From a virus: a stretch of DNA of 62,084 nucleotides. The stretch spans positions 1 through 62,084 of IMG/VR virus record IMGVR_UViG_3300042504_002530; one strand, given 5' to 3'. The notes beneath the pieces were generated by a model. It did no database searches. It saw nothing but the letters and a program-made list of their open reading frames with translations, and had not been told where the DNA came from. This document shows positions 1 to 62,084 of this stretch, piece after piece (positions within the stretch are counted from its first letter, which is position 1; each line of letters begins with the position of its first letter). The position numbers and the translations under genes were made by a program.

Positions 1-399
1 AGTCGTATTTGGCACAATAAAATCAGCAACATTCGTCCCATAGGGGTCTCGTGTTGCGGTGCTATCTAAAACGCTTCCGCTCCCGTACGCAACCATATTA
101 ACAAGTCCCCAAGTGGCTGGAGTAAAGTTCTCACTCTGCAACGCTAAGTTCACCGCACTCGGCTCTACCAACAACGCAGGACACCCATTCACCGCTCCAC
201 CCAACGGATAGTCAAGGCGTGCGACGTTGTCTGCAACAAGTTCAATAAAACCCGCAGCGTTGACCCTTGTTGATTGACCTGCGACGGGGCTTGTCGTACG
301 AGTAACCGTGAAATCGCCTGCTCCGCTCTCCGGTATCTGCGAAAAAAGCACATTCGGAGCAGTAATGAATGGGATATTGACAAGCGACGGCGTAGGCAT
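1..399 (-). CDS. LamG-like tail fibre/structural protein, N-terminal part (cut by window edge)
   Basis: 133 codons are open from the ATG at 399 to the window edge. The protein starts MPTPSLVNIPF and continues with ESGAGDFTVTR, RLDYPLGG and CPALLVEPSAVN, closely matching the N-terminus of the neighbouring 424-residue protein (SSGLGDFTVVR, RLDYPIGG, CPSLLVEPAATN). This pattern is typical of phage structural proteins with a concanavalin/LamG-like domain, probably host binding. The start lies 2 bases after the neighbour's stop, so the two are co-transcribed tandem paralogues. The matching C-terminus appears at the other window end (61877-62084), so both pieces probably belong to one gene. The function is inferred. 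Confidence 0.75.
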   Translation of the reverse strand, partial: MPTPSLVNIPFITAPNVLFSQIPESGAGDFTVTRTTSPVAGQSTRVNAAGFIELVADNVARLDYPLGGAVNGCPALLVEPSAVNLALQSENFTPATWGLVNMVAYGSGSVLDSTATRDPYGTNVADFIVPNTT

Positions 400-401
400 C
401 G

Positions 402-1676
402 TTATTGCGTTAGAGATTGGAGGGACAAAACTCCCAATGGGGCTGTATTAGGAATACGAGTGGGGTAGAAAGCAAAGGCACGGATGCGAGAGTTTATTAC
501 GCTTCCTGTGCCAGTGTCTTCAACTTTACCTACATTAACGGTGTTTAATGACGCAGGATATGTGGCAGATGTTCCCGAAACCACCGCTCCGCCATTCAGA
601 CTTGCGGTTAATATTCCGCTTACTCCATTTTGAATGTAACCAAATGCAACCTTATTAAAGCCGACCACAGGCGTTCCTACGGTCATAGTTCCAGCTTGAA
701 TTCCGGCAACTATACTTCCAGCAGCAAAATAAAGAAATACTCTATTTAGTTGACTTCCATCGCTAATCGCCAAAATACGCCTTGTGCTCATATCGGTCCT
801 ATATTCAAACTCCACATACATCGTGCCTTCAGTTTGCCCAATCAACCCACTCACGCCCGTCTTGTTTATGACATCTGCGCCGCGATTGATGGCTGCGGTG
901 GTGGTGTGGATGACCGATGTGGTTACCGAGCCGATTTCCATCTGCGGATAACCAATGCGGATGGTGAAGTCGTAGGTTTGCCCGCTGACCAAACCAAAAA
1001 ACAAACTCGGATGAACAAAAGCGACCGTTGCCTGATTTAAAGCTCTTGTGAAAGAAAACCTATCGAAGGAAGTTGTTGATATAGAAAGAGCGGGACCTGT
1101 AAAAACACTCAAAAAACCGCCGCCTGAATTAAACTCCCTCATTGCAAGAGCATAACCGGCGGGAGGATTAGGTTGAGCAATTATTTGCAAATAGCAACTT
1201 GCGACCCAATTTTGACCAACCGATGCCGCAATAATGTTGTTTGCATCCCAAAAGACATCGTGAAACGTATTGTTTGCGGTACCCGAAATTCTTATATCTA
1301 CATAAGGAATCCCATTCAGAGTCCCCGTAACAATGCTTTGCCTTGTGAGTCCTGAGCCAGCGTTACTCCAATTTGTCGGTAAATTACCTGGACTTCCTGC
1401 AACTGCCCCAACCATTGAGTTGTTGCGAATGCCGTTCGTAGCAGCAGGCTCCACGAGCAACGAGGGGCACCCCGCAACAATCCCTCCGATAGGATAATCA
1501 AGGCGAGGGACATTGTCGGCAACGGTTTCAATGAAGCCCTGAGCATTAACCCTCGTAGCAGAATTGCTCGCGGCACGAACAACCGTGAAATCGCCCAAAC
1601 CACTCGACGGAACTTGTGAGTAAAGGGCTCCGGCTTTATACCGGTAGGGCACACATAAAAAAGAAGGACTAGACAT
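402..1676 (-). CDS. LamG-like tail fibre/structural protein
   Basis: The product has 424 residues. I chose the ATG at 1676 because its N-terminus (MSSPSFLCVP) aligns with that of the next paralogue, and because the ATG overlaps the stop of the upstream gene (ATGTCTAG). The longer frame up to 1835 would overlap that gene heavily. The N-terminal motif RLDYPIGG..CPSLLVEP is followed by a long beta-rich region and the C-terminal FYPTRIPN..LGVLSLQSLT, a layout typical of phage fibre or appendage proteins with a LamG/ConA-like fold. The paralogous neighbour suggests duplication and diversification of a receptor-binding protein. The fold is inferred from pattern only. Confidence 0.75.
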   Translation of the reverse strand: MSSPSFLCVPYRYKAGALYSQVPSSGLGDFTVVRAASNSATRVNAQGFIETVADNVPRLDYPIGGIVAGCPSLLVEPAATNGIRNNSMVGAVAGSPGNLPTNWSNAGSGLTRQSIVTGTLNGIPYVDIRISGTANNTFHDVFWDANNIIAASVGQNWVASCYLQIIAQPNPPAGYALAMREFNSGGGFLSVFTGPALSISTTSFDRFSFTRALNQATVAFVHPSLFFGLVSGQTYDFTIRIGYPQMEIGSVTTSVIHTTTAAINRGADVINKTGVSGLIGQTEGTMYVEFEYRTDMSTRRILAISDGSQLNRVFLYFAAGSIVAGIQAGTMTVGTPVVGFNKVAFGYIQNGVSGILTASLNGGAVVSGTSATYPASLNTVNVGKVEDTGTGSVINSRIRAFAFYPTRIPNTAPLGVLSLQSLTQ

Positions 1677-1971
1677 ACAATATTGAAAACCTTGTATAAA
1701 TGCAATCGTAAGCAGGAGCCTCCCGAACGGTGGCACTATCCGTATCGCACCGACGATTAAAGTTCCAGAAATAATCGTAGTCAACAGTCGGCGCATCCAA
1801 CAACGGAGGTGCAAACCTCGACCTGGCACAAGCATAACTGCCAGATAAAGTTCCCGACGCAGCTATGCCTCGAGCAATGTATCTGCCCCATACCGATTCC
1901 CATACATCTGACTGACTGGCAATCCTACGGACATCGGTGGTTATGATTGGCGAGGTTCCTAGCATTACCAA
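1669..1971 (-). CDS. hypothetical structural-region protein, 100 aa
   Basis: This small protein lies between two late genes. It overlaps the stop of the upstream 88-residue gene by 7 bases, and its own stop overlaps the fibre start by 8 bases, the tight coupling expected of a real operon member. It is rich in Arg, Ser and Tyr (for example ITTDVRRIASQSDVWESVWG) and has no signal peptide or membrane segment. I do not recognise the family. Its place just before the fibres suggests a fibre-associated or adaptor role, which is inference only. Confidence 0.6.
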   Translation of the reverse strand: MVMLGTSPIITTDVRRIASQSDVWESVWGRYIARGIAASGTLSGSYACARSRFAPPLLDAPTVDYDYFWNFNRRCDTDSATVREAPAYDCIYTRFSILYV

Positions 1972-2231
1972 AGAGCGATTATCCCGCTGGCAGATGTATT
2001 AGTTGCAAAAACCTTAATGACCTGAACCGGGAAGAACCCAATAGGAACATTTTGGAAAGTAACTTCCTGGCCGCCTTCCACCAATACCCTCAAGTTGCCA
2101 GGAACGCCAACATACAAAATGGCGCCAGCAAAAAAGCTGTTTGCCGGGTCAGATGATGGTACGGATAGGTTTGCGGTGTCGCTCGGAGTAACCGCAGCAG
2201 CAACGGATGGCTGAAATTTAATGGCTGACAT
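1965..2231 (-). CDS. small beta-rich structural protein, 88 aa
   Basis: The sequence is rich in Ala, Val, Ser and Gly (SVAAAVTPSDTANLS, GAILYVGVPGNLRVLVEGG) and ends NTSASGIIALW, resembling small head- or tail-surface beta proteins of phages. Its stop overlaps the next start. Composition and length recall the three small beta-rich proteins at 49688-50729 in this genome. A minor virion surface protein is likely, but the family is not identified. Confidence 0.65.
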   Translation of the reverse strand: MSAIKFQPSVAAAVTPSDTANLSVPSSDPANSFFAGAILYVGVPGNLRVLVEGGQEVTFQNVPIGFFPVQVIKVFATNTSASGIIALW

Positions 2232-2421
2232 CTTCGTTTGTTTTATATGGTAATAGTTCGTTTAACGCTTCTTGCCTCTGGCTACAACCGCAGTCCGCGC
2301 CCGTAACCTCGGATACTTTTTCAACGACCGCTTTCACGCCCGTAGCTGTAAAGATACGAGCCAAAGTGTCGCCGAAGCCTTTATCCTTGCTTGGTGAAGT
2401 GCTTTTCGTAGACATACTCAA
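2218..2421 (-). CDS. small conserved phage protein with CGC motif
   Basis: The 67-residue protein has a Lys/Ser-rich start, then GFGDTLARIFTATGVKAVV, GADCGCSQRQEALNELLPY. The D-CGC--RQ--LN--LPY pattern recurs, as I remember it, in short proteins next to holin-like genes of Bacteroidota phages. The cysteine pair might bind metal. It overlaps the holin candidate upstream by 41 bases and the 88-residue gene downstream. Either of two starts (M1 or M3) is possible. Function unknown; a lysis or virion accessory role is suggested by position. Confidence 0.65.
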   Translation of the reverse strand: MSMSTKSTSPSKDKGFGDTLARIFTATGVKAVVEKVSEVTGADCGCSQRQEALNELLPYKTNEDVSH

Positions 2422-2665
2422 CGGCTTTTAATCCTCCAAACCCAACAACAAAGGCCACGCCAAACTGCGTATTGTCCTTGAGGTCCATAAAACTTATCAC
2501 TAATGGCGTCAGGTAGTTTGCCGATAGCGTACCGGCAATAAGCGACAAGGCTTGCTCCTTGATGTTCATCTTCTTCTTGGAGCGCCAAATCGTTACGAGG
2601 CTACCCAACAAGCCCGACAGGGCTAAACCAATGTTGAACCCGAGGTCCATTAAAAATTCTCTCAT
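2381..2665 (-). CDS. holin-like small membrane protein
   Basis: The 94-residue protein has hydrophobic segments at about residues 9-27 (FNIGLALSGLLGSLVTIW), 39-59 and 65-80 (VAFVVGFGGLKAVEY), separated by a basic stretch (RSKKKMNIK) and an acidic patch. A small protein with two or three membrane passes fits a holin that forms inner-membrane holes at lysis. Amidase and u-spanin genes at 61068-61875 would follow downstream in the same late transcript if the genome is circular. Identity as holin is inferred from topology and context; another small membrane protein cannot be excluded. Confidence 0.6.
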   Translation of the reverse strand: MREFLMDLGFNIGLALSGLLGSLVTIWRSKKKMNIKEQALSLIAGTLSANYLTPLVISFMDLKDNTQFGVAFVVGFGGLKAVEYVYEKHFTKQG

Positions 2666-2886
2666 TTTCTTGCTCTATTTTTGGAGGCTTTTTCTAAGAT
2701 AAACTTTCCACCCTTCTGATGCGAAACATCCAACCCGTCGCCCTTCTTACCCATTTCGCGGTTCTTCTTCACCAACTGCGCACGATACTTACGTCGTTCT
2801 GGGGTGGAGTGATACTCGGTATCGTACTCGGATTTTTTCTTGCGTGCCTTTGGATTGGCATCGTAATACTTTGCGCTGCGTGACAT
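2662..2886 (-). CDS. small basic phage protein (DVSH / SxNRAR motif)
   Basis: The 74-residue, Lys/Arg-rich protein starts MSRSAKYYDANPKARKKKS, continues TEYHSTPERRKYRAQL and DGLDVSH, and ends LEKASKNRARK. I recall this motif set in small proteins of many marine and freshwater viruses, where the molecular role is unknown. A DNA-associated virion protein is plausible from the charge. It overlaps its upstream neighbour by one base and the holin candidate by four. Confidence 0.7.
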   Translation of the reverse strand: MSRSAKYYDANPKARKKKSEYDTEYHSTPERRKYRAQLVKKNREMGKKGDGLDVSHQKGGKFILEKASKNRARK

Positions 2887-3173
2887 CAGTACTTACCCTT
2901 TCTGCCCTTGGGGCTTGACTTTGTGCTGCCGCCCTTGCCGGCCCATAAGTCCTTGCAGGCCCAATAGCGAGCCGTAAGCTTGCTTGTGGCCGTGTCGCAC
3001 TTGTGACGCGCCTTGAAGGACTTTCGAGCAGCCGCGCTGTAATTGTGGCCATAGCCTTCCGCTCCATAATGAACGATTTTCTCTTGGCCTCCTTCGCAGG
3101 CTTTTACCATCCGCTTTTTCCCGGGGCTCGTTGATGGCCTCGGCTTGTTGCATGGCATTGACTCTTTCTTCAT
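2886..3173 (-). CDS. small basic Cys/His-containing phage protein
   Basis: The 95-residue protein carries the block KKRMVKACEGGQEKIVHYGA, GYGHNYSAAARKSFKARHKC and TARYWACKDLWAG. This arrangement recurs, as I remember, in small proteins of many aquatic tailed phages (DUF6321-like; the number is from memory). The two conserved cysteines plus histidines could bind zinc. The C-terminus is Gly/Lys-rich (KGRKGKY). Another Met at residue 6 could be the start. It belongs to a run of small basic proteins that may be virion components. Confidence 0.7.
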   Translation of the reverse strand: MKKESMPCNKPRPSTSPGKKRMVKACEGGQEKIVHYGAEGYGHNYSAAARKSFKARHKCDTATSKLTARYWACKDLWAGKGGSTKSSPKGRKGKY

Positions 3174-3209
3174 AGGGCAGTCCCGGGTTTATTGGCAACA
3201 AAGGTAGCA

Positions 3210-3368
3210 TTATTTTTTCCGGGCAGCTGAATATGCAATGGCAGCAATCTGCTCCTTGCTACGCTTCTTGCCGGCCGGCTTCGACCGGTTGGCCCGGGTC
3301 AGCTCTTGAATGTTCGCGGATACAGCCTTCTGCATGTCGGCCTTCCCCTTTGCTTTCTTTAATGGCAT
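3210..3368 (-). CDS. small basic protein, 52 aa
   Basis: The ATG at 3368 starts 2 bases after the stop of the upstream 111-residue gene; the stop is at 3210-3212. The protein reads MPLKKAKGKADMQKAVSANI then QELTRAN, SKEQIAAIAYSAARKK. It resembles the very common tiny phage proteins that start MPLKKGKS and end in an ALSKAGKK-like tail, whose role is unknown. Tight spacing on both sides supports expression. Confidence 0.65.
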   Translation of the reverse strand: MPLKKAKGKADMQKAVSANIQELTRANRSKPAGKKRSKEQIAAIAYSAARKK

Positions 3369-3370
3369 GT

Positions 3371-3706
3371 CTATACAGGTTTAACTCTTCGACCCATTCC
3401 GACACGCTCTTTCTCCCGAATCTTTTTCCGGATGGTAGAGCGGCCTATCTCTGAGCTCGTCTTGGGGGTTTTCTCGGACACACGCTTGGTTGGCCGGCAG
3501 TACTCGTTCTTCCCACCAGCTCCACAGGCGCGGCCGGTCTTTTGGTCCACCCACTTCTCTTTCTCCCATCGTTTTAAATTAGTTCCTTTTTCAGTCTTGC
3601 GTACACTTCCGGACTCCTTGCGGCACTTAGCAATCGCCTGACTAGCCCTAGCGGACGGAAAAACGTCGTATTGCGCTTTGACCTTTTTGTAACAGGCGTC
3701 CTTCAT
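3371..3706 (-). CDS. DUF5872-like phage protein
   Basis: The 111-residue basic protein starts MKDACYKKVKAQYDVFPSAR, continues AIAKCRKESGS and carries KEKWVDQKTGRACGAG..NEYCRPTKRVSEKTPKT. Paired cysteines and the CRPTKR-SEKTPKT stretch are what I remember of the DUF5872 family in viruses of bacteria and algae. The cysteines may hold a metal. It is the first of the run of small basic proteins downstream of groES and lies opposite the start of a divergent wHTH gene. Function unknown. Confidence 0.7.
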   Translation of the reverse strand: MKDACYKKVKAQYDVFPSARASQAIAKCRKESGSVRKTEKGTNLKRWEKEKWVDQKTGRACGAGGKNEYCRPTKRVSEKTPKTSSEIGRSTIRKKIREKERVGMGRRVKPV

Positions 3707-3727
3707 AACTTTGGCAAAAATAATACA

Positions 3728-4183
3728 ATGGAGTACCTAAAGTATTTTAAGGTCGTAAGGGCTTATGTCAAAGCGAAATACGCCGTAAGTCTGGATGACT
3801 TAGAGTTCTTACTCTTCCTAAGTCCGGAGAAAGTCTTTAATAAGAAGCGACTTAAACTAGCAGAAGTGGGCATGAGTTGGGACCCCAAGCGTCTCGACAG
3901 CATGATACGCCGCGGGCTGATAGGGCAACTGCGCGAGAAGCCAACCGCCCTCTATACCCTAACGCCACACGCGCGCCATATTATCAACTCAGTCTACCGG
4001 AAGCTTGAAGGGAAGGAGCCCATCAACACGTCGCCGAGGTCCAACCCCCTATACGCCCCGAAAGCCCCATTTAGCTACAAGCTATACCGACGGCAGGCCG
4101 AAGACCTCAACGAATCTATAATACGACAACGACGTCGCGCTCAAGAATCACAAGGTACTGATGGCCCTCAATCATCAACTTAA
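3728..4183 (+). CDS. winged-helix-like phage protein
   Basis: The 151-residue protein starts at ATG 3728 (MEYLKYFKVVRAYVKAKYAV). The region LDDLEFLLFLSPEKVF..WDPKRLDSMIRRGLIG..TALYTLTPHARHIINSVYRKL has the helix-turn-helix-wing spacing of MarR/PadR-like proteins; similar proteins occur in Bacteroidota phages as I recall. It is the only + strand gene inside the leftmost late block, and its 3' end overlaps the end of groES by 68 bases, tail to tail. The orientation suggests a separately transcribed regulator. Regulatory function is inferred. Confidence 0.75.
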   Translation: MEYLKYFKVVRAYVKAKYAVSLDDLEFLLFLSPEKVFNKKRLKLAEVGMSWDPKRLDSMIRRGLIGQLREKPTALYTLTPHARHIINSVYRKLEGKEPINTSPRSNPLYAPKAPFSYKLYRRQAEDLNESIIRQRRRAQESQGTDGPQSST

Positions 4184-4373
4184 AGCCGGCGCTCCTGTCG
4201 TACAGGACGCTGTCGCCGTCCTTAACAGCACAGACTTCGTTGCCGACGCTGACGACCTTGGCCTCCCGGTAGCGGATGTCCTCGGCGTCCTTGCTTGACA
4301 TGGTTAGCCCGCTGCCGGTCTTTATCTCCCGGTGGACTTCTTCGGCGACGATGAACTTATTTATTGCTTTCAT
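4116..4373 (-). CDS. groES: GroES-like co-chaperonin
   Basis: The 85-residue protein fits the Cpn10 fold: MKAINKFIVAEEVHRE at the N-terminus, a short mobile-loop region (TGSGLTMSSKDAEDIRY), then AKVVSVGNEV, KDGDSVLYDRSAGF and the closing strand YLVILERDVVVVL. GroES caps the GroEL ring so that capsid or other phage proteins can fold. The start overlaps the groEL stop by 17 bases, giving the order groEL-groES. At 85 residues it is slightly shorter than typical 95-residue GroES. Its 3' end lies opposite the wHTH gene. Confidence 0.85.
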   Translation of the reverse strand: MKAINKFIVAEEVHREIKTGSGLTMSSKDAEDIRYREAKVVSVGNEVCAVKDGDSVLYDRSAGFKLMIEGHQYLVILERDVVVVL

Positions 4374-5913
4374 TGGTAATAATTGCGTTTGTACCTAGAA
4401 GAGTGGCCGCTACGCTCGTAGCGCTGATGAGAGCGTTCTTTGTCACCTTGGCCGGGTCAATGACCCCCATGCCCATCATGTCGCCGTAGTGCATGCTCTT
4501 TAGGTCAAGCCCGAAGCCGAACGCGCACCCACGAATGTTCTGCTGGACCTCCAAGTCGTTTACGCCGGCATTCTCCAGAATCTGACGGAACGGAGCCATC
4601 AACGCCCGGCAGAACACCCTCCGGACACGCTCGATATGGCCCTCCTCCTCCATGACCTCATGGGCGATGTAGTTAAGCGCCACCCCTCCGCCGGGCAGTA
4701 CACCCTCGGCTAGCGCGCTACGCACGGCGCAGACCGCGTCATCAACCCGGTCATACAGCTCTTTCTGCTCCACGTCCGTATTTGCCCCGACGTAGATGAC
4801 CGACATGCCCCCCCGGAGGCTTGCAATTCTCTCCATAATAAACTCCCGCTCGTCCTTGCGCTCGGTATTCTTGTGCTGCTCCCATAGTTCTTTGACCCGC
4901 CCGTCAACTTTAGCCGCGTCCAAGTCCGGCCGGACGATGATGGTTTCCTCCCGGCCGACCACGATGCGCTTAGCAATGCCTAGGTCCGTGACCTGAGCGA
5001 TGCTCAAGTCGTCACCGGTCTGCTCGCTGAAGTACTTGCCCCCCAACATGAAGGCAATGTCGCCCATCTGCTCATGCCGGCGCCACCCAAACGAGGGAGG
5101 CTGCACCACGCAGAACTTCAACCCGTTCTTCACCACGTTCGCAGCAAGGGTCATCTGCACCGCGTCGGAGCAGTCCGCGATAATCACCAACGGCTTACCG
5201 CTGTTGATGACCGGCTTGAGCACGTTCTCAATGCTCAGGATGTTGTTGATGGGCGTATCGGACACCAAAACATACGCGTCCTCCAGAATACACTCGTCTT
5301 TCCGTTGGTCGTTGACGAACATCCGGTTCGTGTACCCCCGCTGAAACCGCATGCCAGTGGTTGTCTCCACATAAGTCGTCTGCCCCTGCGAACGCTGCAC
5401 CGTGACAATGCCGTCAGCGCCCACATTCTTGTACGCCGTGGCAATAATCGCCCCAATTTGCGCGTCGTTGTTCGCGCTAATCGTCGCAATGGCCTCCAAA
5501 GACGACAATTTCACCTTCTTGGACAACTTGTCAATGCGCTTAGCCACCTTGTCAGCCATGCCGGTCAGCAACTTGGCCTCACTCAGCGTCAACCCCTCCT
5601 CAATACCACCTAAAGTCATCGCTTCAGCAATGACCACCGCCGTCGTTGTGCCGTCGCCGGCCATCGTAGCCGTCCGGTCCGCCGCCTGACGCATAATCCG
5701 TACCGCCATATTCTCCACCGGGTCGCTCAAAGTGATGGAACGGGCCACCGTGACGCCGTCTTTCGTGACCGTCATGCCCCCAATGTGCTCCGGAGATTCC
5801 AAAATAACCGTGTTACCGCACGGACCCAGAGTGCTCTTCACCGCACCCGCCATTTTTTTGATTCCTGATGCCAAGCCTTGCCTCGCGTCAGCTCCTAAAG
5901 TGAGATTTTTCAT
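4357..5913 (-). CDS. groEL: GroEL-like chaperonin
   Basis: The 518-residue type I chaperonin has the ATP-binding landmarks STLGP (27-31), TKDGVTVA (50-57) and GDGTTT (86-91), the GGG turn in LPGGGVAL, and the C-terminal GVIDPAKVTKNALISATSVA. It lacks the Gly-Gly-Met tail of E. coli GroEL (548 residues). It forms the folding chamber used with the downstream GroES. The start codon overlaps the stop of the 67-residue gene upstream (ATGA). All motifs look intact, so an active chaperonin is likely, perhaps dedicated to late virion proteins. Confidence 0.95.
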   Translation of the reverse strand: MKNLTLGADARQGLASGIKKMAGAVKSTLGPCGNTVILESPEHIGGMTVTKDGVTVARSITLSDPVENMAVRIMRQAADRTATMAGDGTTTAVVIAEAMTLGGIEEGLTLSEAKLLTGMADKVAKRIDKLSKKVKLSSLEAIATISANNDAQIGAIIATAYKNVGADGIVTVQRSQGQTTYVETTTGMRFQRGYTNRMFVNDQRKDECILEDAYVLVSDTPINNILSIENVLKPVINSGKPLVIIADCSDAVQMTLAANVVKNGLKFCVVQPPSFGWRRHEQMGDIAFMLGGKYFSEQTGDDLSIAQVTDLGIAKRIVVGREETIIVRPDLDAAKVDGRVKELWEQHKNTERKDEREFIMERIASLRGGMSVIYVGANTDVEQKELYDRVDDAVCAVRSALAEGVLPGGGVALNYIAHEVMEEEGHIERVRRVFCRALMAPFRQILENAGVNDLEVQQNIRGCAFGFGLDLKSMHYGDMMGMGVIDPAKVTKNALISATSVAATLLGTNAIITNESNK

Positions 5914-6113
5914 TTTTCTTCAAAATTAACACTCAAACACCATGCCAAACTCTTCTGACCGGAAAAAATTAACGGCCATCGCTTCCGGGGATTCTCAACC
6001 GGCGTGTCGTCGTCGTCCGAAACCCACTGCTCGTTGAACGATACGAAGACGTTGTTGCCTAAATAGACAACTATCCCGGGGTCGTCCTTGCTGTACCAGA
6101 AGACATCGTCCAT
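5910..6113 (-). CDS. hypothetical acidic protein upstream of groEL, 67 aa
   Basis: The protein reads MDDVFWYSKDDPGIVVYLGN, then FVSFNEQWVSDDDDTPVENP. It is acidic, with no membrane segment. I do not recognise it. It is the first gene of the left late segment, ends inside the groEL start (4-base overlap) and begins only 18 bases from the duplicated AT-rich element at 6131. Translational coupling with groEL is likely. Confidence 0.55.
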   Translation of the reverse strand: MDDVFWYSKDDPGIVVYLGNNVFVSFNEQWVSDDDDTPVENPRKRWPLIFSGQKSLAWCLSVNFEEK

Positions 6114-6130
6114 AAAACAAAAATACCAGA

Positions 6131-6268
6131 ATGTCGATTTTTTTTCTCCCTATACTCTCTATATATATTCTTATTTTAGATTTCTTCCCAAAAAATCATA
6201 GGAAAAAAATCGTCATAATCTATCAGTAGCTTGATAATCAGCGAGAAAAATTGGCTCAAAATCGTCAT
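6131..6268. repeat. AT-rich intergenic element A (copy of element B before the primase)
   Basis: This stretch is homologous to 18894-19050. Both begin ATGTCGA, run through a T-rich part, share the exact 20-mer at 6190-6209 and 18961-18980 (AAAAAATCATAGGAAAAAAA), then a diverged TGATWATCAGCRAGAAAAA block, and end in a CGTCAT (A) or CGACAT (B) site. A holds CGTCAT twice, and an inverted TGACGAT lies at 6401. Duplicated AT-rich sequence with short repeated sites in the divergent region suggests a replication origin or a regulator-binding region; this is inference. Confidence 0.65.
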
Positions 6269-6547
6269 ACGCTGCCAGATTTTCGACATTTGGGGGTTAG
6301 AAACTTGGAGTAAATGGGTTATCTGAGCCGTTCCGCGCGTCCGTCCGCGTGCGCAAGCACCCCCGCCTGCACGTTGGGGGGTGTTGTATCTTGTGTTACA
6401 TGACGATTTTTTGCCGATTTTGCGCCGACCATACCAACCCCTAAAGGGGTGGTAAAGTACGCCGAAATGGGGCGTTTTGGGCCGACCGAGAGAGGGGTCG
6501 TGTGATGCGCGTTTCCGCCCGAGCATAATGCCCGCGCCGAAAGAGTG

Positions 6548-6564
6548 GGTGTTTGAACACCCCT
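6548..6564. repeat. dispersed hairpin element, copy 1 (loop TTGA)
   Basis: GGGTGTTTGAACACCC forms a 6-bp stem with loop TTGA. It is the leftmost member of the family and lies in the gene-free intergenic region. Confidence 0.75.
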
Positions 6565-6576
6565 CGTTTTGGTCTA

Positions 6577-6853
6577 TACATCTTCGATGTATTGCTCCAT
6601 AACACATCTTACATCCTCCGTTCCCCACCTCTACACCTTCGGTGTAAGCTCCATATACCTTCGGTATATGCTCCGTAACACAACTCAAACAAGCCGTAAC
6701 ACAATTCAAACAAGCCCCAAATGACACGCCGTGTACGCGTACCCGCCTTGGCGGTTCTTCAAGAACCGCCGCGCAGTGTCCGAAGGACACCGCCCGACCC
6801 CGCGACACCCCCGCGTTACCGCGCCGCCGCCTTGGTATCCCCTTCGGGATACC
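6577..6853. repeat. array of perfect short hairpins
   Basis: Six perfect inverted repeats with 3-5 base loops lie here: 6577-6593, 6632-6646 and 6652-6670 (all with loop TTC, tied together by repeats of CTCCRTAACACA), then 6750-6770 (10-bp stem), 6776-6790 (GTGTCC GAA GGACAC) and 6834-6853 (8-bp stem, loop CTTC). No credible gene covers them. They may be part of a structured RNA or of replication or packaging signals. Strand and role are unknown. Confidence 0.7.
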
Positions 6854-6986
6854 GCCCGTAGCCCAAAAAACGCGTCACGCTTAGGCATAATGCGTAATCC
6901 CCCCACATTTCGCGTCATCCCCAAATGATACGCGCGCGGTGCTTTCGTCAACTGCTTGATTTTCAGCGCCTTTGCCGAAATCAAAA

Positions 6987-6995
6987 TGTGGATAA
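6987..6995 (-). promoter_or_regulatory. perfect DnaA box
   Basis: TGTGGATAA is the exact reverse complement of the bacterial DnaA box TTATCCACA. A one-mismatch version (TGTGGATTA) lies at 7163-7171. The site sits in the divergent gene-free region together with AT-rich element A. The phage encodes two DnaA-domain-IV-like proteins, so a replication origin is plausible. One 9-mer could occur by chance. Confidence 0.5.
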
Positions 6996-7092
6996 CTTTT
7001 TTCACCCCCTAACTTGCTGATTTTGAGCCGTTTACATACTCACCGAAAATTTAATTTGACCCTGTTGGGCTGCATTCGGATTTTGCCGTTTA

Positions 7093-7100
7093 TACCTTTG
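7093..7100 (+). promoter_or_regulatory. Bacteroidota-type -7 promoter box
   Basis: TACCTTTG matches the Bacteroidota -7 consensus TAnnTTTG at all fixed positions. No perfect TTTG -33 box is correctly spaced (TTGG at 7064 is 25 bases upstream), so strength is uncertain. Transcription from about 7106 would yield the hairpin-rich RNA that ends at the terminator at 7740. Confidence 0.45.
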
Positions 7101-7646
7101 CATCGCCGACTGACAGCAAACTGACCTCGGCTCCCCACGATACAGACTACCTTGGTAGTCATTGTGGATTACTTGTGACCTACTAAAGTAGGGGTGACAG
7201 CCCAAAACAGAGAGGACAAGGAGAGGTCATAATTTCTAATTATGATGTCGGATGCTTCGTAGTGGTTCCTTACGGAAAGGAACTTAGGGTAGCCGCCTAT
7301 TTCGTGGCTGAGGAATCCCGCACTCCGCAAAAACGGGAACAGGGCAAGGTCAAGCCAAGATTGACCCCGAAGGGGACTGCGACAAAGCAGACCCTACCTT
7401 AAAAAGGTACTTCGGCGAAGGGAAAAGGACAAAACTCCTACGGAGTAAAACCCGATTCCTTACTATGTAACGGCTTTGGTAACACAAAGTATTCCAACCG
7501 AAGGTTGCATAGTGAGGGGGTGGCGCAGACCGAGTTCGTCTAAAAGCCCGATGTGAGCGCTAGAGCCACGAAGATAGAAAGCAGGTTACTAACTATTGGC
7601 CACCCCGAAGGGGTGAAACTTCGGGATTGGTCAAGGCAAAGTACAA

Positions 7647-7696
7647 GGCAAAGGGGTGTTCAAACACCCCTTGGGGTTCGACTCCCCACTTTGCCA
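7647..7696 (+). ncRNA. tRNA-like minihelix containing the dispersed hairpin
   Basis: A 7-bp acceptor-like stem (GGCAAAG 7647-7653 with CTTTGCC 7689-7695, then A) encloses the dispersed hairpin (7653-7670, loop TCAA) and a perfect T-arm (TGGGG TTCGACT CCCCA, 7672-7688). D and anticodon arms are absent, the dispersed hairpin occupying their place. A second GGCAAAG lies at 7635-7641. It is not a normal tRNA; it might act in processing or capping of the 3' end of the upstream RNA. Confidence 0.6.
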
Positions 7697-7705
7697 CAAT
7701 GCCCC

Positions 7706-7740
7706 GTTGGGGGGCTAAAGCCCCAACAAACCCTTTTTTT
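7706..7740 (+). terminator. intrinsic terminator of the candidate RNA
   Basis: A GTTGGGG/CCCCAAC stem (7706-7712 with 7721-7727), with further G-C pairing inside, is followed by AAACCC and seven T at 7734-7740. It lies 24 bases before the first early start codon, so it separates the candidate RNA from the early genes. Confidence 0.8.
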
Positions 7741-7764
7741 CAACGCCATAAACCCTAAAAAATC

Positions 7765-8376
7765 ATGGCTACATTATCCCCCATCGCTCAAATCGTCCGT
7801 TCCAACGCCCAAGTTGCAGAGCAACTCAAGGTCAAGGAAATTCGCACCGTTCTCGCTTCAATAGAGAGCGGTAAACAGAAAGTGTTTACCAAATCGATTG
7901 AACAGGCCCGTCTTTTGGCTAACGCCAAAGAGTGGTTCAACTCCAACAACTCGCTCTGTAAAGAGCGAGGCATTACTTGGAAGTCAATTTTGTCCGATAT
8001 ATTCGGTTTTACCGAATCGGCTATTGAATCCAAGTGGCCCAACCAACTACTGAAAGTAGGGGATGTGACCAATGAACAACTCGAAGAGTTCGTCAAGTGG
8101 GCACAATCCAACGACAAGTCGTTGTCGGTCAAGCAGTTGTACCTTTGGCTGAAGGGCGAAACCGAAGAGACCACCGAAGGTGGTGCTGAAGGCGAAGAAC
8201 AAGCGCCAAAGGCGCAGTGTGTGTGCAGTTGGACGTTCAAACTCCCACTTGTTGGGCAGGGTGAGCGTAATGTATCGGTGAGCATTGACACCGAAGGTGT
8301 TGTCAAGACCTCCAACACGGAGGACGAGTTGCGCCTTGCATACGAAATGATGGGCAAGGCGCTTGGCCTTGCATAA
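7765..8376 (+). CDS. hypothetical early protein with exceptionally hairpin-rich coding sequence
   Basis: The 203-residue protein has a helical N-terminal half (IEQARLLANAKEWFNSNNS, LSDIFGFTESAIESKWPNQL) reminiscent of DNA-binding early proteins, an acidic linker (GETEETTEGGAEGEEQ) and a C-terminal beta part (SWTFKLPLVGQGERNVSVS). No family is recognised. At DNA level it carries about ten perfect inverted repeats, for example 7950-7969 (8-bp stem), 8001-8017 (7 bp, loop TTT) and 8109-8124 (7 bp, loop AA), continuing the style of the upstream non-coding RNA. It is the first early gene, just after the terminator at 7740. Confidence 0.75.
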   Translation: MATLSPIAQIVRSNAQVAEQLKVKEIRTVLASIESGKQKVFTKSIEQARLLANAKEWFNSNNSLCKERGITWKSILSDIFGFTESAIESKWPNQLLKVGDVTNEQLEEFVKWAQSNDKSLSVKQLYLWLKGETEETTEGGAEGEEQAPKAQCVCSWTFKLPLVGQGERNVSVSIDTEGVVKTSNTEDELRLAYEMMGKALGLA

Positions 8377-8395
8377 GAGAAACCGACCGACGGGG

Positions 8396-8413
8396 GGGGT
8401 GTTCGAACACCCC
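8396..8413 (+). terminator. dispersed hairpin element, copy (loop TCGA)
   Basis: GGGGTGTTCGAACACCCC with extra flanking G:C pairs, followed by TCCCTTTTG, lies 19 bases after the stop of the first early gene. It probably acts as a terminator or 3'-end stabiliser. Confidence 0.75.
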
Positions 8414-8453
8414 TCCCTTTTGTATTTCATTCAACCCTTAAAACCCAACCAAA

Positions 8454-8711
8454 GTGCTAAACATTACCAAAAATTTCCAAAAAACCGAGTCCGTGTCCGT
8501 TATCATCCGCTTTGGCCTAACGGTCAACGGCCACGAAGTGACGGGCGAATGCGAAGCATGGGCAAGCGACGGCGTTATGGACGCAGGAAGCATCGTGAAA
8601 TTTGATAACTCACATCTCATGTATGAGTCGGGGCTGTTTTCTCCCGACGAAAAGGACGAAATTATTGAGTATGTACAGCAGGGCATCGACCTCCCAAAAA
8701 TCAGCGAATAA
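8454..8711 (+). CDS. hypothetical protein, 85 aa
   Basis: The start is the ATG after an AACCCAACCAAAGTG-like leader typical of this early region. The protein has a beta-rich N-terminal part (SVSVIIRFGLTVNGHEVTGE) and a helical acidic end (SPDEKDEIIEYVQQGIDLP). No family, signal or membrane segment is recognised. It is bracketed by two copies of the dispersed hairpin (8396 and 8714), so it may be its own transcription unit. Confidence 0.65.
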   Translation: MLNITKNFQKTESVSVIIRFGLTVNGHEVTGECEAWASDGVMDAGSIVKFDNSHLMYESGLFSPDEKDEIIEYVQQGIDLPKISE

Positions 8712-8713
8712 AG

Positions 8714-8731
8714 GGGGTGTTCGAACACCCC
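8714..8731 (+). terminator. dispersed hairpin element, copy (loop TCGA)
   Basis: GGGGTGTTCGAACACCCC begins 3 bases after the stop codon of the 85-residue gene and precedes the leader of the AAA+ gene. No T run follows. Confidence 0.7.
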
Positions 8732-8756
8732 TCCAACCCAACCCTAAACAAACACA

Positions 8757-10106
8757 ATGCAACACCCTGAGAATTGGTACATTCCCGTAACCCAAGAGAA
8801 CCGCGCCGAACTTGAGCCGTGGTGGCTAATACAGGCCGTAAAAAGCGGATGGACAGGCAAAAAAGGCCACCTAAACATAGACACCCTGCTGCTTTCAGTA
8901 CACCCTTCCGATAGCAGTTATTATTGGAGTGGAAGCGAGAGCGGTTTCGAAGCAGACCACCCGTCCTATCAAAAAATCACCTTAGAACAATTCCGACAAA
9001 TCACCAACCCTAAACCCCAAAAATCGATGAAAAAAGTATCATGGAAAGAAGTCGTGGCCAAGACCACCGAGTCCTCGAGCGAGGCCATCGCCCAAGTCGC
9101 ATCCAAGGCAATCGCCCAAGCCCTTGCGGAAATTGCGCCACCTACGGGGGGCGAGTTCGACCCCGAGGAAGTGCGCTCGTTGGTCCGCGAGGAAATTGAA
9201 GGCCAAATCGGGGTCATCGTCCACCGCCCCGAGTTGAAGGACGCACTCATGGAGGTCGGGCGCAAGGTATCCGACGACCTTGAGCAGGTGTACATGGCCC
9301 GCTTCGATTCGCTCACTCAGGAGGCGGAGCGCAAGGCTTCACACCGAGTTGAGGTTTACCGAGAAGGGGTGTCCGAACACCCCTCCCACGTCGAGGAAAT
9401 CGCCCACCACAACCTGCACCACTTGATAAAGATGGTGGCGCTCAAGTTGAATGTGGCGCTTATCGGCGAGGCGGGGTCGGGCAAGACGTTCGGTGCGGAG
9501 CAGGCCGCGAACGCTTTGGGACTGCGCTTTTTGCCCATGAGTTTCCACGCCAAAATGACCGCGACGGATATCAAAGGGTACTGCGACGCGAACGGCAATT
9601 ATGTGCCGAGTATCCTGTACGATGCGTTCAAGAACGGCGGGGTGCTATGCTTGGACGAGTTCGACCGCTCGAACACGGAGGTCACGGTGTCGCTCAACAA
9701 CATGTTGGCCGGCAGTGCGTACATGTTCCCGAACAACGAGATAGTGCGCAAGCACGATGATTTTCGGGTCATCGCTTGTCAAAACACGACGGGTTCGGGT
9801 GGTAGCAAGACCTACGCCGCCGCTTCGCGGCAAGATTCATCCACGCTCAATCGATTTGTAAAAATCGAGTGGAACATTGACGAAACGATGGAGCGCAAGG
9901 TGGCAGGCGACACCCACGCCACCGAGAAGGTGCAGGCCATACGTCGCAAGGCCCGCGAGTTGGGTGTGGATATCGTCATCAGCCCACGCCAAAGCATCCA
10001 TGTGAATACCCTCATGGATGCGGGGTACAGCTTGGGCGAGGCGCTCAACTACGCCATCTACAACTGCCTTGCCGACGATGTGAAGGAACGATTGAGCCGA
10101 GTTTAA
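8757..10106 (+). CDS. MoxR/CobS-like AAA+ ATPase with N-terminal WYIPVT domain
   Basis: The 449-residue protein has Walker A GEAGSGKT at residues 237-244 and Walker B GVLCLDEFDR near 297-306, followed by sensor-like SLNNMLAG and VIACQNTTGSG, as in MoxR/CobS/AAA_5 ATPases that remodel partner complexes. Residues 1-84 form a domain (HPENWYIPVTQEN..ITLEQFRQITN) found twice more in the protein at 12207. A second Met (9027, MKKVSWKEVV) follows a leader-like linker and could be an internal start. The dispersed hairpin is in frame at residues 204-209 (GVSEHP). The next gene is a VWA-like partner. Confidence 0.85.
   Translation: MQHPENWYIPVTQENRAELEPWWLIQAVKSGWTGKKGHLNIDTLLLSVHPSDSSYYWSGSESGFEADHPSYQKITLEQFRQITNPKPQKSMKKVSWKEVVAKTTESSSEAIAQVASKAIAQALAEIAPPTGGEFDPEEVRSLVREEIEGQIGVIVHRPELKDALMEVGRKVSDDLEQVYMARFDSLTQEAERKASHRVEVYREGVSEHPSHVEEIAHHNLHHLIKMVALKLNVALIGEAGSGKTFGAEQAANALGLRFLPMSFHAKMTATDIKGYCDANGNYVPSILYDAFKNGGVLCLDEFDRSNTEVTVSLNNMLAGSAYMFPNNEIVRKHDDFRVIACQNTTGSGGSKTYAAASRQDSSTLNRFVKIEWNIDETMERKVAGDTHATEKVQAIRRKARELGVDIVISPRQSIHVNTLMDAGYSLGEALNYAIYNCLADDVKERLSRV
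9366..9383 (+). repeat. dispersed hairpin element inside AAA+ gene (loop CCGA)
   Basis: GGGGTGTCCGAACACCCC is read in frame as GVSEHP, in the linker between a helical region and the ATPase core, where an insertion would be tolerated. Confidence 0.85.
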
Positions 10107-10107
10107 G

Positions 10108-10125
10108 GGGGTGTTCGAACACCCC
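10108..10125 (+). terminator. dispersed hairpin element after AAA+ gene (loop TCGA)
   Basis: GGGGTGTTCGAACACCCC starts 2 bases after the stop codon and is followed by TATTTTTCC. Probably a terminator or attenuator between the ATPase and VWA-like genes. Confidence 0.75.
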
Positions 10126-10153
10126 TATTTTTCCACCACTAAACCCAACCAAA

Positions 10154-11050
10154 GTGAGATACGAACACGACAAAAAGAAAGATTTAGTCAAGATTGCGAC
10201 GACCTTCCATGAGTACGTCCAACTTGCGAACGAGTACAAGAGCGGCGACGTGGGGTATGGTTCGTGCGAAAGGCTTAGCAAACCCAATGAGTTTCGCGGC
10301 GACGCATTGACCTTCGAGCAGATGTACGACCGTTGCTACGACGGCTACAACGCCAAGGCCATCGGCGAGCAACGCAAGAAAATCGCCGAGTTGTTTCAGT
10401 GCGAGCGTCCCATGGATGAGTTGCGAGTGAGTGGCGAGGCGCTCGACGTTCCGACGTTCTTGAGCGGAGAGCCGAAATGCTTTTGGGAATCGACCACCGA
10501 GGAGCGCAAGGCGAGGGTGCACATCGCTTATGCAAGCAACTGCACTGCGGGTCACGGGGCGCAAGCGTTCCTCAATCACGGCGGGGCCATCGCTGCTTTG
10601 TGCGACGTCATCGCCGACCAAGCCGACACGAAAATCTCCTGCTATGTGAGCAACACTCGCGTCTATGCAGGCAAAGGCTTGAGCGCCATCACCATCAAGG
10701 ACTACGACGAGAGCGTGGACATCCCCCGCATCGGGGCGACCACCCACCCTTCGTTCTTCCGACGCATCGGGTTTGCATGGTTCGAGGGCTTCGGTGCATC
10801 CATCGGCAAGCCCGAGTGGTCGGGGTATGGGTGCTCAGAGACGGGCAAGGACAGACCTGCGGTCATCAGCGACGAGGAGTTCGCCGAGTGGCTACGGGTC
10901 GAGAAGGATGAGATAGTCATCGACCTGCCCGCCGCCGACTTGTCCTGCTTTAGGAGCGAGAGTTCGACCGCCGCATGGTTAGCCAACGCCATTGACAAAA
11001 TCAAGGAAGCCATTGCGACCAAGAACAACTACATTCAACTTTTCAACTAA
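10154..11050 (+). CDS. VWA-like partner of the AAA+ ATPase (CobT/DUF7192-like)
   Basis: The 298-residue product starts at GTG 10154 after a leader identical in style to its neighbours (AACCCAACCAAA). The region KARVHIAYASNCTAGHGAQA..LNHGGAIAALCDVIADQADTKISCYV has the pattern of phage VWA-like proteins that carry a V-I/N-G signature followed by RGAA--AL-D-LE (DUF7192-like, number from memory). MoxR-type ATPases are often paired with VWA proteins, and this gene directly follows one, so a two-component remodelling complex is likely. The target is unknown. Confidence 0.7.
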   Translation: MRYEHDKKKDLVKIATTFHEYVQLANEYKSGDVGYGSCERLSKPNEFRGDALTFEQMYDRCYDGYNAKAIGEQRKKIAELFQCERPMDELRVSGEALDVPTFLSGEPKCFWESTTEERKARVHIAYASNCTAGHGAQAFLNHGGAIAALCDVIADQADTKISCYVSNTRVYAGKGLSAITIKDYDESVDIPRIGATTHPSFFRRIGFAWFEGFGASIGKPEWSGYGCSETGKDRPAVISDEEFAEWLRVEKDEIVIDLPAADLSCFRSESSTAAWLANAIDKIKEAIATKNNYIQLFN

Positions 11051-11086
11051 ACCCACGGATGGGGGCTAAACCAAACACCACTTACT

Positions 11087-11413
11087 ATGAGTACCAAAAC
11101 CACAATCAGCGAAGCGCTTGGCCTTTCACAGGTATGGGCAGACAAGAACCAACAGGTAGTCGAGAAGGCGTGGAGTGAGCACGACACCGTGAGCGACACG
11201 ATTCTCGATGTGCTCGAGCAGATGCGTGACGCCGAGTTCGGCGAAACGGGCGAGAAGCCAACGACTTACGAGATTAAGTTGATGATGGCGGGCATGCACA
11301 TCGGCGCGAAGAAGGGCGAGTTGGCTATGAAGAAGATGCTCTTTGAGAAAGCATTGGAGACCATGAGCGGAGACCTGCTCAAGAAATTCCGAGGCGAGGA
11401 GAGCGAAGATTAA
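11087..11413 (+). CDS. hypothetical helical protein, 108 aa
   Basis: A helical, acidic protein (MSTKTTISEALGLSQVWADK, TVSDTILDVLEQMRDAE, FEKALETMSGDLLKKF) without signal peptide or membrane segment. The family is not recognised. It follows the ATPase/VWA pair and ends shortly before a dispersed hairpin terminator, so it may be the last member of that unit. Confidence 0.65.
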   Translation: MSTKTTISEALGLSQVWADKNQQVVEKAWSEHDTVSDTILDVLEQMRDAEFGETGEKPTTYEIKLMMAGMHIGAKKGELAMKKMLFEKALETMSGDLLKKFRGEESED

Positions 11414-11422
11414 GAGTGCCGA

Positions 11423-11448
11423 GGGGGGTGTTCGAACACCCCCCTTTT
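11423..11448 (+). terminator. strong terminator (extended dispersed hairpin, loop TCGA)
   Basis: An extended copy with a GGGGGGTGT/ACACCCCCC stem (11423-11444) is followed by TTTT. It has the classic form of an intrinsic terminator after the 108-residue gene and immediately precedes a tRNA-like sequence at 11451. Confidence 0.85.
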
Positions 11449-11450
11449 AT

Positions 11451-11532
11451 AGTCGGGTCATTCGGTGGATGCGTTGTGCCTTTTTTAGGGTTAGGTGGTG
11501 CGCATTTGCGGGTTCGACTCCCGCCCCGACTA
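11451..11532 (+). tRNA. degenerate or unusual tRNA-like sequence
   Basis: A perfect 7-bp acceptor (AGTCGGG 11451-11457 with CCCGACT 11525-11531, discriminator A) and a perfect T-arm (GCGGG TTCGACT CCCGC, 11508-11524) are present, with a possible 3-bp D-stem (CAT TCGGTGG ATG). The anticodon arm cannot be folded canonically; the middle is TGCCTTTTTTAGGG. CCA is not encoded. It is either a decayed tRNA or a tRNA mimic; no amino acid is assigned. Confidence 0.5.
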
Positions 11533-11590
11533 CGATGCCTACGGCGAGGCTTTGTATCGTCTTCGATTTCCTCAACCCAATTAAACACCT

Positions 11591-11797
11591 ATGAACTACG
11601 CCACTTTTTGTATCGCCGCGTACATATTACGCAAAGACCCCGAAAGGTTTGACAGACTTGACGGCGTGTGGACTGTCGCAAGGCAGTACTACAACTCGTA
11701 CTTGCACTCCAAATACAACGACATTTCAAGGAGCGAACTCGACTGCATCAATGACTTTATGAATCTAATCTACACCACTAAAACAATCAACCCATGA
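11591..11797 (+). CDS. hypothetical protein, 68 aa
   Basis: A small helical protein (MNYATFCIAAYILRKDPERF, ARQYYNSYLHSKYNDISRSE) rich in Tyr, with no recognised family. Its stop overlaps the start of the DUF3846-like gene by four bases (ATGA), indicating translational coupling. Confidence 0.6.
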   Translation: MNYATFCIAAYILRKDPERFDRLDGVWTVARQYYNSYLHSKYNDISRSELDCINDFMNLIYTTKTINP

Positions 11798-12147
11798 AAG
11801 CAATCCTAATCGACCCGCACACCCGCTCAGTCTCCGAAGTAGAAGTGAGCGAAAAGAATTTCCTCAAAGACCTGTATGCCCACATCGAGTGCGGTCTTGT
11901 TGAGCGAACCATTGCCGACGACCGCAAGCATGAGATATGGCTTGACGAGGAAGGTTTGTTCAGCGAGTCCGTTCAGTTGTTCAGTCTCGAAGGCTATCCC
12001 CAAGATGCCTATGCTGGCAAGGGCGTCATGCTTGGATGCAACCGAACGCTTACCGGCTCAAAGGACTGCGCCCTTACACTCGATGAGGTCAAGGCCAAGG
12101 TCAAGTTCATGTCTCCGTATGAGTATCTCAAGAGCCGTCAACAATAA
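11794..12147 (+). CDS. DUF3846-like phage protein
   Basis: The 117-residue protein opens MKAILIDPHTRSVSEVEVSE, then has a conserved IWLDEEGLF and AGKGVMLGCNRTLTG. This is the layout of DUF3846, a domain common in phages and plasmids, whose function is not established. The gene ends 6 bases before a strong hairpin terminator. No catalytic motif is visible. Confidence 0.7.
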   Translation: MKAILIDPHTRSVSEVEVSEKNFLKDLYAHIECGLVERTIADDRKHEIWLDEEGLFSESVQLFSLEGYPQDAYAGKGVMLGCNRTLTGSKDCALTLDEVKAKVKFMSPYEYLKSRQQ

Positions 12148-12153
12148 TCCAAC

Positions 12154-12180
12154 GGGGGGTGTCCGAACACCCCCCCTTTT
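12154..12180 (+). terminator. extended dispersed hairpin terminator (loop CCGA)
   Basis: A GGGGGGTGT/ACACCCCCC stem (12154-12175) is followed by CTTTTCTTTTC, 6 bases after the stop codon. It begins a terminator-leader cassette repeated at 13189 and 13582. Confidence 0.85.
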
Positions 12181-12206
12181 CTTTTCATCAACTAAACCCA
12201 AATCAA

Positions 12207-13178
12207 ATGACACACCCCGAAAAATGGTACATCCCCGTAACCGAAGAGAACCACGCAGAACTTAATCAATGGAGGCTAAGTAAAAGAACACGGGAAGCGT
12301 CAAGGCATGACAATAAGTTCGTGCCCGGCGCAACCCTTCTGTCTGCACATCCATGCGATGATGGTAGTTATTTCTATATGAAAGGTTATAGTATAACACA
12401 AATAGACAATGGCTACCAAGAAATCACTCTCGAGCAATTCCGTCAAATCACAAACACCATGAAGCACCCAAAGAAATGGTATATCCCCGTAACCAACGAG
12501 AACCACGACGAACTTAATCAATGGAGGCTAAGGGTCGCCACCTCTTATCGTGACATGAAACTCAACCCTTATGATAGCGTTGTATTATCAGCTCATCACC
12601 GTGACGGAAGCTATTATTATGCCGACGGTGTCAAAGGCTTAAAGGCAAACAACGCATACAACGACTACCAAGAAATCACCCTCGAACAATTCCGCGAAAT
12701 CACAAACCCAACCCAAACAACCATGTCAAAACAAATCCAAATCTCCCGTGAGTTACTCAACGAGTACTACGAAGCAAGCACCACCGAACAGAAGGCATAC
12801 CTATCGGAACACTTCAAGTTGGATGGGAGCACAACTGTTGAAGCCATCCGTGGACTGCACGACTTAGCGTGTCGAGGTTGGAGGCCAAAAATCAAGGCGA
12901 ACCACCCCGACTGCTTCCCCGAGGATAGCAAGTACTTTGACTTCTCCGAGCATGTCAACAAATCCGTGCAGGAAAAAAGAGTTGTTTCAGCGGATGTTTG
13001 TGAATCCTTGGGACTTACTGAAAGCACAAGAGGCTTCATTCAAGTTAGGAATAATAGCGGCAACCCACAGACGCATCATCGCTCGTTCTACCTTTCTTCC
13101 AAATACAACTGGGAACTAGTGCAAGACGGGACAGAAGACGGTCGCCCCATTATGGTACTAATCCCAACCAAGAAATAA
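12207..13178 (+). CDS. protein with two tandem WYIPVT domains and a unique C-terminal part
   Basis: From ATG 12207 the product has 323 residues. Residues 1-83 (HPEKWYIPVTEENHAELNQW..ITLEQFRQITN) and 85-170 (HPKKWYIPVTNENHDELNQW..ITLEQFREITN) are tandem copies of the domain also fused to the AAA+ ATPase. A third part starts at an internal Met (12723, MSKQIQISRELLNEYYEAST) and is unrecognised. Each copy begins with its own ATG (12207, 12459) and ends in a linker that looks like an intergenic leader read through, so the gene may be a fusion of three small genes. Function unknown. Confidence 0.75.
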   Translation: MTHPEKWYIPVTEENHAELNQWRLSKRTREASRHDNKFVPGATLLSAHPCDDGSYFYMKGYSITQIDNGYQEITLEQFRQITNTMKHPKKWYIPVTNENHDELNQWRLRVATSYRDMKLNPYDSVVLSAHHRDGSYYYADGVKGLKANNAYNDYQEITLEQFREITNPTQTTMSKQIQISRELLNEYYEASTTEQKAYLSEHFKLDGSTTVEAIRGLHDLACRGWRPKIKANHPDCFPEDSKYFDFSEHVNKSVQEKRVVSADVCESLGLTESTRGFIQVRNNSGNPQTHHRSFYLSSKYNWELVQDGTEDGRPIMVLIPTKK

Positions 13179-13188
13179 TTCAATCAAC

Positions 13189-13217
13189 GGGGGGTGTCCG
13201 AACACCCCCCTCTTTTC
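13189..13217 (+). terminator. extended dispersed hairpin terminator (loop CCGA)
   Basis: The stem lies at 13189-13210, followed by TCTTTTCTTTTC. Hairpin plus downstream leader to the start codon at 13241 are nearly identical to 13582-13638. Confidence 0.85.
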
Positions 13218-13240
13218 TTTTCACTTAAATCAAATCAGCC

Positions 13241-13573
13241 ATGAGAAAATTATTATTATTATTCTTCCTCTTGACATCGTGCGTTGCCGAAGACCAACCC
13301 GTTCCATACGAGTACCGCGTTAGCGGAACATCGGGTTCGTATTCCGTCACGCTTCAAAACGCATACGACAACACGCAACAATGGAGCGAGGTCGGCAATG
13401 GGTGGTGGTACAAGTGGACACAAACAGGAGGTACGAGGTGGCTCTATGTTTCCGCGCAGAACAATCGCTCGTCGGGTAATGTTACCGTGCAAATTGTCCG
13501 AGCGGGCGTTGTTGTTGCATCAAACACATCCTATGGCGGATATAGCATCGCCACAATTTCGGGTAGATATTAA
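13241..13573 (+). CDS. small lipoprotein with beta-sandwich (MmpS-like) domain
   Basis: The 110-residue protein has a lipoprotein signal (MRKLLLLFFLLTSC, Cys at 14), then a beta-rich domain (YEYRVSGTSGSYSVTLQNA, WLYVSAQNNRSSGNVTVQIV) of the type seen in small secreted or lipid-anchored Bacteroidota proteins with an MmpS-like pattern. It would sit in the host envelope. An early-expressed lipoprotein in a lytic phage could block superinfection, but this is inference. It is flanked by two identical hairpin-leader cassettes. Confidence 0.75.
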   Translation: MRKLLLLFFLLTSCVAEDQPVPYEYRVSGTSGSYSVTLQNAYDNTQQWSEVGNGWWYKWTQTGGTRWLYVSAQNNRSSGNVTVQIVRAGVVVASNTSYGGYSIATISGRY

Positions 13574-13581
13574 CCAATGGA

Positions 13582-13609
13582 GGGGGTGTCCGAACACCCC
13601 CCTCTTTTC
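13582..13609 (+). terminator. extended dispersed hairpin terminator (loop CCGA)
   Basis: A GGGGGTGT/ACACCCCC stem at 13582-13601 is followed by CTCTTTTCTTTTC. With the next 30 bases it duplicates the cassette at 13189-13246. Confidence 0.85.
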
Positions 13610-13632
13610 TTTTCACTTAAATCAAATCAGCC

Positions 13633-14079
13633 ATGAAAACAGCCTATGTAAAATCCCGCCAAATCTCCTGTGTGTCCGAGCCGTCTCCGTTTGAGAAGGT
13701 AAAGATAAACGGGTCAAGCGATGCCCAAAAATTCGCACGGCAATTCTATCATGAGGACATTGAACTCTACGAGTCTATGTTTATTATGATGTTGAATCGC
13801 AACAACATGGTCACTTCATACGCCAAAATATCCCAAGGCGGGACGTCGGGAACGGTGGCAGACCCAAAGATTATTGCGAAGTACGCGGTGGATGACCTGT
13901 GTTCCGGCGTAATCCTTGTACACAACCACCCGTCGGGTAACAGAACTCCGTCAGACGCCGACATACGCTTGACGACAAAAATAAAACAAGGATTGGGAAT
14001 GTTTGAAATCAAACTACTTGACCACATCATCTTGACCGCAGACGGATACGCATCCCTAGCAGACGAAGGAACAATCTAA
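13633..14079 (+). CDS. radC: RadC-like JAB/MPN domain protein
   Basis: The 148-residue protein has the RadC/JAB metal-site signature: ESMFIMMLNRNNMV, then VILVHNHPSGNRTPSDADIR (H-x-H followed by S and D) and LLDHIILTADGYASLAD. RadC-like proteins are widespread on phages and mobile elements; the fold is that of a metalloprotease/isopeptidase and the true role is unsettled. The N-terminal helix-hairpin-helix part of bacterial RadC is missing, usual for short phage or plasmid forms. The metal ligands are intact. Confidence 0.85.
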   Translation: MKTAYVKSRQISCVSEPSPFEKVKINGSSDAQKFARQFYHEDIELYESMFIMMLNRNNMVTSYAKISQGGTSGTVADPKIIAKYAVDDLCSGVILVHNHPSGNRTPSDADIRLTTKIKQGLGMFEIKLLDHIILTADGYASLADEGTI

Positions 14080-14090
14080 CTCCATAACAA

Positions 14091-14618
14091 ATGAAATACA
14101 AAATCTATCATCGCATCGACAATAGTTATGACATCATCACGGAGGACGGAGGCGTAGCCGTCTTCTATCACAACCAAGAGAACTATGTGACGCATTACTA
14201 TCAGAGAAGCCTCAGCGAGTGCAACCCTGCGAACTATGTGTGGGACGAACTATCCGAGGGCAAAATCTACATCAACGATTGGGAAGGTAGCGACGAACCT
14301 CCGAAGGAAGAAGTAATCAAAGACGCGCTCGAGTGGCTTGTGTTTCCTGCCCCCGCAGAAGGATGGGAACTTGACCAAAGTATTTGGAGCGAGTTCTTTC
14401 CGATGACAATAGTGGGCAGGCACGTTGAGGGCATATCTCTGAACGGACTTGAGTATCTGTTAAACGAGGACGGGAGTGTTATGCAATTCGCATCCGAGTA
14501 TCACGCCAAGAAATTTCTCCGTTCAAAGATTCACGAAGATGTCACCGACGAACTGCTAAACGAGGTTTTCACATTTGAAACAACGGGTGTTCAAACACCC
14601 CCTAAACCAAATGACTAA
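14091..14618 (+). CDS. hypothetical acidic protein, 175 aa
   Basis: The protein opens MKYKIYHRIDNSYDIITEDG and is rich in Glu, Asp, Trp and Tyr. No motif or family is recognised. Near its C-terminus the dispersed hairpin (14585-14600) is translated in a different frame from other copies (TGVQTPPKPND), just before the stop, suggesting that the element extended or replaced the original tail. Its stop overlaps the next start by one base. Confidence 0.65.
   Translation: MKYKIYHRIDNSYDIITEDGGVAVFYHNQENYVTHYYQRSLSECNPANYVWDELSEGKIYINDWEGSDEPPKEEVIKDALEWLVFPAPAEGWELDQSIWSEFFPMTIVGRHVEGISLNGLEYLLNEDGSVMQFASEYHAKKFLRSKIHEDVTDELLNEVFTFETTGVQTPPKPND
14585..14600 (+). repeat. dispersed hairpin element in 3' end of CDS (loop TCAA)
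   Basis: GGGTGTTCAAACACCC is read as GVQTPP at the C-terminus of the 175-residue protein; no T run follows. Confidence 0.8.
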
Positions 14619-14833
14619 TGGGACGACAAAAAGGAAAACAAACCACGGCGGAGAGTTGGATAATTGCCAACGGAAAAGCGGGCGACCATTTCTATTCGGA
14701 TAAGAAGGACGGAAGCCTGACGGCAATAGCCGCGTATCACAAGCGCAAAATCACGACCGAAAGGTTAATCACAATCACAACGGGAGGTAAAGAACCTAAA
14801 GCCAAGTACATAACAAAAGCCACTTTACTATGA
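14618..14833 (+). CDS. hypothetical small basic protein, 71 aa
   Basis: A basic protein (MGRQKGKQTTAESWIIANGK, TAIAAYHKRKITTERLITIT) of unknown family. A two-part pattern with AAYHKRKITTER could be a helix-turn-helix, but this is weak. It overlaps both neighbours by 1-4 bases and is thus an operon member. Confidence 0.55.
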   Translation: MGRQKGKQTTAESWIIANGKAGDHFYSDKKDGSLTAIAAYHKRKITTERLITITTGGKEPKAKYITKATLL

Positions 14834-15078
14834 CGGAATACATCATAACAAATCATTTATTCTTTGAGGACGGGACGTCCGACAGAAACACCGAGACGTT
14901 CAACAAATACAAGGACGCTATGGGTTATGCAAACTGCATGACCGAAACGAGCGAACTGCCCCCGAGCGGCGTTGACTTCACGGTATTGGAAACTGTGGAG
15001 TACGCTTTCGTAAGTGGGCACGGAGAGCTTCCCGACGAATGGAATGAAACAAGAAGAACCTTAACCTACTTTATTTAA
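14830..15078 (+). CDS. hypothetical protein, 82 aa
   Basis: A small acidic protein (MTEYIITNHLFFEDGTSDRN, SGVDFTVLETVEYAFVSGHG) of unknown family. The start overlaps the upstream stop (ATGA) and the next small gene starts 2 bases after its stop. No signal or membrane segment. Confidence 0.55.
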   Translation: MTEYIITNHLFFEDGTSDRNTETFNKYKDAMGYANCMTETSELPPSGVDFTVLETVEYAFVSGHGELPDEWNETRRTLTYFI

Positions 15079-15080
15079 CC

Positions 15081-15239
15081 ATGGAAAAGATAAGCCTCAC
15101 AATCCAATCAGCCTTCCCTTCGGGGATGCTCACGATTTCAGCCGTCGTCAAGGGACACCTTGTGCGCAAGCGTTACATGGGTTACTCAAAGACCCAAGCT
15201 AAAAGGCTATTCATTCAAACCATAAACTCCAAGCCATGA
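15081..15239 (+). CDS. hypothetical small protein, 52 aa
   Basis: From ATG 15081 to TGA 15237 the protein reads MEKISLTIQSAFPSGMLTIS, VVKGHLVRKRYMGYS, ending QTINSKP. It is basic and possibly beta-rich. It fills the gap between the 82-residue gene and the MORN-like gene, whose ATG overlaps its stop (ATGA), which supports it being real. No family recognised. Confidence 0.55.
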   Translation: MEKISLTIQSAFPSGMLTISAVVKGHLVRKRYMGYSKTQAKRLFIQTINSKP

Positions 15240-15559
15240 ACAACGAACTCACACCCCACATTGAATACTACCCCAACGGGAATGTAAAGGTTAAAGGACA
15301 AAAGAACTCCAAAGGGCAAGAAGAAGGTATTGAGGAGTTGTTCTATGGAAACGGCAACATCCGTGTGAGAACCCCTTACAAAGGAGGTAAGGAGGATGGA
15401 ATTGAGGAGTGGTTCTATGATAACGGAAACATCGAATGTAGAATCCCATACAAAGGTGGTGAGAGGGATGGAATTGAGGAGTGGTTTCATCCAAACGGAA
15501 ACATCATAAAAACTTATGTATGGAAAGACGGAGAACTAATTGAAGAAACTGAACACTAA
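15236..15559 (+). CDS. MORN-repeat (YwqK-like) protein
   Basis: The 107-residue protein has four or five MORN-type repeats: EYYPNGNVKVKGQ, ELFYGNGNIRVRTPYKGGK, EWFYDNGNIECRIPYKGG and EWFHPNGNIIKTYVWKDG. Such repeats form beta-hairpins that mediate contacts with proteins or membranes; in Bacteroidota they are common in YwqK-like antitoxin proteins. No toxin is evident next to it. The gene overlaps the small upstream gene by four bases. A role in blocking a host toxin is speculative. Confidence 0.8.
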   Translation: MNNELTPHIEYYPNGNVKVKGQKNSKGQEEGIEELFYGNGNIRVRTPYKGGKEDGIEEWFYDNGNIECRIPYKGGERDGIEEWFHPNGNIIKTYVWKDGELIEETEH

Positions 15560-15570
15560 GCCCAAACAAA

Positions 15571-15855
15571 ATGACCAAAGAATTTATCCTACCCACCGAC
15601 TTCACGAAACTCAACCCGAGAAAGAAGAAGCAAGTACGCGAGCAGTATGCGAGAATGCAGAAGGGCTTGTGTATGTATTGCAACGAGCCATTGGACGGAC
15701 AACCGCCCGAGAGAATCACAAGTCTGCCGGTCAACTTCCCCGCTCACTTCTTCAAGTATCCCGTGCACCTTCAGCACAATCATGACACCAACATGACCGA
15801 GGGCGCAGTGCATTGTTATTGCAACGCAGTCATGTGGCAATACGAAGGACGATGA
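15571..15855 (+). CDS. HNH-like Cys/His phage protein
   Basis: The 94-residue protein has CMYCNEPLDG (CxxC), then HLQHNHDTNMTEGAVHCYCN followed by AVMWQYEGR. The pattern of a zinc CxxC, an H-x-H pair and the GAVH-YCN-V-WQY end matches small HNH-endonuclease-like proteins of phages as I recall them. It may nick or cut DNA during replication or recombination. Its stop is followed at once by a dispersed hairpin. Confidence 0.7.
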   Translation: MTKEFILPTDFTKLNPRKKKQVREQYARMQKGLCMYCNEPLDGQPPERITSLPVNFPAHFFKYPVHLQHNHDTNMTEGAVHCYCNAVMWQYEGR

Positions 15856-15857
15856 GA

Positions 15858-15875
15858 GGGGTGTTCGAACACCCC
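15858..15875 (+). terminator. dispersed hairpin element after HNH-like gene (loop TCGA)
   Basis: GGGGTGTTCGAACACCCC starts 2 bases after the stop codon. A promoter-like site follows at 15886, so it may separate two transcription units. Confidence 0.75.
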
Positions 15876-15885
15876 AAGAATAAAT

Positions 15886-15916
15886 TTTGTTTTTTCAAAT
15901 TAACTTACTATATTTA
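15886..15916 (+). promoter_or_regulatory. Bacteroidota-type promoter
   Basis: TTTG (15886-15889), a 19-base spacer and TATATTTA (15909-15916) fit the TTTG/TAnnTTTG consensus at all but one position. The next gene starts at 15926, only about 10 bases downstream. This suits a new operon after the hairpin at 15858. Confidence 0.55.
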
Positions 15917-15925
15917 TACAACAAC

Positions 15926-16081
15926 ATGACACGAATCCCAAACTTTAGACTATGGCAGTTATACATACGCAAGGCGTGTGTGTATGCCGAAATGCCCAAA
16001 GTGTCGGACATCAAGTCGCCGATGCGAATCAACTGGGTCCACCTTGGAAATGTAATCGAAGCAAAAAAACAACTATCATGA
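15926..16081 (+). CDS. hypothetical small protein, 51 aa
   Basis: I chose the ATG at 15926 (MTRIPNFRLWQLYIRKACVY) over an upstream in-frame ATG at 15887 because the latter lies within the promoter-like site. The protein is basic with aromatic residues and has no known family. Its stop overlaps the next start by four bases (ATGA). Confidence 0.55.
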   Translation: MTRIPNFRLWQLYIRKACVYAEMPKVSDIKSPMRINWVHLGNVIEAKKQLS

Positions 16082-16335
16082 AAAGAATACTCAAATTCCT
16101 ATCAACGGCAAAGGACAGGTATCATCGCGCTATCGTCCAACGCTTCCAACGCCTAAGCGATAAGCCCTACGAAATCACGGAGCAAGATGTGTTGTCAACG
16201 CGAAGGGTTGCCATGTACTGCTACCTCGACCACTATAACGTAGTGGTTGACAACGATGGTCACTTCCACCTAAACGGAAGAGTATTCACTGATGAGTCTC
16301 ACCTTTTAACCCACATAAAAAACGATGCCAAATAG
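16078..16335 (+). CDS. hypothetical protein, 85 aa
   Basis: The ATG at 16078 overlaps the previous stop. The protein begins with a basic helix (MKRILKFLSTAKDRYHRAIV), then RFQRLSDKPYEITEQDVLS, and a C-terminal part with HYNVVVDNDGHFHLNGRVF. The family is not recognised. Its last 11 bases overlap the next gene. Confidence 0.55.
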   Translation: MKRILKFLSTAKDRYHRAIVQRFQRLSDKPYEITEQDVLSTRRVAMYCYLDHYNVVVDNDGHFHLNGRVFTDESHLLTHIKNDAK

Positions 16336-16597
16336 CGCCCAAATCAAAAAGACGTGCGATGAAATCTGCACGCTTTTGCAAAAGAAGAACGCCGCCTACG
16401 GAGATTCAGCGGCAAATCCAATCCGTGTATTTTCAAAGGCTCAACCAATAGAGGGCATTCTTGTGCGCATTGACGACAAGTTATCCCGCATACAAAACGC
16501 GGGTCTTACCGACTTATCTATGGCCGAGGACACCCTGCTTGACTTAATTGGCTACTTAATCTTATTAAAAATAGAAAATGACAGAGGAAAAGATTAA
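16325..16597 (+). CDS. DUF1599/Nmad1-like, MazG-related protein
   Basis: The 90-residue protein carries LLQKKNAAYGDSAANPIRVF, ILVRIDDKLSRIQNAG and EDTLLDLIGYLILLKIEN. This is the pattern of the DUF1599 / nucleotide-modification-associated domain 1 family (name from memory), all-alpha NTP-pyrophosphatase relatives found in phages. The acidic ExxxD-like residues for metal binding (EDTLLDLIGY) are present. It may act on nucleotide pools or signalling nucleotides. It overlaps both neighbours, so is co-expressed. Confidence 0.8.
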   Translation: MPNSAQIKKTCDEICTLLQKKNAAYGDSAANPIRVFSKAQPIEGILVRIDDKLSRIQNAGLTDLSMAEDTLLDLIGYLILLKIENDRGKD

Positions 16598-16904
16598 CCT
16601 AATCGTAAACCAAGTTACCCATGCACTCAACCTACAAAAGAAAGAAATCTTTGCGTCCAATAAACGCAGACCTTTTGTTGACGCGAGGCATCTAATTTAT
16701 TTTTGTTGTTATCACTTTGGCGTCCGCAATACATACATTCGTGAGTATTTTTGGAAAAGAGACTATCGTGTTCCTCATGTCAGCATTATCCATGGCGTTA
16801 ACAGGATGCGCATACAACGAAGAACCGACCAAGAACTAAGAGAGCTTCAAGATAAAATAATTGACAAATGTACTCAACAGATGAATTATGGGAGCAAGCA
16901 CTAA
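16578..16904 (+). CDS. DnaA domain IV-like DNA-binding protein
   Basis: In this 108-residue protein, residues 33-80 (VDARHLIYFCCYHFGVRNTY, IREYFWKRDYRVPHVSIIHG, VNRMR) follow the DnaA C-terminal pattern: AR-I-Y---R, IG--F--RDH, and a TVI-A-like signature here changed to HVSIIHGV. It lacks the AAA+ part of DnaA, so it could bind DnaA-box-like sites without hydrolysing ATP. A second such protein lies at 23487. Role in origin recognition or regulation is inferred. Confidence 0.75.
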   Translation: MTEEKINLIVNQVTHALNLQKKEIFASNKRRPFVDARHLIYFCCYHFGVRNTYIREYFWKRDYRVPHVSIIHGVNRMRIQRRTDQELRELQDKIIDKCTQQMNYGSKH

Positions 16905-17266
16905 AGTACCACGGGTCTTTAGTGTATAAGACGGAGATAGAAGAGCAAGTGGACGCGCATGGGGTAATTATGAGAAAGACGGGATACGGATACGAGTTCC
17001 GTACTTATCATAGCGGAGGAGAATACTTCGACAAAATTTCCGAAGAGCATATTCACACGATGTGCCGGCTCGGATTTGATGAAGGGGTAAGGTACGTCGC
17101 TTGCAAATTGCTCGAGCAAAAACTAGAACGCTACTCAAGAAGACCTAAAGCAGGCAAAGAATTAGTCCAATCAATAAAAAATAAAATATGGCAACTTCAA
17201 AACAACAACAACCAGCAGGGGTGTCCGAACACCCCATCAGTATCTACGCCAAACTCAATGCCGTAG
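16868..17266 (+). CDS. hypothetical protein, 132 aa
   Basis: It starts MYSTDELWEQALKYHGSLVY, and the centre reads YGYEFRTYHSGGEYFDKISE then GFDEGVRYVACKLLEQK. No family recognised. Its C-terminal 26 codons overlap the start of the annealing-protein gene; within the overlap the dispersed hairpin is translated here as GCPNTP and in the other gene as GVSEHP. The tail may be a read-through extension caused by loss of an earlier stop. Confidence 0.65.
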   Translation: MYSTDELWEQALKYHGSLVYKTEIEEQVDAHGVIMRKTGYGYEFRTYHSGGEYFDKISEEHIHTMCRLGFDEGVRYVACKLLEQKLERYSRRPKAGKELVQSIKNKIWQLQNNNNQQGCPNTPSVSTPNSMP

Positions 17267-17829
17267 ACCTCTCCAAGAAGATTGAGAAGAAAGCGAACCA
17301 AGACTATCTTTCTTGGGCAAACGCTTGGAACCTTCTCAAGCATCAGTACCCCACCGCTCAGCGCATCATCTACGAATCCCCACACACGGGCTTGAATTAC
17401 TTCACGGATGGGCGCACGGGCTATGTCAAGGTGGGAATTGTAATCGAAGGTCTAGAGCATATTGATATGCTCCCTATCATGGACTTCCGAAACAACTCAA
17501 TCCCCGTTGAGAAAATCACTTCGCAGGATGTGAACAAGAGCATTCAGCGTAGCACGGCGAAGGCAATCGCTATGCACGGCCTAGGCATCCAACTATGGAT
17601 GGGGGAGGAATCCGCTCCGCTCCAAACTCCTGCGGCAAAGACCGGCACTCCTGCTAAAAAGTTCGGCCTCGATGAAGGCGACGGCAACTGGGAGAAAGTG
17701 AAATCCTATGTGTCCATGAACCGCATGTCTATGACGTTCGAAGCCATTATGTCCAACCTTAAAAACAAATACAATGTCAAACCTGAAATTGAGGCAATCC
17801 TCAGCGAAATCTACACAAGCGTTGATTGA
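17188..17829 (+). CDS. Sak/DUF1071-like single-strand annealing protein
   Basis: The 213-residue protein has LNAVDLSKKIEKKANQDYLS, WANAWNLLKHQYPTAQRI, TGYVKVGIVIEGLEHIDMLP and INKS-type DVNKSIQRSTAKAIAMHGLG, characteristic of the Sak/DUF1071 recombinases, which anneal complementary single strands in phage recombination and repair. The dispersed hairpin is read as GVSEHP at residues 11-16, before the conserved domain. It works with the exonuclease immediately downstream. Confidence 0.85.
   Translation: MATSKQQQPAGVSEHPISIYAKLNAVDLSKKIEKKANQDYLSWANAWNLLKHQYPTAQRIIYESPHTGLNYFTDGRTGYVKVGIVIEGLEHIDMLPIMDFRNNSIPVEKITSQDVNKSIQRSTAKAIAMHGLGIQLWMGEESAPLQTPAAKTGTPAKKFGLDEGDGNWEKVKSYVSMNRMSMTFEAIMSNLKNKYNVKPEIEAILSEIYTSVD
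17218..17235 (+). repeat. dispersed hairpin element in overlapping genes (loop CCGA)
   Basis: GGGGTGTCCGAACACCCC is translated in two frames at once: GVSEHP in the annealing protein and GCPNTP in the upstream protein. No frame of the element contains a stop. Confidence 0.85.
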
Positions 17830-18544
17830 GCAACTGCGCGACGATAGCGCGTATTATGGAGAAATCGGTAGCGCCCTCATGTCCAATTCGGACGTGGGGG
17901 TGTTGCTCGACAACCCGAAGAACTTCGGGAAGGCGAAGGAAAAGACCAAGGCAATGCTCGAAGGCTCCTACCTGCACGCGCTTCTTATTGAGCCGGCCAA
18001 GGCAGAGGCTTTTCAAATCGTTGACGCGACAACCCGGAACACCAAAGAGTATAAGGCAAAGATTGTTGATAGTGGACAAGAGATACTACTTCTACGCGAC
18101 GAAGCCGAAGAACTAAAACTTTTGGCTCAGTCGTTCCGCGCCAATTACAACGCAAGCGAACTTATCTACAACCTATCGGCTGAATACGAGCAACCCATGA
18201 TAGGCGAGGTCAATGGTATGTTGTTCAAGGGCAAGGCGGACGTGGTAACGGACGAGTATATCATTGACATCAAGACCACTTCGTCGTTATTGGACTTCAA
18301 GTTCAGCGCCAAGAAATACCACTACGATAGCCAAGCGTATATCTATTCAACCATTCTAAACAAGCCAATAAAGTTTGTGGTTATTGATAAAACAACGCAT
18401 CTTGTTGGTATCTTTAATACTTCGGAAGAGTTCTTATTGCGTGGAAGCGCAAAGGTCGACAAGGCCATAGACATCTACGAGGAATACTACGGAGAAAACC
18501 CCACAGGAAATATCAGCCAATTAACAATTTTCGAAACCATCTAA
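17774..18544 (+). CDS. RecE/PD-(D/E)XK exonuclease
   Basis: The 256-residue protein has an N-terminal helical part with MLEGSYLHALLIEPAK, then the nuclease core: GKADVVTDEYIIDIKTTSSL (D..DIK), with the QAYIYSTILN helix after it. This is the PDDEXK pattern of RecE-like exonucleases (DUF3799/PDDEXK_12), which resect double-stranded ends for the annealing protein. The start overlaps the annealing gene by 56 bases. Annealing protein, exonuclease and ssDNA-binding-like protein form a complete recombination cassette. Confidence 0.85.
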   Translation: MSNLKLRQSSAKSTQALIEQLRDDSAYYGEIGSALMSNSDVGVLLDNPKNFGKAKEKTKAMLEGSYLHALLIEPAKAEAFQIVDATTRNTKEYKAKIVDSGQEILLLRDEAEELKLLAQSFRANYNASELIYNLSAEYEQPMIGEVNGMLFKGKADVVTDEYIIDIKTTSSLLDFKFSAKKYHYDSQAYIYSTILNKPIKFVVIDKTTHLVGIFNTSEEFLLRGSAKVDKAIDIYEEYYGENPTGNISQLTIFETI

Positions 18545-18558
18545 AAAAAACAAAGACA

Positions 18559-18840
18559 ATGAGTGAAGACAAAATTTTTAGCAAGGGTATCTTCTTTAAG
18601 AACCCATCAGACACCGCCCCAAGTTTTGTTGTGGGCAAAATCAAGTTCAAGGTCGATGAGGCCATTCAGTTCCTATCGGAGCATCAAAAGGAGGGGTGGG
18701 TGACTTTGGACGTCAAAAATTCAAAAGGTGGCAAGGTTTACTGCGAGCTTGACACTTATGTGCCAAGAAATATGACAGATTCTGCGTCGAGTTCCGGGGC
18801 CAATCCGTCAAGCAACAGCACAGACGAAGCGCCTTATTAA
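18559..18840 (+). CDS. ssDNA-binding-like phage protein
   Basis: The 93-residue protein (IFSKGIFFKNPSDTAPSFVV, VDEAIQFLSEHQKEGWVTLD, SKGGKVYCELDTYVP) ends in a flexible Ser/Asn-rich tail closing with TDEAPY. Similar proteins lie beside annealing genes in Bacteroidota phages. The tail, with acidic residues and a terminal aromatic, recalls the acidic tip of SSB proteins (D-D-I-P-F), although it is weakly charged. A role in binding single-stranded DNA is inferred from context. Confidence 0.6.
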   Translation: MSEDKIFSKGIFFKNPSDTAPSFVVGKIKFKVDEAIQFLSEHQKEGWVTLDVKNSKGGKVYCELDTYVPRNMTDSASSSGANPSSNSTDEAPY

Positions 18841-18864
18841 TAGGTACTTAGGGGTTTTCAACAA

Positions 18865-18893
18865 GGGGGGTGTCCGAACACCCCCCTTTTTTT
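18865..18893 (+). terminator. strong terminator (extended dispersed hairpin, loop CCGA)
   Basis: A GGGGGGTGT/ACACCCCCC stem (18865-18886) is followed by seven T, 24 bases after the recombination cassette. It separates that operon from element B and the primase gene. Confidence 0.9.
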
Positions 18894-19050
18894 ATGTCGA
18901 AATTCAGATTTTTTTGGCCGCTTACTCTTATCTATATATTATTTTTAAGACTTTCTCCCGAAAAAATCATAGGAAAAAAAACGACATAATTGACATCTAA
19001 TTGATTATCAGCAAGAAAAACTGGAATAAAACGACATTAAAACGACACAA
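18894..19050. repeat. AT-rich element B upstream of primase (copy of element A)
   Basis: This stretch is homologous to 6131-6268, with the identical 20-mer at 18961-18980. It contains CGACAT at 18982 and 19032 and CGACAC at 19042, and begins TGTCGA. It lies directly before the primase/helicase start codon, a place where phages often keep their origin or a key regulatory site. The repeated 6-mers may be iterons or an operator. Confidence 0.65.
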
Positions 19051-21468
19051 ATGACAAAAATCGTCACCATCTTCAAAAACATACACGAAACAAATACCCC
19101 ATTTCACAAGGAGATTGGCTTTATTCTTGAAAGGATTAAAAACGGCGCATCGGCTGAACTTGTCAAGAAGATTCGGGCGGAAAAGAGAAAGAACGACAGA
19201 AACGAACTCAAGAAGCACCTCCCCTCAATATGCTTTTCGGGCAAGTTTGCAAAAAGGAGCGATGACGCCATCATAGAGCATAGCGGGCTTATATGTTTGG
19301 ACTTTGACAATTACGAAGCCCCGAAGAGCATGCTCAGCGACCGGCAGGCCCTCATGCGGGATAAGTACGTTTACTCCGTCTTTACGAGCCCGTCAGGCGA
19401 TGGCCTGAAGGTATTGGTGCGAGTACCGCCGGATATTGAGAATCACAAGGCGTTCTTCAATTCTTTGGAGAATCACTTTGCGAACCCGCACTTTGACAAG
19501 ACGTCTTCAAACATCAGCCGTGTATGCTACGAGTCACACGACCCGCACATCTACATCAACGAGGACGCGCTTGTTTGGGAGAACATGGAGGAGCGCGAGC
19601 GAGAGCAACACACCGGCCAAATAGGCTTGCCGACGATACCAATGAGGGACGAGAACAAGATTTGCGAGATTTTGTTAAAGTGGTGGACGAACAAGTACCC
19701 CATGGTTGAGGGCGTCCGAAACCAACACGCTTACGTTCTTGCCGCGGCGCTCAATGACTTTGGCATAGCCAAGTCTTTAGCCATGCACATCCTACTTCAG
19801 TATGCGAGCTCCGACTTCAAGCAGGGCGAGATAAAGCGAACGATTGATAGCGCGTATTCTCAGACGCAGAACTTCGGCACAAAGTACTACGAGGACGATG
19901 AGCGCATGAGTGAGATTCGGTCTTCATTTCGAAGGGGCGTACCAAAAAAAGAACTGCGGGCTCAATTAGAGAGCGACGAGGTTGACCCCGCGACCATCGA
20001 TACCGTGCTTGAGCAATTAAGCCAGTCCGTCGTAAAGTTTTGGGAGAAGAGCGGGAAGAACAATACCGTTAAGATTATCCACATTGCATTCAAGAAATTC
20101 CTAGAAGAAAACGGGTTCTACAAGTATAGCCCCGAAGGTTCTGTTTCGTGCATCTTCGTGCGAGTCACTTACAACCTTATTGAGCATACGAGCGAGAAGC
20201 AAATAAAAGACTTCGTGTTGGACTACCTGTACGAGATTGGCGACATGGACGTCTACAACTATTTTGCTGAAAACACGAAATACTTTAAGGAGGACTTTCT
20301 GTCTTTGCTTGCGAGTATCAATGTTCACTTGGTTGAGGACACCAAAGACACGGCGTTCTTGTATTACAACAACTGCGCCGTAAAAATCACCAAAGAGGGC
20401 GTGTTCATGATTGACTATTTTGACTTGGGTGGGTATGTATGGAAAGAGCACATAATACCTAGGAACTTTGTTTACGACCCGGAAGAAAAACCAACTGACT
20501 TTAGGAAATTCGTTCACAACATTTGCCGAGCAGAACCCGAGCGAATAAAATCCATGGAGTCAACCATAGGATTTTTACTACACGGGTATAAGAACTTAGG
20601 ATTTTGCCCTGCGGTTATTTTAAATGACGAGGAAATCAGCGACAACCCCGAGGGCGGAACGGGCAAAGGATTATTTATGACGGGCATTGGAAAGCTGAAA
20701 AAGCTTGTCACGATTGACGGCAAGGCGTTTAACTTTGAGAAATCATTTGCTTATCAGTTGGTTAGCGCGGATACCCAAATCATATCGTTCGACGACACCC
20801 GAAAGAACTTTGACTTTGAGCGATTGTTCTCTGTAATCACGGAAGGATTGACGCTCGAGAAGAAGAACAAAGACGCTATCAAGATACCTTTCTCACGTTC
20901 TCCTAAAATATCCATAACAACAAATTATGCAATTAAGGGCGCGGGAAATTCGTTTGCGAGAAGGAAATGGGAACTTGAACTTCATCAGCATTACACAAAG
21001 GAGTTCACGCCGCTTGACGAGTTCGGGAAACTTATGTTCAGCGATTGGAATGAAGAGGAGTGGAATGCGTTTGACAATTACATGATAAAGAACTTGATGA
21101 ATTACCTAACCACGGGGCTTGTCAAGAGTGGCTTTGTCAACCTCAAGACGCGCCAGTTTTCGGCAGAAACTTGCCATGAGTTTCTTGAGTGGTGTGGAGT
21201 TCTGCAAGGACATACCGAGAACCAACTGCTTGCCGCGAATCAGCGCATCTACAAGCAGAGTCTTTACGATGACTTCGTTAACGACAACCCCGACTTTGGG
21301 CCTAAGTCTAAACTTACCATCAGCAGAACGCGTTTTTATCGTTGGCTTTCTTCCTATGGGGTTTACCGATATGGCGTTGCGCCGGAGGAGGGAAGAGATT
21401 TAATGGGTCGATATATTATTTATCACGATAGGCCCGCATCTTTACACAATGAAACCCCACCTTTTTAA
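19051..21468 (+). CDS. primase / SF3-type helicase
   Basis: The 805-residue protein has an N-terminal half resembling BT4734/VirE-type primase-like domains of Bacteroidota elements: HLPSICFSGKFAKRSDDAI, HSGLICLDFDNYE (catalytic-type D-D), SVFTSPSGDGLKVLVRVPP. The C-terminal half is an SF3-like ATPase with a P-loop NPEGGTGKGLF near 529-539 and Walker B-like TQIISFDDTRKN, then ITTNYAIKG. It should unwind and prime phage DNA. No DNA polymerase is encoded in the window, so it probably recruits the host enzyme. Element B lies immediately upstream. Confidence 0.85.
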   Translation: MTKIVTIFKNIHETNTPFHKEIGFILERIKNGASAELVKKIRAEKRKNDRNELKKHLPSICFSGKFAKRSDDAIIEHSGLICLDFDNYEAPKSMLSDRQALMRDKYVYSVFTSPSGDGLKVLVRVPPDIENHKAFFNSLENHFANPHFDKTSSNISRVCYESHDPHIYINEDALVWENMEEREREQHTGQIGLPTIPMRDENKICEILLKWWTNKYPMVEGVRNQHAYVLAAALNDFGIAKSLAMHILLQYASSDFKQGEIKRTIDSAYSQTQNFGTKYYEDDERMSEIRSSFRRGVPKKELRAQLESDEVDPATIDTVLEQLSQSVVKFWEKSGKNNTVKIIHIAFKKFLEENGFYKYSPEGSVSCIFVRVTYNLIEHTSEKQIKDFVLDYLYEIGDMDVYNYFAENTKYFKEDFLSLLASINVHLVEDTKDTAFLYYNNCAVKITKEGVFMIDYFDLGGYVWKEHIIPRNFVYDPEEKPTDFRKFVHNICRAEPERIKSMESTIGFLLHGYKNLGFCPAVILNDEEISDNPEGGTGKGLFMTGIGKLKKLVTIDGKAFNFEKSFAYQLVSADTQIISFDDTRKNFDFERLFSVITEGLTLEKKNKDAIKIPFSRSPKISITTNYAIKGAGNSFARRKWELELHQHYTKEFTPLDEFGKLMFSDWNEEEWNAFDNYMIKNLMNYLTTGLVKSGFVNLKTRQFSAETCHEFLEWCGVLQGHTENQLLAANQRIYKQSLYDDFVNDNPDFGPKSKLTISRTRFYRWLSSYGVYRYGVAPEEGRDLMGRYIIYHDRPASLHNETPPF

Positions 21469-21470
21469 CT

Positions 21471-21635
21471 ATGCCTAGATACGCCGGAAACTGCAAAGAC
21501 CATGGGCTCGTTCAACATGACGCGCCACAAAAAACCTATGACCTCAAGGGGGGCGCTTACTGCCCCCTTTGCGGAACTTTACTTGAACTATCAAATCTAA
21601 AAACATGGAAGAAAGAGAAGCAAAAATCAAAATAG
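21471..21635 (+). CDS. small zinc-ribbon-like protein, 54 aa
   Basis: The ATG at 21471 lies just after the primase stop. The protein reads MPRYAGNCKDHGLVQHDAPQ, then GGAYCPLCGTLLEL. The C-x2-H...C-x2-C arrangement could hold zinc. It overlaps the next gene by 31 bases. Small zinc ribbons of this kind are common in phage replication operons; the function is unknown. Confidence 0.55.
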   Translation: MPRYAGNCKDHGLVQHDAPQKTYDLKGGAYCPLCGTLLELSNLKTWKKEKQKSK

Positions 21636-21862
21636 AGTGTATTGACAAACTTTTTCAGATATGCGGATACGAAAAGACCCACGAAGACATCGTGGATAAT
21701 CCGGATTGGAAAAAGGATTATGAAATGAACACCGACCAGTTCCATGAGTGGTGGGCGTACTGCGTCAATAAGTTCGTGCAAGAGCTTGACATGAGCTTAC
21801 AGGAAGCTCAACGAGAAGCAAGCACTTTTATCATTCAATACGGCTTTAAACTCATTCCATGA
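21605..21862 (+). CDS. hypothetical helical acidic protein, 85 aa
   Basis: A helical protein (KIECIDKLFQICGYEKTHED, FHEWWAYCVNKFVQELDMSL, REASTFIIQYGFKLIP) without known family. It overlaps neighbours on both sides (31 and 4 bases) within the replication operon. Confidence 0.6.
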   Translation: MEEREAKIKIECIDKLFQICGYEKTHEDIVDNPDWKKDYEMNTDQFHEWWAYCVNKFVQELDMSLQEAQREASTFIIQYGFKLIP

Positions 21863-22002
21863 TTTTTTTTATCTACCACACCCCCGAGTACATCGGGCAA
21901 GAAGAGTATGTGTATGGATACACAGTTGAACATACCATATCTTGGACTTACGCATCAACATATTTTAATGGGATTCAAAACTTCAATTACTTTTCGTACT
22001 AA
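21859..22002 (+). CDS. small aromatic-rich protein, 47 aa
   Basis: From ATG 21859 (overlapping the previous stop) to TAA at 22000-22002 (TAATG with the helicase start). The protein reads MIFFIYHTPEYIGQEEYVYG, then HTISWTYASTYFNG and ends NYFSY. Tyr and Phe make up about a third. Family unknown. Exact coupling on both sides supports translation. Confidence 0.5.
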   Translation: MIFFIYHTPEYIGQEEYVYGYTVEHTISWTYASTYFNGIQNFNYFSY

Positions 22003-23255
22003 TGATTCAACTAAGAGAATACCAAGAAGAAATATCAGACAAAGGGCTATCCATTCTTAAAACCCACGGGTTCCTTTACCTATCAATGCAGGTGAGAACC
22101 GGTAAAACATTGACCGCGCTAGCGACCTGTCACAAATTGTCATTGCAAGAAGGGGTGTCCGAACACCCCCTTAATGTTTTATTCCTGACGAAGAAGAAAG
22201 CCATTGCCGGCATTGAGAAAGACATCGCCGACTTCGGCTCGCTACTCATCAGCGTTGACGTGCTCAATTATGAATCCCTGCACAAGAGAGGGAGAAAGTG
22301 TTGGGACGTGCTTATTCTTGACGAAGCTCACGGCTTGGGCGCATTCCCGAAGCCAAGTAAGAGGGCCAAGGACGTCGGCGCCGTTATTCGGGCTTGCACC
22401 CCGAGGGTCATACTCCTGTCCGGCACACCGACTCCTGAGTCCTACTCGCAGATTTACCATCAGATGTACTGCATTCCTCGCAATCCATTTAGGGGATACA
22501 AGAACTTTTACGCATTTGCCGGGGCTTATGTGAGGGTCACATCAAGGAAAATCAATGGCTACGAGATTAAAGATTACTCGGACGCATCAAGCACGGTTAT
22601 TAACATGATGACCCCCTACACGATTTCGTACACACAAGAGCAAGCGGGCTTCAACAGCAACATCGAAGAGCGCGTGTTGACGTGCGATATGCCTGACGAA
22701 ATTGGAGGGCTTATACGCGACCTAAAGAAGCACAAAGTGGTCACGACTGACTTGGGAACAATACTTGGCGACACTTCGGTGAAGCTTATGAGCAAGGTTC
22801 ACCAGATATGCTCTGGCACGGTCATAACGGAGGAGGGCGACGCGTTAATCCTAAGCGACGCAAAGGCAAGGTTTATCAGGGACTACTTCAAGGGCAAAAA
22901 AATCGGCATCTTCTACAAGTTTAAGGCAGAGCTGACGGCGCTGAAGGGGGTGTTCAAACACACCTTGACAACCGATGTCGAAGAATTTGCCCAAACCGAT
23001 AAAAATATTGCTCTTCAGATTGTTTCCGGTCGCGAAGGCATATCTTTGAAAGACGCAGACGCATTGGTTTATTACAACATAGATTTCAGCGCAACGTCGT
23101 ATTGGCAATCAAGAGATAGAATGACGGTCTTAGGCAGGGCGGACAACAAAGTGTATTGGGTCTTCTCGAGCGGAGGCATAGAGCACAAGATTTATCAGGC
23201 GGTCGTCAAGAAGAAAGACTACACCGTGTACCACTTTAGAAACGACTTCCTATGA
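22002..23255 (+). CDS. SF2 (SNF2-like) DNA helicase
   Basis: The 417-residue protein has the SF2 motifs: Q-like LREYQEEISDKG, motif I MQVRTGKTLTAL, motif II DVLILDEAHGLG, motif III VILLSGTPTPES, motif V/VI-like ALQIVSGREGISL and YWQSRDRMTVLGRAD. It resembles the compact SNF2-type helicases of phages, used in recombination and replication restart. Two dispersed hairpins are translated in frame: GVSEHP at residues 51-56, between motif I and Ia, and GVFKHT at 316-321, in the second lobe. Neither breaks a core motif. Confidence 0.85.
   Translation: MIQLREYQEEISDKGLSILKTHGFLYLSMQVRTGKTLTALATCHKLSLQEGVSEHPLNVLFLTKKKAIAGIEKDIADFGSLLISVDVLNYESLHKRGRKCWDVLILDEAHGLGAFPKPSKRAKDVGAVIRACTPRVILLSGTPTPESYSQIYHQMYCIPRNPFRGYKNFYAFAGAYVRVTSRKINGYEIKDYSDASSTVINMMTPYTISYTQEQAGFNSNIEERVLTCDMPDEIGGLIRDLKKHKVVTTDLGTILGDTSVKLMSKVHQICSGTVITEEGDALILSDAKARFIRDYFKGKKIGIFYKFKAELTALKGVFKHTLTTDVEEFAQTDKNIALQIVSGREGISLKDADALVYYNIDFSATSYWQSRDRMTVLGRADNKVYWVFSSGGIEHKIYQAVVKKKDYTVYHFRNDFL
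22152..22169 (+). repeat. dispersed hairpin element inside helicase gene (loop CCGA)
   Basis: GGGGTGTCCGAACACCCC is read as GVSEHP at a surface-type position after the motif I helix. Confidence 0.85.
22947..22964 (+). repeat. decayed dispersed hairpin element inside helicase gene (loop TCAA)
   Basis: GGGGTGTTCAAACACACC is read as GVFKHT. The 3' arm has one mismatch, suggesting an older copy. Confidence 0.7.
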
Positions 23256-23494
23256 GAGAGCAACAGATACAGACAAAACGAATCAAACAACTTGAATCGG
23301 AGGGCTATTATGTCATCAAACTTATCCGGACCAACAAAAACGGAATACCCGACCTTATCGCTATACCAAAAGGGGCAGACGTCTTGTTTAGTGAGATTAA
23401 AACCCCAAAGGGTAGGCTATCAGAAATTCAAAAATACAGAATCGCAGAATTAGAAAAACATGGACTCAAAACAGAAATCTACAAAAATGACTAA
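23252..23494 (+). CDS. VRR-NUC-type nuclease
   Basis: The 80-residue protein matches the VRR-NUC fold: QIQTKRIKQLESEGYYVIKL, GIPDLIAIPKGADVLFSEIK (D and E-x-K catalytic), TPKGRLSEIQKYRIAELEKH and GLKTEI. These PD-(D/E)XK enzymes can cleave branched DNA. It overlaps the helicase stop by four bases, so helicase and nuclease probably act together on recombination or replication intermediates. Catalytic residues appear intact. Confidence 0.85.
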   Translation: MREQQIQTKRIKQLESEGYYVIKLIRTNKNGIPDLIAIPKGADVLFSEIKTPKGRLSEIQKYRIAELEKHGLKTEIYKND

Positions 23495-23912
23495 TGAAAT
23501 CAAGGGAATCGTAGCCGAAGCCTGTGGCTTACCGGTGGTTGTTATGGAGCAGCGCTCCGGCAAAAGGCGAGAGGTTGAAGCCAGACAGATAGCCATGTAT
23601 ATGATAAGGCGCTACCTACGGCTCAGCTACAAAGAGGTCTTGAGGTGCTTTCCGGCCTTAGAGAACCACACATCAATAGTCTACGCCATAAGAACCATTG
23701 AAGACCTAATGTCGTATGACAAAAGGATTATAGACATTACGTCTAAGATTATGGGGCGTATTTACATTGTAATTACTGCCAGCGAGGATAGGAAAAAGCT
23801 TTCGCACTATACTATATTTGATGGCAAATGCGCACACGGAATGTATGAAACCGAAAAGATGGCCTCCTCCTTCGTTGAGCCAAATCAACGCGTCATCCCC
23901 GTTTATGTATGA
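23487..23912 (+). CDS. second DnaA domain IV-like protein
   Basis: From ATG 23487 (8-base overlap with the nuclease gene) the product has 141 residues: IKGIVAEACGLPVVVMEQRS, REVEARQIAMYMIRRYLRLS, YKEVLRCFPALENHTSIVYA, IRTI. The pattern of R----AR-IAMY-IR, then NHTS-VYAI corresponds closely to DnaA domain IV (DHTTV-HA). A C-terminal 50-residue extension is unrecognised. A perfect DnaA box lies 18 bases after its stop. It may recognise the phage origin or regulate host DnaA. Confidence 0.8.
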   Translation: MTNEIKGIVAEACGLPVVVMEQRSGKRREVEARQIAMYMIRRYLRLSYKEVLRCFPALENHTSIVYAIRTIEDLMSYDKRIIDITSKIMGRIYIVITASEDRKKLSHYTIFDGKCAHGMYETEKMASSFVEPNQRVIPVYV

Positions 23913-24088
23913 AAAAGGAATCCAGTAGGGTTATCCACATCAATCACACGATGGACTCCCTATATGGGTTACTAGCGGAGGTGTATGAAGAATTTATTGA
24001 CGACGAAAAAGAGGCCGCTAAAAGAGCGATACGACAACTGATAAAAGAACTGAAACAACTATCCAACTCACTAGAAGATGAAGTGTAA
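23909..24088 (+). CDS. hypothetical coiled protein, 59 aa
   Basis: From ATG 23909 (overlapping the previous TGA) to TAA at 24088. A helical, charged protein (MDSLYGLLAEVYEEFIDDEK, AAKRAIRQLIKELKQLSNSL) probably forming a coiled coil. No family recognised. The DnaA box at 23931 is inside its N-terminal coding sequence. Confidence 0.55.
   Translation: MKKESSRVIHINHTMDSLYGLLAEVYEEFIDDEKEAAKRAIRQLIKELKQLSNSLEDEV
23931..23939 (+). promoter_or_regulatory. perfect DnaA box within coding sequence
   Basis: TTATCCACA lies 18 bases after the second DnaA-domain gene. It could be autoregulatory or part of an origin; chance is not excluded. Confidence 0.4.
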
Positions 24089-24164
24089 AACATGCGAATC
24101 AAGTGGGCAATGCGAATGCCCCCGGCCAGTCAACCCGGAGGTCGTTGACGGAGACGGCTCTTAG
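24078..24164 (+). CDS. tiny Cys-rich peptide, 28 aa
   Basis: The ATG at 24078 overlaps the previous gene end. The peptide reads MKCKTCESSGQCECPRPVNP followed by EVVDGDGS. A CxxC..CxC cluster could bind zinc. The next gene starts 3 bases after its stop (24162-24164). It fills an otherwise empty gap; translation is plausible but unproven. Confidence 0.4.
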   Translation: MKCKTCESSGQCECPRPVNPEVVDGDGS

Positions 24165-24167
24165 ATT

Positions 24168-24569
24168 ATGGTTGCGGTCTTTCTGTTGTTAGGATTCCTA
24201 TTCATGCTTTTCAATGAAATGGAAGACGAGTGTATCCGAGGGCAATGGAGTGGTAAGTTCCAAAAATGGAACAGCATCAACTCATGGAAAAAGAAATGGG
24301 CCACAAACAAGAATGGACTGCTAAAGGTCTACAAGCCCAAGTGGTATCACTTCGGAATACGGCTACCGCAAGAGGAAAGGTTTCCTTTTAGCGCCACGTT
24401 CCTAGTATTCCTCACGGACGCTGAGCACTTCTTTCAGATGTGCAAGATAGTTGTCGCATCGGTGGCTGTCGGTGTCCTAAGCCCTATGCTTGGCGTTGCG
24501 TTCTTCGTGGGGCATTTATTTGTGGGTATTGCAAAAGAAACTTTCCTAAAGTCTTGGATTAAAGGGTAA
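24168..24569 (+). CDS. membrane protein, 133 aa
   Basis: It has an N-terminal membrane segment (VAVFLLLGFLFMLFNE), a Trp/Lys-rich soluble loop (GQWSGKFQKWNSINSWKKKW), and further membrane segments at about residues 77-92 and 98-125 (CKIVVASVAVGVLSPMLGVA FFVGHLFVG). The stretch FPFSATFLVFLTDAEHFFQ recalls conserved Bacteroidota phage or element proteins. An envelope function such as superinfection exclusion is possible but not shown. Confidence 0.65.
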   Translation: MVAVFLLLGFLFMLFNEMEDECIRGQWSGKFQKWNSINSWKKKWATNKNGLLKVYKPKWYHFGIRLPQEERFPFSATFLVFLTDAEHFFQMCKIVVASVAVGVLSPMLGVAFFVGHLFVGIAKETFLKSWIKG

Positions 24570-24600
24570 TCGTTTTTAACTTTCACAAAAATTAAATACT

Positions 24601-24846
24601 ATGACACACACAAGAGAACAAATCAATCGACTGAAGCACTGGAATATTGAAATCTCATTCTTTGACCGAGGATGCCTTGTCAGGGTGGGATGCAAGTCAT
24701 TTGCCTTTGAGAGCATTGAACAGGCAATGGCAGAACTTGTAGAATACACCAAAGACCCGATTGGTGTTAGCGAGAAATACGCTCCTGAAGAGTTCCCAAG
24801 GGAGCTTCGCGAATTACAGCCGGCTATATGCGAAACTCCTAGATAA
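24601..24846 (+). CDS. hypothetical protein, 81 aa
   Basis: A soluble protein with a beta start (WNIEISFFDRGCLVRVGCKS) and helical centre (SIEQAMAELVEYTKDPIGVS). No family recognised. It precedes the tRNA-like cluster. Confidence 0.6.
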   Translation: MTHTREQINRLKHWNIEISFFDRGCLVRVGCKSFAFESIEQAMAELVEYTKDPIGVSEKYAPEEFPRELRELQPAICETPR

Positions 24847-24861
24847 GGCAAAGAGAACCCA

Positions 24862-24984
24862 CGTCAGGTGGCGGAATTGGCAGACGCAAGGATTATCTGA
24901 AATAAGAAAACGGTGTTGGTATGTGTAAAAAATACACCCGTAGAGAAGTCCCCCAACGTACAGGTTCGAATCCTGTCCTGACTG
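24862..24984 (+). tRNA. oversized tRNA-like sequence (Leu-type 5' half)
   Basis: The 5' half, GTCAGGTGGCGGAATTGGC then AGACGC, has the acceptor and D-arm of a class II (Leu-type) tRNA; the 3' half has a perfect T-arm (ACAGG TTCGAAT CCTGT) and acceptor strand CCTGACT, with a C:T mismatch at the first pair. The middle is about 35 nt too long and has a GTGT/ACAC hairpin but no canonical anticodon loop. Insertion, decay or a mimic role are all possible. Confidence 0.45.
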
Positions 24985-25072
24985 CAAGGAGTGTCAACCC
25001 TCAAGTGCTGGGCAATGAAAATTGTCAGATGAGCCCATCAAAGTTGATGACACCTCGGAAAGACGAGGACAT

Positions 25073-25167
25073 AGTCAGGTGGCGCAATTGGCTAAACGCT
25101 ATACCGTTTACGGTTAGAGGCAAACGGAAATAAGTCCTTCTTACAGGTTCGAATCCTGTCCTGACTG
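25073..25167 (+). tRNA. tRNA-like sequence with ambiguous anticodon
   Basis: A perfect acceptor (AGTCAGG 25073-25079 with CCTGACT 25160-25166), D-stem GCG/CGC and T-arm ACAGG TTCGAAT CCTGT are present, nearly identical at the 3' end to the 24862 copy. In register the anticodon loop reads GTTTACG, with anticodon TTA, which would read the stop codon UAA, but its stem has only three pairs; a bulged alternative leaves a 6-nt loop. The long variable region is poorly paired. No amino acid is assigned. Confidence 0.5.
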
Positions 25168-25190
25168 CAAACAAATTAAAAACAAAACAA

Positions 25191-25397
25191 ATGAAAAACA
25201 AAGTTTGGAACAAAACAGTTATTGCAACTGAAGAACAAAACGTAAGCATTTATCCGACAGATGAGTTTGACGGCATTATAGTTGAAACAATGGAGTTGGA
25301 CGATAAAACATTGAATGGTAAGTTGTATCTTAACAAAGACGAAATGGAATTGTTGATTCAGAAAATGATTGAAATGATGAATTACGTAAAAAGTTAA
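25191..25397 (+). CDS. hypothetical protein, 68 aa, AT-rich gene
   Basis: The protein reads MKNKVWNKTVIATEEQNVSI, with LYLNKDEMELLIQKMIEMMN near the end. It is acidic and helical at the C-terminus. Codon use is more AT-rich than neighbouring genes. It lies between an intact tRNA-like sequence and a tRNA 3'-end remnant (25399), an arrangement typical of insertion at a tRNA. No family recognised. Confidence 0.6.
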   Translation: MKNKVWNKTVIATEEQNVSIYPTDEFDGIIVETMELDDKTLNGKLYLNKDEMELLIQKMIEMMNYVKS

Positions 25398-25398
25398 T

Positions 25399-25415
25399 CG
25401 ATTCCTGTCCTGACT
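25399..25415 (+). pseudogene. remnant of tRNA-like 3' end
   Basis: CGATTCCTGTCCTGACT differs by one base from the T-loop/acceptor end of the two tRNA-like sequences at 24968-24983 and 25151-25166. It is a third, truncated copy, marking a duplication or insertion boundary of the 25191 gene. Confidence 0.7.
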
Positions 25416-25453
25416 ACAATAAAAAACAAAACCAAACCAACTAAACAAAAGAC

Positions 25454-25672
25454 ATGAAAAAGTTAATTGCAATTTTCAGCATCGGTGTATTATTGGTAAG
25501 CTGTAATGTCACCAGCCCTTCTCAAGATAAAGAGATGCTTCAAAAGAAATACCCAAAAGGTATTGTGTATTGTGTTGGCGGATGTCGATACATAGTGGTG
25601 GATTCTACAAATGTGTTGGATATTAGGGTAGAGCTAAATGGAACCATTAAGTCTACCGTGAAAATAAAATAA
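25454..25672 (+). CDS. small lipoprotein, 72 aa
   Basis: It has a lipoprotein signal MKKLIAIFSIGVLLVSCNVT (Cys at 17), then a short charged region and YCVGGCRYIVVDSTNVLDIR with two more cysteines. It is likely lipid-anchored in the host envelope. The gene is AT-rich like the 25191 gene, suggesting common origin. Function unknown. Confidence 0.7.
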   Translation: MKKLIAIFSIGVLLVSCNVTSPSQDKEMLQKKYPKGIVYCVGGCRYIVVDSTNVLDIRVELNGTIKSTVKIK

Positions 25673-25681
25673 TAAATCCAA

Positions 25682-25819
25682 ATGAAACAAGATTTTCTAG
25701 AAAAAATGGAGCAACTTTTCCATAAAACAGCAGCAGTCGCTGGATACATAATTGCGGTTATATTCTTCTTAATGGTCATTGGACTATTTTGTAAGGGTCT
25801 TTTATTGCTTATAGAATGA
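25682..25819 (+). CDS. single-pass membrane peptide, 45 aa
   Basis: The ATG at 25682 gives MKQDFLEKMEQLFHKTAAVA, then one hydrophobic segment GYIIAVIFFLMVIGLFCKGL, ending LLLIE. Its stop overlaps the next ATG. A small inner-membrane peptide is likely; function unknown. Confidence 0.5.
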   Translation: MKQDFLEKMEQLFHKTAAVAGYIIAVIFFLMVIGLFCKGLLLLIE

Positions 25820-25917
25820 ACACCGAACGCATCATTGACCTGCTCATTGAAATCGGCAAGGGGATAGCCACTGCACTCTTTATCTTAATCATGCTCACAC
25901 TAATTTGGACACTATGA
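25816..25917 (+). CDS. single-pass membrane peptide, 33 aa
   Basis: MNTERIIDLLIEIGKGIATA is followed by LFILIMLTLIWTL. The start and stop each overlap the neighbour by four bases (ATGA), which suggests translation as part of the 25682-26320 chain. Confidence 0.45.
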   Translation: MNTERIIDLLIEIGKGIATALFILIMLTLIWTL

Positions 25918-26132
25918 ACGGATTTAAACAATACCGAAGAAAGCACATTGCGGAACTTCGGCCTTTTCAGGAAGGCGAACAATTACCCGAAAGCGTATCA
26001 ATATCGCAGGTCGATAGGGATAATGGAAGCCCAAAGGCGGGGGACATGATTGCCCGAAACCCCAAGAACCATGACGACCAATGGCTCGTTGCAAAGCGGT
26101 ATTTTGAAGATAATTTTGAGCCATGCGACTGA
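25914..26132 (+). CDS. conserved phage protein (RRK..AELRPF..GDMIARNP)
   Basis: From ATG 25914 the product has 72 residues: FKQYRRKHIAELRPFQEGEQ, VSISQVDRDNGSPKAGDMIA, RNPKNHDDQWLVAKRYFEDN. I recall this pattern in many short phage proteins of unknown function. The GDMIARNP...DQWLVA core is probably a small beta-barrel. It overlaps neighbours by 4 and 10 bases. Confidence 0.7.
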   Translation: MNGFKQYRRKHIAELRPFQEGEQLPESVSISQVDRDNGSPKAGDMIARNPKNHDDQWLVAKRYFEDNFEPCD

Positions 26133-26320
26133 TGTTTTTCTTTCTCCTGCTGACCGCTTGCACCAACGACCGCCCTTGGAAGGTGATTGAGGTGCGGGCC
26201 AAGGGTAACGCCTGCGAGTATGTCCTATCCCGCTCCAACGGATTTGGACCGCAGGTCAAGACCATGACCGATACCTGTGGGAGGTATCAACTTTTTCAAA
26301 CTATACGCAATCGGGTATAA
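26123..26320 (+). CDS. small lipoprotein, 65 aa
   Basis: The signal MRLMFFFLLLTAC (Cys at 13) is followed by a short secreted part with CEYVLSRSNGFGPQVKT and a second cysteine pair (TDTCGRY). The final codons (TIRNRV and stop) lie within the first copy of a 21-bp direct repeat (26301-26321), so the C-terminus may have been made by that duplication. It is the third early lipoprotein in this genome. Confidence 0.65.
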   Translation: MRLMFFFLLLTACTNDRPWKVIEVRAKGNACEYVLSRSNGFGPQVKTMTDTCGRYQLFQTIRNRV

Positions 26321-26361
26321 TATATAGAAAAACCCAAAATCTATACGCAATCGGGTATAAT
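26301..26361 (+). repeat. 21-bp direct repeat, period 40
   Basis: CTATACGCAATCGGGTATAA followed by T occurs exactly at 26301-26321 and 26341-26361, separated by an A-rich 19-base spacer. The first copy contains the stop codon of the lipoprotein gene. The repeats may be an operator, a paired promoter (TATAAT at each end) or a replication-slippage product. Confidence 0.8.
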
Positions 26362-26425
26362 CGTCAGCCCCTGGTCTTACCAAAAGTCCCCCGGCGTCAG
26401 CCTATAAACTGACGAACCCAACCCC

Positions 26426-26572
26426 ATGAAAAACGAAACAATCAAAACCGAATGGAGCTTGCGCTCATGCTTCGAGCAGATGCGAGATTCGAATGGCGAT
26501 GTGATGCTAACCAAGAAGCAGCAAGAAGAAATCATTAGGCTTGTTGAAGAGCGTAACAGAAAAAACCCTTAA
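26426..26572 (+). CDS. hypothetical small protein, 48 aa
   Basis: The ATG at 26426 follows a typical leader (AACCCAACCCC). The protein reads MKNETIKTEWSLRSCFEQMR, GDVMLTKKQQEEIIRLVEER, ending NRKNP. A charged, helical small protein of unknown family. It precedes the MazG-like gene by 9 bases. Confidence 0.5.
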   Translation: MKNETIKTEWSLRSCFEQMRDSNGDVMLTKKQQEEIIRLVEERNRKNP

Positions 26573-26581
26573 TAACAAACC

Positions 26582-26887
26582 ATGATAAACACATTTGAAC
26601 AACTACAAGACAAAATCGCCCTATGGGCCGAGGAAAAAGCGATAAGCGATTCGCATAATTTCCCCAAGCAATTCATGAAGGTCGTCGAAGAGCTCGGAGA
26701 GCTTTCTTCGGCTATCTTGAAAGGCAAACGCCGCGAAGAGTACGACGCATTCGGCGATGTGCTCGTCACCATTATCATCCTCGCCGAACAGAGAGGAGTA
26801 AACCTCGTTGAAGCACTACACCTTGCGTATGAAGAAATCAAAGAAAGAACCGGTAAAACAATCGATGGAACCTTCGTCAAAGAATAG
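26582..26887 (+). CDS. mazG: MazG-like nucleotide pyrophosphohydrolase
   Basis: The 101-residue protein has the MazG metal-binding pattern: FMKVVEELGELSSAILKGKR (E-E-x-x-E) and EYDAFGDVLVTIIILAEQRG (E-x-x-x-x-x-D). All-alpha MazG enzymes hydrolyse NTPs or dNTPs; phage versions may act on nucleotide pools. The gene is near the end of the early block. Single-domain size is normal for phage MazG. Confidence 0.85.
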   Translation: MINTFEQLQDKIALWAEEKAISDSHNFPKQFMKVVEELGELSSAILKGKRREEYDAFGDVLVTIIILAEQRGVNLVEALHLAYEEIKERTGKTIDGTFVKE

Positions 26888-26888
26888 C

Positions 26889-27041
26889 ATGACCGCCCTA
26901 GAGTGGTTCATAGAAACCACTGAGCTACGGCGTTTGGAAGCCATGGAGCTCCAGAAAGGTCACACCTTTTTATCCGAAACGATTGAGAAAGCCCTTCAGA
27001 TGGAGCAAGAGCAGCTGAAGGGGTGTCCGAACACCCCCTAG
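26889..27041 (+). CDS. hypothetical protein, 50 aa, ending in the dispersed hairpin
   Basis: The ATG at 26889 lies 1 base after the MazG-like stop. The protein reads MTALEWFIETTELRRLEAME, then SETIEKALQMEQEQLKGCPNTP. A helical acidic protein, unknown family, conserved-looking for phage MazG neighbours. Its last seven codons are the dispersed hairpin, and its stop overlaps the stop of the opposite-strand phosphoesterase. Confidence 0.6.
   Translation: MTALEWFIETTELRRLEAMELQKGHTFLSETIEKALQMEQEQLKGCPNTP
27020..27037. terminator. dispersed hairpin at convergent gene ends (loop CCGA)
   Basis: GGGGTGTCCGAACACCCC is read as GCPNTP and lies exactly where the + strand early and - strand late blocks converge; likely a bidirectional terminator. 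Confidence 0.75.
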
Positions 27042-27931
27042 TAAAATCGGGTGCAACGAGTGACTTCGGCGTAGATGTACCGGACAAAGTCGCTCCGCGC
27101 GTCGCGCTCAATGCTCAGCTTCAGCCAATAGCCTCCTAGAGGCTTCGGGCCTCTTCCGCGTTCAACGTGAAAGCCCATTTTGCCATCGTCCCACTCTTCC
27201 TTGTACGTCGCCGTGCGTATTTGTTGCACAGGCTTTTGCTTAATCTTTTTAAAGCGAGGTTGATACCTGTTTACAATGTTGGTGTGTTCGTATAACTCAT
27301 GGACGTGGCCCATCCATGTCATGTCATAGTTTTCGATGGAGGCAAGCAGGCGTTGGTCTTGGATGACGCCTTTCGTTACCGGGCCGCCACCGCCTGAGCC
27401 GTGGAAATAGTGAATGATGTAGGACAAGTTGTTCCGGTGCGGCTCGTCCTCCTTGAGTGGCATCCACGCTAGGTTCACATGAAATACGCCTCCATATCCC
27501 CCTAATTGCACGTTGCTCTTGCAAGCGTAGTTGAGGGTCGCCACAAAACGCTCGAGGATGTCCGTCTCTTTGTGCTTGATGACGCCGGTTTCGTGGTTGC
27601 CGTAGCCTACTAGAACGATGTTCTGAGCGTATGGCTTAAACCAATCAACCGCCGTGTCAACAATAGAGTCAAGGTAGCGTCCGTTATTGTGCTCTGGGCG
27701 AATGTCGTCTTTGCTGGCCCGGAAATCGCCTTTGCCTTGCATGGCGCAGAACAAGTCCCCATTGATGATAATGTAAGCCCCCCTCTTGACGGCTTCGTCC
27801 AAGTGGTTTTTCAGGAGTTGCCGGTCGCAATGGGGGTTGTCCCAATGGAGGTCAGAAATCAACAGAAATTCAACTTCTCCATACGCCTCAAAAACGTGGA
27901 TGTTTGAACTTATTCTCGTAATGTTTGTCAT
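27038..27931 (-). CDS. calcineurin-like metallophosphoesterase
   Basis: The 297-residue protein has the metallophosphoesterase signature series: LLISDLHWDNPH (D-x-H), IIINGDLF (GD), LVGYGNHETG (GNHE), an H in IIHYFHGSGGG and MGHVHELY (GHxH). The fold cleaves phosphomonoesters or phosphodiesters, in phages perhaps nucleic acid or nucleotide substrates. It is the last gene of the late block and its start overlaps the stop of the giant protein by four bases. The metal ligands all appear intact. Confidence 0.9.
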   Translation of the reverse strand: MTNITRISSNIHVFEAYGEVEFLLISDLHWDNPHCDRQLLKNHLDEAVKRGAYIIINGDLFCAMQGKGDFRASKDDIRPEHNNGRYLDSIVDTAVDWFKPYAQNIVLVGYGNHETGVIKHKETDILERFVATLNYACKSNVQLGGYGGVFHVNLAWMPLKEDEPHRNNLSYIIHYFHGSGGGGPVTKGVIQDQRLLASIENYDMTWMGHVHELYEHTNIVNRYQPRFKKIKQKPVQQIRTATYKEEWDDGKMGFHVERGRGPKPLGGYWLKLSIERDARSDFVRYIYAEVTRCTRFY

Positions 27932-30900
27932 TCTTCGAATTTAAAGTCTTCTTCAAAGGTAAAGTCCTCAGCCTTTTTTTGCTTTTTTGGGGCGCCCTTT
28001 ATGGTGTATTCGCTGTAATTGAAAAGCCTCAACATAGCCTCACCAAAATCGTCAACATCGCCAGTTGCTACCTTATACCAGTTCTGTGACAACTTAAAGA
28101 GCGTAGCCGCAGGTATGCCGGACAATTCGCTAAGAAGAAGGGAGAACTGAACGATGTGCTTGTTCCTTGTTTCATCGGTCTTGGCATCAAAAATAGCCTT
28201 TCCTTCTTTGGCTAAGTCGGCGATAACGCTAAAAGCTGATATACTCGTTGTATCATCCGCCCAAGGTTTGCCAAGGGCGATGTCTCGAATTTTTTGGAAA
28301 ATATCACCAATAACGAATATTGCGTTCAAGTTACCAAGAACTCCGGCCCATATCAACTCCTCGTCATCGTCATCGTCAAAGTCCGTGAGTATCCCGGGTA
28401 AGCCAAGCATAAGATATTGGAACAGGACCGGAGCGACCAAGTGAACGGTCACAAAGAGTCTTATGTTTTGCCCTAGCGTTCCCTTCGCGCCGCTAAGCCC
28501 CATCAGCTGCTTGTAGATGTTCCGAATGGCGTACATTTCCAAGCGGAAGTATTGCTTTGGCTGAGATTGGAACACCCCAAACATTCTCCATGCCGTAGAG
28601 CCCGTCTGGAAAAAGTCTTTATCTTCAACGTCATTACTTTGAGCAACGGACTTAACCTGAGCCTCAATTTTCTTGAGCGCGTATTTGATGGCGTCCTGTT
28701 CGGAAACCTTTTTCTTGGCTGCTTTTTGCTTATTGATATACTGCTCTTTGTAGAACAAGTAATTTGGAACGCTACCCATAACACCGGCCTTGTCACCTTG
28801 CTTGATGAAGTACATCATGACATTCGCGTAGTTATCAATGGATAGCCCTTTGTCCCCTCCAAGAACAACGTCTCTCTTGGAGTCCGAAAAGGTGGACATT
28901 ATCTCCATAATATTTGAAGTTGAAAACCTCGCTTTCAAATACTCTGAGTTCTCCATCATTTCGGCCCAAGTTTTGTAAGCCGTAGACTCTTTGCCCTTTC
29001 TTAAATCAGAGAATACTCTAGTGGCGTATTTAGCATAAGAGCCATATCCAATGAATGGAATAAACCCTACAAAACTGCTTGCCTGAGCGAGCATGATTTT
29101 TGGGTTAAGGCCAAGTTTCGCGTAAACGAAAGTCTTAAACCCGGCGTCAAGAATGTCATTCTCTTTTCCTTTCCCGAAGCCATCCGTGATAAGCCTATCG
29201 GTCATCATGTTCAATAGGCTGTAAATGTCCTTGCCGACACGGGTTTCAATCGCCTTACGAATCGTGATGTTGTTCAGCATCTTCTTGATGTCGCGAATTG
29301 ACTCAGCGTAAGACGCAAAGAAATTCATGTCGCGTACATAAGACGTGAGCACTTTGTCGCCGTCCATTGTCTTGACGGCTTTGTTGTTTCTGACGCGCTC
29401 TTTCGTTGATGCTCCCCCGACCGCTGTGATAAATTCGCTGGGCTTCTCAAGTAGACTTGGCGCCTCCTGCCCATCGGCGGATTCCCGGTACAACCGGCCG
29501 GCATAAAACTGATTCCAAGGCAAGTCGGTGCGATAAACACGGCGATAAACCTCGTTGTAAATCGGGTACATATTTGGGTAAAACTCTTCAACCTGCCAAT
29601 CGGCCCACTCTTTCACCTTCGGGTCAAGCTTCGATGTTATTTCAGCCATTATCTCCTTGTACTGGGGACCGAACTTTGTTTCAAACCCGGGGTGATTGGC
29701 GGCGTCTTTGTACTGATTATACAGATAGTACATTTCGTTCTGGCTGATAGGCGCTTCATTCTGAAGCAAGAACGCCTGCATAGCGACCTTATCGCCGGTC
29801 TTCAAGACCTTTTGATACCCCTTGGGGTCCATTATGTAGGTGAACTTCTTCTTGCCGTTTTGAATCATTATCTTCTTCCAGCCCTTGCCGAAGATTTGCT
29901 CGGCGTTGGTTTGGAGATACGCCATTGCTTCGTTGTTCAACTTGTTTAAGTTTGCGCGAGATTCACGCACTCGGTCAACGATAAGTTTTTTACTGACACC
30001 ACCGAAAAACTCGCCCGTCATGTTTGATATTCTATCGACAAGACCGGCAAGGTCTTCTGTCCGCCTTAGCATAGCGCCAATGGTATCATCTACAAATGAG
30101 CGAAGAGCCTTCCCGAAGGAACGCTGTTTTTCCTTTTGGACCGACTCACCCATAAGTGCTCTCTCTACCTTATCAACGGCTTTCTTGTCGCTGAAATTGA
30201 CATTGTAATCGCCGCCGGTGATGTCCTTGAGGAGCTGCCTCTTGAGCTTGTTGTAGTACTCTGATTGCGCCTTCAGTTCGTCCTTGAACGCTGCCCGCCC
30301 GGTCTTGAGAAAGTCCTTCATGTAGGAATACAATTCATCAAGAGCAATGAGTTTGTTTTCCTCAATGTCATCCATGAGCATCGTGGCCGCAAACTTCAGC
30401 GCGAACTCAACATCGGCAAGGTCTTCGGCGTACTCGTCCTTCCCTTCGTCAATAACCAACTCGGTAAGCCGGGTGTACTCGGAGTTCAATGCGACAATGG
30501 CTTTTTGAATTTCTTCTACGGATGCTTTTTCATCCGGCAACATCCCTTTAATCTTAGCGATTCGCTCCTGCATGGCCGTGCTGAATTTGCCCTTTACCCT
30601 ACCGCCTTCCTTCTTGGTGGTTTCAGCGGCAAGCTGCTTGAGCAACTTGGCCCTCGTAGCGCGCACTCTGACGCCAATCACAAAGTCAGCGACCTCTCGG
30701 CGAATCTCGGCGATGTTCTCGCGATTTGCTGAGGATACCTTCTTCAGCAAAGCCATCACCTCAGCCTTGGCGTACATCGTCCTAGGCAGACTTGACTTGA
30801 TGAGTATGGTTAACTGCCTCCTGATTTCGTTCAGCTCACGGGCGCCCTTGTTGATGTTACGCATGGCCTCACGAATGCGCTTCATCTGCGCTTGAATAGC

Positions 30901-33900
30901 CGTGTTCGCCGTGGTGTTCAGCGTTGCGTCAAGGTCAGCCATAAGGCTCATTTGCAGGTAATCCGACGACGACAAGAACAAAGGATGCTTGGACAGCTCT
31001 TGCATTGCGAACTCCCGGATTTTTGCGCTCGATGGTTTCTCTCCGTTGACTTCCTTTTTCGCAAAGCGCCGTATCTTCTGCTGAACATTGGTGTACATGC
31101 TGTACCCGGCGAAAGCGCCGCCCTCGACCATTGTAAATGCGCGTGGCAATTTCTCCTTATCACCGACGTTAATCGCCATTGCCTCATTGATGTCCGAGGA
31201 TGAATAGCCCTCCTGCTGCATTCTCCGCTTAATCTCCCCGTCTGTCAAGCCCTCGTTTCTTGCGTCGTTTATTGCGCCATACAAAGTTTGGTCGTTCTCT
31301 GGAACTCGAGAAAAACGAACGTCCGTGTCTTCGTTTGGTTGAAAGCCGGCAAACCTAATGGTCGTTTCAAGCAATGCCATTGGAAACTCACGATTTGCTT
31401 GAGCGACGGCTTCAACAAATCCGGCTGTTTGCAAAAGTCTTTTCTTCTGATTTTTTTCTAAATCCTTTTCAGATATTGGGTTGTTGTCGAGATATTTTGA
31501 AAGGCTTTTTGGCTCGCTTGGAAATACCGCTTTTTTCCCTTGAGAGTATTGGTAGTTAATAAAAGCATCTGGATTGACATTTTTAAAAGGAATATCTGTA
31601 AGAAATGTTTGGCCTTTTTTAACGGATGGATAAATCATTCCACCTTTCATTGGAACATAAACGCTTTGACCATCTTCATTCATTATTACACCCGAAAACG
31701 TCTTATTCTTTTGGTCCACATAAGTTATTTTGATTAAAGCATCATCGTATTTGCTAAGTCCTCCATCTAATTCAACGAAGCTTCCCTGCTTAATCCCAAA
31801 TAACACATTTGGTTTTATTTCGGGTATGTTTGAGTCTTGTATACCATAGTTTTCGTTGATATAATCAATAATTTTTTTGGTTTGTTCGTTGATATATTTT
31901 GACGCCGATTCATCATACTCGATTCTAAACCTGCCCTTTTTTAATTTAATACCTAACTCATTGTAGAGCACCATTTCTTTTTGCCTCTCTATTGATTCGC
32001 TTAGATTGCTTTCCACCATGGCATCTAGCACGCTATTCGTTACCGATGGATATGAAGAGAATCCGGGATATGTCAACAAAGAAACGCCTACCCTGCTGCC
32101 GGTCTTTTGTGGAGAAAAAACTTTTGATAGCGACACTTTTCCGGCAGTAGTCCCAGCAGTCCCGGTATACGCATCGCCTTTTGATGCGAAAATTATATCC
32201 TCGGGATTCGGATATAAGGCAATTCTTACCCCGCTTGCATAAAAACTAGACCAGTTTTTTCCTTCTGAATTTATAGGGAGGCTAGCAAGTTTTGTTAAAC
32301 AGGACAGAGAATACTCTCCACCATTTTGCTCTTGCAAGTCTAAAAATCTCCCAATATTTTGTATAACGGCTGAAAAATCAATATTCTTTGACATACCCGT
32401 CATCATGTAATGATAGAATCCGTAGCCTCTATCGTAAGCCTCTTGTGGGTCGTACTTGATGCCGTATTCTTTTTTCCAACTCTCAAGATATTGTTTTGAG
32501 TTTGAATACTCTTCTTCTGCTTGATAGTAATCTCTTAAATTTTTAGCAAGATTGATTATGCTCCATCTAGGGTCCGCATTAGCGTCTTGATTGAAGGGGT
32601 TGGAGAAATTCTTGTCATATCTTCTTCCGTTAAAGCCTAGCAATATTTCACCCGTTTCAACATCCGTAGCCTCCCAGTAAGGTTTTTCTGCGTTCTCAAT
32701 GAGATTAAAATCAATAGTCCTTCCGGATACCGAATCGTAATACCTAAAGTTCTTTACGTTTTTCAGCTCTTCCTTTATTAATTCATCAATATCACCAATC
32801 CGGTGTATATTCGTTTCAGTAATTCGTCTAAAGATTAACTTCTTTATCTTACTCCCAAGCGTCGGGTTAGACGGGAACTCTAAAGTTGCAGCCGCTCCGG
32901 CTCTTGCCATGTCTTGCTTAACTTCTTCAATGGAAGCGTATGTTTCTCCCGACGGAGTTCTATAACCAATTTCTGTTCCGGGCAATGCAATAAGGTTTTC
33001 TCCATACCCCATTATATCTGCTAAGTCTTGAATCGTAGTTGTTGGCTTCAATTCTCCAATCTTTATCACTTCCTTTCCAAGCAGTTCCCTTACATATTCA
33101 CTGACAAAATTCCAAAGTTTCTCAAGCAACATTCCAAGACTTGACTTCTTGTCAAAACTTTCGCTTGCAAGTTGTCCAAGTAATGTTACCAACGCCTCCT
33201 CAATTCTTTGGTCTTCAGTTAGTTCTGGATATAGTTGTGACACCATGTTGTATGCAGCAATGCCTTCGGGGCTATTTTGCATTTCCTTTACAAGGTTGTC
33301 ATATAGCTCCCTTGAACTTTCGCTTCCGCTCTTCAACGCATAAATAATAGGGTGCGCAAGAATTTCGTGAAAAGGCGTATCTTTTGATACAAAGCTCAAA
33401 TTTATTGTTACGCTATGCGTTGTTGGGTTATATTTACCCCTGTAATTCTCTAATGGCTCTGATACAAAATCGACATAATTAAGCCCTATTCTCCAAGCCA
33501 ATTTACCAACCAATGTGCGAACGGCTAGCTCATCGTTTCTATCGATGACCTTTGGTCTTTCAGAACCATCAACCTTCTGCCTCATCGCAAACATCTTCTG
33601 GCGAATCTTCTCGGCTCTTTGCTCAATCGACAGCTTCTCGTCGTTGAATGCAGGGATACCCGACTTAACCTTCTCAACGATTTGAGGAGTAATGTCTACT
33701 GAGCGTTGCTTGGATGTGGATGAATCAGCTCGACGTTCCGATTCTTTGCGTTCTTCATAGATTTGTTTAATTGCGCCAATAGTGTGTGCTCTTTTTGAAT
33801 CAAGAATGTGAATATCATTCACGGCATCGTGCATAGCTTCAATGTCAGTTCCGGCCTTAAAGTATTTCTTAAAAGCCCCCTCTATACCATCAAAGTATTT

Positions 33901-36900
33901 ATCATGAGCAATACTCATTTCTTTACCGGTCAAGATTTCTTTTGCTTCTGATAAATATTTAGCTTTAAGATATGGAGCAACGCCTTGTACGGCTTCATCA
34001 ATCTCTTTTTCAATACGCTCAATTTCTTCTTCCAAATTAACATTTGCATTCGCAGCAGTCACTTTTGCCTCAAAAGGAGCTAAAGTTAGTTCTGTCGTTT
34101 TTGCCTCTAGTTTTTTCCCGGTTATTTCTTCAATAAGGGCTTGCATCACCTCTTCAACTGTTCCGGTTTTTCCTTCATCTATTGAGCCATAAAAAGCAAC
34201 CATAGCTTTACCACGAACACTTGATTCTAAGTCTAAACCACGCAACAGTATACGTCCGTCGCTTTGTTTTTCGCCGTCTCCATTTATGATTTTTTTTGAA
34301 ATTTCATCTCCAACGGCTGCTTGTAATTGATTCTCTTGAAAAGGATAGTCCTCAATAATGGGATTTCCACTCTCATCGGCTGCATATATTTTATACCCAG
34401 AGTCGGTTTTTGTATATAATATAAAACTTATTTTGTCGGATAGATTATATCTAGCATTCTGTTGTTCCCCTGTTGTCCATGCTACTTTTGTTACATTTTT
34501 TTTAACAGCTTCTTGTAAGGCGACTTTTAAAGCCAACTTCACCCATGCGCTGGTGTTGTCAACGTATGGGGCGGAAACTACATTTGGCGTATAGTTTGGG
34601 GTTTCCTTTTGTTTTTGTCGTTCCTTTCTTATATGTTGCGCTAAATCGCTTTGCACTTCCTCAATAAACAATACTTTATTGCCGTCCTTGTCTTTCCTGA
34701 TAACATATCTTAAATGAGCGATAGTTTTGTCAGTATAATGACTATTAAAATCAAATGAATATGGAAAATTGGCGTCATCCCATTCAATGATTATCTCTTG
34801 ATATTCACCGCTCTGCTCTTCTGTTAAGCCTCCAAACTCTTTGTCTTTGTCTTTTTGTACGCTAATCTTGACGCGATTTTTCTTAATGTAATCAAGCAGC
34901 TCTTTCTTTTCAACCTGCTCGTCAGGACGCTTGGCTTGAAGGAACGCTCTTGCACCGGTGAACTCTCCTTCATCGCCACCAAAAATTCCACTCTGCAACC
35001 ACTTGGTTGCACTTTGCTTTTCAATCGTTGATGTAAGTAGTCGCCGTTCAATAGTTGAATAAAAACCTTTGACAACTTTTAAACCACTAGGCAAGTCTGT
35101 GCTTCTCGCTTGACGCACAATCTCTTTCTCTTTTTCTGTGAGCTGACCCGTCATGTAAGCCACGAAGTCCGAGCGCTTAAAGTCGGTGACTTTTGAGCCA
35201 ATATAATCTGCCGCTTTCTCAACAGCAGCGGATACATTTTCTCCGGCCTCGATTGCAAGAATCGCTGAGTCAATAGCGAAATTCCACACGCTTTTACCCA
35301 TACCAGCCCCAAAGCTGTTCATCGTTCCGATGTCGGTCCTCATGCTCTTGAGCGAGTCCTTGATGGCCTTAATCTTGTCGGTCTTAATCTTCGGCAACGG
35401 GAGGGGTGTTCGGACACCCATTGTGCTTGGACCGCCAAGCAGCAACGCCATACCTCTTGAGTATGCGTCGTCAATCTTGGCTTGGTCTTCCAATAAATAA
35501 ACATCGCCGCTCTTCGTGTCCTTCGCGTACACAGGCTTGCCATCCTTCATGGCAGTCGTAGCCGCTTCAAGTTGCGACTTCGGGCGCACGGCTATATTGG
35601 CGATGTCTTTGTTCTCCACCTTGTCCGCCGGCACAGTAACCTCATGCCGGCCGGTTTCTTCATTGAAGACCGCTTCCGGCCTGAACTCCGCCGGAATCTC
35701 ATTGATGTCTTCAGCGGCAAGCATAACCTTGCCGTCCTCGTAATCTTCTTTGTCAAAGATTGACTCCATCCGGGTGACGTACTTATCCAATAGCTCTTCA
35801 TCCCCTTCAATGGAGATATTCAAGTCCTTGATTTCCTCGTCTGACGCTTTTGTTGGGTCTAAAAGAGCCGTTACATCTTCACGCAACGATGCCTTCCCGT
35901 CAATGTAGTACTTTGGTGTAAGACCAATGATTGGCGCCAAGTCCACGCGCTGCTCGGGAATCTTTTTGTTCTGAAGGATGTAGTTCATTTCATCCTGAAC
36001 GACCTGCTGCATGGGTTGATTAATCGTTGGCGTTCTGTCCAACTGCCTCTTTGCCGCAATCAAGTCTGCTAAGCGGGACTCGGCACGACTGCTAGTGCCA
36101 AGCGCAAGCTGCGACAACCGTTGGGCGTTTGTTGGAGCCGTTGTCGACATCATCTGCCGGGCCTCTCTGACCACAGACACATTCTCGAGAATCTGCTGCT
36201 CGGTCACGCCGGTAATCTGACCGGTCGTCCGCATGTTGTTCGTCCATTGAGTGACCTTGCCAAGGTCTTCGTCCATGTCGTTGAGAAACGAACGGCTATT
36301 GGCCATTTTCTCAGCGAGGTTTGTATAGTAATCCTTTCGGGTCTGTTGGTACACCACGTCGGCAAGGGTGAGCGGGTTGCTTGACATACCGCCGGCCCCG
36401 AGCGCTTCACCAAGTATCTCAATAGAATTTAACTCTTGGCCTGACACGAACTGAGCCGCCGCTTCACCAAAAGCCTCCGATACCGGTTCAATAGCCAAAG
36501 CCTGACCGGCAGCCTGAGTCGTCCTGCGAGCCGTTGACGCAAGCGAAGACGGCGCTATTTTGCTGAGCATCCCGGCCGTAATGGCGTCAACAGCAGCAAT
36601 GGTCAATCCGCGCTTTACGCCGATGTTTCTAGCCTCTTCCCATATCTCAGGGTCGTTAAGCCATTCGCCCTCTTGGGCTTTCTCGAGCGTGTTGTATTTT
36701 TCGCGGATGGCCTCAAGAACAGACGCCGTGTACTCTAGCGAAAAACCGCTAGCGGCATTGGCGATTTTCATACCAGCGGAGAAACCGGACCTAGCGCCCG
36801 GAATAGTACCAACACCCGTAAAACTACCAACAACCGCGCCGGTAGCTGTTGACACAGGTATAATTATTGAACCCTGCTTCCATAAAATCGGGAACATCCG

Positions 36901-38757
36901 GGCCATAGAGTTTAATGTCATATTTGCTACGCCCGAAATAAACGTCGAAGGATTTGCCCCAAGAGCGCGCAAATAATCACCAAACTCTCCTGACTCTGTC
37001 GCTTCGGCAATTCTTTCCTGACCAACCGACATCGCCGTTGATATAGCCGGGTCGTTCATCATTTTGAACATCTGCTCGTTGTATATCGCAAGCTTTTCCT
37101 CATCGCCTGCAATCTTTGCGGCTTGCGCATCTAAGACCACGTTTGACATCTTTCCCTCATTCCACCCAGAGCGAATGGAGTTCAATAATCCTTGCCATTC
37201 ACCCACATACTTATCTTGGGCCTCCTTGTCGTATTTGGCATCAAAATAAGTACGCTCTTTGAGATATACCTGAGCCGCTTGCTTTTGCCGTTGAGCTAAA
37301 AGGTTGTAGGCGTCAATGGATTCGTTAAACACCCTCGCCGAAGCTGCATCAGATGGCTTGACATTTTTGATTTCTGGATTGATAGTTCCATCCGGATTCA
37401 GAAACGGAACGCCAAAATAGTCGTTGAATTTCTGATTGAGATTTCCCTGAATAGTTTTTACTTCACGATTCAGGGCAATAGCTTGTCGTTCGGCCTTCTT
37501 GCGCTCTACCTCAAGTTGCCGGTCGGCCTCCTGACGAATGCTGGACAATGACTGAAAATAATCCTCTATGGAATCTTTCTGTTTGCGCTTTTCGTCAAGG
37601 ACTTTCTCTAAACCATCAACGGTCCCTACGCCGTAAGCCTTCTTCATCTTAGCGGCTAGTCGAGTCTTTTGGGGCTCAAGCCCCGGGCGATTGGAAGACA
37701 AAATATCAATAGCATCTTCTAGGCTATTAATTTCTTCACGACTATACTTTCGCTCGAGCTCGTTCTGCTTCATTACCCCGTACTCAATGCCGTTCTGCTC
37801 CGCTACTTGTTTGCGCGTCAAGTCGCCTTGGTTAATACTCTTCCACGAACCTTTCGCAAAAGACTCCGCCTGTACCTTGGTGTCAAACTGATACAACTCG
37901 CCTCTCCGAACCGCTTCCTTAAAAGCCTCGTCCGGATTCTTGTACTCAAGCCAATCATTCGGGTCGGACGATTGAGAATTTGGTGTCTTTTGGTATAAGG
38001 TTGGAACAGCGTAATGTTTGCCGTCAACCTCCATAGTCGTAAATAAATGGGTTGAGCTAGTTCCGTCAGGATTAATCCGGGCGGCCGGCCTTGTTTCCTG
38101 AGCCTTTAATGATAGGTCAACAAACTCCTCGTTTTGGTACTGCGTTTTTTTGGCGTTTTTTGCAATAAATCCTTTCAGCTTATCGGCCGCCTGCGCTCCA
38201 TCGCCGTACAAATCAACCTCAATGTTTCCGCTACTGCTTCGGGCGACATAGTTGCCCATGGGTGTCAAATCAAAAGAAAACCCGTACTTCCCGTAGTTCT
38301 TCTTCAGCTCATCCAAGACGCGCTCCTTCTTCCGAAGACGAGCCGTAGCATCATATCCAAACGCATTGGTTTCGCCCGGTACGTCTTTGGTCATATTCAA
38401 GATTGACCCGCTAATCATAGCGAGCTCAGACAATGGGACTGACACCATTTCCTCGGCCGGTTGTGCATCCGATTCCTCGCGATACTTTGCCGCCGCACCG
38501 GTGGCCAGTTCTTCAGCGAACTGCTCTCTAAACGCTTCGGTTTTTGACTTGATTTGCTCAGAGAACTCAGGCGTTAGAAGTTCCTCGGTTTTGAGCTCTA
38601 GTTCTTCACTCGGAATGGCAGCGGCCTCCGATGCCAAGTACGGAGTCTTGGCTTGCTGTTGTGCTCTGTATATGGCATTGAGGTCAACTTTAACAGCGCC
38701 CTTCACGGGCTCTGCTTGCTTCAATGCCCGTAAAAGGTCATTCTGCTGTTTAGCCAT
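27928..38757 (-). CDS. giant polyvalent virion/ejection protein, 3609 aa
   Basis: A huge multidomain protein. Near residues 240-310 is a domain known in internal virion proteins (GKHYAVPTLYQ..RRGELYQFDTKVQAESFAKG). Hydrophobic Gly-rich segments lie about 612-685. A polyvalent-type domain surrounds 1370-1480 (FIEEVQSDLAQHIRKERQ, KVAWTTGEQQNARYN). FHEILAHPI near 1794 recalls the HExxHP element of polyvalent proteins, but with one extra residue. Long charged coiled-coil regions follow (about 2500-2900), and conserved structured parts near 3220 and 3450. It probably travels in the capsid and is ejected with DNA. No RNA-polymerase DxDGD motif is seen. GVRTP near 1114 is a dispersed hairpin. Confidence 0.8.
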   Translation of the reverse strand: MAKQQNDLLRALKQAEPVKGAVKVDLNAIYRAQQQAKTPYLASEAAAIPSEELELKTEELLTPEFSEQIKSKTEAFREQFAEELATGAAAKYREESDAQPAEEMVSVPLSELAMISGSILNMTKDVPGETNAFGYDATARLRKKERVLDELKKNYGKYGFSFDLTPMGNYVARSSSGNIEVDLYGDGAQAADKLKGFIAKNAKKTQYQNEEFVDLSLKAQETRPAARINPDGTSSTHLFTTMEVDGKHYAVPTLYQKTPNSQSSDPNDWLEYKNPDEAFKEAVRRGELYQFDTKVQAESFAKGSWKSINQGDLTRKQVAEQNGIEYGVMKQNELERKYSREEINSLEDAIDILSSNRPGLEPQKTRLAAKMKKAYGVGTVDGLEKVLDEKRKQKDSIEDYFQSLSSIRQEADRQLEVERKKAERQAIALNREVKTIQGNLNQKFNDYFGVPFLNPDGTINPEIKNVKPSDAASARVFNESIDAYNLLAQRQKQAAQVYLKERTYFDAKYDKEAQDKYVGEWQGLLNSIRSGWNEGKMSNVVLDAQAAKIAGDEEKLAIYNEQMFKMMNDPAISTAMSVGQERIAEATESGEFGDYLRALGANPSTFISGVANMTLNSMARMFPILWKQGSIIIPVSTATGAVVGSFTGVGTIPGARSGFSAGMKIANAASGFSLEYTASVLEAIREKYNTLEKAQEGEWLNDPEIWEEARNIGVKRGLTIAAVDAITAGMLSKIAPSSLASTARRTTQAAGQALAIEPVSEAFGEAAAQFVSGQELNSIEILGEALGAGGMSSNPLTLADVVYQQTRKDYYTNLAEKMANSRSFLNDMDEDLGKVTQWTNNMRTTGQITGVTEQQILENVSVVREARQMMSTTAPTNAQRLSQLALGTSSRAESRLADLIAAKRQLDRTPTINQPMQQVVQDEMNYILQNKKIPEQRVDLAPIIGLTPKYYIDGKASLREDVTALLDPTKASDEEIKDLNISIEGDEELLDKYVTRMESIFDKEDYEDGKVMLAAEDINEIPAEFRPEAVFNEETGRHEVTVPADKVENKDIANIAVRPKSQLEAATTAMKDGKPVYAKDTKSGDVYLLEDQAKIDDAYSRGMALLLGGPSTMGVRTPLPLPKIKTDKIKAIKDSLKSMRTDIGTMNSFGAGMGKSVWNFAIDSAILAIEAGENVSAAVEKAADYIGSKVTDFKRSDFVAYMTGQLTEKEKEIVRQARSTDLPSGLKVVKGFYSTIERRLLTSTIEKQSATKWLQSGIFGGDEGEFTGARAFLQAKRPDEQVEKKELLDYIKKNRVKISVQKDKDKEFGGLTEEQSGEYQEIIIEWDDANFPYSFDFNSHYTDKTIAHLRYVIRKDKDGNKVLFIEEVQSDLAQHIRKERQKQKETPNYTPNVVSAPYVDNTSAWVKLALKVALQEAVKKNVTKVAWTTGEQQNARYNLSDKISFILYTKTDSGYKIYAADESGNPIIEDYPFQENQLQAAVGDEISKKIINGDGEKQSDGRILLRGLDLESSVRGKAMVAFYGSIDEGKTGTVEEVMQALIEEITGKKLEAKTTELTLAPFEAKVTAANANVNLEEEIERIEKEIDEAVQGVAPYLKAKYLSEAKEILTGKEMSIAHDKYFDGIEGAFKKYFKAGTDIEAMHDAVNDIHILDSKRAHTIGAIKQIYEERKESERRADSSTSKQRSVDITPQIVEKVKSGIPAFNDEKLSIEQRAEKIRQKMFAMRQKVDGSERPKVIDRNDELAVRTLVGKLAWRIGLNYVDFVSEPLENYRGKYNPTTHSVTINLSFVSKDTPFHEILAHPIIYALKSGSESSRELYDNLVKEMQNSPEGIAAYNMVSQLYPELTEDQRIEEALVTLLGQLASESFDKKSSLGMLLEKLWNFVSEYVRELLGKEVIKIGELKPTTTIQDLADIMGYGENLIALPGTEIGYRTPSGETYASIEEVKQDMARAGAAATLEFPSNPTLGSKIKKLIFRRITETNIHRIGDIDELIKEELKNVKNFRYYDSVSGRTIDFNLIENAEKPYWEATDVETGEILLGFNGRRYDKNFSNPFNQDANADPRWSIINLAKNLRDYYQAEEEYSNSKQYLESWKKEYGIKYDPQEAYDRGYGFYHYMMTGMSKNIDFSAVIQNIGRFLDLQEQNGGEYSLSCLTKLASLPINSEGKNWSSFYASGVRIALYPNPEDIIFASKGDAYTGTAGTTAGKVSLSKVFSPQKTGSRVGVSLLTYPGFSSYPSVTNSVLDAMVESNLSESIERQKEMVLYNELGIKLKKGRFRIEYDESASKYINEQTKKIIDYINENYGIQDSNIPEIKPNVLFGIKQGSFVELDGGLSKYDDALIKITYVDQKNKTFSGVIMNEDGQSVYVPMKGGMIYPSVKKGQTFLTDIPFKNVNPDAFINYQYSQGKKAVFPSEPKSLSKYLDNNPISEKDLEKNQKKRLLQTAGFVEAVAQANREFPMALLETTIRFAGFQPNEDTDVRFSRVPENDQTLYGAINDARNEGLTDGEIKRRMQQEGYSSSDINEAMAINVGDKEKLPRAFTMVEGGAFAGYSMYTNVQQKIRRFAKKEVNGEKPSSAKIREFAMQELSKHPLFLSSSDYLQMSLMADLDATLNTTANTAIQAQMKRIREAMRNINKGARELNEIRRQLTILIKSSLPRTMYAKAEVMALLKKVSSANRENIAEIRREVADFVIGVRVRATRAKLLKQLAAETTKKEGGRVKGKFSTAMQERIAKIKGMLPDEKASVEEIQKAIVALNSEYTRLTELVIDEGKDEYAEDLADVEFALKFAATMLMDDIEENKLIALDELYSYMKDFLKTGRAAFKDELKAQSEYYNKLKRQLLKDITGGDYNVNFSDKKAVDKVERALMGESVQKEKQRSFGKALRSFVDDTIGAMLRRTEDLAGLVDRISNMTGEFFGGVSKKLIVDRVRESRANLNKLNNEAMAYLQTNAEQIFGKGWKKIMIQNGKKKFTYIMDPKGYQKVLKTGDKVAMQAFLLQNEAPISQNEMYYLYNQYKDAANHPGFETKFGPQYKEIMAEITSKLDPKVKEWADWQVEEFYPNMYPIYNEVYRRVYRTDLPWNQFYAGRLYRESADGQEAPSLLEKPSEFITAVGGASTKERVRNNKAVKTMDGDKVLTSYVRDMNFFASYAESIRDIKKMLNNITIRKAIETRVGKDIYSLLNMMTDRLITDGFGKGKENDILDAGFKTFVYAKLGLNPKIMLAQASSFVGFIPFIGYGSYAKYATRVFSDLRKGKESTAYKTWAEMMENSEYLKARFSTSNIMEIMSTFSDSKRDVVLGGDKGLSIDNYANVMMYFIKQGDKAGVMGSVPNYLFYKEQYINKQKAAKKKVSEQDAIKYALKKIEAQVKSVAQSNDVEDKDFFQTGSTAWRMFGVFQSQPKQYFRLEMYAIRNIYKQLMGLSGAKGTLGQNIRLFVTVHLVAPVLFQYLMLGLPGILTDFDDDDDEELIWAGVLGNLNAIFVIGDIFQKIRDIALGKPWADDTTSISAFSVIADLAKEGKAIFDAKTDETRNKHIVQFSLLLSELSGIPAATLFKLSQNWYKVATGDVDDFGEAMLRLFNYSEYTIKGAPKKQKKAEDFTFEEDFKFEE
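35403..35420 (-). repeat. dispersed hairpin element inside giant gene (loop CGGA on +)
   Basis: GGGGTGTTCGGACACCCA on +, read on the - strand as MGVRTP at about residues 1113-1118, in a low-complexity linker. The outermost pair has decayed. Confidence 0.75.
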
Positions 38758-40406
38758 TATTCGTTAATTTTTTGTTCAACTTTTTCGTTAAGCGCCTTAA
38801 ATGCTTCGGCGTATTGCTGGCCTATATTGCCTTTTCCCTCTTCAACATTAATTACGACAAAAACCCCTGACTTTTGGTCAACAAACTTTCTAAGAGCCGG
38901 ATTGCCTGAAACTTTTACCACATTGTAGTCTAATCCCATTTTTCGAATAGCACTTTTATAGGCATCAACGCCTTTTGAAAGCGTTTCTCCGTCTTTTGTG
39001 TCAAATGCCTTTTCAAGACTATCGTTAATCTTTGTGATTATTTGGTCATGCTGGCTTGTTGATGGAGGGGAAACTGAAACTTTCGGGCCCGAAACGCTGC
39101 CTGTTCCAGCAGACCTGCTCGCGCTTATGTCAAGTTCGGGGCGGGCAAGAAGGCCGCTAGCGCCCAAGACATCAGCAAGGCCGCTTTCCGCAAATTCCTT
39201 TAATGACTCTCCATACGGATACGTTATTTTCGTTAACTTCGTTTTGCCGCCTTCTACGACTTTCTTTGTTACCTCCACTCCGTTATTTGTGAAATCAACT
39301 TTTGATGCGCCTAATTTTTTGCCAATCCTATCTGCTGCAACCTTTTTTTGCGCCGGTGTCCCGGAGTATAAGCTTTTTATTGTGCCAAGAGCCGATTTCT
39401 CATTGTCCGTCATTTTATCTTCAGAATCACTAGCCCTTGTATCCGTTGCCCTTGGCATAGGCGTTTCCTCATAGGGTAGGTAGACGGATAATTGGCGCTC
39501 CATAAAGTCCATAGCCGCTTTCCGTTGAGCGTCGGTGATTTGAGGCTGATAGCCGTTTGGCGTTTGAACTATCTTGATTTCCTTATCGCTTTGTGGTTCA
39601 CCGGTCGTGTAGGTATAGCCGTCAAGACCATTATCGGTGAGAATGCTCGCAGCCGTATAGGGGTTGTCTAATATGGCGCCAAAGGTATTGCTCTTTACTT
39701 CATCAAACCCCTTACGAAGGGTCACATCGTCCTTCATCTGAACGCCGGTCCTACCGATGACCCTCTTATATGGCGCAAACGTCTTGCCCATCTTGACCAA
39801 CTCGGAGTTCAAGTCGTATTTGTCAACTTGCGTTCCGGCAATCTTGAACATGTTCTTTGCCGATAGCAAGCTCGACCTGTCCGGCTTACCGCTTTCGTCG
39901 GTCTTTGAAAAGAACAAACTGCCAGTCATGGGGTCAAAGTATCCAGAGGTGTTCTTCAGGTCGGCAATTTTTTCCGCTTGTTCATTAAGCGATAACTCAA
40001 GACCTGAAGCCTTCCCGGATTGAAGGCGAGCAAGACGACCCTTATGCCACTCTTGATACGACTTAATCTGGGTGAACAAACCATTCACGTCGTCCGTTAC
40101 ATTCTGCCTAGCAATGGTGAAATCCTTTGGACTCATGCGCCCGGCCTTTAACTCGTTATTGATAGTCCGAAGATACTCGGCGGCATTGTTCGTGACGTTC
40201 AAAGTCCATGAGTTGACCTCGTTGTCCGACCCTTGAGGCGAATCAACGACGGCCTTCATCGTTTCACGGAACTCCTTGTCGAGAGTGGTTTTCTTCTCCT
40301 CTCGAATCTTGCTCTGCTCCTGAATCGTGTCGCTTATGCTCTTACCTATCTCTCGCCAATTAATAAATTGGTCAGCGGTACGTTCCGCGTATTTGTAGTA
40401 TGTCAT
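38757..40406 (-). CDS. internal virion protein, 549 aa
   Basis: It begins MTYYKYAERTADQFINWREI and continues KIREEKKTTLDKEFRETMKA and MSPKDFTIARQNVTDDVNGL, with repeated charged helices and a disordered middle (ATDTRASDSEDK). This N-terminal pattern is what I remember from cargo or internal proteins of podoviruses of aquatic Bacteroidota, located next to the giant ejected protein. It shares one base with the giant gene (38757). Likely a DNA-ejection or core protein; enzymatic motifs are not visible. Confidence 0.7.
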   Translation of the reverse strand: MTYYKYAERTADQFINWREIGKSISDTIQEQSKIREEKKTTLDKEFRETMKAVVDSPQGSDNEVNSWTLNVTNNAAEYLRTINNELKAGRMSPKDFTIARQNVTDDVNGLFTQIKSYQEWHKGRLARLQSGKASGLELSLNEQAEKIADLKNTSGYFDPMTGSLFFSKTDESGKPDRSSLLSAKNMFKIAGTQVDKYDLNSELVKMGKTFAPYKRVIGRTGVQMKDDVTLRKGFDEVKSNTFGAILDNPYTAASILTDNGLDGYTYTTGEPQSDKEIKIVQTPNGYQPQITDAQRKAAMDFMERQLSVYLPYEETPMPRATDTRASDSEDKMTDNEKSALGTIKSLYSGTPAQKKVAADRIGKKLGASKVDFTNNGVEVTKKVVEGGKTKLTKITYPYGESLKEFAESGLADVLGASGLLARPELDISASRSAGTGSVSGPKVSVSPPSTSQHDQIITKINDSLEKAFDTKDGETLSKGVDAYKSAIRKMGLDYNVVKVSGNPALRKFVDQKSGVFVVINVEEGKGNIGQQYAEAFKALNEKVEQKINE

Positions 40407-41200
40407 CGGCTAAATGATAGGGGGTTGGTCGAAAAAATGCTTTGAAGCTGAGGATTCTGTTGAGAGAAAGCCGTTGGATTCATTCCGATATAAGGGATTT
40501 GCCCGGGATAGGAAGGCATAGATACTGATGGGAGAAACTGAGAGAAATTCATAGGGTCATAAGTGCCATCGCTTACGTTAGCTGCCGGCTGCTTAGACTG
40601 AACCAAATTGCCCTCCGGCATAAAATCACCCTTGGCTTGCCCTCCGGGATACAGCGGCGCCGCTTGCATCCCAAGCTTCGCCAAATCACCAAGACCTCCC
40701 ACCCCCTGCGCAATAGACCTTGCCCGGGCCGCCTCTTGCTCTCTAACCGCGAGCTGAGCACCTTCGGCTTCTCCAAGTGAAAGCCCGGCCAATGCGCTTC
40801 CAAGCCTTGCGTCTTCGGCTTTCTTCATCTGCTCAAGCTGGAACATGTCTTGGGCTACCTGTGCGTTCAGCTGACGCTCGGCCTCCGTGCGGGCTGCCAT
40901 AACGCGCCCTGCGGCTGCACCAACGCCCCGCTGTTCGCCTTGGGTTGCCTCGGCTAATATATCTGCCGCCTGCTGCCCTACGGCCTCGCGTTGAGCCTCG
41001 TATGCGGTCGTCGGGAGGGATAGTGCCTCTAAGTAATTGACGCCAAGTTGAGCCTTGGCTTCGTTGACTGCGCGCTGCGCTGACTCTCTAGCTTTTTCAG
41101 CGGCCTTGCGCTGCTTGCCGGCTTGAGCGAAGGATAAGCCCGTCCCAGTAGCGGTGACTCCCGCGCTTATCAGTAGTGCTGTTGTCGTTGTTATTGGCAT
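40403..41200 (-). CDS. internal virion protein (gp14-like), 265 aa
   Basis: A hydrophobic Ala/Gly-rich start (ALLISAGVTATGTGLSFAQA), then a long Ala/Glu/Arg helical region (GKQRKAAEKARESAQRAVNE, RVMAARTEAERQLNAQ) and a Pro/Gln-rich C-terminus. This layout matches small internal proteins of podoviruses (T7 gp14-like) that insert into the host membrane during DNA ejection. The gene overlaps the 549-residue internal protein by four bases. Assignment rests on composition and position. Confidence 0.65.
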   Translation of the reverse strand: MPITTTTALLISAGVTATGTGLSFAQAGKQRKAAEKARESAQRAVNEAKAQLGVNYLEALSLPTTAYEAQREAVGQQAADILAEATQGEQRGVGAAAGRVMAARTEAERQLNAQVAQDMFQLEQMKKAEDARLGSALAGLSLGEAEGAQLAVREQEAARARSIAQGVGGLGDLAKLGMQAAPLYPGGQAKGDFMPEGNLVQSKQPAANVSDGTYDPMNFSQFLPSVSMPSYPGQIPYIGMNPTAFSQQNPQLQSIFSTNPLSFSR

Positions 41201-41586
41201 AATATAAGTGTTTGAGACTTTCCCTTATCGGAAATAAAGCCTAGTGTTTCGTATATGTTTATTGCATGCTGGTTGCTTGCTATTGCGGTGATGTATTTAT
41301 ATCCCAAATTTTTGGCAAATTCAGACATAAAGCTTATCAAAAACAATATGGCATCGCGCCTATCCGGTTTTTTTGTATAATGCTTGTTTGATATAAGCCA
41401 CTCCACCCAAGCAACCTTTGAGTTTGTTTTGTACAGATAGGCGGCACAAATAGGTGTTTCTCCCTCATACACAATGAATCCGGTTTCCGGCAAATAGTCT
41501 TTAACCGGCGGAGTCCAATTCCACTCGCCCCACCACTTCGTGAGGATGTTTTCGTAATCTCCGTCTTGAATTTGCCTAATTTTCAT
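41191..41586 (-). CDS. GNAT-type acetyltransferase
   Basis: The 131-residue protein fits the GNAT fold: MKIRQIQDGDYENILTKWWG, TGFIVYEGETPICAAYLYKT, VAWVEWLISNKHYTKKPDRR (acetyl-CoA loop region, not a perfect RxxGxG), ITAIASNQHAINIYETLGFI (typical C-terminal N-x-x-A---Y-x-x-x-GF). Such genes sit among structural genes of many podoviruses; their target, perhaps a virion protein, is unknown. It overlaps the gp14-like gene. Confidence 0.8.
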   Translation of the reverse strand: MKIRQIQDGDYENILTKWWGEWNWTPPVKDYLPETGFIVYEGETPICAAYLYKTNSKVAWVEWLISNKHYTKKPDRRDAILFLISFMSEFAKNLGYKYITAIASNQHAINIYETLGFISDKGKSQTLILCQ

Positions 41587-41606
41587 GCGTATGCAAAGAT
41601 ATTATT

Positions 41607-42389
41607 TTATGGAAAGCTCTTCATATAATCAATCTCAACTGAGAAAAGCTCCGATTGAGTTGCCGGAGTATGAGTAAGGGTCATCTGAGAATAACCCCCC
41701 GATATGCCATACGATTCAGCCTGAGCGTTTTTGACCACCACAATAAACAATCCCGTAGCCCCAATCCCTGGCGCCGCAAGGCCGGTCGTCGTAATTGTGT
41801 TTCCGGAAATAGCATTTATCGTTCCGCCAATCAACAAAGTGCTGACCGTCGACCCCGATGGTGTGCCGTACCAAATCCGGTCCCCAATAGAGATAGACGT
41901 GCTCAATTCTATATTGGCGGCAAACGTGAAAGTCCTCGTCGTTCCGGAGCCAGTTACGGCTGAAGCAATAATACCAACGCCTATCGTTGACCGGTTCTTA
42001 AAGTTAGGCGTAGTTACAAGGCCCGAATCATGCTTGATGTTTGAGAAATACATCCCCTCTTTCAATACATATTGAGCCGTTGTGACGCTAGCCGTTTGCT
42101 GTGATTCATCCGTTGAAAAATCAGCCTGCCATGGAGCGTCGCTCTCAAGCGCTACTGCCTTAAACAACTTTCGCTCTAACGGTCGCTCATTAACCATTGA
42201 TGTAATGAAGGAGATTCCTTGATTAGCATAAAAATTGCATACAGGCACGTTTCCTGAATTGTGTGCATAAAGTTGACCGCCTTTAAAGCTATAAAAAGCA
42301 TTGTTCATGCCAATCATAAACTCTGGGGAGTAACTGAAGAACGACGACCATCCTTGGGTCGGCTCGTTGTATGATACTGTAAATGCCAT
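41607..42389 (-). CDS. tail-associated structural protein, 260 aa
   Basis: I chose ATG 42389 (MAFTVSYNEPTQGWSSFFSY) because it overlaps the stop of the upstream gene and the pattern NEPTQGW-SF-SYSPEFMIGM, NNAFYSFKGGQLYAHN is conserved, as I recall, in tail proteins of crAss-like and related podoviruses. The middle is beta-rich with Ser/Thr/Gly repeats (TGSGTTRTFTFAANIELSTS). Probably part of the tail hub or muzzle. Confidence 0.75.
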   Translation of the reverse strand: MAFTVSYNEPTQGWSSFFSYSPEFMIGMNNAFYSFKGGQLYAHNSGNVPVCNFYANQGISFITSMVNERPLERKLFKAVALESDAPWQADFSTDESQQTASVTTAQYVLKEGMYFSNIKHDSGLVTTPNFKNRSTIGVGIIASAVTGSGTTRTFTFAANIELSTSISIGDRIWYGTPSGSTVSTLLIGGTINAISGNTITTTGLAAPGIGATGLFIVVVKNAQAESYGISGGYSQMTLTHTPATQSELFSVEIDYMKSFP

Positions 42390-43354
42390 TATGGACAGGT
42401 TCCTATTTGTGTAACGATTCCGTTTTGCACTCTTATCCACGCTTTAGGCGTTCCGTAATTAAGTGCATAATAGCCATCAGAGACAAGGTTTTGAGAATAT
42501 TCATCCGCAAACACCCAGTCATATAAACCAAACGAAGCACCGGCTACGCCGTTAACGTGGCCCTGATAAATCACGCTATCTCTAGCCGCTCCACAAGCGA
42601 GTACAGATGTTGCATACATAGTTGTTGAAGTAAATCCATTTAGCAAGTCGGGACAAAAAACGCGGGCCGAAGAATTATATCCTCCAGTGTTACAAGCCTC
42701 AACAATTCGGCCACGCAACAGGTTTATGTCAGGACTTGTCTTTGGAATATACAAAACCATTGTGCCCGGGTCCGCGGCAATACTAGTTGCCTCCGTTATG
42801 TACTCGGAGTTGACATTATTTGTCCAGTTCCATGCCGAATTGTAGTACTGAAACAACTTGAGATTGGCCACAATAGTCGCAGCCGCATTACATGGGTTTC
42901 CGGCCGTACCAAAAGTGTATCTCTCAGCAATAGGGGTGGCAGAGCCGTATGCTGCAAGTAGATTTTGCGCGCTTCTCTTGCCTCTATTTCCGTATACCGG
43001 ATTTGGATAAGCGTCTTCACCTAGCTGAAAGATAAATGCCGTTGACGATTGCGCAAGAGTGACGCTCATTTCAACACGGACAGCTCCAGTTGCGCCTGAC
43101 AACTCAACTTCAAATTCATACATTCCATTATTATTTCCGCTAAGGTTTGTTGACACAATCGTTTCACAAGGAACAACGCACCCGACAGAAAGGTCATCGC
43201 AGGATAACGCGGACAATAAGAGTCCTCCAGATTGTTGTCTTAAAACTCCACAATACTGATAAAATCCATCGGCCGCTTTTGTAGTTAAAGCAGACGAAGT
43301 GTATACCGCCGTAGCGGTTGAGAAATTTTTAGAATCAATAAAATAAATAGCCAT
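42389..43354 (-). CDS. tail structural or fibre protein, 321 aa
   Basis: The N-terminal FSTATAVYTSSALTTKAADG FYQYCGVLRQQ and the C-terminal SDGYYALNYGTPKAWIRVQN GIVTQIGTC show a repeated motif (G-Y/F-Y ... W-x-x-V ... G-x-V--IG-C). The same C-terminal motif ends the 1555-residue tail protein. The protein is beta-rich with several cysteines, typical for Bacteroidota phage tail tips or fibres. It overlaps both neighbours by one base. Confidence 0.65.
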   Translation of the reverse strand: MAIYFIDSKNFSTATAVYTSSALTTKAADGFYQYCGVLRQQSGGLLLSALSCDDLSVGCVVPCETIVSTNLSGNNNGMYEFEVELSGATGAVRVEMSVTLAQSSTAFIFQLGEDAYPNPVYGNRGKRSAQNLLAAYGSATPIAERYTFGTAGNPCNAAATIVANLKLFQYYNSAWNWTNNVNSEYITEATSIAADPGTMVLYIPKTSPDINLLRGRIVEACNTGGYNSSARVFCPDLLNGFTSTTMYATSVLACGAARDSVIYQGHVNGVAGASFGLYDWVFADEYSQNLVSDGYYALNYGTPKAWIRVQNGIVTQIGTCP

Positions 43355-46300
43355 TAGCAGTTTCCAATTTTAATTACAACGCCAGAAGAATTTAATTCAA
43401 ACCATCTAAAAGTCGTATCATAATAACTATAAAATCCGGAATAGGCAGTAAACGTGCAGCTATTGTCATAGTAAAACTGCTTTCCGATAGCTATTCCGCC
43501 TCCTTCATAGTAAAGTGACATAACGATTCCTGATTTACAAGCGTCTACCGGGCTCGTAAAGACACCCGTAGTCTGAACCTCAATACACGTTGGGCATGGG
43601 GTATTGCAATTACAGCAAGCAGAAGCGGGAATCGTGGCGTGATAGCACATATCAAGCGAAGAAATCCTTCTGTAATCCCAAATCAAATAAAGATATTGAC
43701 CCGATGAGCCTATGCTCATTGACGCGCTATAAGACGCGTCTGGCTCATACTCTACGCCTGGCCCGCTTAAAACACTCGCCGTTGAAGCCGTTATTAAGCT
43801 ATTAAGCCCAGCTGCGGTGTTGAAATTGTAAGGAGTGTTCGTCCTGAGCAATCTAAATCTATCAAGAGCAGTATTGATAAGAAAAGTCCCGCTTTCAATG
43901 CCAAACATTTGTATTGGATTTCCATCCGCCGGCAAGAAAAACGAGCCCGGAGAAACACTAAATGTTGATAAATGAGAAATAATTGGATACGAAACGCTTT
44001 TTTGAGTCGTGAAAGGCTCATTATTCATTTGATTAGGATATGTCCCATACGCAATTTGACCACTCAAATCGACATCATTTGCGTTCGTGAGAACCATTGC
44101 GTAGACCGTGATTGGCGGAGCTCCAAGAGGGCAAGTCGTCGTTAATAAAAAACCGGCTTCTCCTGATGGAGTCACAACAATGTCAGCATAATTAACATTC
44201 GGAAAGTCTTTATTGAAAGTTACCGTGCCTCCTGTTGAAATGGTTATGTTCCCAACAGTTGTGGTGTTGTAAATCACGTCTATGTTTCCATCGCCAATTA
44301 TTGGCCCGGTAATGTAAATATCTACATCACCGATATTTGTTGGATAATAAACCCTGATTATTGTTGGTTCTGTAATGTTTCCGTAGTATTTCTCCGTTCC
44401 GCAATTAACGTATGTTACTTGACTTCCGGGCTCATCACCAACGTGCAAAACGTAGTCTTTTACAAAGGGGTCGTATGCGCCTCTCACTGGGGCGTTTTTA
44501 ATTGGAGAAAACGAATCTCGGAAATAAGACCGCATCCCAATGTCAGAAATAATCAAAAGCTGTTCGCCTGATAGCTTTAGTACGGCGCCTCTTTTTATGT
44601 CGGTAAAGTATATGTCATTGCCAAAAGACGCAAAGCTTTCCGGCTGCTTACAAATACCAAACTCTTCCGTTCTTGCAATCTGATTGCCCAATACTTCTGG
44701 CACACTCGCAACAACTCCACCACCGGTTGAGTCGGCAAGAATATTTTTGCCAACAAGGACCCTAGATACTCTGTCTTCTTGGAAGACTAATAGGTCCGTT
44801 TGCCTTGGGTGCATTCGCTGAATGCTTGCGTAAAGCGCCTCTAGATTTTTGAAGTTAAGCAATCCAAGGTTAAACTCATTGAGCTTATTGACATTTGACT
44901 CGCGATTGTAGACACCGCTGTATGTTATGTCTGAGAAACGATGAACCTCGCTGAAATCAGTTTCAGCAACAGATGTGACACGCTGGCCAAGAAGAAATGA
45001 ATCTCCAACTATTGAATCTTTTATCCTAAAACTCTCAACACCATTGCCAAAAGAATAACAATTATAGAAATCCAAAATGCTAACTCCAGACGTTCCTCCT
45101 GCAATATCCTGACTGACATCATTACATAGGTGATTCCCTGAAGTGTCAATTCCAAAAGACTCATGATTTTCGTAGTACAAATCGGGAAGTGCATCGGTTG
45201 GCTCTGTTTCAAAAACAAGTGCTCCTCCGGCTTTTTGAATAATTATTCGAGCCTCAATGCGCGACGTTTTCACGTTAGGCCAAGAGCAAGCGGGACTTCC
45301 GTGTCTAATAGTCAAGTAAAGAGGATTGGTCGATGCCGAAACAGCTGTGTCTGAAGCAAATTGGTATCTATTTGTCCCTTGTAAAAATCCCGGAACAGCG
45401 CCTACACCAACAAGCGTACTGTTGTCATACGAATCTTGGTTCTGACCAGAATCATCGGGGCAACCATAATCAGGATGAATTGCCTCCTGAACATTCACTG
45501 CTTCACCTGTCCAAAAAGCTTTAAAGTCCGAATAGTTTTGTGATGCAACTATTTTTAAGGATAACAGAGAATCAACCCTTCCGCATTTATTGCTGCTTCC
45601 TCCGCAGTTTCTTCCAAATCGAAAGACCCAAAGGTTAATACTTACAACTGAACCCGCCGGTATATCCCAACGAGTAATAACGCCATTAACAGTATTAAAG
45701 CATGGTATTCTTAACGAAGCATAAGAATTTGCATTCCCGCCACCTGTATCAGTTGACTCGGCCGTTAATGAACCGGTGTCAATGTAATTGTTCGGGTTAA
45801 AATTCGCCGACCATCCATCGTTTTTCAAGCGCATGTAAACACCAGACAGTTCTTGGATAGGCTGCCCGGTCGTCGTTTGGTTTCCGGAAATCCAGTTCTC
45901 AAGCTTAGCCTCTTTATCAAGAACGACAGTAGTGACATAATTCTGCAATGCGCCTTGCGTATCGGATTTCACAATAAGCGTATCTCCAACTTGAACTTTG
46001 TTTTGAGATTCGCCATCAAGTTTTACCCATATACCGCTATCCAATGGGTCGTTGTAAAAGATATTTGCGTAAATCGTGTCATAGCGTTCTTTTGTTGGCT
46101 TTATCACAAACTTATACCTCTTCGCCCACGATGGTGCTTTTTGAGATATAGGTATTGTGACTTTGATTCTATTTCTTGTGCTTGAGTTTCCAGCCGGAAA
46201 AAACACCGTGTTGGTTTGGCTTGTAAGCGCAGTAGTCGACCGGTTGTATTCGTCCATATACACGATGCCAACTTGGTAATCGCGATTGCTATGTAGGCTT

Positions 46301-48021
46301 TTCGGAACACCAGACTTTGAGATTGTAGCGGTTATCTGTTGGACTCTAAACCACTCAAATCTATCTACATTAAGCGTACTGACATTTCTATACGCCATTG
46401 CTGGTACGACAATCTCTAAAAAGGCGGTTTCAAAAGGAGTTGATACAATCTGGAACCCAGTCTTTAATATTGAAGTTGAGCCAACGGCAAATTTGTTGTA
46501 ATTAGGAGAAAGGGTTGTTTTGTTAGATATTGCGCAGGCAAATCTGTCCGTTAAAGAAAATCCATTACACACATTTGGCAAGCCGTTAGCGCTTTGATAA
46601 TATATTAATGAGTTGCCAAGCTTTTGTTGAAATTCAACAGAAGCCACTAAAAGAAGCCAAGATGGATAGGTCTTTTGCGTGGTAAACGTAAAGTTGATAG
46701 AAAATGCAGATTGAGGAGGAAGAGATAAAACAGGAGACACCTGAGCGCTTTCTAGCGTTAGCGTAAACGAAAATATAAGACCTTCGGGGATATTATTCTG
46801 ATATGCAACCGGAATGTTTATTCTAAACTTTGAGCCAGTTATTGTTGCCGACGGAGCTAATGTGTACCAACCAGCCGGATAAAAGTGAGAAAACAATGAT
46901 GTTGTCAATGGCTCGGACAAAATCTCTTCAGACAACGGTTGAACTCCGTAAGTAATATTTACTTTATTATTATCGCTGTCAATAAGATTATATCCCTCAA
47001 CATAATTACCATACATAAGCCTATTGCCCATAATTGCTTGAGCTTTTGCTTTGTGTGGCACGTTGTCGTATAACCTAAACCACTCCGACGAAGGGAGCGT
47101 TGTGTATATTTTGTTATTAGAAAATAGAAAACTATGAACCGTATTATCAACAATAGACGACTGCTGTTTGTTGATTCGCTGAATTACTTTGATTTCATTT
47201 CCGCTTCCTTTTTTGTAACATATATCTATCTCTTTGACCAAATCGCTACCGGAATTGTATGAAATGTAAGCGGCGTTGTATTGATTAACCATACCCTCGT
47301 TGAGGTATGTACTTGGGTCAACCGAAAAATCAGACGGAACAAACGCTATTTCGCTAAATTGAGAGAGCGCGCTATACTCGCCATTGGCGTACCTATAACG
47401 ATACGCAAACGATATGAAGTTTTCTTCAAGAAAATTTCCAACCGTTGAAATATATGTAAGCGAAATTTGCGGAGCCTCGCTCGGCGGCTTAACAATCACA
47501 TTGAATACTTCTCCGCTAGTAATGCCGGAGTAAGCGGCCGTAATGTCTATGCGTCTAGGCGGATTTAAGTTGTCCGTCCAAAAAAGCAAATTCTCAACAA
47601 TGCTGATACCGGTAATCGGATAGTCATAGGAGAAATTCAAAACACCACCTAAGTCAATGACATGATATGTCAAAGAGGCCAAATTCGTGTCGTATGAAAC
47701 GATAAGGTCACAAGTATCGTTAACCGGATAACTACCACCCGGATTAAAGTCATGAATGAACCAATAAATAACCTCTCTGGATTCATCTTTAAATACGCCT
47801 ACACACTTTGCATTTGCCGATATTTTTGCCTGCGTAGAAGGGTTATAGTATATCTCCGTAACCAACGAATTGCCACGGACTTTCTCGACCGAACCAATCT
47901 CAGTAGACTCGGTAGAACCGGTCCTTACATTTAAGGCATCAACATAGTCGCCGGGCGGAACAAGCCTCTCGTCGAGGTCTTTGTTCATTTTGCCACCGGT
48001 ATAGTTTATTACTGTCTTCAT
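43354..48021 (-). CDS. large tail protein (tail tubular/stabilisation type), 1555 aa
   Basis: The N-terminus (MNKDLDERLVPPGDYVDALN, VEKVRGNSLVTEIYYN) is the typical opening of podovirus tail tubular or stabilisation proteins, followed by beta-propeller-like repeats (VIYWFIHDFN, LLFWTDNLNPPRRIDI). The middle and C-terminal parts are beta-rich; the last 40 residues (GFYSYYDTTFRWFELNSSGV, VIKIGNC) share the tip motif of the 321-residue protein. It probably forms the distal tail tube or muzzle. Its start overlaps the ring protein gene by four bases. Confidence 0.8.
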   Translation of the reverse strand: MKTVINYTGGKMNKDLDERLVPPGDYVDALNVRTGSTESTEIGSVEKVRGNSLVTEIYYNPSTQAKISANAKCVGVFKDESREVIYWFIHDFNPGGSYPVNDTCDLIVSYDTNLASLTYHVIDLGGVLNFSYDYPITGISIVENLLFWTDNLNPPRRIDITAAYSGITSGEVFNVIVKPPSEAPQISLTYISTVGNFLEENFISFAYRYRYANGEYSALSQFSEIAFVPSDFSVDPSTYLNEGMVNQYNAAYISYNSGSDLVKEIDICYKKGSGNEIKVIQRINKQQSSIVDNTVHSFLFSNNKIYTTLPSSEWFRLYDNVPHKAKAQAIMGNRLMYGNYVEGYNLIDSDNNKVNITYGVQPLSEEILSEPLTTSLFSHFYPAGWYTLAPSATITGSKFRINIPVAYQNNIPEGLIFSFTLTLESAQVSPVLSLPPQSAFSINFTFTTQKTYPSWLLLVASVEFQQKLGNSLIYYQSANGLPNVCNGFSLTDRFACAISNKTTLSPNYNKFAVGSTSILKTGFQIVSTPFETAFLEIVVPAMAYRNVSTLNVDRFEWFRVQQITATISKSGVPKSLHSNRDYQVGIVYMDEYNRSTTALTSQTNTVFFPAGNSSTRNRIKVTIPISQKAPSWAKRYKFVIKPTKERYDTIYANIFYNDPLDSGIWVKLDGESQNKVQVGDTLIVKSDTQGALQNYVTTVVLDKEAKLENWISGNQTTTGQPIQELSGVYMRLKNDGWSANFNPNNYIDTGSLTAESTDTGGGNANSYASLRIPCFNTVNGVITRWDIPAGSVVSINLWVFRFGRNCGGSSNKCGRVDSLLSLKIVASQNYSDFKAFWTGEAVNVQEAIHPDYGCPDDSGQNQDSYDNSTLVGVGAVPGFLQGTNRYQFASDTAVSASTNPLYLTIRHGSPACSWPNVKTSRIEARIIIQKAGGALVFETEPTDALPDLYYENHESFGIDTSGNHLCNDVSQDIAGGTSGVSILDFYNCYSFGNGVESFRIKDSIVGDSFLLGQRVTSVAETDFSEVHRFSDITYSGVYNRESNVNKLNEFNLGLLNFKNLEALYASIQRMHPRQTDLLVFQEDRVSRVLVGKNILADSTGGGVVASVPEVLGNQIARTEEFGICKQPESFASFGNDIYFTDIKRGAVLKLSGEQLLIISDIGMRSYFRDSFSPIKNAPVRGAYDPFVKDYVLHVGDEPGSQVTYVNCGTEKYYGNITEPTIIRVYYPTNIGDVDIYITGPIIGDGNIDVIYNTTTVGNITISTGGTVTFNKDFPNVNYADIVVTPSGEAGFLLTTTCPLGAPPITVYAMVLTNANDVDLSGQIAYGTYPNQMNNEPFTTQKSVSYPIISHLSTFSVSPGSFFLPADGNPIQMFGIESGTFLINTALDRFRLLRTNTPYNFNTAAGLNSLITASTASVLSGPGVEYEPDASYSASMSIGSSGQYLYLIWDYRRISSLDMCYHATIPASACCNCNTPCPTCIEVQTTGVFTSPVDACKSGIVMSLYYEGGGIAIGKQFYYDNSCTFTAYSGFYSYYDTTFRWFELNSSGVVIKIGNC

Positions 48022-48941
48022 TTAATCCATTTATCGCGGCCCCTCATATTCATCAAGAGGCGACCCGGGTGAATGTTGCTAAGTCTAATTTTTGCATTCA
48101 TCAAAAGAGCCCTTCGGTCTTTTTTGGCCCGGTTCACGATATATTCCTGAACACCAAAACGATTGTTCAAGATGGCGTATTTGATTGCAGCGTATACGTA
48201 ATCTTCAAAAAGCTTGTTGATTTTAACGGAGCCGTCATTGCCGTTCTCCATGCCATCGGACACATATTCGATGACGCAAAGAAGCCCGCTCATGTTCGAG
48301 CTGAAATTGATGACACCACTTTGCTTGTCAATCTTGAAAACGGGGTTTCCATTGGCCGTCTCTGTATTCATTCCATAGTTGCCGCCAATGCCCCATCGGA
48401 AATACCAAACATCGTCAATGCACCATCCGTAGTTGCCGTTGTATGGGCTTGATGGATTAACGTACAAACTTGGCGCAGTATTGTTTATTCTGCCTAGGTC
48501 CAAGTCTGAATACTGCGGAGATAGTACATTGCCGTTTTGGTCGTAGAGCAACGCTCCGCTTTGGTCTTGTAGATAAGCCGTCGCGAAGTTGGTCTGAAAG
48601 TTTTCGCTAAGCGGAAACAAGACACCATTTACCTCTGCGGAAATCCGGACCCAATTCACATAATCAGATGGAAGAAAAATTTTCAAGTCGCTGCCAACCG
48701 GTAGCTCCAATACTTTAATCTCCTTGAGAGCATCATAATTCAGCTCCTGTATCGCGCGCTTTGCGAAAAACAATACCTGATACCGGTTGATGTTATTGAT
48801 AAGCTCATGGTTGCCCTGATACATCAACATGAAGTTGTTGACGATGTCCTCTAGCGACACATACTGATAGCTGCCCCAATTAGCGTCCTGAGGGGAATTG
48901 CCCCCATTGTCGTAATACTGATACTGAGTTATGTATGCCAT
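48018..48941 (-). CDS. tail ring/adaptor protein, 307 aa
   Basis: SLEDIVNNFMLMYQGNHELI, NRYQVLFFAKRAIQELNYDA and LKIFLPSDYVNWVRISAEVN match the pattern of a conserved crAss-like ring (tail-adaptor) protein, as I remember it: a helical N-terminus that docks onto the portal ring and a beta-domain with the P-DYV--V-I motif. The order ring protein, ring protein, tail protein fits the same group. Confidence 0.8.
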   Translation of the reverse strand: MAYITQYQYYDNGGNSPQDANWGSYQYVSLEDIVNNFMLMYQGNHELINNINRYQVLFFAKRAIQELNYDALKEIKVLELPVGSDLKIFLPSDYVNWVRISAEVNGVLFPLSENFQTNFATAYLQDQSGALLYDQNGNVLSPQYSDLDLGRINNTAPSLYVNPSSPYNGNYGWCIDDVWYFRWGIGGNYGMNTETANGNPVFKIDKQSGVINFSSNMSGLLCVIEYVSDGMENGNDGSVKINKLFEDYVYAAIKYAILNNRFGVQEYIVNRAKKDRRALLMNAKIRLSNIHPGRLLMNMRGRDKWIK

Positions 48942-49669
48942 TATGAGCGCTCTTTTTGTAGGGTTTCCGTTTCGGTTGCCTGACCGAATTGATAGACATC
49001 GCCTTCGCGAATAGAAATTCCGGCATACTGAAGAATCCTTGCAATAAGCGCCGGCATGTCTGATTCCGGAAGTTCAAAGTCCACATAGTCAGCGGCGCTT
49101 TGGTTAAAAATTGGGTCGCCATTGCCGCCAAGCGAAATCCAAGTCCACTTTGGAATCCGGGGATAGCGGATATACTGAAGATTTACCCCGGAAGTAATTG
49201 TGGTAGGATACATTGTCAATCGTTGAACCAAAGCCAAAGGGCTTCCGGTGGTTGTGCCACTTATGGTATATCCGGGATATGTAATTGTCGGCGCCGTAAG
49301 ATTTGATGCAAGCAGCTGGTTCAGCTTATTAAGCGAAAGCCTTTCAGCTACTCGATTCCCGTAAAGCACATTCACCAAGGTATAACAGTTTGTCGGTACG
49401 CTAAAAGTCGAACCGGAAACGAGAGTAGCCGCTTGACTTGCGCTAAAGGTGTCAATGACCTCTTCGGTTATCTGCTTTAGGTCGGCATATCCCGTGCCGG
49501 ATTGCCGGGCATTTTCCTTGCGGATTTGGTCGTTATACAGCTGAAAATAACCCTCAAACACATCAAGCTGCGCTTGCTGGGCATATAAGTTGAAGTCCGA
49601 CGGAGTTATGTATCCGTAGTTGTTCTTATTTGCAACGGCGAGTACCGCATTTCTAACGTCGTCAATCAT
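48941..49669 (-). CDS. head-tail connector/ring protein, 242 aa
   Basis: MIDDVRNAVLAVANKNNYGY, SDFNLYAQQAQLDVFEGYFQ, then IDTFSASQAATLV and a C-terminal helix LPESDMPALIARILQYAGIS. The pattern (NK---Y-TP-EFN-YA-QAQ---F) is conserved in crAss-like and other Bacteroidota podoviruses, as I recall, as the first ring below the portal. The stop adjoins the 307-residue ring protein start. Confidence 0.8.
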   Translation of the reverse strand: MIDDVRNAVLAVANKNNYGYITPSDFNLYAQQAQLDVFEGYFQLYNDQIRKENARQSGTGYADLKQITEEVIDTFSASQAATLVSGSTFSVPTNCYTLVNVLYGNRVAERLSLNKLNQLLASNLTAPTITYPGYTISGTTTGSPLALVQRLTMYPTTITSGVNLQYIRYPRIPKWTWISLGGNGDPIFNQSAADYVDFELPESDMPALIARILQYAGISIREGDVYQFGQATETETLQKERS

Positions 49670-49687
49670 AAATGCAAAGATACTTTA

Positions 49688-49993
49688 TTATGCAAACACC
49701 ACGGAACTGATAGTTACAGCGTCATTGTTGACGACTTTTGGCAATGGCCCCAAGACGTAATAAGAAACATCTGATTGACCGGCTAGGGTCACTTGTCCTA
49801 AAAACCATCTTTGTAAGTTGTAAGTTCCATCTGCAACCGAAAAAGTAACCGTGGCGGTATTACTGCTTCCGGGACCGCTACTTCCATAATAGAATACAAT
49901 GGTGCTTGTCGTGGCTAAAACTGACTTTGCATCCTTGATATTCAGCAAAGATGGGACACCCGCCGAAGTGTTTATTTGCATAAATTCAGCCAT
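49688..49993 (-). CDS. small beta-rich head protein 1, 101 aa
   Basis: I chose ATG 49993 (MAEFMQINTSAGVPSLLNIK) because it mirrors the starts of the two following paralogue-like proteins; the upstream in-frame ATG lies inside the terminator hairpin. The protein is beta-rich (TIVFYYGSSGPGSSNTATVT FSVADG) and ends DAVTISSVVFA. With 50062 and 50370 it forms a set of three small similar proteins, probably capsid decoration or head fibres. Confidence 0.65.
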   Translation of the reverse strand: MAEFMQINTSAGVPSLLNIKDAKSVLATTSTIVFYYGSSGPGSSNTATVTFSVADGTYNLQRWFLGQVTLAGQSDVSYYVLGPLPKVVNNDAVTISSVVFA

Positions 49994-50006
49994 ACACAAA
50001 GGTAAT

Positions 50007-50044
50007 AAAAAAGCCACCCTCCTGAGTTTCAGGGGGTGGCTTTG
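50007..50044 (-). terminator. strong (bidirectional) hairpin terminator
   Basis: A long stem, AAAGCCACCC.CCTGA with TCAGG.GGGTGGCTTT, surrounds a short GTT loop. On the - strand it is followed by TTTTTTA, after the 50062 gene, and so ends the capsid-region transcript before the gene at 49993. Confidence 0.85.
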
Positions 50045-50061
50045 TTGAACTTAAAAAACTA

Positions 50062-50358
50062 TTAATTAATAGCCAAAGTTACAGTTCTTCCTCCGGGCAA
50101 ATCCGTTGGAAAGCCGCTAATAATAGCTGACCCGCCTTGAGCTGCTGAAATCAGAAACTGAGCAATAGCCCGATGAGTTTCAAAAGTTGCATCAGCAGAT
50201 GATAAAGTGATTCCCACGTTATCAGCAAGATTAGCTGAACTATCAAGCGCTACGGAAATAACTGACTCAGTCGTAAAAGAAATTCCGACAATTTTTTGAG
50301 CATTAAAATACCCGTTATTAGCGGCAAAAAGAGTCCCTATTTGTACAAAAGTAGACAT
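50062..50358 (-). CDS. small beta-rich head protein 2, 98 aa
   Basis: MSTFVQIGTLFAANNGYFNA, SVISVALDSSANLADNVGIT and the ending DLPGGRTVTLAIN match the pattern of the 50370 product (DLPSGRTVQVVYEA), so the two are paralogues. The likely role is virion surface decoration; no enzyme motif. Confidence 0.65.
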   Translation of the reverse strand: MSTFVQIGTLFAANNGYFNAQKIVGISFTTESVISVALDSSANLADNVGITLSSADATFETHRAIAQFLISAAQGGSAIISGFPTDLPGGRTVTLAIN

Positions 50359-50369
50359 ATCACTTAAAA

Positions 50370-50729
50370 TTAAGCAGTTTGAGTTACTGGAGCCTCATAA
50401 ACGACTTGAACAGTTCTACCGCTAGGAAGGTCGGGACAAACAAAAATCGGAACGGGATTTGAGTTACTTGAAATACTTGCAATAATAGCCGCGACAAATG
50501 CGTCATGAGTGGCATAAGAGCTGTCAGCATTACTGAACGAGCATCGAAGCGTTACTGTGCCCAAAGTTCCGACTGCATTGGCGGCTAGTTGCATACTTGG
50601 GTTACTTGTGACTTTGTAAACAATCCGCACAATAGACGTACTTGGATAAGTGATTGTTAAAATGTCAGAAGTTGAAATAACGCGAATATCTCCCGTGTTT
50701 GTATTCGGTACTCTTAAAAGGTTTGCCAT
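50370..50729 (-). CDS. small beta-rich head protein 3, 119 aa
   Basis: MANLLRVPNTNTGDIRVIST SDILTITYPSTSIVRIVYKV and DLPSGRTVQVVYEAPVTQ. Paralogous with the 98-residue protein downstream. It lies between the conserved 238-residue gene and the terminator-bounded end of the capsid unit. Probably a capsid-decoration protein (inference). Confidence 0.65.
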   Translation of the reverse strand: MANLLRVPNTNTGDIRVISTSDILTITYPSTSIVRIVYKVTSNPSMQLAANAVGTLGTVTLRCSFSNADSSYATHDAFVAAIIASISSNSNPVPIFVCPDLPSGRTVQVVYEAPVTQTA

Positions 50730-50764
50730 GATTTTTTTTTAAAGGTGAAGCAAATATACAAAAT

Positions 50765-51481
50765 TTATTGACTGATATATTTTTCAAGCGTAGCCATTAC
50801 TTCAGCTCCTTCTTCGGTTAAAAAATAAGAGCTAACCGCTTCATGGGCATCTTGGCCGGCCGGAATAATAAGCAATTTTGACTTATTATTGGTCAAATTG
50901 TAATGAACAGCGTTTCTTTTTACAACAAGAGCCCCATAGTCAAATAGGCGGGCGACCAAGCCATCATGAGCGACATTTGGGTCGTTGACGATTGACAAAA
51001 ACTCTTCTGGATTGTTTTTTGCATAAACAATGATGTCCCGCTTTAACTCTTGGGTACTAATCCGAGAAGGGTCAACACTGAGAGCAATCCGGGCAATATT
51101 CTCCATCATGGCATAATCGATTGTTCTAGCCTTAGCTAAAGCATCGGCCTCAAGCTCCAACCAATCAAGCTCCTTTTGAGCGTCTTTCTTGTTGTCAACC
51201 TCAACAAAGACCGGCCCATTGTCGGGATGTAATTCTAGAAATTTTTGAAGAACAGGGTTTGAGTCCTCGACTTTTAAAAAACCATCTTCAAAAATGATAG
51301 GTTCAAGAATAAAATTTCCATCTTGTTCATCAACAAAAGGGCTCTTTTGGTTTCGAGCGTAGCGTAGCTCGCGATTGACCTTGCCGTCAAAATGGTAAAG
51401 TCTTTTTGCTGTCGTGTTTCTGCTTGCGAGCATAAAGCTCATAGGCGCAGCGCCTCCGGTTAGTTTATAGATTTTAAGCAT
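50765..51481 (-). CDS. conserved head-region protein, 238 aa
   Basis: MLKIYKLTGGAAPMSFMLAS, RNTTAKRLYHFDGKVNRELR, YARNQKSPFVDEQDGNFILE and PIIFEDGFLKVEDSNPVLQ are a pattern I recall from genes just downstream of the major capsid gene in Bacteroidota and marine podoviruses. The C-terminal part is helical with a TEEGAEVMATLEKYI end. A capsid-assembly or minor head role is inferred. It starts after the dispersed hairpin at 51516. Confidence 0.75.
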   Translation of the reverse strand: MLKIYKLTGGAAPMSFMLASRNTTAKRLYHFDGKVNRELRYARNQKSPFVDEQDGNFILEPIIFEDGFLKVEDSNPVLQKFLELHPDNGPVFVEVDNKKDAQKELDWLELEADALAKARTIDYAMMENIARIALSVDPSRISTQELKRDIIVYAKNNPEEFLSIVNDPNVAHDGLVARLFDYGALVVKRNAVHYNLTNNKSKLLIIPAGQDAHEAVSSYFLTEEGAEVMATLEKYISQ

Positions 51482-51515
51482 TTGATTTGAATTTAAAGGT
51501 TAAAAAAATAAAGGA

Positions 51516-51535
51516 GGGGGTGTTCAAACACCCCC
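51516..51535 (-). terminator. dispersed hairpin after capsid gene (loop TCAA on +)
   Basis: A GGGGGTGT/ACACCCCC stem lies 15 bases after the capsid gene stop. On the - strand it is followed by CCTCCTTTATTTTTTTAACC. It probably attenuates transcription after the abundantly needed capsid message. Confidence 0.8.
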
Positions 51536-51550
51536 CCCTTCGGTAATCTT

Positions 51551-52996
51551 TTAGGCCCGGAACAAGAAGAAGTTGTTCGAACCAAGTGTACAAACACAAC
51601 GCTCAGACAGGTAGTGGACCTCCATTGCGTCAAGGTCGCTTGTTGCAGCGCCACCGGCAGAACCAGTTGCCCAAGTTTTGAACTTCCTGTCTTCTGACTC
51701 TGTTTGACGATAACGAACGTGCAAGAATGGACGCTTGGCGTTCTGACCCATCACCTGGTCATAAACATTGGTAGAGCCGGCAGGAACAAGCATTCCATTA
51801 ATTGCGCCACCAACAGTACCGCTTGCAGTACCTTGACCACGCATAGTTGGGTCATTCAGGTATTTCCAGTCGGTTTTGTAGAAGTCATAACCACGGCGGA
51901 ACCCACGGAAACCAAGGTTCAAAGCCATCTGTTCGCTGTTGTTAAACAGACCATAAGATGTTCCACCGGTTCCATAAGAGTTCTGAGCAGCCAAGAAGTC
52001 ATCCATAGCAAAAGAAGCAGCGCGGTTTACGAACAAAGCATTCTCCTCGATAGCACCCTGTTTGTCAAGACGCTGAACAATGGCATCAAAGTCAACAAGG
52101 CTAGTAGGATAACCTCCGCTGAACACGTTCCCGTTTGCAGCTACCTCAAAAAAAACACCTTTTGTACCTTTCAAAGAAGGAGAAGCGCCAATAGCCCCAG
52201 AGCCAGCCCCGGCAGGAATCGCCTCAAGCATGGAAGACTCTAGGTAATCCTCAAAGCGAAGACGGGTTTCGTGCTCGGCCTTCATGTACCACAGGTATCC
52301 GGACGCTCCGTTTTCGGTGGTGACTTCAACCCAGCCAATCTGGGTCATGTCAGAACCGGTTACGGTAAATTTGTCCTTCAAAATAATAGGGCTATTGTCC
52401 TTGAAGATGTCAAAAGACTGAACGGACTGCTGCATTCCAAGTTGTCCTTTTGCAAACTCAGAACCATATACCCACAAAGTCCAGTTAGCGCTAGCAACAG
52501 GAAGTCCACCCGCTTCATAAAAAGCAACAGTAACAGTTGCAGCGGCAACGGCCGTTACAACAGCGTGAACGACGTTCGTTCCGTTTTCTTGCTGGCAGAT
52601 AAGTGTTTGACCAACACGAATACCATTTACGTTGTTTGTTCCTGTTCCGCCCAAAAGAGGGTTGTTTGTAGGAGTTTGATACTGAGTCGTAACAATAGTG
52701 AAGACAGCGGTGCTATCGGCAGCCGCCGCCGTAGTGGTACAGCCGGTATATTTAACGTGAAGACGACCTTGCTCTGCCCACTTGATAAGGTCAGAGGCGC
52801 AGGGCATTTCAGCACCTACCATACGCAAGAATCCTGAGATACTACGATTACCATAGCGCTCAAATTCTGCTTCATAGATGTCTGGCAAATACTGATTTAA
52901 AAAGTTGAAATTAGAACTATCGATGTAGTTCGTGGCGGTTACTTGCCTATTAATACTGGGCTGTAACGCAAAAGTTGGAGAAGATAAAACTGGCAT
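51551..52996 (-). CDS. major capsid protein
   Basis: The 481-residue protein has QYLPDIYEAEFERYGNRSIS, GFLRMVGAEMPCASDLIKWA and EQGRLHVKY, the conserved N-terminal region of crAss-like and related Bacteroidota podovirus capsid proteins (HK97 fold, remembered pattern). Further on are AEHETRLRFEDYLESSMLEA and NGMLVPAGSTNVYDQVMGQN. It lies directly downstream of the scaffold gene (2-base gap), the canonical position. Length is normal for the family. Confidence 0.85.
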   Translation of the reverse strand: MPVLSSPTFALQPSINRQVTATNYIDSSNFNFLNQYLPDIYEAEFERYGNRSISGFLRMVGAEMPCASDLIKWAEQGRLHVKYTGCTTTAAAADSTAVFTIVTTQYQTPTNNPLLGGTGTNNVNGIRVGQTLICQQENGTNVVHAVVTAVAAATVTVAFYEAGGLPVASANWTLWVYGSEFAKGQLGMQQSVQSFDIFKDNSPIILKDKFTVTGSDMTQIGWVEVTTENGASGYLWYMKAEHETRLRFEDYLESSMLEAIPAGAGSGAIGASPSLKGTKGVFFEVAANGNVFSGGYPTSLVDFDAIVQRLDKQGAIEENALFVNRAASFAMDDFLAAQNSYGTGGTSYGLFNNSEQMALNLGFRGFRRGYDFYKTDWKYLNDPTMRGQGTASGTVGGAINGMLVPAGSTNVYDQVMGQNAKRPFLHVRYRQTESEDRKFKTWATGSAGGAATSDLDAMEVHYLSERCVCTLGSNNFFLFRA

Positions 52997-52998
52997 TT

Positions 52999-54075
52999 TT
53001 AAGAAGTTTTAAAGGGTCTAATTTTTAATCCCATTCCTGACGATGTTGGGCTTACATCTGCAACTTTGACTCCTCCGGTTGTTGTAACTGGCTGTCCGGA
53101 AGTTCGAATATCCATGTTGATATTCTTGCTTCTTTTTGCCATGTCTTCCGTAGCAGCGGCTACGCCTTGCTCGTAAAAGAACTTCGCAAACTTATCTGGA
53201 TTCATCGCGATTGAAAGAGCCTTGTGATAACCAGCAGCATCTTTAATCAATCCCTGCTCATCAATAAACTTTGAGATAAGGTTTACCGGAGTAGAGTTTT
53301 GACTTTTGATTTCAGAAGCTTCACCGGGCATGAAAGTGTACTTTTTTTCACCGATGCCGAACTCAAAACCTTTGAACTCGGGTGAGAAAAGTTCTTCCGT
53401 CTTTTTTTGGAACCACTCTCCTTTCCGCTTTGCCTCTTGCTGCTCGCCATTGGCTCTGTCGAGGTACTCTTTGTATTGTTTATACTCTGGCGATTCTTCG
53501 GGCAGGCTCCCTCTTGACTCAAGCGGAACCTTGTATTGCTCTTTTAAATCGTTAAAGTACTTTTTTGCTTTTGCTAATTCCCTTTTCTTGGCGGCCTTTT
53601 TCTTTTTGACATCCGACTCTTGGTCTAAGTCTTCATCGTATCCAAACTTGTCAGCTAGGATTCCGACGGCGTCTTCCCGGTCTAAATACTCTTCCTGGGC
53701 TATGGTGTAGTCCAAAAGAAGTTGGTCGGGGTCAGCCGAGTCAAAGTCTTGATTGAGCTTCATGAAATCGCTAATTCCCCGACCGGTCTCTTTCTTATAT
53801 TTAAGAAATGTAGACACGTCCTCGGGTAATTGCTCTGGCTGTTGAGGCGCAACAAGAAGGTCGTCAATAGAGGAAACCTCTTTTTTGTACCTTTCTTTAA
53901 TAAATGAAAGAACGTCACCCTCTTCGATACTTGGTTTTGCAGCGGGCTCCGGGGCGGGCGGAGTCTGCTGTTGTTGTTGTTGTTGCGCCTCAAGCTGAGC
54001 TTGATTTTGCTGTTCCTTTTCTTGAATAGACGGTTGCCCAGCTGAATCAAGTGCTCTGACTTTAAATTCACTCAT
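52999..54075 (-). CDS. scaffolding protein
   Basis: The 358-residue, highly charged protein has a Gln/Pro-rich N-terminal region (NQAQLEAQQQQQQQTPPAPE), long helical, Lys/Glu-rich parts (SDVKKKKAAKKRELAKAKKY) and a C-terminal basic region ending GMGLKIRPFKTS. Composition and position between portal and capsid genes are typical for the capsid scaffold, which shapes the prohead and leaves before packaging. No protease motif is visible. Confidence 0.75.
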   Translation of the reverse strand: MSEFKVRALDSAGQPSIQEKEQQNQAQLEAQQQQQQQTPPAPEPAAKPSIEEGDVLSFIKERYKKEVSSIDDLLVAPQQPEQLPEDVSTFLKYKKETGRGISDFMKLNQDFDSADPDQLLLDYTIAQEEYLDREDAVGILADKFGYDEDLDQESDVKKKKAAKKRELAKAKKYFNDLKEQYKVPLESRGSLPEESPEYKQYKEYLDRANGEQQEAKRKGEWFQKKTEELFSPEFKGFEFGIGEKKYTFMPGEASEIKSQNSTPVNLISKFIDEQGLIKDAAGYHKALSIAMNPDKFAKFFYEQGVAAATEDMAKRSKNINMDIRTSGQPVTTTGGVKVADVSPTSSGMGLKIRPFKTS

Positions 54076-54107
54076 AAGATTAGATTTAGTTGCAAAGATA
54101 TAAAAAA

Positions 54108-56543
54108 TTAACGAGGGCTAAATTCGGCCAAATCAAAGCCATCTAAGCTGTCCTCGTTTGATTCAAACCTCATTGGTGGAAGGTTGTTTTTGCGTTGGTC
54201 AATCAGGCTAGATTGCTGCGTGTTTTGAAGCCCTATACGTTTTGCCTTTTCCCTTTCCCGGGCAGCCTCTCGTTCGGACAGCGTTTTGCCCTGCATTTCA
54301 GCAAGTTGAATATTATACTCAAATTCACGCTGCATCAGCAAGCTCTTTGCTTCAACCTCGGCCTTCATCCGCTCAATTTCAAAGGCCACTTCCGCTTGCT
54401 TAACCTTCATGTCGGCCTCAGCCTGCGCGTTAACTTTCATCATGGTTGTCTGAGCAGCCATACGTTGAGTCTCCATGTTTCCTTGAATAGCCATTTGCTG
54501 CTTTTGCATTTCGTTGGCCTGAAGATTCTCAAGATTCTTACGGCGCTTCAGTTTGAGCAACTGATTGGCCATCTTGATGTTCTTTATCTCACGAATGTCA
54601 ATCGCGTCTTCAAGATTGATGTCCCCCTTTTGTAGGGCCATCTGAATATTGGCCTCCATTTGGCTTCTCTCTTCTTCGTCCGGAGCGACCTCAATGAATA
54701 TGCCAAAGTCATAAATGTACAAGTCCTTAATTTCATCAAGCAACGCGACATTGTAGCGACCTATCTGAGAAATAAACTCTTCCTTAAACGGAGCATACTC
54801 AAGCACATCCGAGATTCGGCATGTTAAAGCCTCCGAAAGACTTTTCGTTATGTACACAGACGCATCCAAGATGTGTCGTGTTGCCGTGTTGGAGTTCATT
54901 GCGGCAAGCTTCTGCACGCCGACCAACGACCGAGAATCCGGAACTGTACCGTCCCTCGCTTCATTAAGACCGGTTACGGCCCTAATCATTCCCAGATAAT
55001 GGTTATAGTTCCCGATAAGAGCCGCCATTTTTTGCTGGCCGGAACTCGAGTTAAGCTCCTGAATTGGAATCCGGGCATTGTTGAACTCGCCATCTTGAGT
55101 ATAACTACGCCCTACGACGCTACCTGTTTGGAAGTAAAGCCTCAAGGCGTCCTCTGGATTGTATGCCTGGCCGTTCCCAAGGTCAACATCGTTGACACCA
55201 TCGGCATCAAGAAAGACACCATCTGGAACCATACGAGCAACTACTTGCTGAAGCTTCAGGTGCGTCAGCTGAATGAGGTCTGCAAACGGAATCATCCGGC
55301 GTACTAAGGACTCAATGTTCCCTTTGTACATCCTTGGAGCGCATGCTACATAATTTGGAACGGCATTCTGAGATGCGGACTTAGGACGGACCATGTTTTC
55401 CATCACCTGCCATTTAAGCACAATGTTGGTCCCCATAACCATAATGCCCTCATACCAAACGTCAATAGTCTTTGTGACGCGCTCGAACCCCTGCTCCTCC
55501 ATCATTTCTTCGGGAGGATTAAAGTTTTCGTCCTTCTCGATTATTCTTTCTCCGCCGTTGTCAAGCTTTTTCTTTTTGTAAACAAACGTCTTAGTGGTTT
55601 TGTAATTAAAGAAAAGAAGTGTAGCGGTATCGCTTTTAAAAAGGCTATTGTCATAAAATTGAGATACATTATAGTAATCGTACCAAGACTGACTGTACTT
55701 GGATATTTCTTCAAGCTGCTCATTATTTAAACTCGGCTTCATTTTTACGAGTTCCGTTAACGGAACCGTTTTGATTTCTCCCCAATAAAAGCAATCCCTA
55801 AAATAAGGGTCTTCGGTATAGCTGTAAACTACGTTTGCCGGGTCAACATACTCAACCCGTATGCCGTCACCGGGATAGAATTGGTGCTTGCATATCCCTA
55901 TGCCCAAAACAGTAAGGTCGTAGTCAACCCTCTTTCTTAGGTCGCTATACCGATTGTCCTCCAACACAGTAGAAATAGCCTCTTCCTCCGCAATCTCAAT
56001 AGCCGGCTTGTAGTTGAGCTGCATGTAGAGTTGCAGCTCTTGGTCGTTTTCCGGCAAGTCTTCCGGGTTAATGGCGAATCCATTAATGCCCATGTTTTTC
56101 TGAAGACTCATAAACAACTCCTTGCCGGCCATCTGAGTTTCAATCATGTCCTGATACCGGTTTCTCCGAGAAGAAGACATGCCGTCTTGGGCAAAAGCCT
56201 TAATCTTGAAAAACCTGTCTGACATGCCGTTTACAACGATGTCAACGAATTTTGGCAAAATAGGAACCGGCGTCCAGTCTAGATTTAAATAGGACAAATC
56301 CCCATTTACGGACATCTCGTTCTTATACTTTTCAACCGATTGCTCACCCCTTGCGTAAAGTCTCAAATGATGAAAGTCTCTCCATTGAGAATAAAATCTA
56401 CCGGAGCGAGAGTCCTTTCTAAACCATTCGTACTGAATGGCTTGCCCAATCCTTAGCCCAAACGCCTCCGTATTCTTTTCCGCGTCAGAAACAAACTGAT
56501 TAGGGAAGTACTGCGCGTTTATGATGGGCTGAATGTCGCTCAT
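54108..56543 (-). CDS. portal protein
   Basis: The 811-residue protein has GRFYSQWRDFHHLRLYARGE QSVEKYKNEM, DYDLTVLGIGICKHQFYPGD, YVDPANVVYSYTEDPYFRDC and the later RAVTGLNEARDGTVPDSRSL VGVQKLAAMNSNTATRHILD, typical of portals of crAss-like and related podoviruses, as I recall. The last 150 residues are a long Gln/Met/Glu/Lys coiled coil, presumably the portal barrel or tunnel. The start overlaps the terminase stop by four bases. Confidence 0.85.
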   Translation of the reverse strand: MSDIQPIINAQYFPNQFVSDAEKNTEAFGLRIGQAIQYEWFRKDSRSGRFYSQWRDFHHLRLYARGEQSVEKYKNEMSVNGDLSYLNLDWTPVPILPKFVDIVVNGMSDRFFKIKAFAQDGMSSSRRNRYQDMIETQMAGKELFMSLQKNMGINGFAINPEDLPENDQELQLYMQLNYKPAIEIAEEEAISTVLEDNRYSDLRKRVDYDLTVLGIGICKHQFYPGDGIRVEYVDPANVVYSYTEDPYFRDCFYWGEIKTVPLTELVKMKPSLNNEQLEEISKYSQSWYDYYNVSQFYDNSLFKSDTATLLFFNYKTTKTFVYKKKKLDNGGERIIEKDENFNPPEEMMEEQGFERVTKTIDVWYEGIMVMGTNIVLKWQVMENMVRPKSASQNAVPNYVACAPRMYKGNIESLVRRMIPFADLIQLTHLKLQQVVARMVPDGVFLDADGVNDVDLGNGQAYNPEDALRLYFQTGSVVGRSYTQDGEFNNARIPIQELNSSSGQQKMAALIGNYNHYLGMIRAVTGLNEARDGTVPDSRSLVGVQKLAAMNSNTATRHILDASVYITKSLSEALTCRISDVLEYAPFKEEFISQIGRYNVALLDEIKDLYIYDFGIFIEVAPDEEERSQMEANIQMALQKGDINLEDAIDIREIKNIKMANQLLKLKRRKNLENLQANEMQKQQMAIQGNMETQRMAAQTTMMKVNAQAEADMKVKQAEVAFEIERMKAEVEAKSLLMQREFEYNIQLAEMQGKTLSEREAAREREKAKRIGLQNTQQSSLIDQRKNNLPPMRFESNEDSLDGFDLAEFSPR

Positions 56544-58780
56544 TTAGTTATGATTTGGCTTAATCGGCCGGAGTTGTTATATCGCGTAAAGTTAACACTT
56601 ATTTTGGAGCTCTTCATTTCAGGCACATACAAGTGTTTTTGCGTTGCCATGATGGCTAAACCTGAGCTAATTGATGCGTCATGCTTGGTTCTGTCCATTA
56701 TATTGAACATTGCCCAGTCGTATAAAGTCCGGTTAAACGGCATGTCCCCGCACTCCGAGGGGTGTCTGAACACACCATCGGTGTCATATCCGACGTATTT
56801 TTCAATGTAGGACTCAATGGCCGAAGCATGCGCTTGTCGTACTTCCTCGCTGCTATTCGGTATTCCTCCAAGTTCTAACTCTGTTTTTGACAACTTTGCC
56901 GTTGGCCGGTCGGGCCTGTTCATTGAATACGCCCGGTATCCACGATTCTTTAGGTGGTACAAAAGCCGGGCTTTGTTGTTCTCTGCAAGCATTGGCATTC
57001 CATAAAACACAAGGGCCATCAAAACGTCTTCAAAGAATATCTCCGCGGTTTGAGGTCGGGCAATGTATTCCAAGAAAAACGTATTGGTTGGCGCATCAGA
57101 ATCCATGTGAAACTTGGTCAGACCATGAAGAGCCCCATTCGAACCACCGCCACCAACTACACCGGAAATGTCATAGGAGTCGCACCCAAACGCGCCAAGA
57201 TGTTCGTTTCCGGGATACCTACGGCCGTTCTTTTCCGTATACCGGTTTTGCAGGTTTGCCGGCGGAATCCAACTTACTAGGAATCTCCCGTTGTTGCTTG
57301 GGGCCCAAATGACCTTTGTGTCCTTTACGCCATTCTCCCATTGGAAGCCACCTCTCGTTAAAAGCTGGCCTTTTATCATTCCATCGTTGTAGTCGATTTG
57401 CTGATAGATTTTTGCAAGGTTGAACAACGACTGCCGGCTTTCATCGCGAAATGCATGGGCTTCAGTTCTCGGAAACTGCCGGTAAAACTCGTTCAACGCA
57501 TCTTGGTCGTGCTTCAAGGAGCTAACCTCGTTCTCCCAATAATTAATGGCGCCCAAGACTATCTGCCGGCCAGAATGGTCAACGACTTTCTTCTTTGGCG
57601 TTTCCATAACCGGAAACCCATGCTGGTCAATGTACCCCTCAAAGTTCCACTCCATAGGGACAAAAAACTTATACAGTCCGCTCTTTGTCTGCCCGTTGGC
57701 GTTTCTTTTGCCGGCGTAGGAATCGTCGTACAACTCCTTGAAATTGCCACCGCCCTTGGATAGTGCATTTACCGTAGAACCCATCAAGCACTTACCAACA
57801 ATTCGGCTACCGACCCTGAGCGTCGTTTTTGTGACGCGCCAGTTGTTTAGGATATTCTCCGGCTTTTCCCATTTCCCGGATTCGTCATGAACCAAGAGAA
57901 TCAACTTTTCTCCGTCATAACTGTTGTCCGCGGTGTTTCTCCAGTCAATCGTCGTGTTTAAGCCGTCGGGGTCGTCCGCCGAAAATGCTTCGTGCATGTT
58001 CTTCTTCGTAATTTTTGAAGCCGGAACCCTAAATGCGAGCTCCGTTTTCGGCTTGTCCATGCCATCCTGAATAGGCTTGAAAAAGAATGGATAGTTTCCG
58101 GATATAGGGACGACTTTGTCCGTGAACATCTTCTTGGCATCCGTACCGGTCTTCGAAAGAATACCCACCCGGGAATCCCTCGAGAGCGTGGCGATATGAA
58201 CCGCAATGGCCGAACTCATAAACGAAAATCCAGAACGGCGAATCTTCAGATAGCACATTCCAAAGCATCTTGGGTCAGCCAAGCATGCTTCCCAGAATAT
58301 AAAGAACAACCGGTTGGCCTCCCGGTACTCAGGTTGTCCAATGTCAATTTTTGTCCATTGCAGGTACATGTAGTAACTGCCCGGCATGTAGGTCTTGACA
58401 CCATTGTTCATAAACCAAAATCCCTGCTCCCTTCGGTCGAACTCTTGCTCAATGTAGTCGACCCACATGCTCTTGAACTCTCGAGGCATGTCATGCCATT
58501 GAAAGATGGTCTTTATCTTTTCGAGTTGGGCCGGGTAAGCGAATCGCTCCCAATACTGGTCCGCCGGCCTAGTGCTTCTCTCGTAGCATATTTCGGGTGC
58601 TTCCGGTAGCGCTATTTTTAATCCGCTGATTTCATAAACGTCCCCGATGGTCCCGTCCCTTGATATGACAACCATGTCGTATTCCGGGTCGTATCCATAG
58701 TCCCATCGCTTCTTCCTTTTACCGGTAGAAGGAGCAGGCAATACCCTGTACAGCGCACTATTTTGCTCTACCTTCTGCAA
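56540..58780 (-). CDS. terL: large terminase subunit
   Basis: The 746-residue protein has GYDPEYDMVVISRDGTIGDV, the ATPase region LKIRRSGFSFMSSAIAVHIA (P-loop-like, atypical), RVGILSKTGTDAKKMFTDKV VP and Walker B-like KLILLVHDESGKW, then a C-terminal nuclease region (HLGAFGCDSYDISGVVGGGG, with metal-binding Asp). It packages DNA into proheads. A decayed copy of the dispersed hairpin (56759-56776) is translated as GVFRHP within the C-terminal region (DTDGVFRHPSECG). The portal follows directly. Confidence 0.85.
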   Translation of the reverse strand: MQKVEQNSALYRVLPAPSTGKRKKRWDYGYDPEYDMVVISRDGTIGDVYEISGLKIALPEAPEICYERSTRPADQYWERFAYPAQLEKIKTIFQWHDMPREFKSMWVDYIEQEFDRREQGFWFMNNGVKTYMPGSYYMYLQWTKIDIGQPEYREANRLFFIFWEACLADPRCFGMCYLKIRRSGFSFMSSAIAVHIATLSRDSRVGILSKTGTDAKKMFTDKVVPISGNYPFFFKPIQDGMDKPKTELAFRVPASKITKKNMHEAFSADDPDGLNTTIDWRNTADNSYDGEKLILLVHDESGKWEKPENILNNWRVTKTTLRVGSRIVGKCLMGSTVNALSKGGGNFKELYDDSYAGKRNANGQTKSGLYKFFVPMEWNFEGYIDQHGFPVMETPKKKVVDHSGRQIVLGAINYWENEVSSLKHDQDALNEFYRQFPRTEAHAFRDESRQSLFNLAKIYQQIDYNDGMIKGQLLTRGGFQWENGVKDTKVIWAPSNNGRFLVSWIPPANLQNRYTEKNGRRYPGNEHLGAFGCDSYDISGVVGGGGSNGALHGLTKFHMDSDAPTNTFFLEYIARPQTAEIFFEDVLMALVFYGMPMLAENNKARLLYHLKNRGYRAYSMNRPDRPTAKLSKTELELGGIPNSSEEVRQAHASAIESYIEKYVGYDTDGVFRHPSECGDMPFNRTLYDWAMFNIMDRTKHDASISSGLAIMATQKHLYVPEMKSSKISVNFTRYNNSGRLSQIITK
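56759..56776 (-). repeat. decayed dispersed hairpin element inside terminase gene
   Basis: GGGGTGTCTGAACACACC on + is read on the - strand as GVFRHP, with one mismatch in the stem. Sits in the C-terminal part of the terminase. Confidence 0.7.
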
Positions 58781-59036
58781 AGCCTTGTTTTTGAGTTCCG
58801 GCCTTTAATGATGGAGAGTCAAGTATTTCTTGCTCCGATTGTATTCGCGCCAAGATGTCAAAAGCATCAACAATAGCGAGCTTCTTTGTGGCCGCCGCGT
58901 TTTTTAACCGGTCAGCACTAATGTCTCCCTCACCACCGGTAATGATGTCCTCTTCAGCAACTTTAATTAAATGCTTGACCGCTTTGTATCCGGCAGCAAT
59001 AATTTGCCTTTTAAGTTCTTCGGATTGATTTTTCAT
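58758..59036 (-). CDS. small helical protein; candidate small terminase
   Basis: The 92-residue protein reads MKNQSEELKRQIIAAGYKAV KHLIKVAEEDI, then ADRLKNAAATKKLAIVDAFD ILARIQSEQEIL. It is all-helical, lies immediately upstream of terL and overlaps it by 23 bases, which is the usual position for the DNA-recognising small terminase. No helix-turn-helix is certain. Without a profile search the assignment is positional. Confidence 0.55.
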   Translation of the reverse strand: MKNQSEELKRQIIAAGYKAVKHLIKVAEEDIITGGEGDISADRLKNAAATKKLAIVDAFDILARIQSEQEILDSPSLKAGTQKQGFAEGRAK

Positions 59037-59599
59037 AGCAGTACGGCAATATTGCTGGTAAACATACGGTACAGTTTTTCACCATCAACATTGAACTCAT
59101 ACTCGCTTTCTGGCTGATAAACGACTTCATCGCCCGGGCGAAGCCCGGCCGCCAATAACTCGTCATTGATGTATCGGATAGTTCCAACGAGGTCTTCTTC
59201 CTTGTTGACTTTGGCAATAAAGTCTTTTTTAACCTCGGCCGGCTTTACGAAGCAATACCGAGAATGAGCCTTCCACTCGCCGTCATCGCTTTTGAACAAA
59301 AAAAACTGGTCTTCGTCTAATAAAAATAAGTCGTCATTTAAGAATGACCGGCCGCTTTTTTGGCGGCCATACATGTCATAATAAAACTTGAAGACATTGT
59401 GGTGTACGATAAGCATGTCCCCGGCTTTTATGGGGCCATCGTACATGAGCGGAGTGCTTACAACTTCCGCATAGCGATTTGAAAATCGGTGGTCCTCCTG
59501 CGAAACGCTTACGATAAAATCAATATCGCCGTATTTACGGGTATTATCGTATCGTTTCGTATCGCGCGGACGCACGATAAACTGAAACGGTGAACGCAT
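59033..59599 (-). CDS. GroES/Cpn10-like virion-module protein
   Basis: The 188-residue protein has FIVSVSQEDHRFSNRYAEVV STPLMYDGPIKAGDMLIVHH NVFKFYYDM and, at the end, RPGDEVVYQPESEYEFNVDG EKLYRMFTSNIAVLL, closely following the Cpn10 pattern (GD-V-Y---...-I-I-GE-Y-V----I--VL). The middle (residues 75-130) seems to be an expanded loop. So the phage may have two GroES-like proteins. It could be a modified co-chaperonin for capsid folding like T4 gp31, or a virion protein that reuses the barrel. Confidence 0.65.
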   Translation of the reverse strand: MRSPFQFIVRPRDTKRYDNTRKYGDIDFIVSVSQEDHRFSNRYAEVVSTPLMYDGPIKAGDMLIVHHNVFKFYYDMYGRQKSGRSFLNDDLFLLDEDQFFLFKSDDGEWKAHSRYCFVKPAEVKKDFIAKVNKEEDLVGTIRYINDELLAAGLRPGDEVVYQPESEYEFNVDGEKLYRMFTSNIAVLL

Positions 59600-59820
59600 T
59601 AAAATGAAATATTGTATTCAAATGAAATAGGCATTGATGAAGAAAACTCTTTCCAAAGAAAAATCTCATTCTTCTTTGAGCAAATAAAGACCTTAGCACC
59701 ACCTCCGTCCGAAACCTTAATTAAGTGAACTAAATAGTCACCATTAAGCACCGGCTGATTGACAATGTAGTGCATGGCAGTTTTGTAGTCCTGCCCGATT
59801 GAGATTTTCCGGATGTCCAT
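59599..59820 (-). CDS. conserved phage protein (ISIGQDYK..MHYIVNQ), 73 aa
   Basis: The protein begins MDIRKISIGQDYKTAMHYIV NQPVL and ends WKEFSSSMPISFEYNISF. I recall this pattern in Bacteroidota and marine phages next to packaging genes, function unknown. Its stop and start share a base with neighbouring genes. Beta-rich and soluble. Confidence 0.7.
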   Translation of the reverse strand: MDIRKISIGQDYKTAMHYIVNQPVLNGDYLVHLIKVSDGGGAKVFICSKKNEIFLWKEFSSSMPISFEYNISF

Positions 59821-60380
59821 TAGATTTGTCTTAGTACTAGATTAAGGTGCTCCAAAACAACAGCAGTTGTTGACGTGTTGTTTGTGCACCAAATTTCAAT
59901 ATAGTCGTTTGCTAATAATTGAACAAGAACAGTATTAGATACGCTTGACGCTTTTGCGCCACCACCACCAGTTGTTACTGTATCTGCTTCGCTATAACTT
60001 ATTGTAGCATTATTTTTGGCTAATCGAAACATGATATGTTGATTGCTTCCAGATGCAGTTGTTGCCGAAACGGAATAGGTAATAGCAAAGGTTTTTGCCG
60101 GTCCTGTATTGGTGATTCTTCCTGCTCCGTCTGTCGTCAATAATACGTCATTGGTTAACCCTTGAACTGTATTTGTGACCATTTTGTAAAATGTCCCTTG
60201 AACAGCAATACTCGTAGAGTTTCCAGACGTGTCATCATAAATTTCGGTATAGGACGACAAGCCAGCCCTTAGACTGGACACCGTGACATTCTTAGTATTG
60301 CTGCTATCGTTAGCATCACTAATAAGTATAAGGTCTCCGTCTGCCGGAGTTACGGTTGAGTATGTGCTTATCTTGGGCAT
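59820..60380 (-). CDS. minor head/fibre protein, 186 aa
   Basis: The N-terminus (MPKISTYSTVTPADGDLILI SDANDSSNTKNVT) resembles the virion-anchoring tags of Bacteroidota phage head fibres; the C-terminal part (KTFAITYSVSATTASGSNQH, DYIEIWCTNNTSTTAVVLEH LNLVLRQI) resembles a TNF-like jelly-roll. It likely decorates the capsid or tail and could bind sugars. Fold inferred. Confidence 0.7.
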   Translation of the reverse strand: MPKISTYSTVTPADGDLILISDANDSSNTKNVTVSSLRAGLSSYTEIYDDTSGNSTSIAVQGTFYKMVTNTVQGLTNDVLLTTDGAGRITNTGPAKTFAITYSVSATTASGSNQHIMFRLAKNNATISYSEADTVTTGGGGAKASSVSNTVLVQLLANDYIEIWCTNNTSTTAVVLEHLNLVLRQI

Positions 60381-60614
60381 TTATCGTTTCTTTTTTGAAC
60401 TCAGGGTAGAATCGCTCAGCGTGTCCTTATATCGTTTGTTAAATTGCTTTTGGGTAACTCGTTTCTCACTTACCCCTTTATTAAACGCTACCTCAGAAAC
60501 GTATTCCGCGTTTTCCGGATTGCGAATGTCGTCAGACCAAGCGGTCTTTGACTTGCCTTTTAATTTTCCCCCATCTTGATAGCATTTTGCTAATGGGTTC
60601 TTCTTATTTAGCAT
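60381..60614 (-). CDS. small basic protein, 77 aa
   Basis: MLNKKNPLAKCYQDGGKLKG KSKTAWSDDI and RVTQKQFNKRYKDTLSDSTL ending SSKKKR. A Lys-rich and Asp-rich small protein; unknown family. It may bind DNA or the capsid interior. Tight linkage with both neighbours. Confidence 0.6.
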   Translation of the reverse strand: MLNKKNPLAKCYQDGGKLKGKSKTAWSDDIRNPENAEYVSEVAFNKGVSEKRVTQKQFNKRYKDTLSDSTLSSKKKR

Positions 60615-60826
60615 GGCTTTTTCATTTTGCCGCCATACTTCATGGTGGACATCTTACCGCCTTTCTTAAATTGGTTTTCGTTAGTAAAACCGGATTTTTT
60701 CTTACTAGCAGGTTCGCTAGTAATTAGCTTGCGACCAGCTGAGGTGTTTGACGTTTTCTTACTAGCAGGCTCCTTGGTAATTAGCTTGCGACCAGTGGAG
60801 CTTTTTGATGTTTTGTTGTCTTTCAT
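60608..60826 (-). CDS. small basic protein with tandem repeat, 72 aa
   Basis: The protein contains two copies of STGRKLITKEPASKK / SAGRKLITSEPASKK (19-residue period) followed by a Lys/Gly/Met-rich end (GGKMSTMKYGGKMKKPC). It is very basic, so nucleic-acid binding or packaging into the virion is plausible. The repeat is a 57-bp tandem duplication visible in the DNA. Its 3' end overlaps the 77-residue gene by 7 bases. Confidence 0.6.
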   Translation of the reverse strand: MKDNKTSKSSTGRKLITKEPASKKTSNTSAGRKLITSEPASKKKSGFTNENQFKKGGKMSTMKYGGKMKKPC

Positions 60827-61071
60827 GGTTTTTCAAATTTTTGGATGAGTGAACGAACATAAGAATGAAGGCCGGCTTTGTCGTTTTTATTGACAAGCCT
60901 CTTCATAGTTGATACTTGCTTGGGGTTAAAGATATACTCGCCACCGGTCGCCTCAGCAATCTTGCGCCCGTTGGCCATAATGTCAATAGGGTTGTACTTA
61001 TGGGAGAACCGGCCCGGAGTGACCACCGGCGCCGAAAGCAACTCCTTTAAGTATACCCTTGACTTTTTCAT
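60823..61071 (-). CDS. hypothetical small protein, 82 aa
   Basis: MKKSRVYLKELLSAPVVTPG RFSHKYNPID, then ATGGEYIFNPKQVSTMKRLV and LHSYVRSLIQKFEKP. I recall similar small proteins in phages with GGxxxFNPxQ motifs that sit among virion genes. Function unknown; overlaps both neighbours by four bases. Confidence 0.6.
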   Translation of the reverse strand: MKKSRVYLKELLSAPVVTPGRFSHKYNPIDIMANGRKIAEATGGEYIFNPKQVSTMKRLVNKNDKAGLHSYVRSLIQKFEKP

Positions 61072-61493
61072 TTCAAACGCAAATATAGTAAAATCCCAAG
61101 AGCCACAATTACGTTAGCAACTAAAAGCTGCCAAGCCCATTTCGGCGTGACCTTCTTGACTTGAATCTCTGTTTCGTTCACATAGACCGTGTCCGACAAC
61201 GCCCGGTAGCTCTTGACAATAGTGTCGGTCTTTACCCGGACAATGATTTTGGTTCCATCGGTCTCTAGTTTCACTTTTGCCGGGCCGGCTTGGGTTTCAA
61301 ACTTAAAGTCCTTGAGTATCCCGTTGGTATCGCATGGCGATGGGATGGCTGTTTCCACAATGACCGGCATCTGCACGGTGTCGCGCTGAATGTCAACCCG
61401 GGTCCGGTACTCAATCTGAGTGACGGTTTTCTTGCTGCAACCCACAAACAAGAACAGGACCGTGAGGAGTTTAAGATGTATAGAGGTAGCCAT
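61068..61493 (-). CDS. unimolecular spanin (u-spanin) candidate
   Basis: From ATG 61493 the product has 141 residues: a lipoprotein signal MATSIHLKLLTVLFLFVGCS (Cys at 19), a periplasmic beta/charged region (TKIIVRVKTDTIVKSYRALS) and one C-terminal membrane segment (WAWQLLVANVIVALGILLYL RLK). An outer-membrane lipid anchor plus inner-membrane anchor in one protein defines u-spanins, which fuse the two membranes at the last step of lysis. The amidase gene lies immediately upstream. Confidence 0.75.
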   Translation of the reverse strand: MATSIHLKLLTVLFLFVGCSKKTVTQIEYRTRVDIQRDTVQMPVIVETAIPSPCDTNGILKDFKFETQAGPAKVKLETDGTKIIVRVKTDTIVKSYRALSDTVYVNETEIQVKKVTPKWAWQLLVANVIVALGILLYLRLK

Positions 61494-61875
61494 ATTCTTT
61501 TTCTGCGCTAAATTGAGGGCATGCTTTCTTGACGCCGGGGAAATCGCAATGCCCAATGATTCTGGCCTTCGGATACTTGGCTAGCCATTCCCTTAGAACC
61601 CTTTCCATAGCCGATTTCTGAGCCGGCGTCCTATCGTCAGCAGTCTTTCCTCCAATATAACAAACGTGCAGGCTATTGCTATTATGCCCTGCCACGCCAT
61701 TTGTGATAGCCCCATCCGGAGCGAGTTGAATAATTTCTCCATTTGATTTGATTATTCGGTGATAGCCAACTGCCTTCCATCCAAGATTTTCCCGCCAATA
61801 TTTCTTAATGGCTTCTACCGGAGTATTCTTAGCGGTTGCAGAGCAATGGCATACGAGGTTTCTAATCTCTCGCAT
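61471..61875 (-). CDS. N-acetylmuramoyl-L-alanine amidase (endolysin)
   Basis: The 134-residue protein is a T7-lysozyme-like amidase_2: NLVCHCSATAKN (first Zn His), VGYHRIIKSNGEIIQLAPDG, AGHNSNSLHVCYIGGK, and IIGHCDFPGVKKACPQF (second Zn His and Cys). It cleaves the amide bond between muramic acid and the peptide. No signal peptide, so it needs the holin candidate (2381-2665) for release. It overlaps the u-spanin gene by 23 bases and starts 1 base after the fibre gene. Confidence 0.9.
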   Translation of the reverse strand: MREIRNLVCHCSATAKNTPVEAIKKYWRENLGWKAVGYHRIIKSNGEIIQLAPDGAITNGVAGHNSNSLHVCYIGGKTADDRTPAQKSAMERVLREWLAKYPKARIIGHCDFPGVKKACPQFSAEKEYGYLYTS

Positions 61876-61876
61876 A

Positions 61877-62084
61877 TTAAATGGCAGTCAAGCTTTGTAA
61901 CGAAAGAACGCCCGGGGGGGCCGCGTTGGGTAGTCGTGTTGGATAAATTTCAGCGGTACGGATGCGGTCGTTGAGATAGTTACCCGTTCCGATACGATTT
62001 CCCAAATCAACTCTACTCGTTGCGGGAATAAGGCAAACCGCACTCGTTGCAACGCTTGTTCCGTTTAGGTATATCGCAACATTG
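61877..62084 (-). CDS. LamG-like fibre protein, C-terminal part (cut by window edge)
   Basis: The 68 complete sense codons at the end of this frame read NVAIYLNGTSVATSAVCLIP then IGTGNYLNDRIRTAEIYPTR, ending PPGVLSLQSLTAI, the same C-terminal pattern as the fibre at 402-1676 (RIRAFAFYPTRIPN..LGVLSLQSLT). It fits as the end of the fibre whose start lies at 1-399; by comparison with its paralogue about 0.7 kb is missing between them. Confidence 0.75.
   Translation of the reverse strand, partial: NVAIYLNGTSVATSAVCLIPATSRVDLGNRIGTGNYLNDRIRTAEIYPTRLPNAAPPGVLSLQSLTAI

Follow-up and report, generated by a model that had tools for sequence, protein, structure and literature searches.

The window, by which we mean the whole stretch of DNA analysed here (62 kb; IMG/VR record IMGVR_UViG_3300042504_002530), is a virus record whose terminase, portal protein, structural protein and GroEL fall into PHROG families. 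Its terminase is closest to that of the uncultured podovirus MW202828 (69%) and next to those of Flavobacterium and Cellulophaga phages, and this affinity therefore places the host of the phage, probably, in the Bacteroidetes. The region of interest, positions 7107-7740, had been described in a sequence-only reading as lying between early and late blocks, which is inexact: it is flanked by the leftward GroEL gene on one side and, on the other, by the gene that opens a rightward block. That first gene, a 203-aa ORF without any match in Pfam or PHROG, has relatives at the equivalent position in the phage loci L011, L012, L006, G005, L026, L033 and L034 and in about 25 others. In the cultured relative phi38:1, the gene order at GroEL differs, and its tRNAs are full-length. 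Elsewhere in the window, the leftward strand carries a 3609-aa ORF at 27928-38757 that would encode a giant protein. The features to which we refer are the following:

4357-5913, leftward: GroEL gene, the 5' neighbour of 7107-7740
7093-7100, + strand: -7 box of the Bacteroidetes type (TAnnTTTG), TACCTTTG, belonging to the presumed promoter
7107-7634, + strand: structured leader body with 5' hairpins, a multibranched domain and a 3' hairpin
7596-7634, + strand: conserved 3' hairpin GGCCACCCYGAARGGGUGAAAYUUC, adjoining the tRNA-like element
7635-7695, + strand: tRNA-like element lacking a D-stem, with acceptor GGCAAAG/CUUUGCC, linker UACAAGGCA, a hairpin at 7651-7672 and T-arm GGGG-UUCGACU-CCCC
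7706-7727, + strand: hairpin GUUGGGG-N8-CCCCAAC in the mRNA leader 3' of the tRNA-like element, kept in L011, not a terminator
7765-8376, + strand: the 203-aa ORF ("A2") that opens the rightward block, followed by an AAA ATPase and then a DUF7192 protein
11451-11531, + strand: second tRNA-like element, between a gene stop (11413) and the next start (11591)

As had been proposed, 7107-7740 holds no credible gene: its open reading frames are of chance size (the longest within the region 46-57 aa), one 103-aa GTG ORF overlaps the region and extends into the next gene, and a coding reading was ruled out on these grounds. The TAnnTTTG box expected ahead of the RNA is indeed present immediately 5' of its start, and no good -33 box was seen at the usual spacing from it. 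At the promoter, L011 carries an identical copy of TACCTTTGCATCGCCGA, the long leader of MW202828 is likewise preceded by TACCTTTG, and other relatives have the form TTTG-N19-TAnnTTTG 50-90 nt ahead of the 203-aa gene.

The twelve perfect hairpins reported earlier were recovered exactly (stem of at least 5, loop of 3-8), whereas 500 dinucleotide shuffles had 3.1 on average and never more than 10; eight hairpins have a stem of at least 6, against a mean of 0.9 in the shuffles. The minimum free energy of the region relative to shuffles (z = -5.95 on the + strand and -3.73 on the complement) favours the + strand, as expected for the transcribed one. In the predicted fold, the multibranched domain of the leader body is closed by a long-range helix of 7288-7309 with 7564-7590, and its stems have pair probabilities above 0.7; this body structure is a prediction, for which the two alignable members (the window and L011) do not suffice as proof. 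Perfect hairpins also crowd the non-coding positions 6480-6900 further upstream, and many of them carry a C(UUCG)G loop on the + strand; seven have a stem of at least 6, compared to 0.5 expected (z = -3.8 on the + and -4.3 on the - strand). Hairpin richness by itself is therefore no marker of the RNA.

The intrinsic terminator that had been assigned to the end of the RNA is absent. A terminator scan was empty on the + strand before 8392, and behind the hairpin at 7706-7727 AACAAACCC-type sequence intervenes before the T run, which does not directly adjoin the stem. A free-standing, terminated non-coding RNA was thus rejected for want of a GC-rich hairpin with a direct T run; without a terminator, transcription probably reads into the next gene, which makes the RNA the leader of the rightward operon. 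A long leader that is joined to a gene, and that could be separated from it at the tRNA-like element, therefore describes the locus better than a free-standing non-coding RNA does.

This element at 7635-7695, correctly spotted at the outset as a tRNA-like minihelix, proved to be the key part of the region. Inspection found neither D-stem nor anticodon arm, ARAGORN calls no tRNA, and the Rfam tRNA model (RF00005) stays below gathering, so that an ordinary tRNA was excluded; tRNA-Sec (27 bits) and mascRNA (25.2 bits, gathering 42.5) also score below gathering. The mascRNA of MALAT1/MEN-beta (RF01684) is similarly a tRNA-like minihelix that ends a long non-coding RNA, but it is a eukaryotic family and we claim no homology. 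The tRNA-like domain of tmRNA resembles the element in combining an acceptor with a T-arm in the absence of a D-stem; unlike in tmRNA, the acceptor of the window closes locally, within about 60 nt, and tmRNA was rejected on this ground together with negative ARAGORN and Rfam results (in L011, the tmRNA model matched no more than 15 nt of the T-arm). The inner hairpin of the element is one copy of a dispersed palindrome, GGTGTTCGAACACC and variants, that occurs 19 times against 0.17 expected, mostly within 6548-22962 and nearly always in the rightward block (e.g., at 8398, 8716, 9368, 10110, 11427, 17220 and 22154), at gene ends but also within ORFs, where it is translated into the peptides GVSEHP and GCPNTP. 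Relatives have palindromes of their own at similar places, such as GTGTAATGTCATTACAC in L026, GGTGTACTTGAGTACACC in L023, GTGTGTCCGGCACAC in L006 and GTGTCGTTAACGACAC in L043.

The interpretation towards which we lean, with slightly better than even confidence, is that the region constitutes a transcribed non-coding leader of the rightward block, ending in a tRNA-like element that RNase P would cut. The structures of leader and element are well supported; we infer the transcription start, the cleavage by RNase P and whatever later role the released RNA may have.

Support for these structures comes largely from L011 (contig IMGVR_UViG_3300025872_000472), which was reached via neighbouring proteins and shares the gene order of the window. 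The two loci are about 81-82% identical at the promoter region and the 3' end of the RNA, while the body is barely alignable. Nevertheless, the RNA of L011 folds even more strongly than that of the window (z = -7.98) and with a similar layout of a 5' hairpin, a 260-300-nt domain closed by a long-range helix, further hairpins and the tRNA-like element. Across the 3' helices, we counted nine double compensatory changes (two each in the outer 3' hairpin, its inner stem and the acceptor, three in the inner hairpin of the element), no single-sided ones and three broken pairs, two of them in the inner stem of the 3' hairpin and one in the T-stem. The element itself thus shows five compensatory changes in acceptor and inner hairpin and one broken T-stem pair, the fifth, which is U-A in the window. 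Covariation with related phages, suggested earlier as a check, accordingly bears out the 3' domain, and the body is too diverged for it.

In the 3' hairpin, the outer stem has two double changes and no broken pair, and the inner part can pair in two ways: the sequence CACCCYGAARGGGUGAAAYUUC at 7601-7622 may form two mutually exclusive hairpins, each with covariation between the window and L011 (two double changes and two broken pairs in one inner stem; one double change and no broken pair in the alternative, CACCCY-GAA-RGGGUG), which makes it a possible switch. Such covarying alternatives directly 5' of the tRNA-like element would suit a leader that acts in cis, that is, a long 5' UTR that controls the operon through antitermination, attenuation or translation of the 203-aa gene and in which the tRNA-like element would be a switch domain instead of a cleavage mark. 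The position of the leader directly between promoter and first gene, in the absence of a terminator, fits this idea as well, and so does the best conservation being found at the promoter-proximal and gene-proximal ends. However, L006 and many other family members drive the 203-aa gene from a leader of just 50-90 nt, and inner gene junctions without a long leader likewise carry tRNA-like elements, so we regard control in cis as unlikely, if the most serious of the alternatives.

The distribution of leaders among relatives was studied by a route through GroEL that yielded 80 more related-phage loci, around 25 of which include a relative of the 203-aa protein. A homologue search with the 203-aa protein alone had been unsuccessful where its GroEL, AAA-ATPase and DUF7192 neighbours succeeded; blastn against cultured phages found no homologue of the region, DNA patterns for a 3' end of the window type matched only the contig already known, and no DUF7192 relatives were found among genome contigs. 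Short leaders prevail, with the TAnnTTTG box 50-90 nt 5' of the 203-aa gene in most loci that have a recognisable promoter, and the leaders of L006 and G005 are short too. Long leaders of about 380-840 nt occur patchily in seven, namely the window, L011, L012 (~390 nt), L026/L027 (~840 nt), L033 (473 nt), L034 (506 nt) and MW202828 (~380 nt), and their folding z scores range from 0.1 to -8, with L012 and L033 folding no better than shuffles. Elements at the equivalent position end the long leaders of L011, L012 and L026, a weaker one was read by eye at the leader end of MW202828, and in L033 and L034 this place is taken by a closed 3' helix that lacks a canonical T-loop. In the GroEL tree, L006 is the sister of L011 and yet has no long leader; presence of the long leader is patchy, with four changes of which at least three are forced by well-supported branches, and for this reason we claim neither a single nor multiple origins. 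Because close relatives do without a long leader and its presence is patchy, the role of the released leader RNA is probably an accessory one.

The earlier suggestion that 7107-7740 forms a large structured RNA outside all Rfam families is supported, and the RNA is probably transcribed. No Rfam family matched this RNA at gathering and no large-RNA model reached E<=10 in either the window or L011, and GOLLD, ROOL, OLE, HEARO and the other Rfam families were rejected accordingly; a group I intron, prompted by short GACUA-like strings, likewise found no support in Rfam. GOLLD and ROOL are large, highly folded phage RNAs found near tRNAs (PMC12286853), but the likeness drawn to them did not hold beyond size, phage setting and the tRNA-like neighbour, as the RNA of the window matches neither model and is a leader joined to a gene. 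It is nonetheless conceivable that it represents a new class of large ornate RNA acting in trans, with a role analogous to that of GOLLD and ROOL (e.g., self-assembly, given that these two form homo-oligomeric cages) and with a 3' domain constituted by the tRNA-like element, considering its size, its very stable fold, the phage setting, a layout kept despite diverged sequence, and the precedent of these two phage RNAs near tRNAs. Given the lack of a match to large-RNA models and relatives that vary from ~380 to 840 nt in length with significant folding in only some of them, we consider this improbable.

The case for cleavage by RNase P draws on the recurrence of the element at gene junctions. 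Its general plan consists of a 7-bp acceptor stem, a linker bearing GG, an optional hairpin and a T-arm with a UUCRANY loop, and many elements are just 41-43 nt long. We performed a strict scan for a 7-bp acceptor plus a T-arm with TTCRANY over 1.33 Mb, in which the T-loop is present by design, and obtained 18 matches compared to none in reversed and one in block-shuffled sequence, while a relaxed scan gave 37 against two in reversed sequence. Four of these 37 resemble ordinary tRNAs or tRNA relatives (L032 9071, L042 13365, window 24863 and window 25073) and a fifth match is located within a coding gene (L075 5753); the remainder have neither D-stem nor anticodon arm. The two tRNA-like genes of the window, 24863-24982 and 25073-25168, are nearly the same in acceptor and T-arm; the former has a long and unusual inner part, and the latter is called by ARAGORN as a tRNA-Stop with anticodon TTA, a possible ochre suppressor.

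Inspected elements lie shortly 3' of a stop codon and 5' of the next start, in the sense orientation of the operon, as in two intercistronic gaps of L032 (stop 2529, element 2537-2578, start 2617; stop 5990, element 6010-6052, start 6087). The second element of the window at 11451-11531 is labelled tRNA-Lys by ARAGORN and matches no Rfam tRNA at gathering score, and L011 has an element of different inner sequence at the corresponding position (12479-12556). A stack of 12 bp (7 of the acceptor, 5 of the T-stem) is present in 11451-11531 and most relatives. Although not a selection criterion, GG occurs within the first 14 nt of the linker in nearly all matches, often as AUGGUA or AUUGGA; it recalls G18-G19 of the D-loop and could imitate the D-loop contact.

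Because MAFFT misaligned the acceptor stems of elements of mixed length, short elements alone were used for the covariance model. In an alignment of nine of them, 11 of the 12 pairs show changes on both sides, with a covariation score of 0.868 versus 0.222 for shuffled and 0.10-0.32 for slid alignments; these elements had been chosen for pairing, which biases the figures towards structure and makes the comparison with reversed sequence the fairer control. A covariance model built from six elements recovered new members in L039 (E = 2.6e-9), L032 (6e-8), L054 (8e-8) and L102 (8e-5). The two elements of the window reach only E = 0.2 and, for 7635-7695, 0.36 under this minimal model because of their inserted parts. 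At gathering score, Rfam had no match on six element-bearing phage loci.

Beyond the phage family, a wider DNA pattern of linker plus T-loop, with no acceptor required, matched 36 genome contigs, among which 12 sites in 11 contigs are complete elements under the covariance model (E<=5e-6), and acceptor stems of mostly 6-7 bp emerge at pattern-matched sites although not demanded. The carriers, which comprise some prophage and bacterial contigs and extend to Firmicutes, are among others Bacteroidales, Prevotellaceae, an Ignavibacteria MAG, a Clostridia MAG (with two copies), a Lachnospiraceae and a Lactobacillus contig; pattern matches in Patescibacteria were discarded as they resemble, on inspection, 3' halves of ordinary tRNA-Gly. 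In Lactobacillus, the site neighbours a phage transcriptional activator family, and a phage protein family is found close to the site in Lachnospiraceae; an element in a Prevotellaceae MAG (L151 1337-1379) lies between genes whose translations we identified by inspection as a NAD-dependent epimerase and a UDP-glucose dehydrogenase. The motif may thus serve bacterial operons as well.

What bacterial RNase P measures is the 12-bp length of acceptor plus T-stem, and the enzyme also contacts the T-loop (PMC10731613); its known substrates other than tRNAs include the phage M3 and C4 RNAs (PMC11143913). As the elements keep features recognised by this enzyme and are located where cleavage would part one cistron from the next, we favour, by a modest margin over doubt, viewing them as RNase P marks. 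In this scenario, transcription by a host-type RNA polymerase would begin near 7107 and, after about 530 nt of highly structured RNA, proceed into the 203-aa gene; the stretch 7635-7695 retains what RNase P measures (the 12-bp acceptor/T-stem stack, the tRNA T-loop and the GG of the linker), and the host enzyme would cut at its 5' side, around 7634/7635. Cleavage there would set the ~530-nt leader free as an RNA of its own and leave the downstream mRNA with a 5' end that is defined and structured, and the elements at gene junctions of relatives would cut their operons likewise, as a phage counterpart of tRNA punctuation.

Some observations count against cleavage. Pairing with RCCA aids bacterial RNase P as a helpful, not an absolute, feature, and none of the scan matches that were checked has an encoded CCA behind the element. 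This objection is weakened by the tRNAs of phi38:1, which the same scan likewise found to lack CCA, and CCA could be added to the elements after 3' trimming. Other points are the inserted hairpin and poor minimal-model score of 7635-7695, the missing T-loop in L033 and L034, and the weak folding of L012 and L033.

Compared to known systems, M3 of phi80 and the C4 antisense RNA of P1/P7 are phage RNAs cleaved by RNase P though they are not tRNAs (PMC11143913, PMC10731613), and M3 has been drawn against the 12-bp length measured by the enzyme. The elements described here differ in keeping an authentic tRNA T-loop together with GG in the linker, in recurring at gene junctions and in ending a long leader, and their cleavage is predicted. 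Mitochondrial tRNA punctuation is similar in placing tRNA-shaped elements between polycistronic genes as presumed cutting marks, but the phage elements, without D-stem and anticodon arm, are no working tRNAs, and the presumed enzyme is bacterial RNase P.

The same tRNA-like traits could also mean that the elements are mimics left uncut by RNase P, which would bind a protein such as the CCA-adding enzyme, EF-Tu or a tRNA-targeting defence nuclease, or protect RNA ends. Retention of T-loop and GG (as a possible mimic of the D-loop contact) alongside a dispensable anticodon arm agrees with this, but the fixed sense position between stop and next start is more in keeping with a processing mark than with a free decoy, and we judge such mimicry to be a little less probable even than an RNA acting in trans. 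That the elements are junk, i.e., decayed tRNA genes and palindromes spreading in non-coding phage DNA, might be suspected from hairpin-rich 6480-6900 and the palindrome copy inside the element but is very improbable, because decay would break stems where 11 of 12 pairs have changed on both sides, elements recur at corresponding junctions (window 11451 and L011 12479), and reversed sequence yields just 0-2 matches.

Returning to RNase P marks, we tentatively propose, at less than even confidence, that the ~42-nt motif (7-bp acceptor, AUGGUA linker, T-arm and sometimes an inserted hairpin) is a widespread cutting mark at gene junctions of phages and some bacteria that also releases a large phage leader RNA. 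Individual RNase P substrates other than tRNAs are already known; what Rfam 15 and full-text searches of an open-access library did not yield is a mini tRNA-like motif that recurs and covaries at phage gene junctions, and an earlier description elsewhere is possible. Given its absence from Rfam 15, annotation pipelines miss the motif or call it a tRNA, as ARAGORN does at 11451. If the broader proposal is true, it would amount to tRNA punctuation outside organelles and without working tRNAs. Should the elements be RNase P marks, these phages would divide polycistronic messages by means of the tRNA-processing enzyme of the host, with very small natural tRNA mimics as its targets, and a large structured RNA would be released by the same route, with a 5' end predicted at each acceptor stem.
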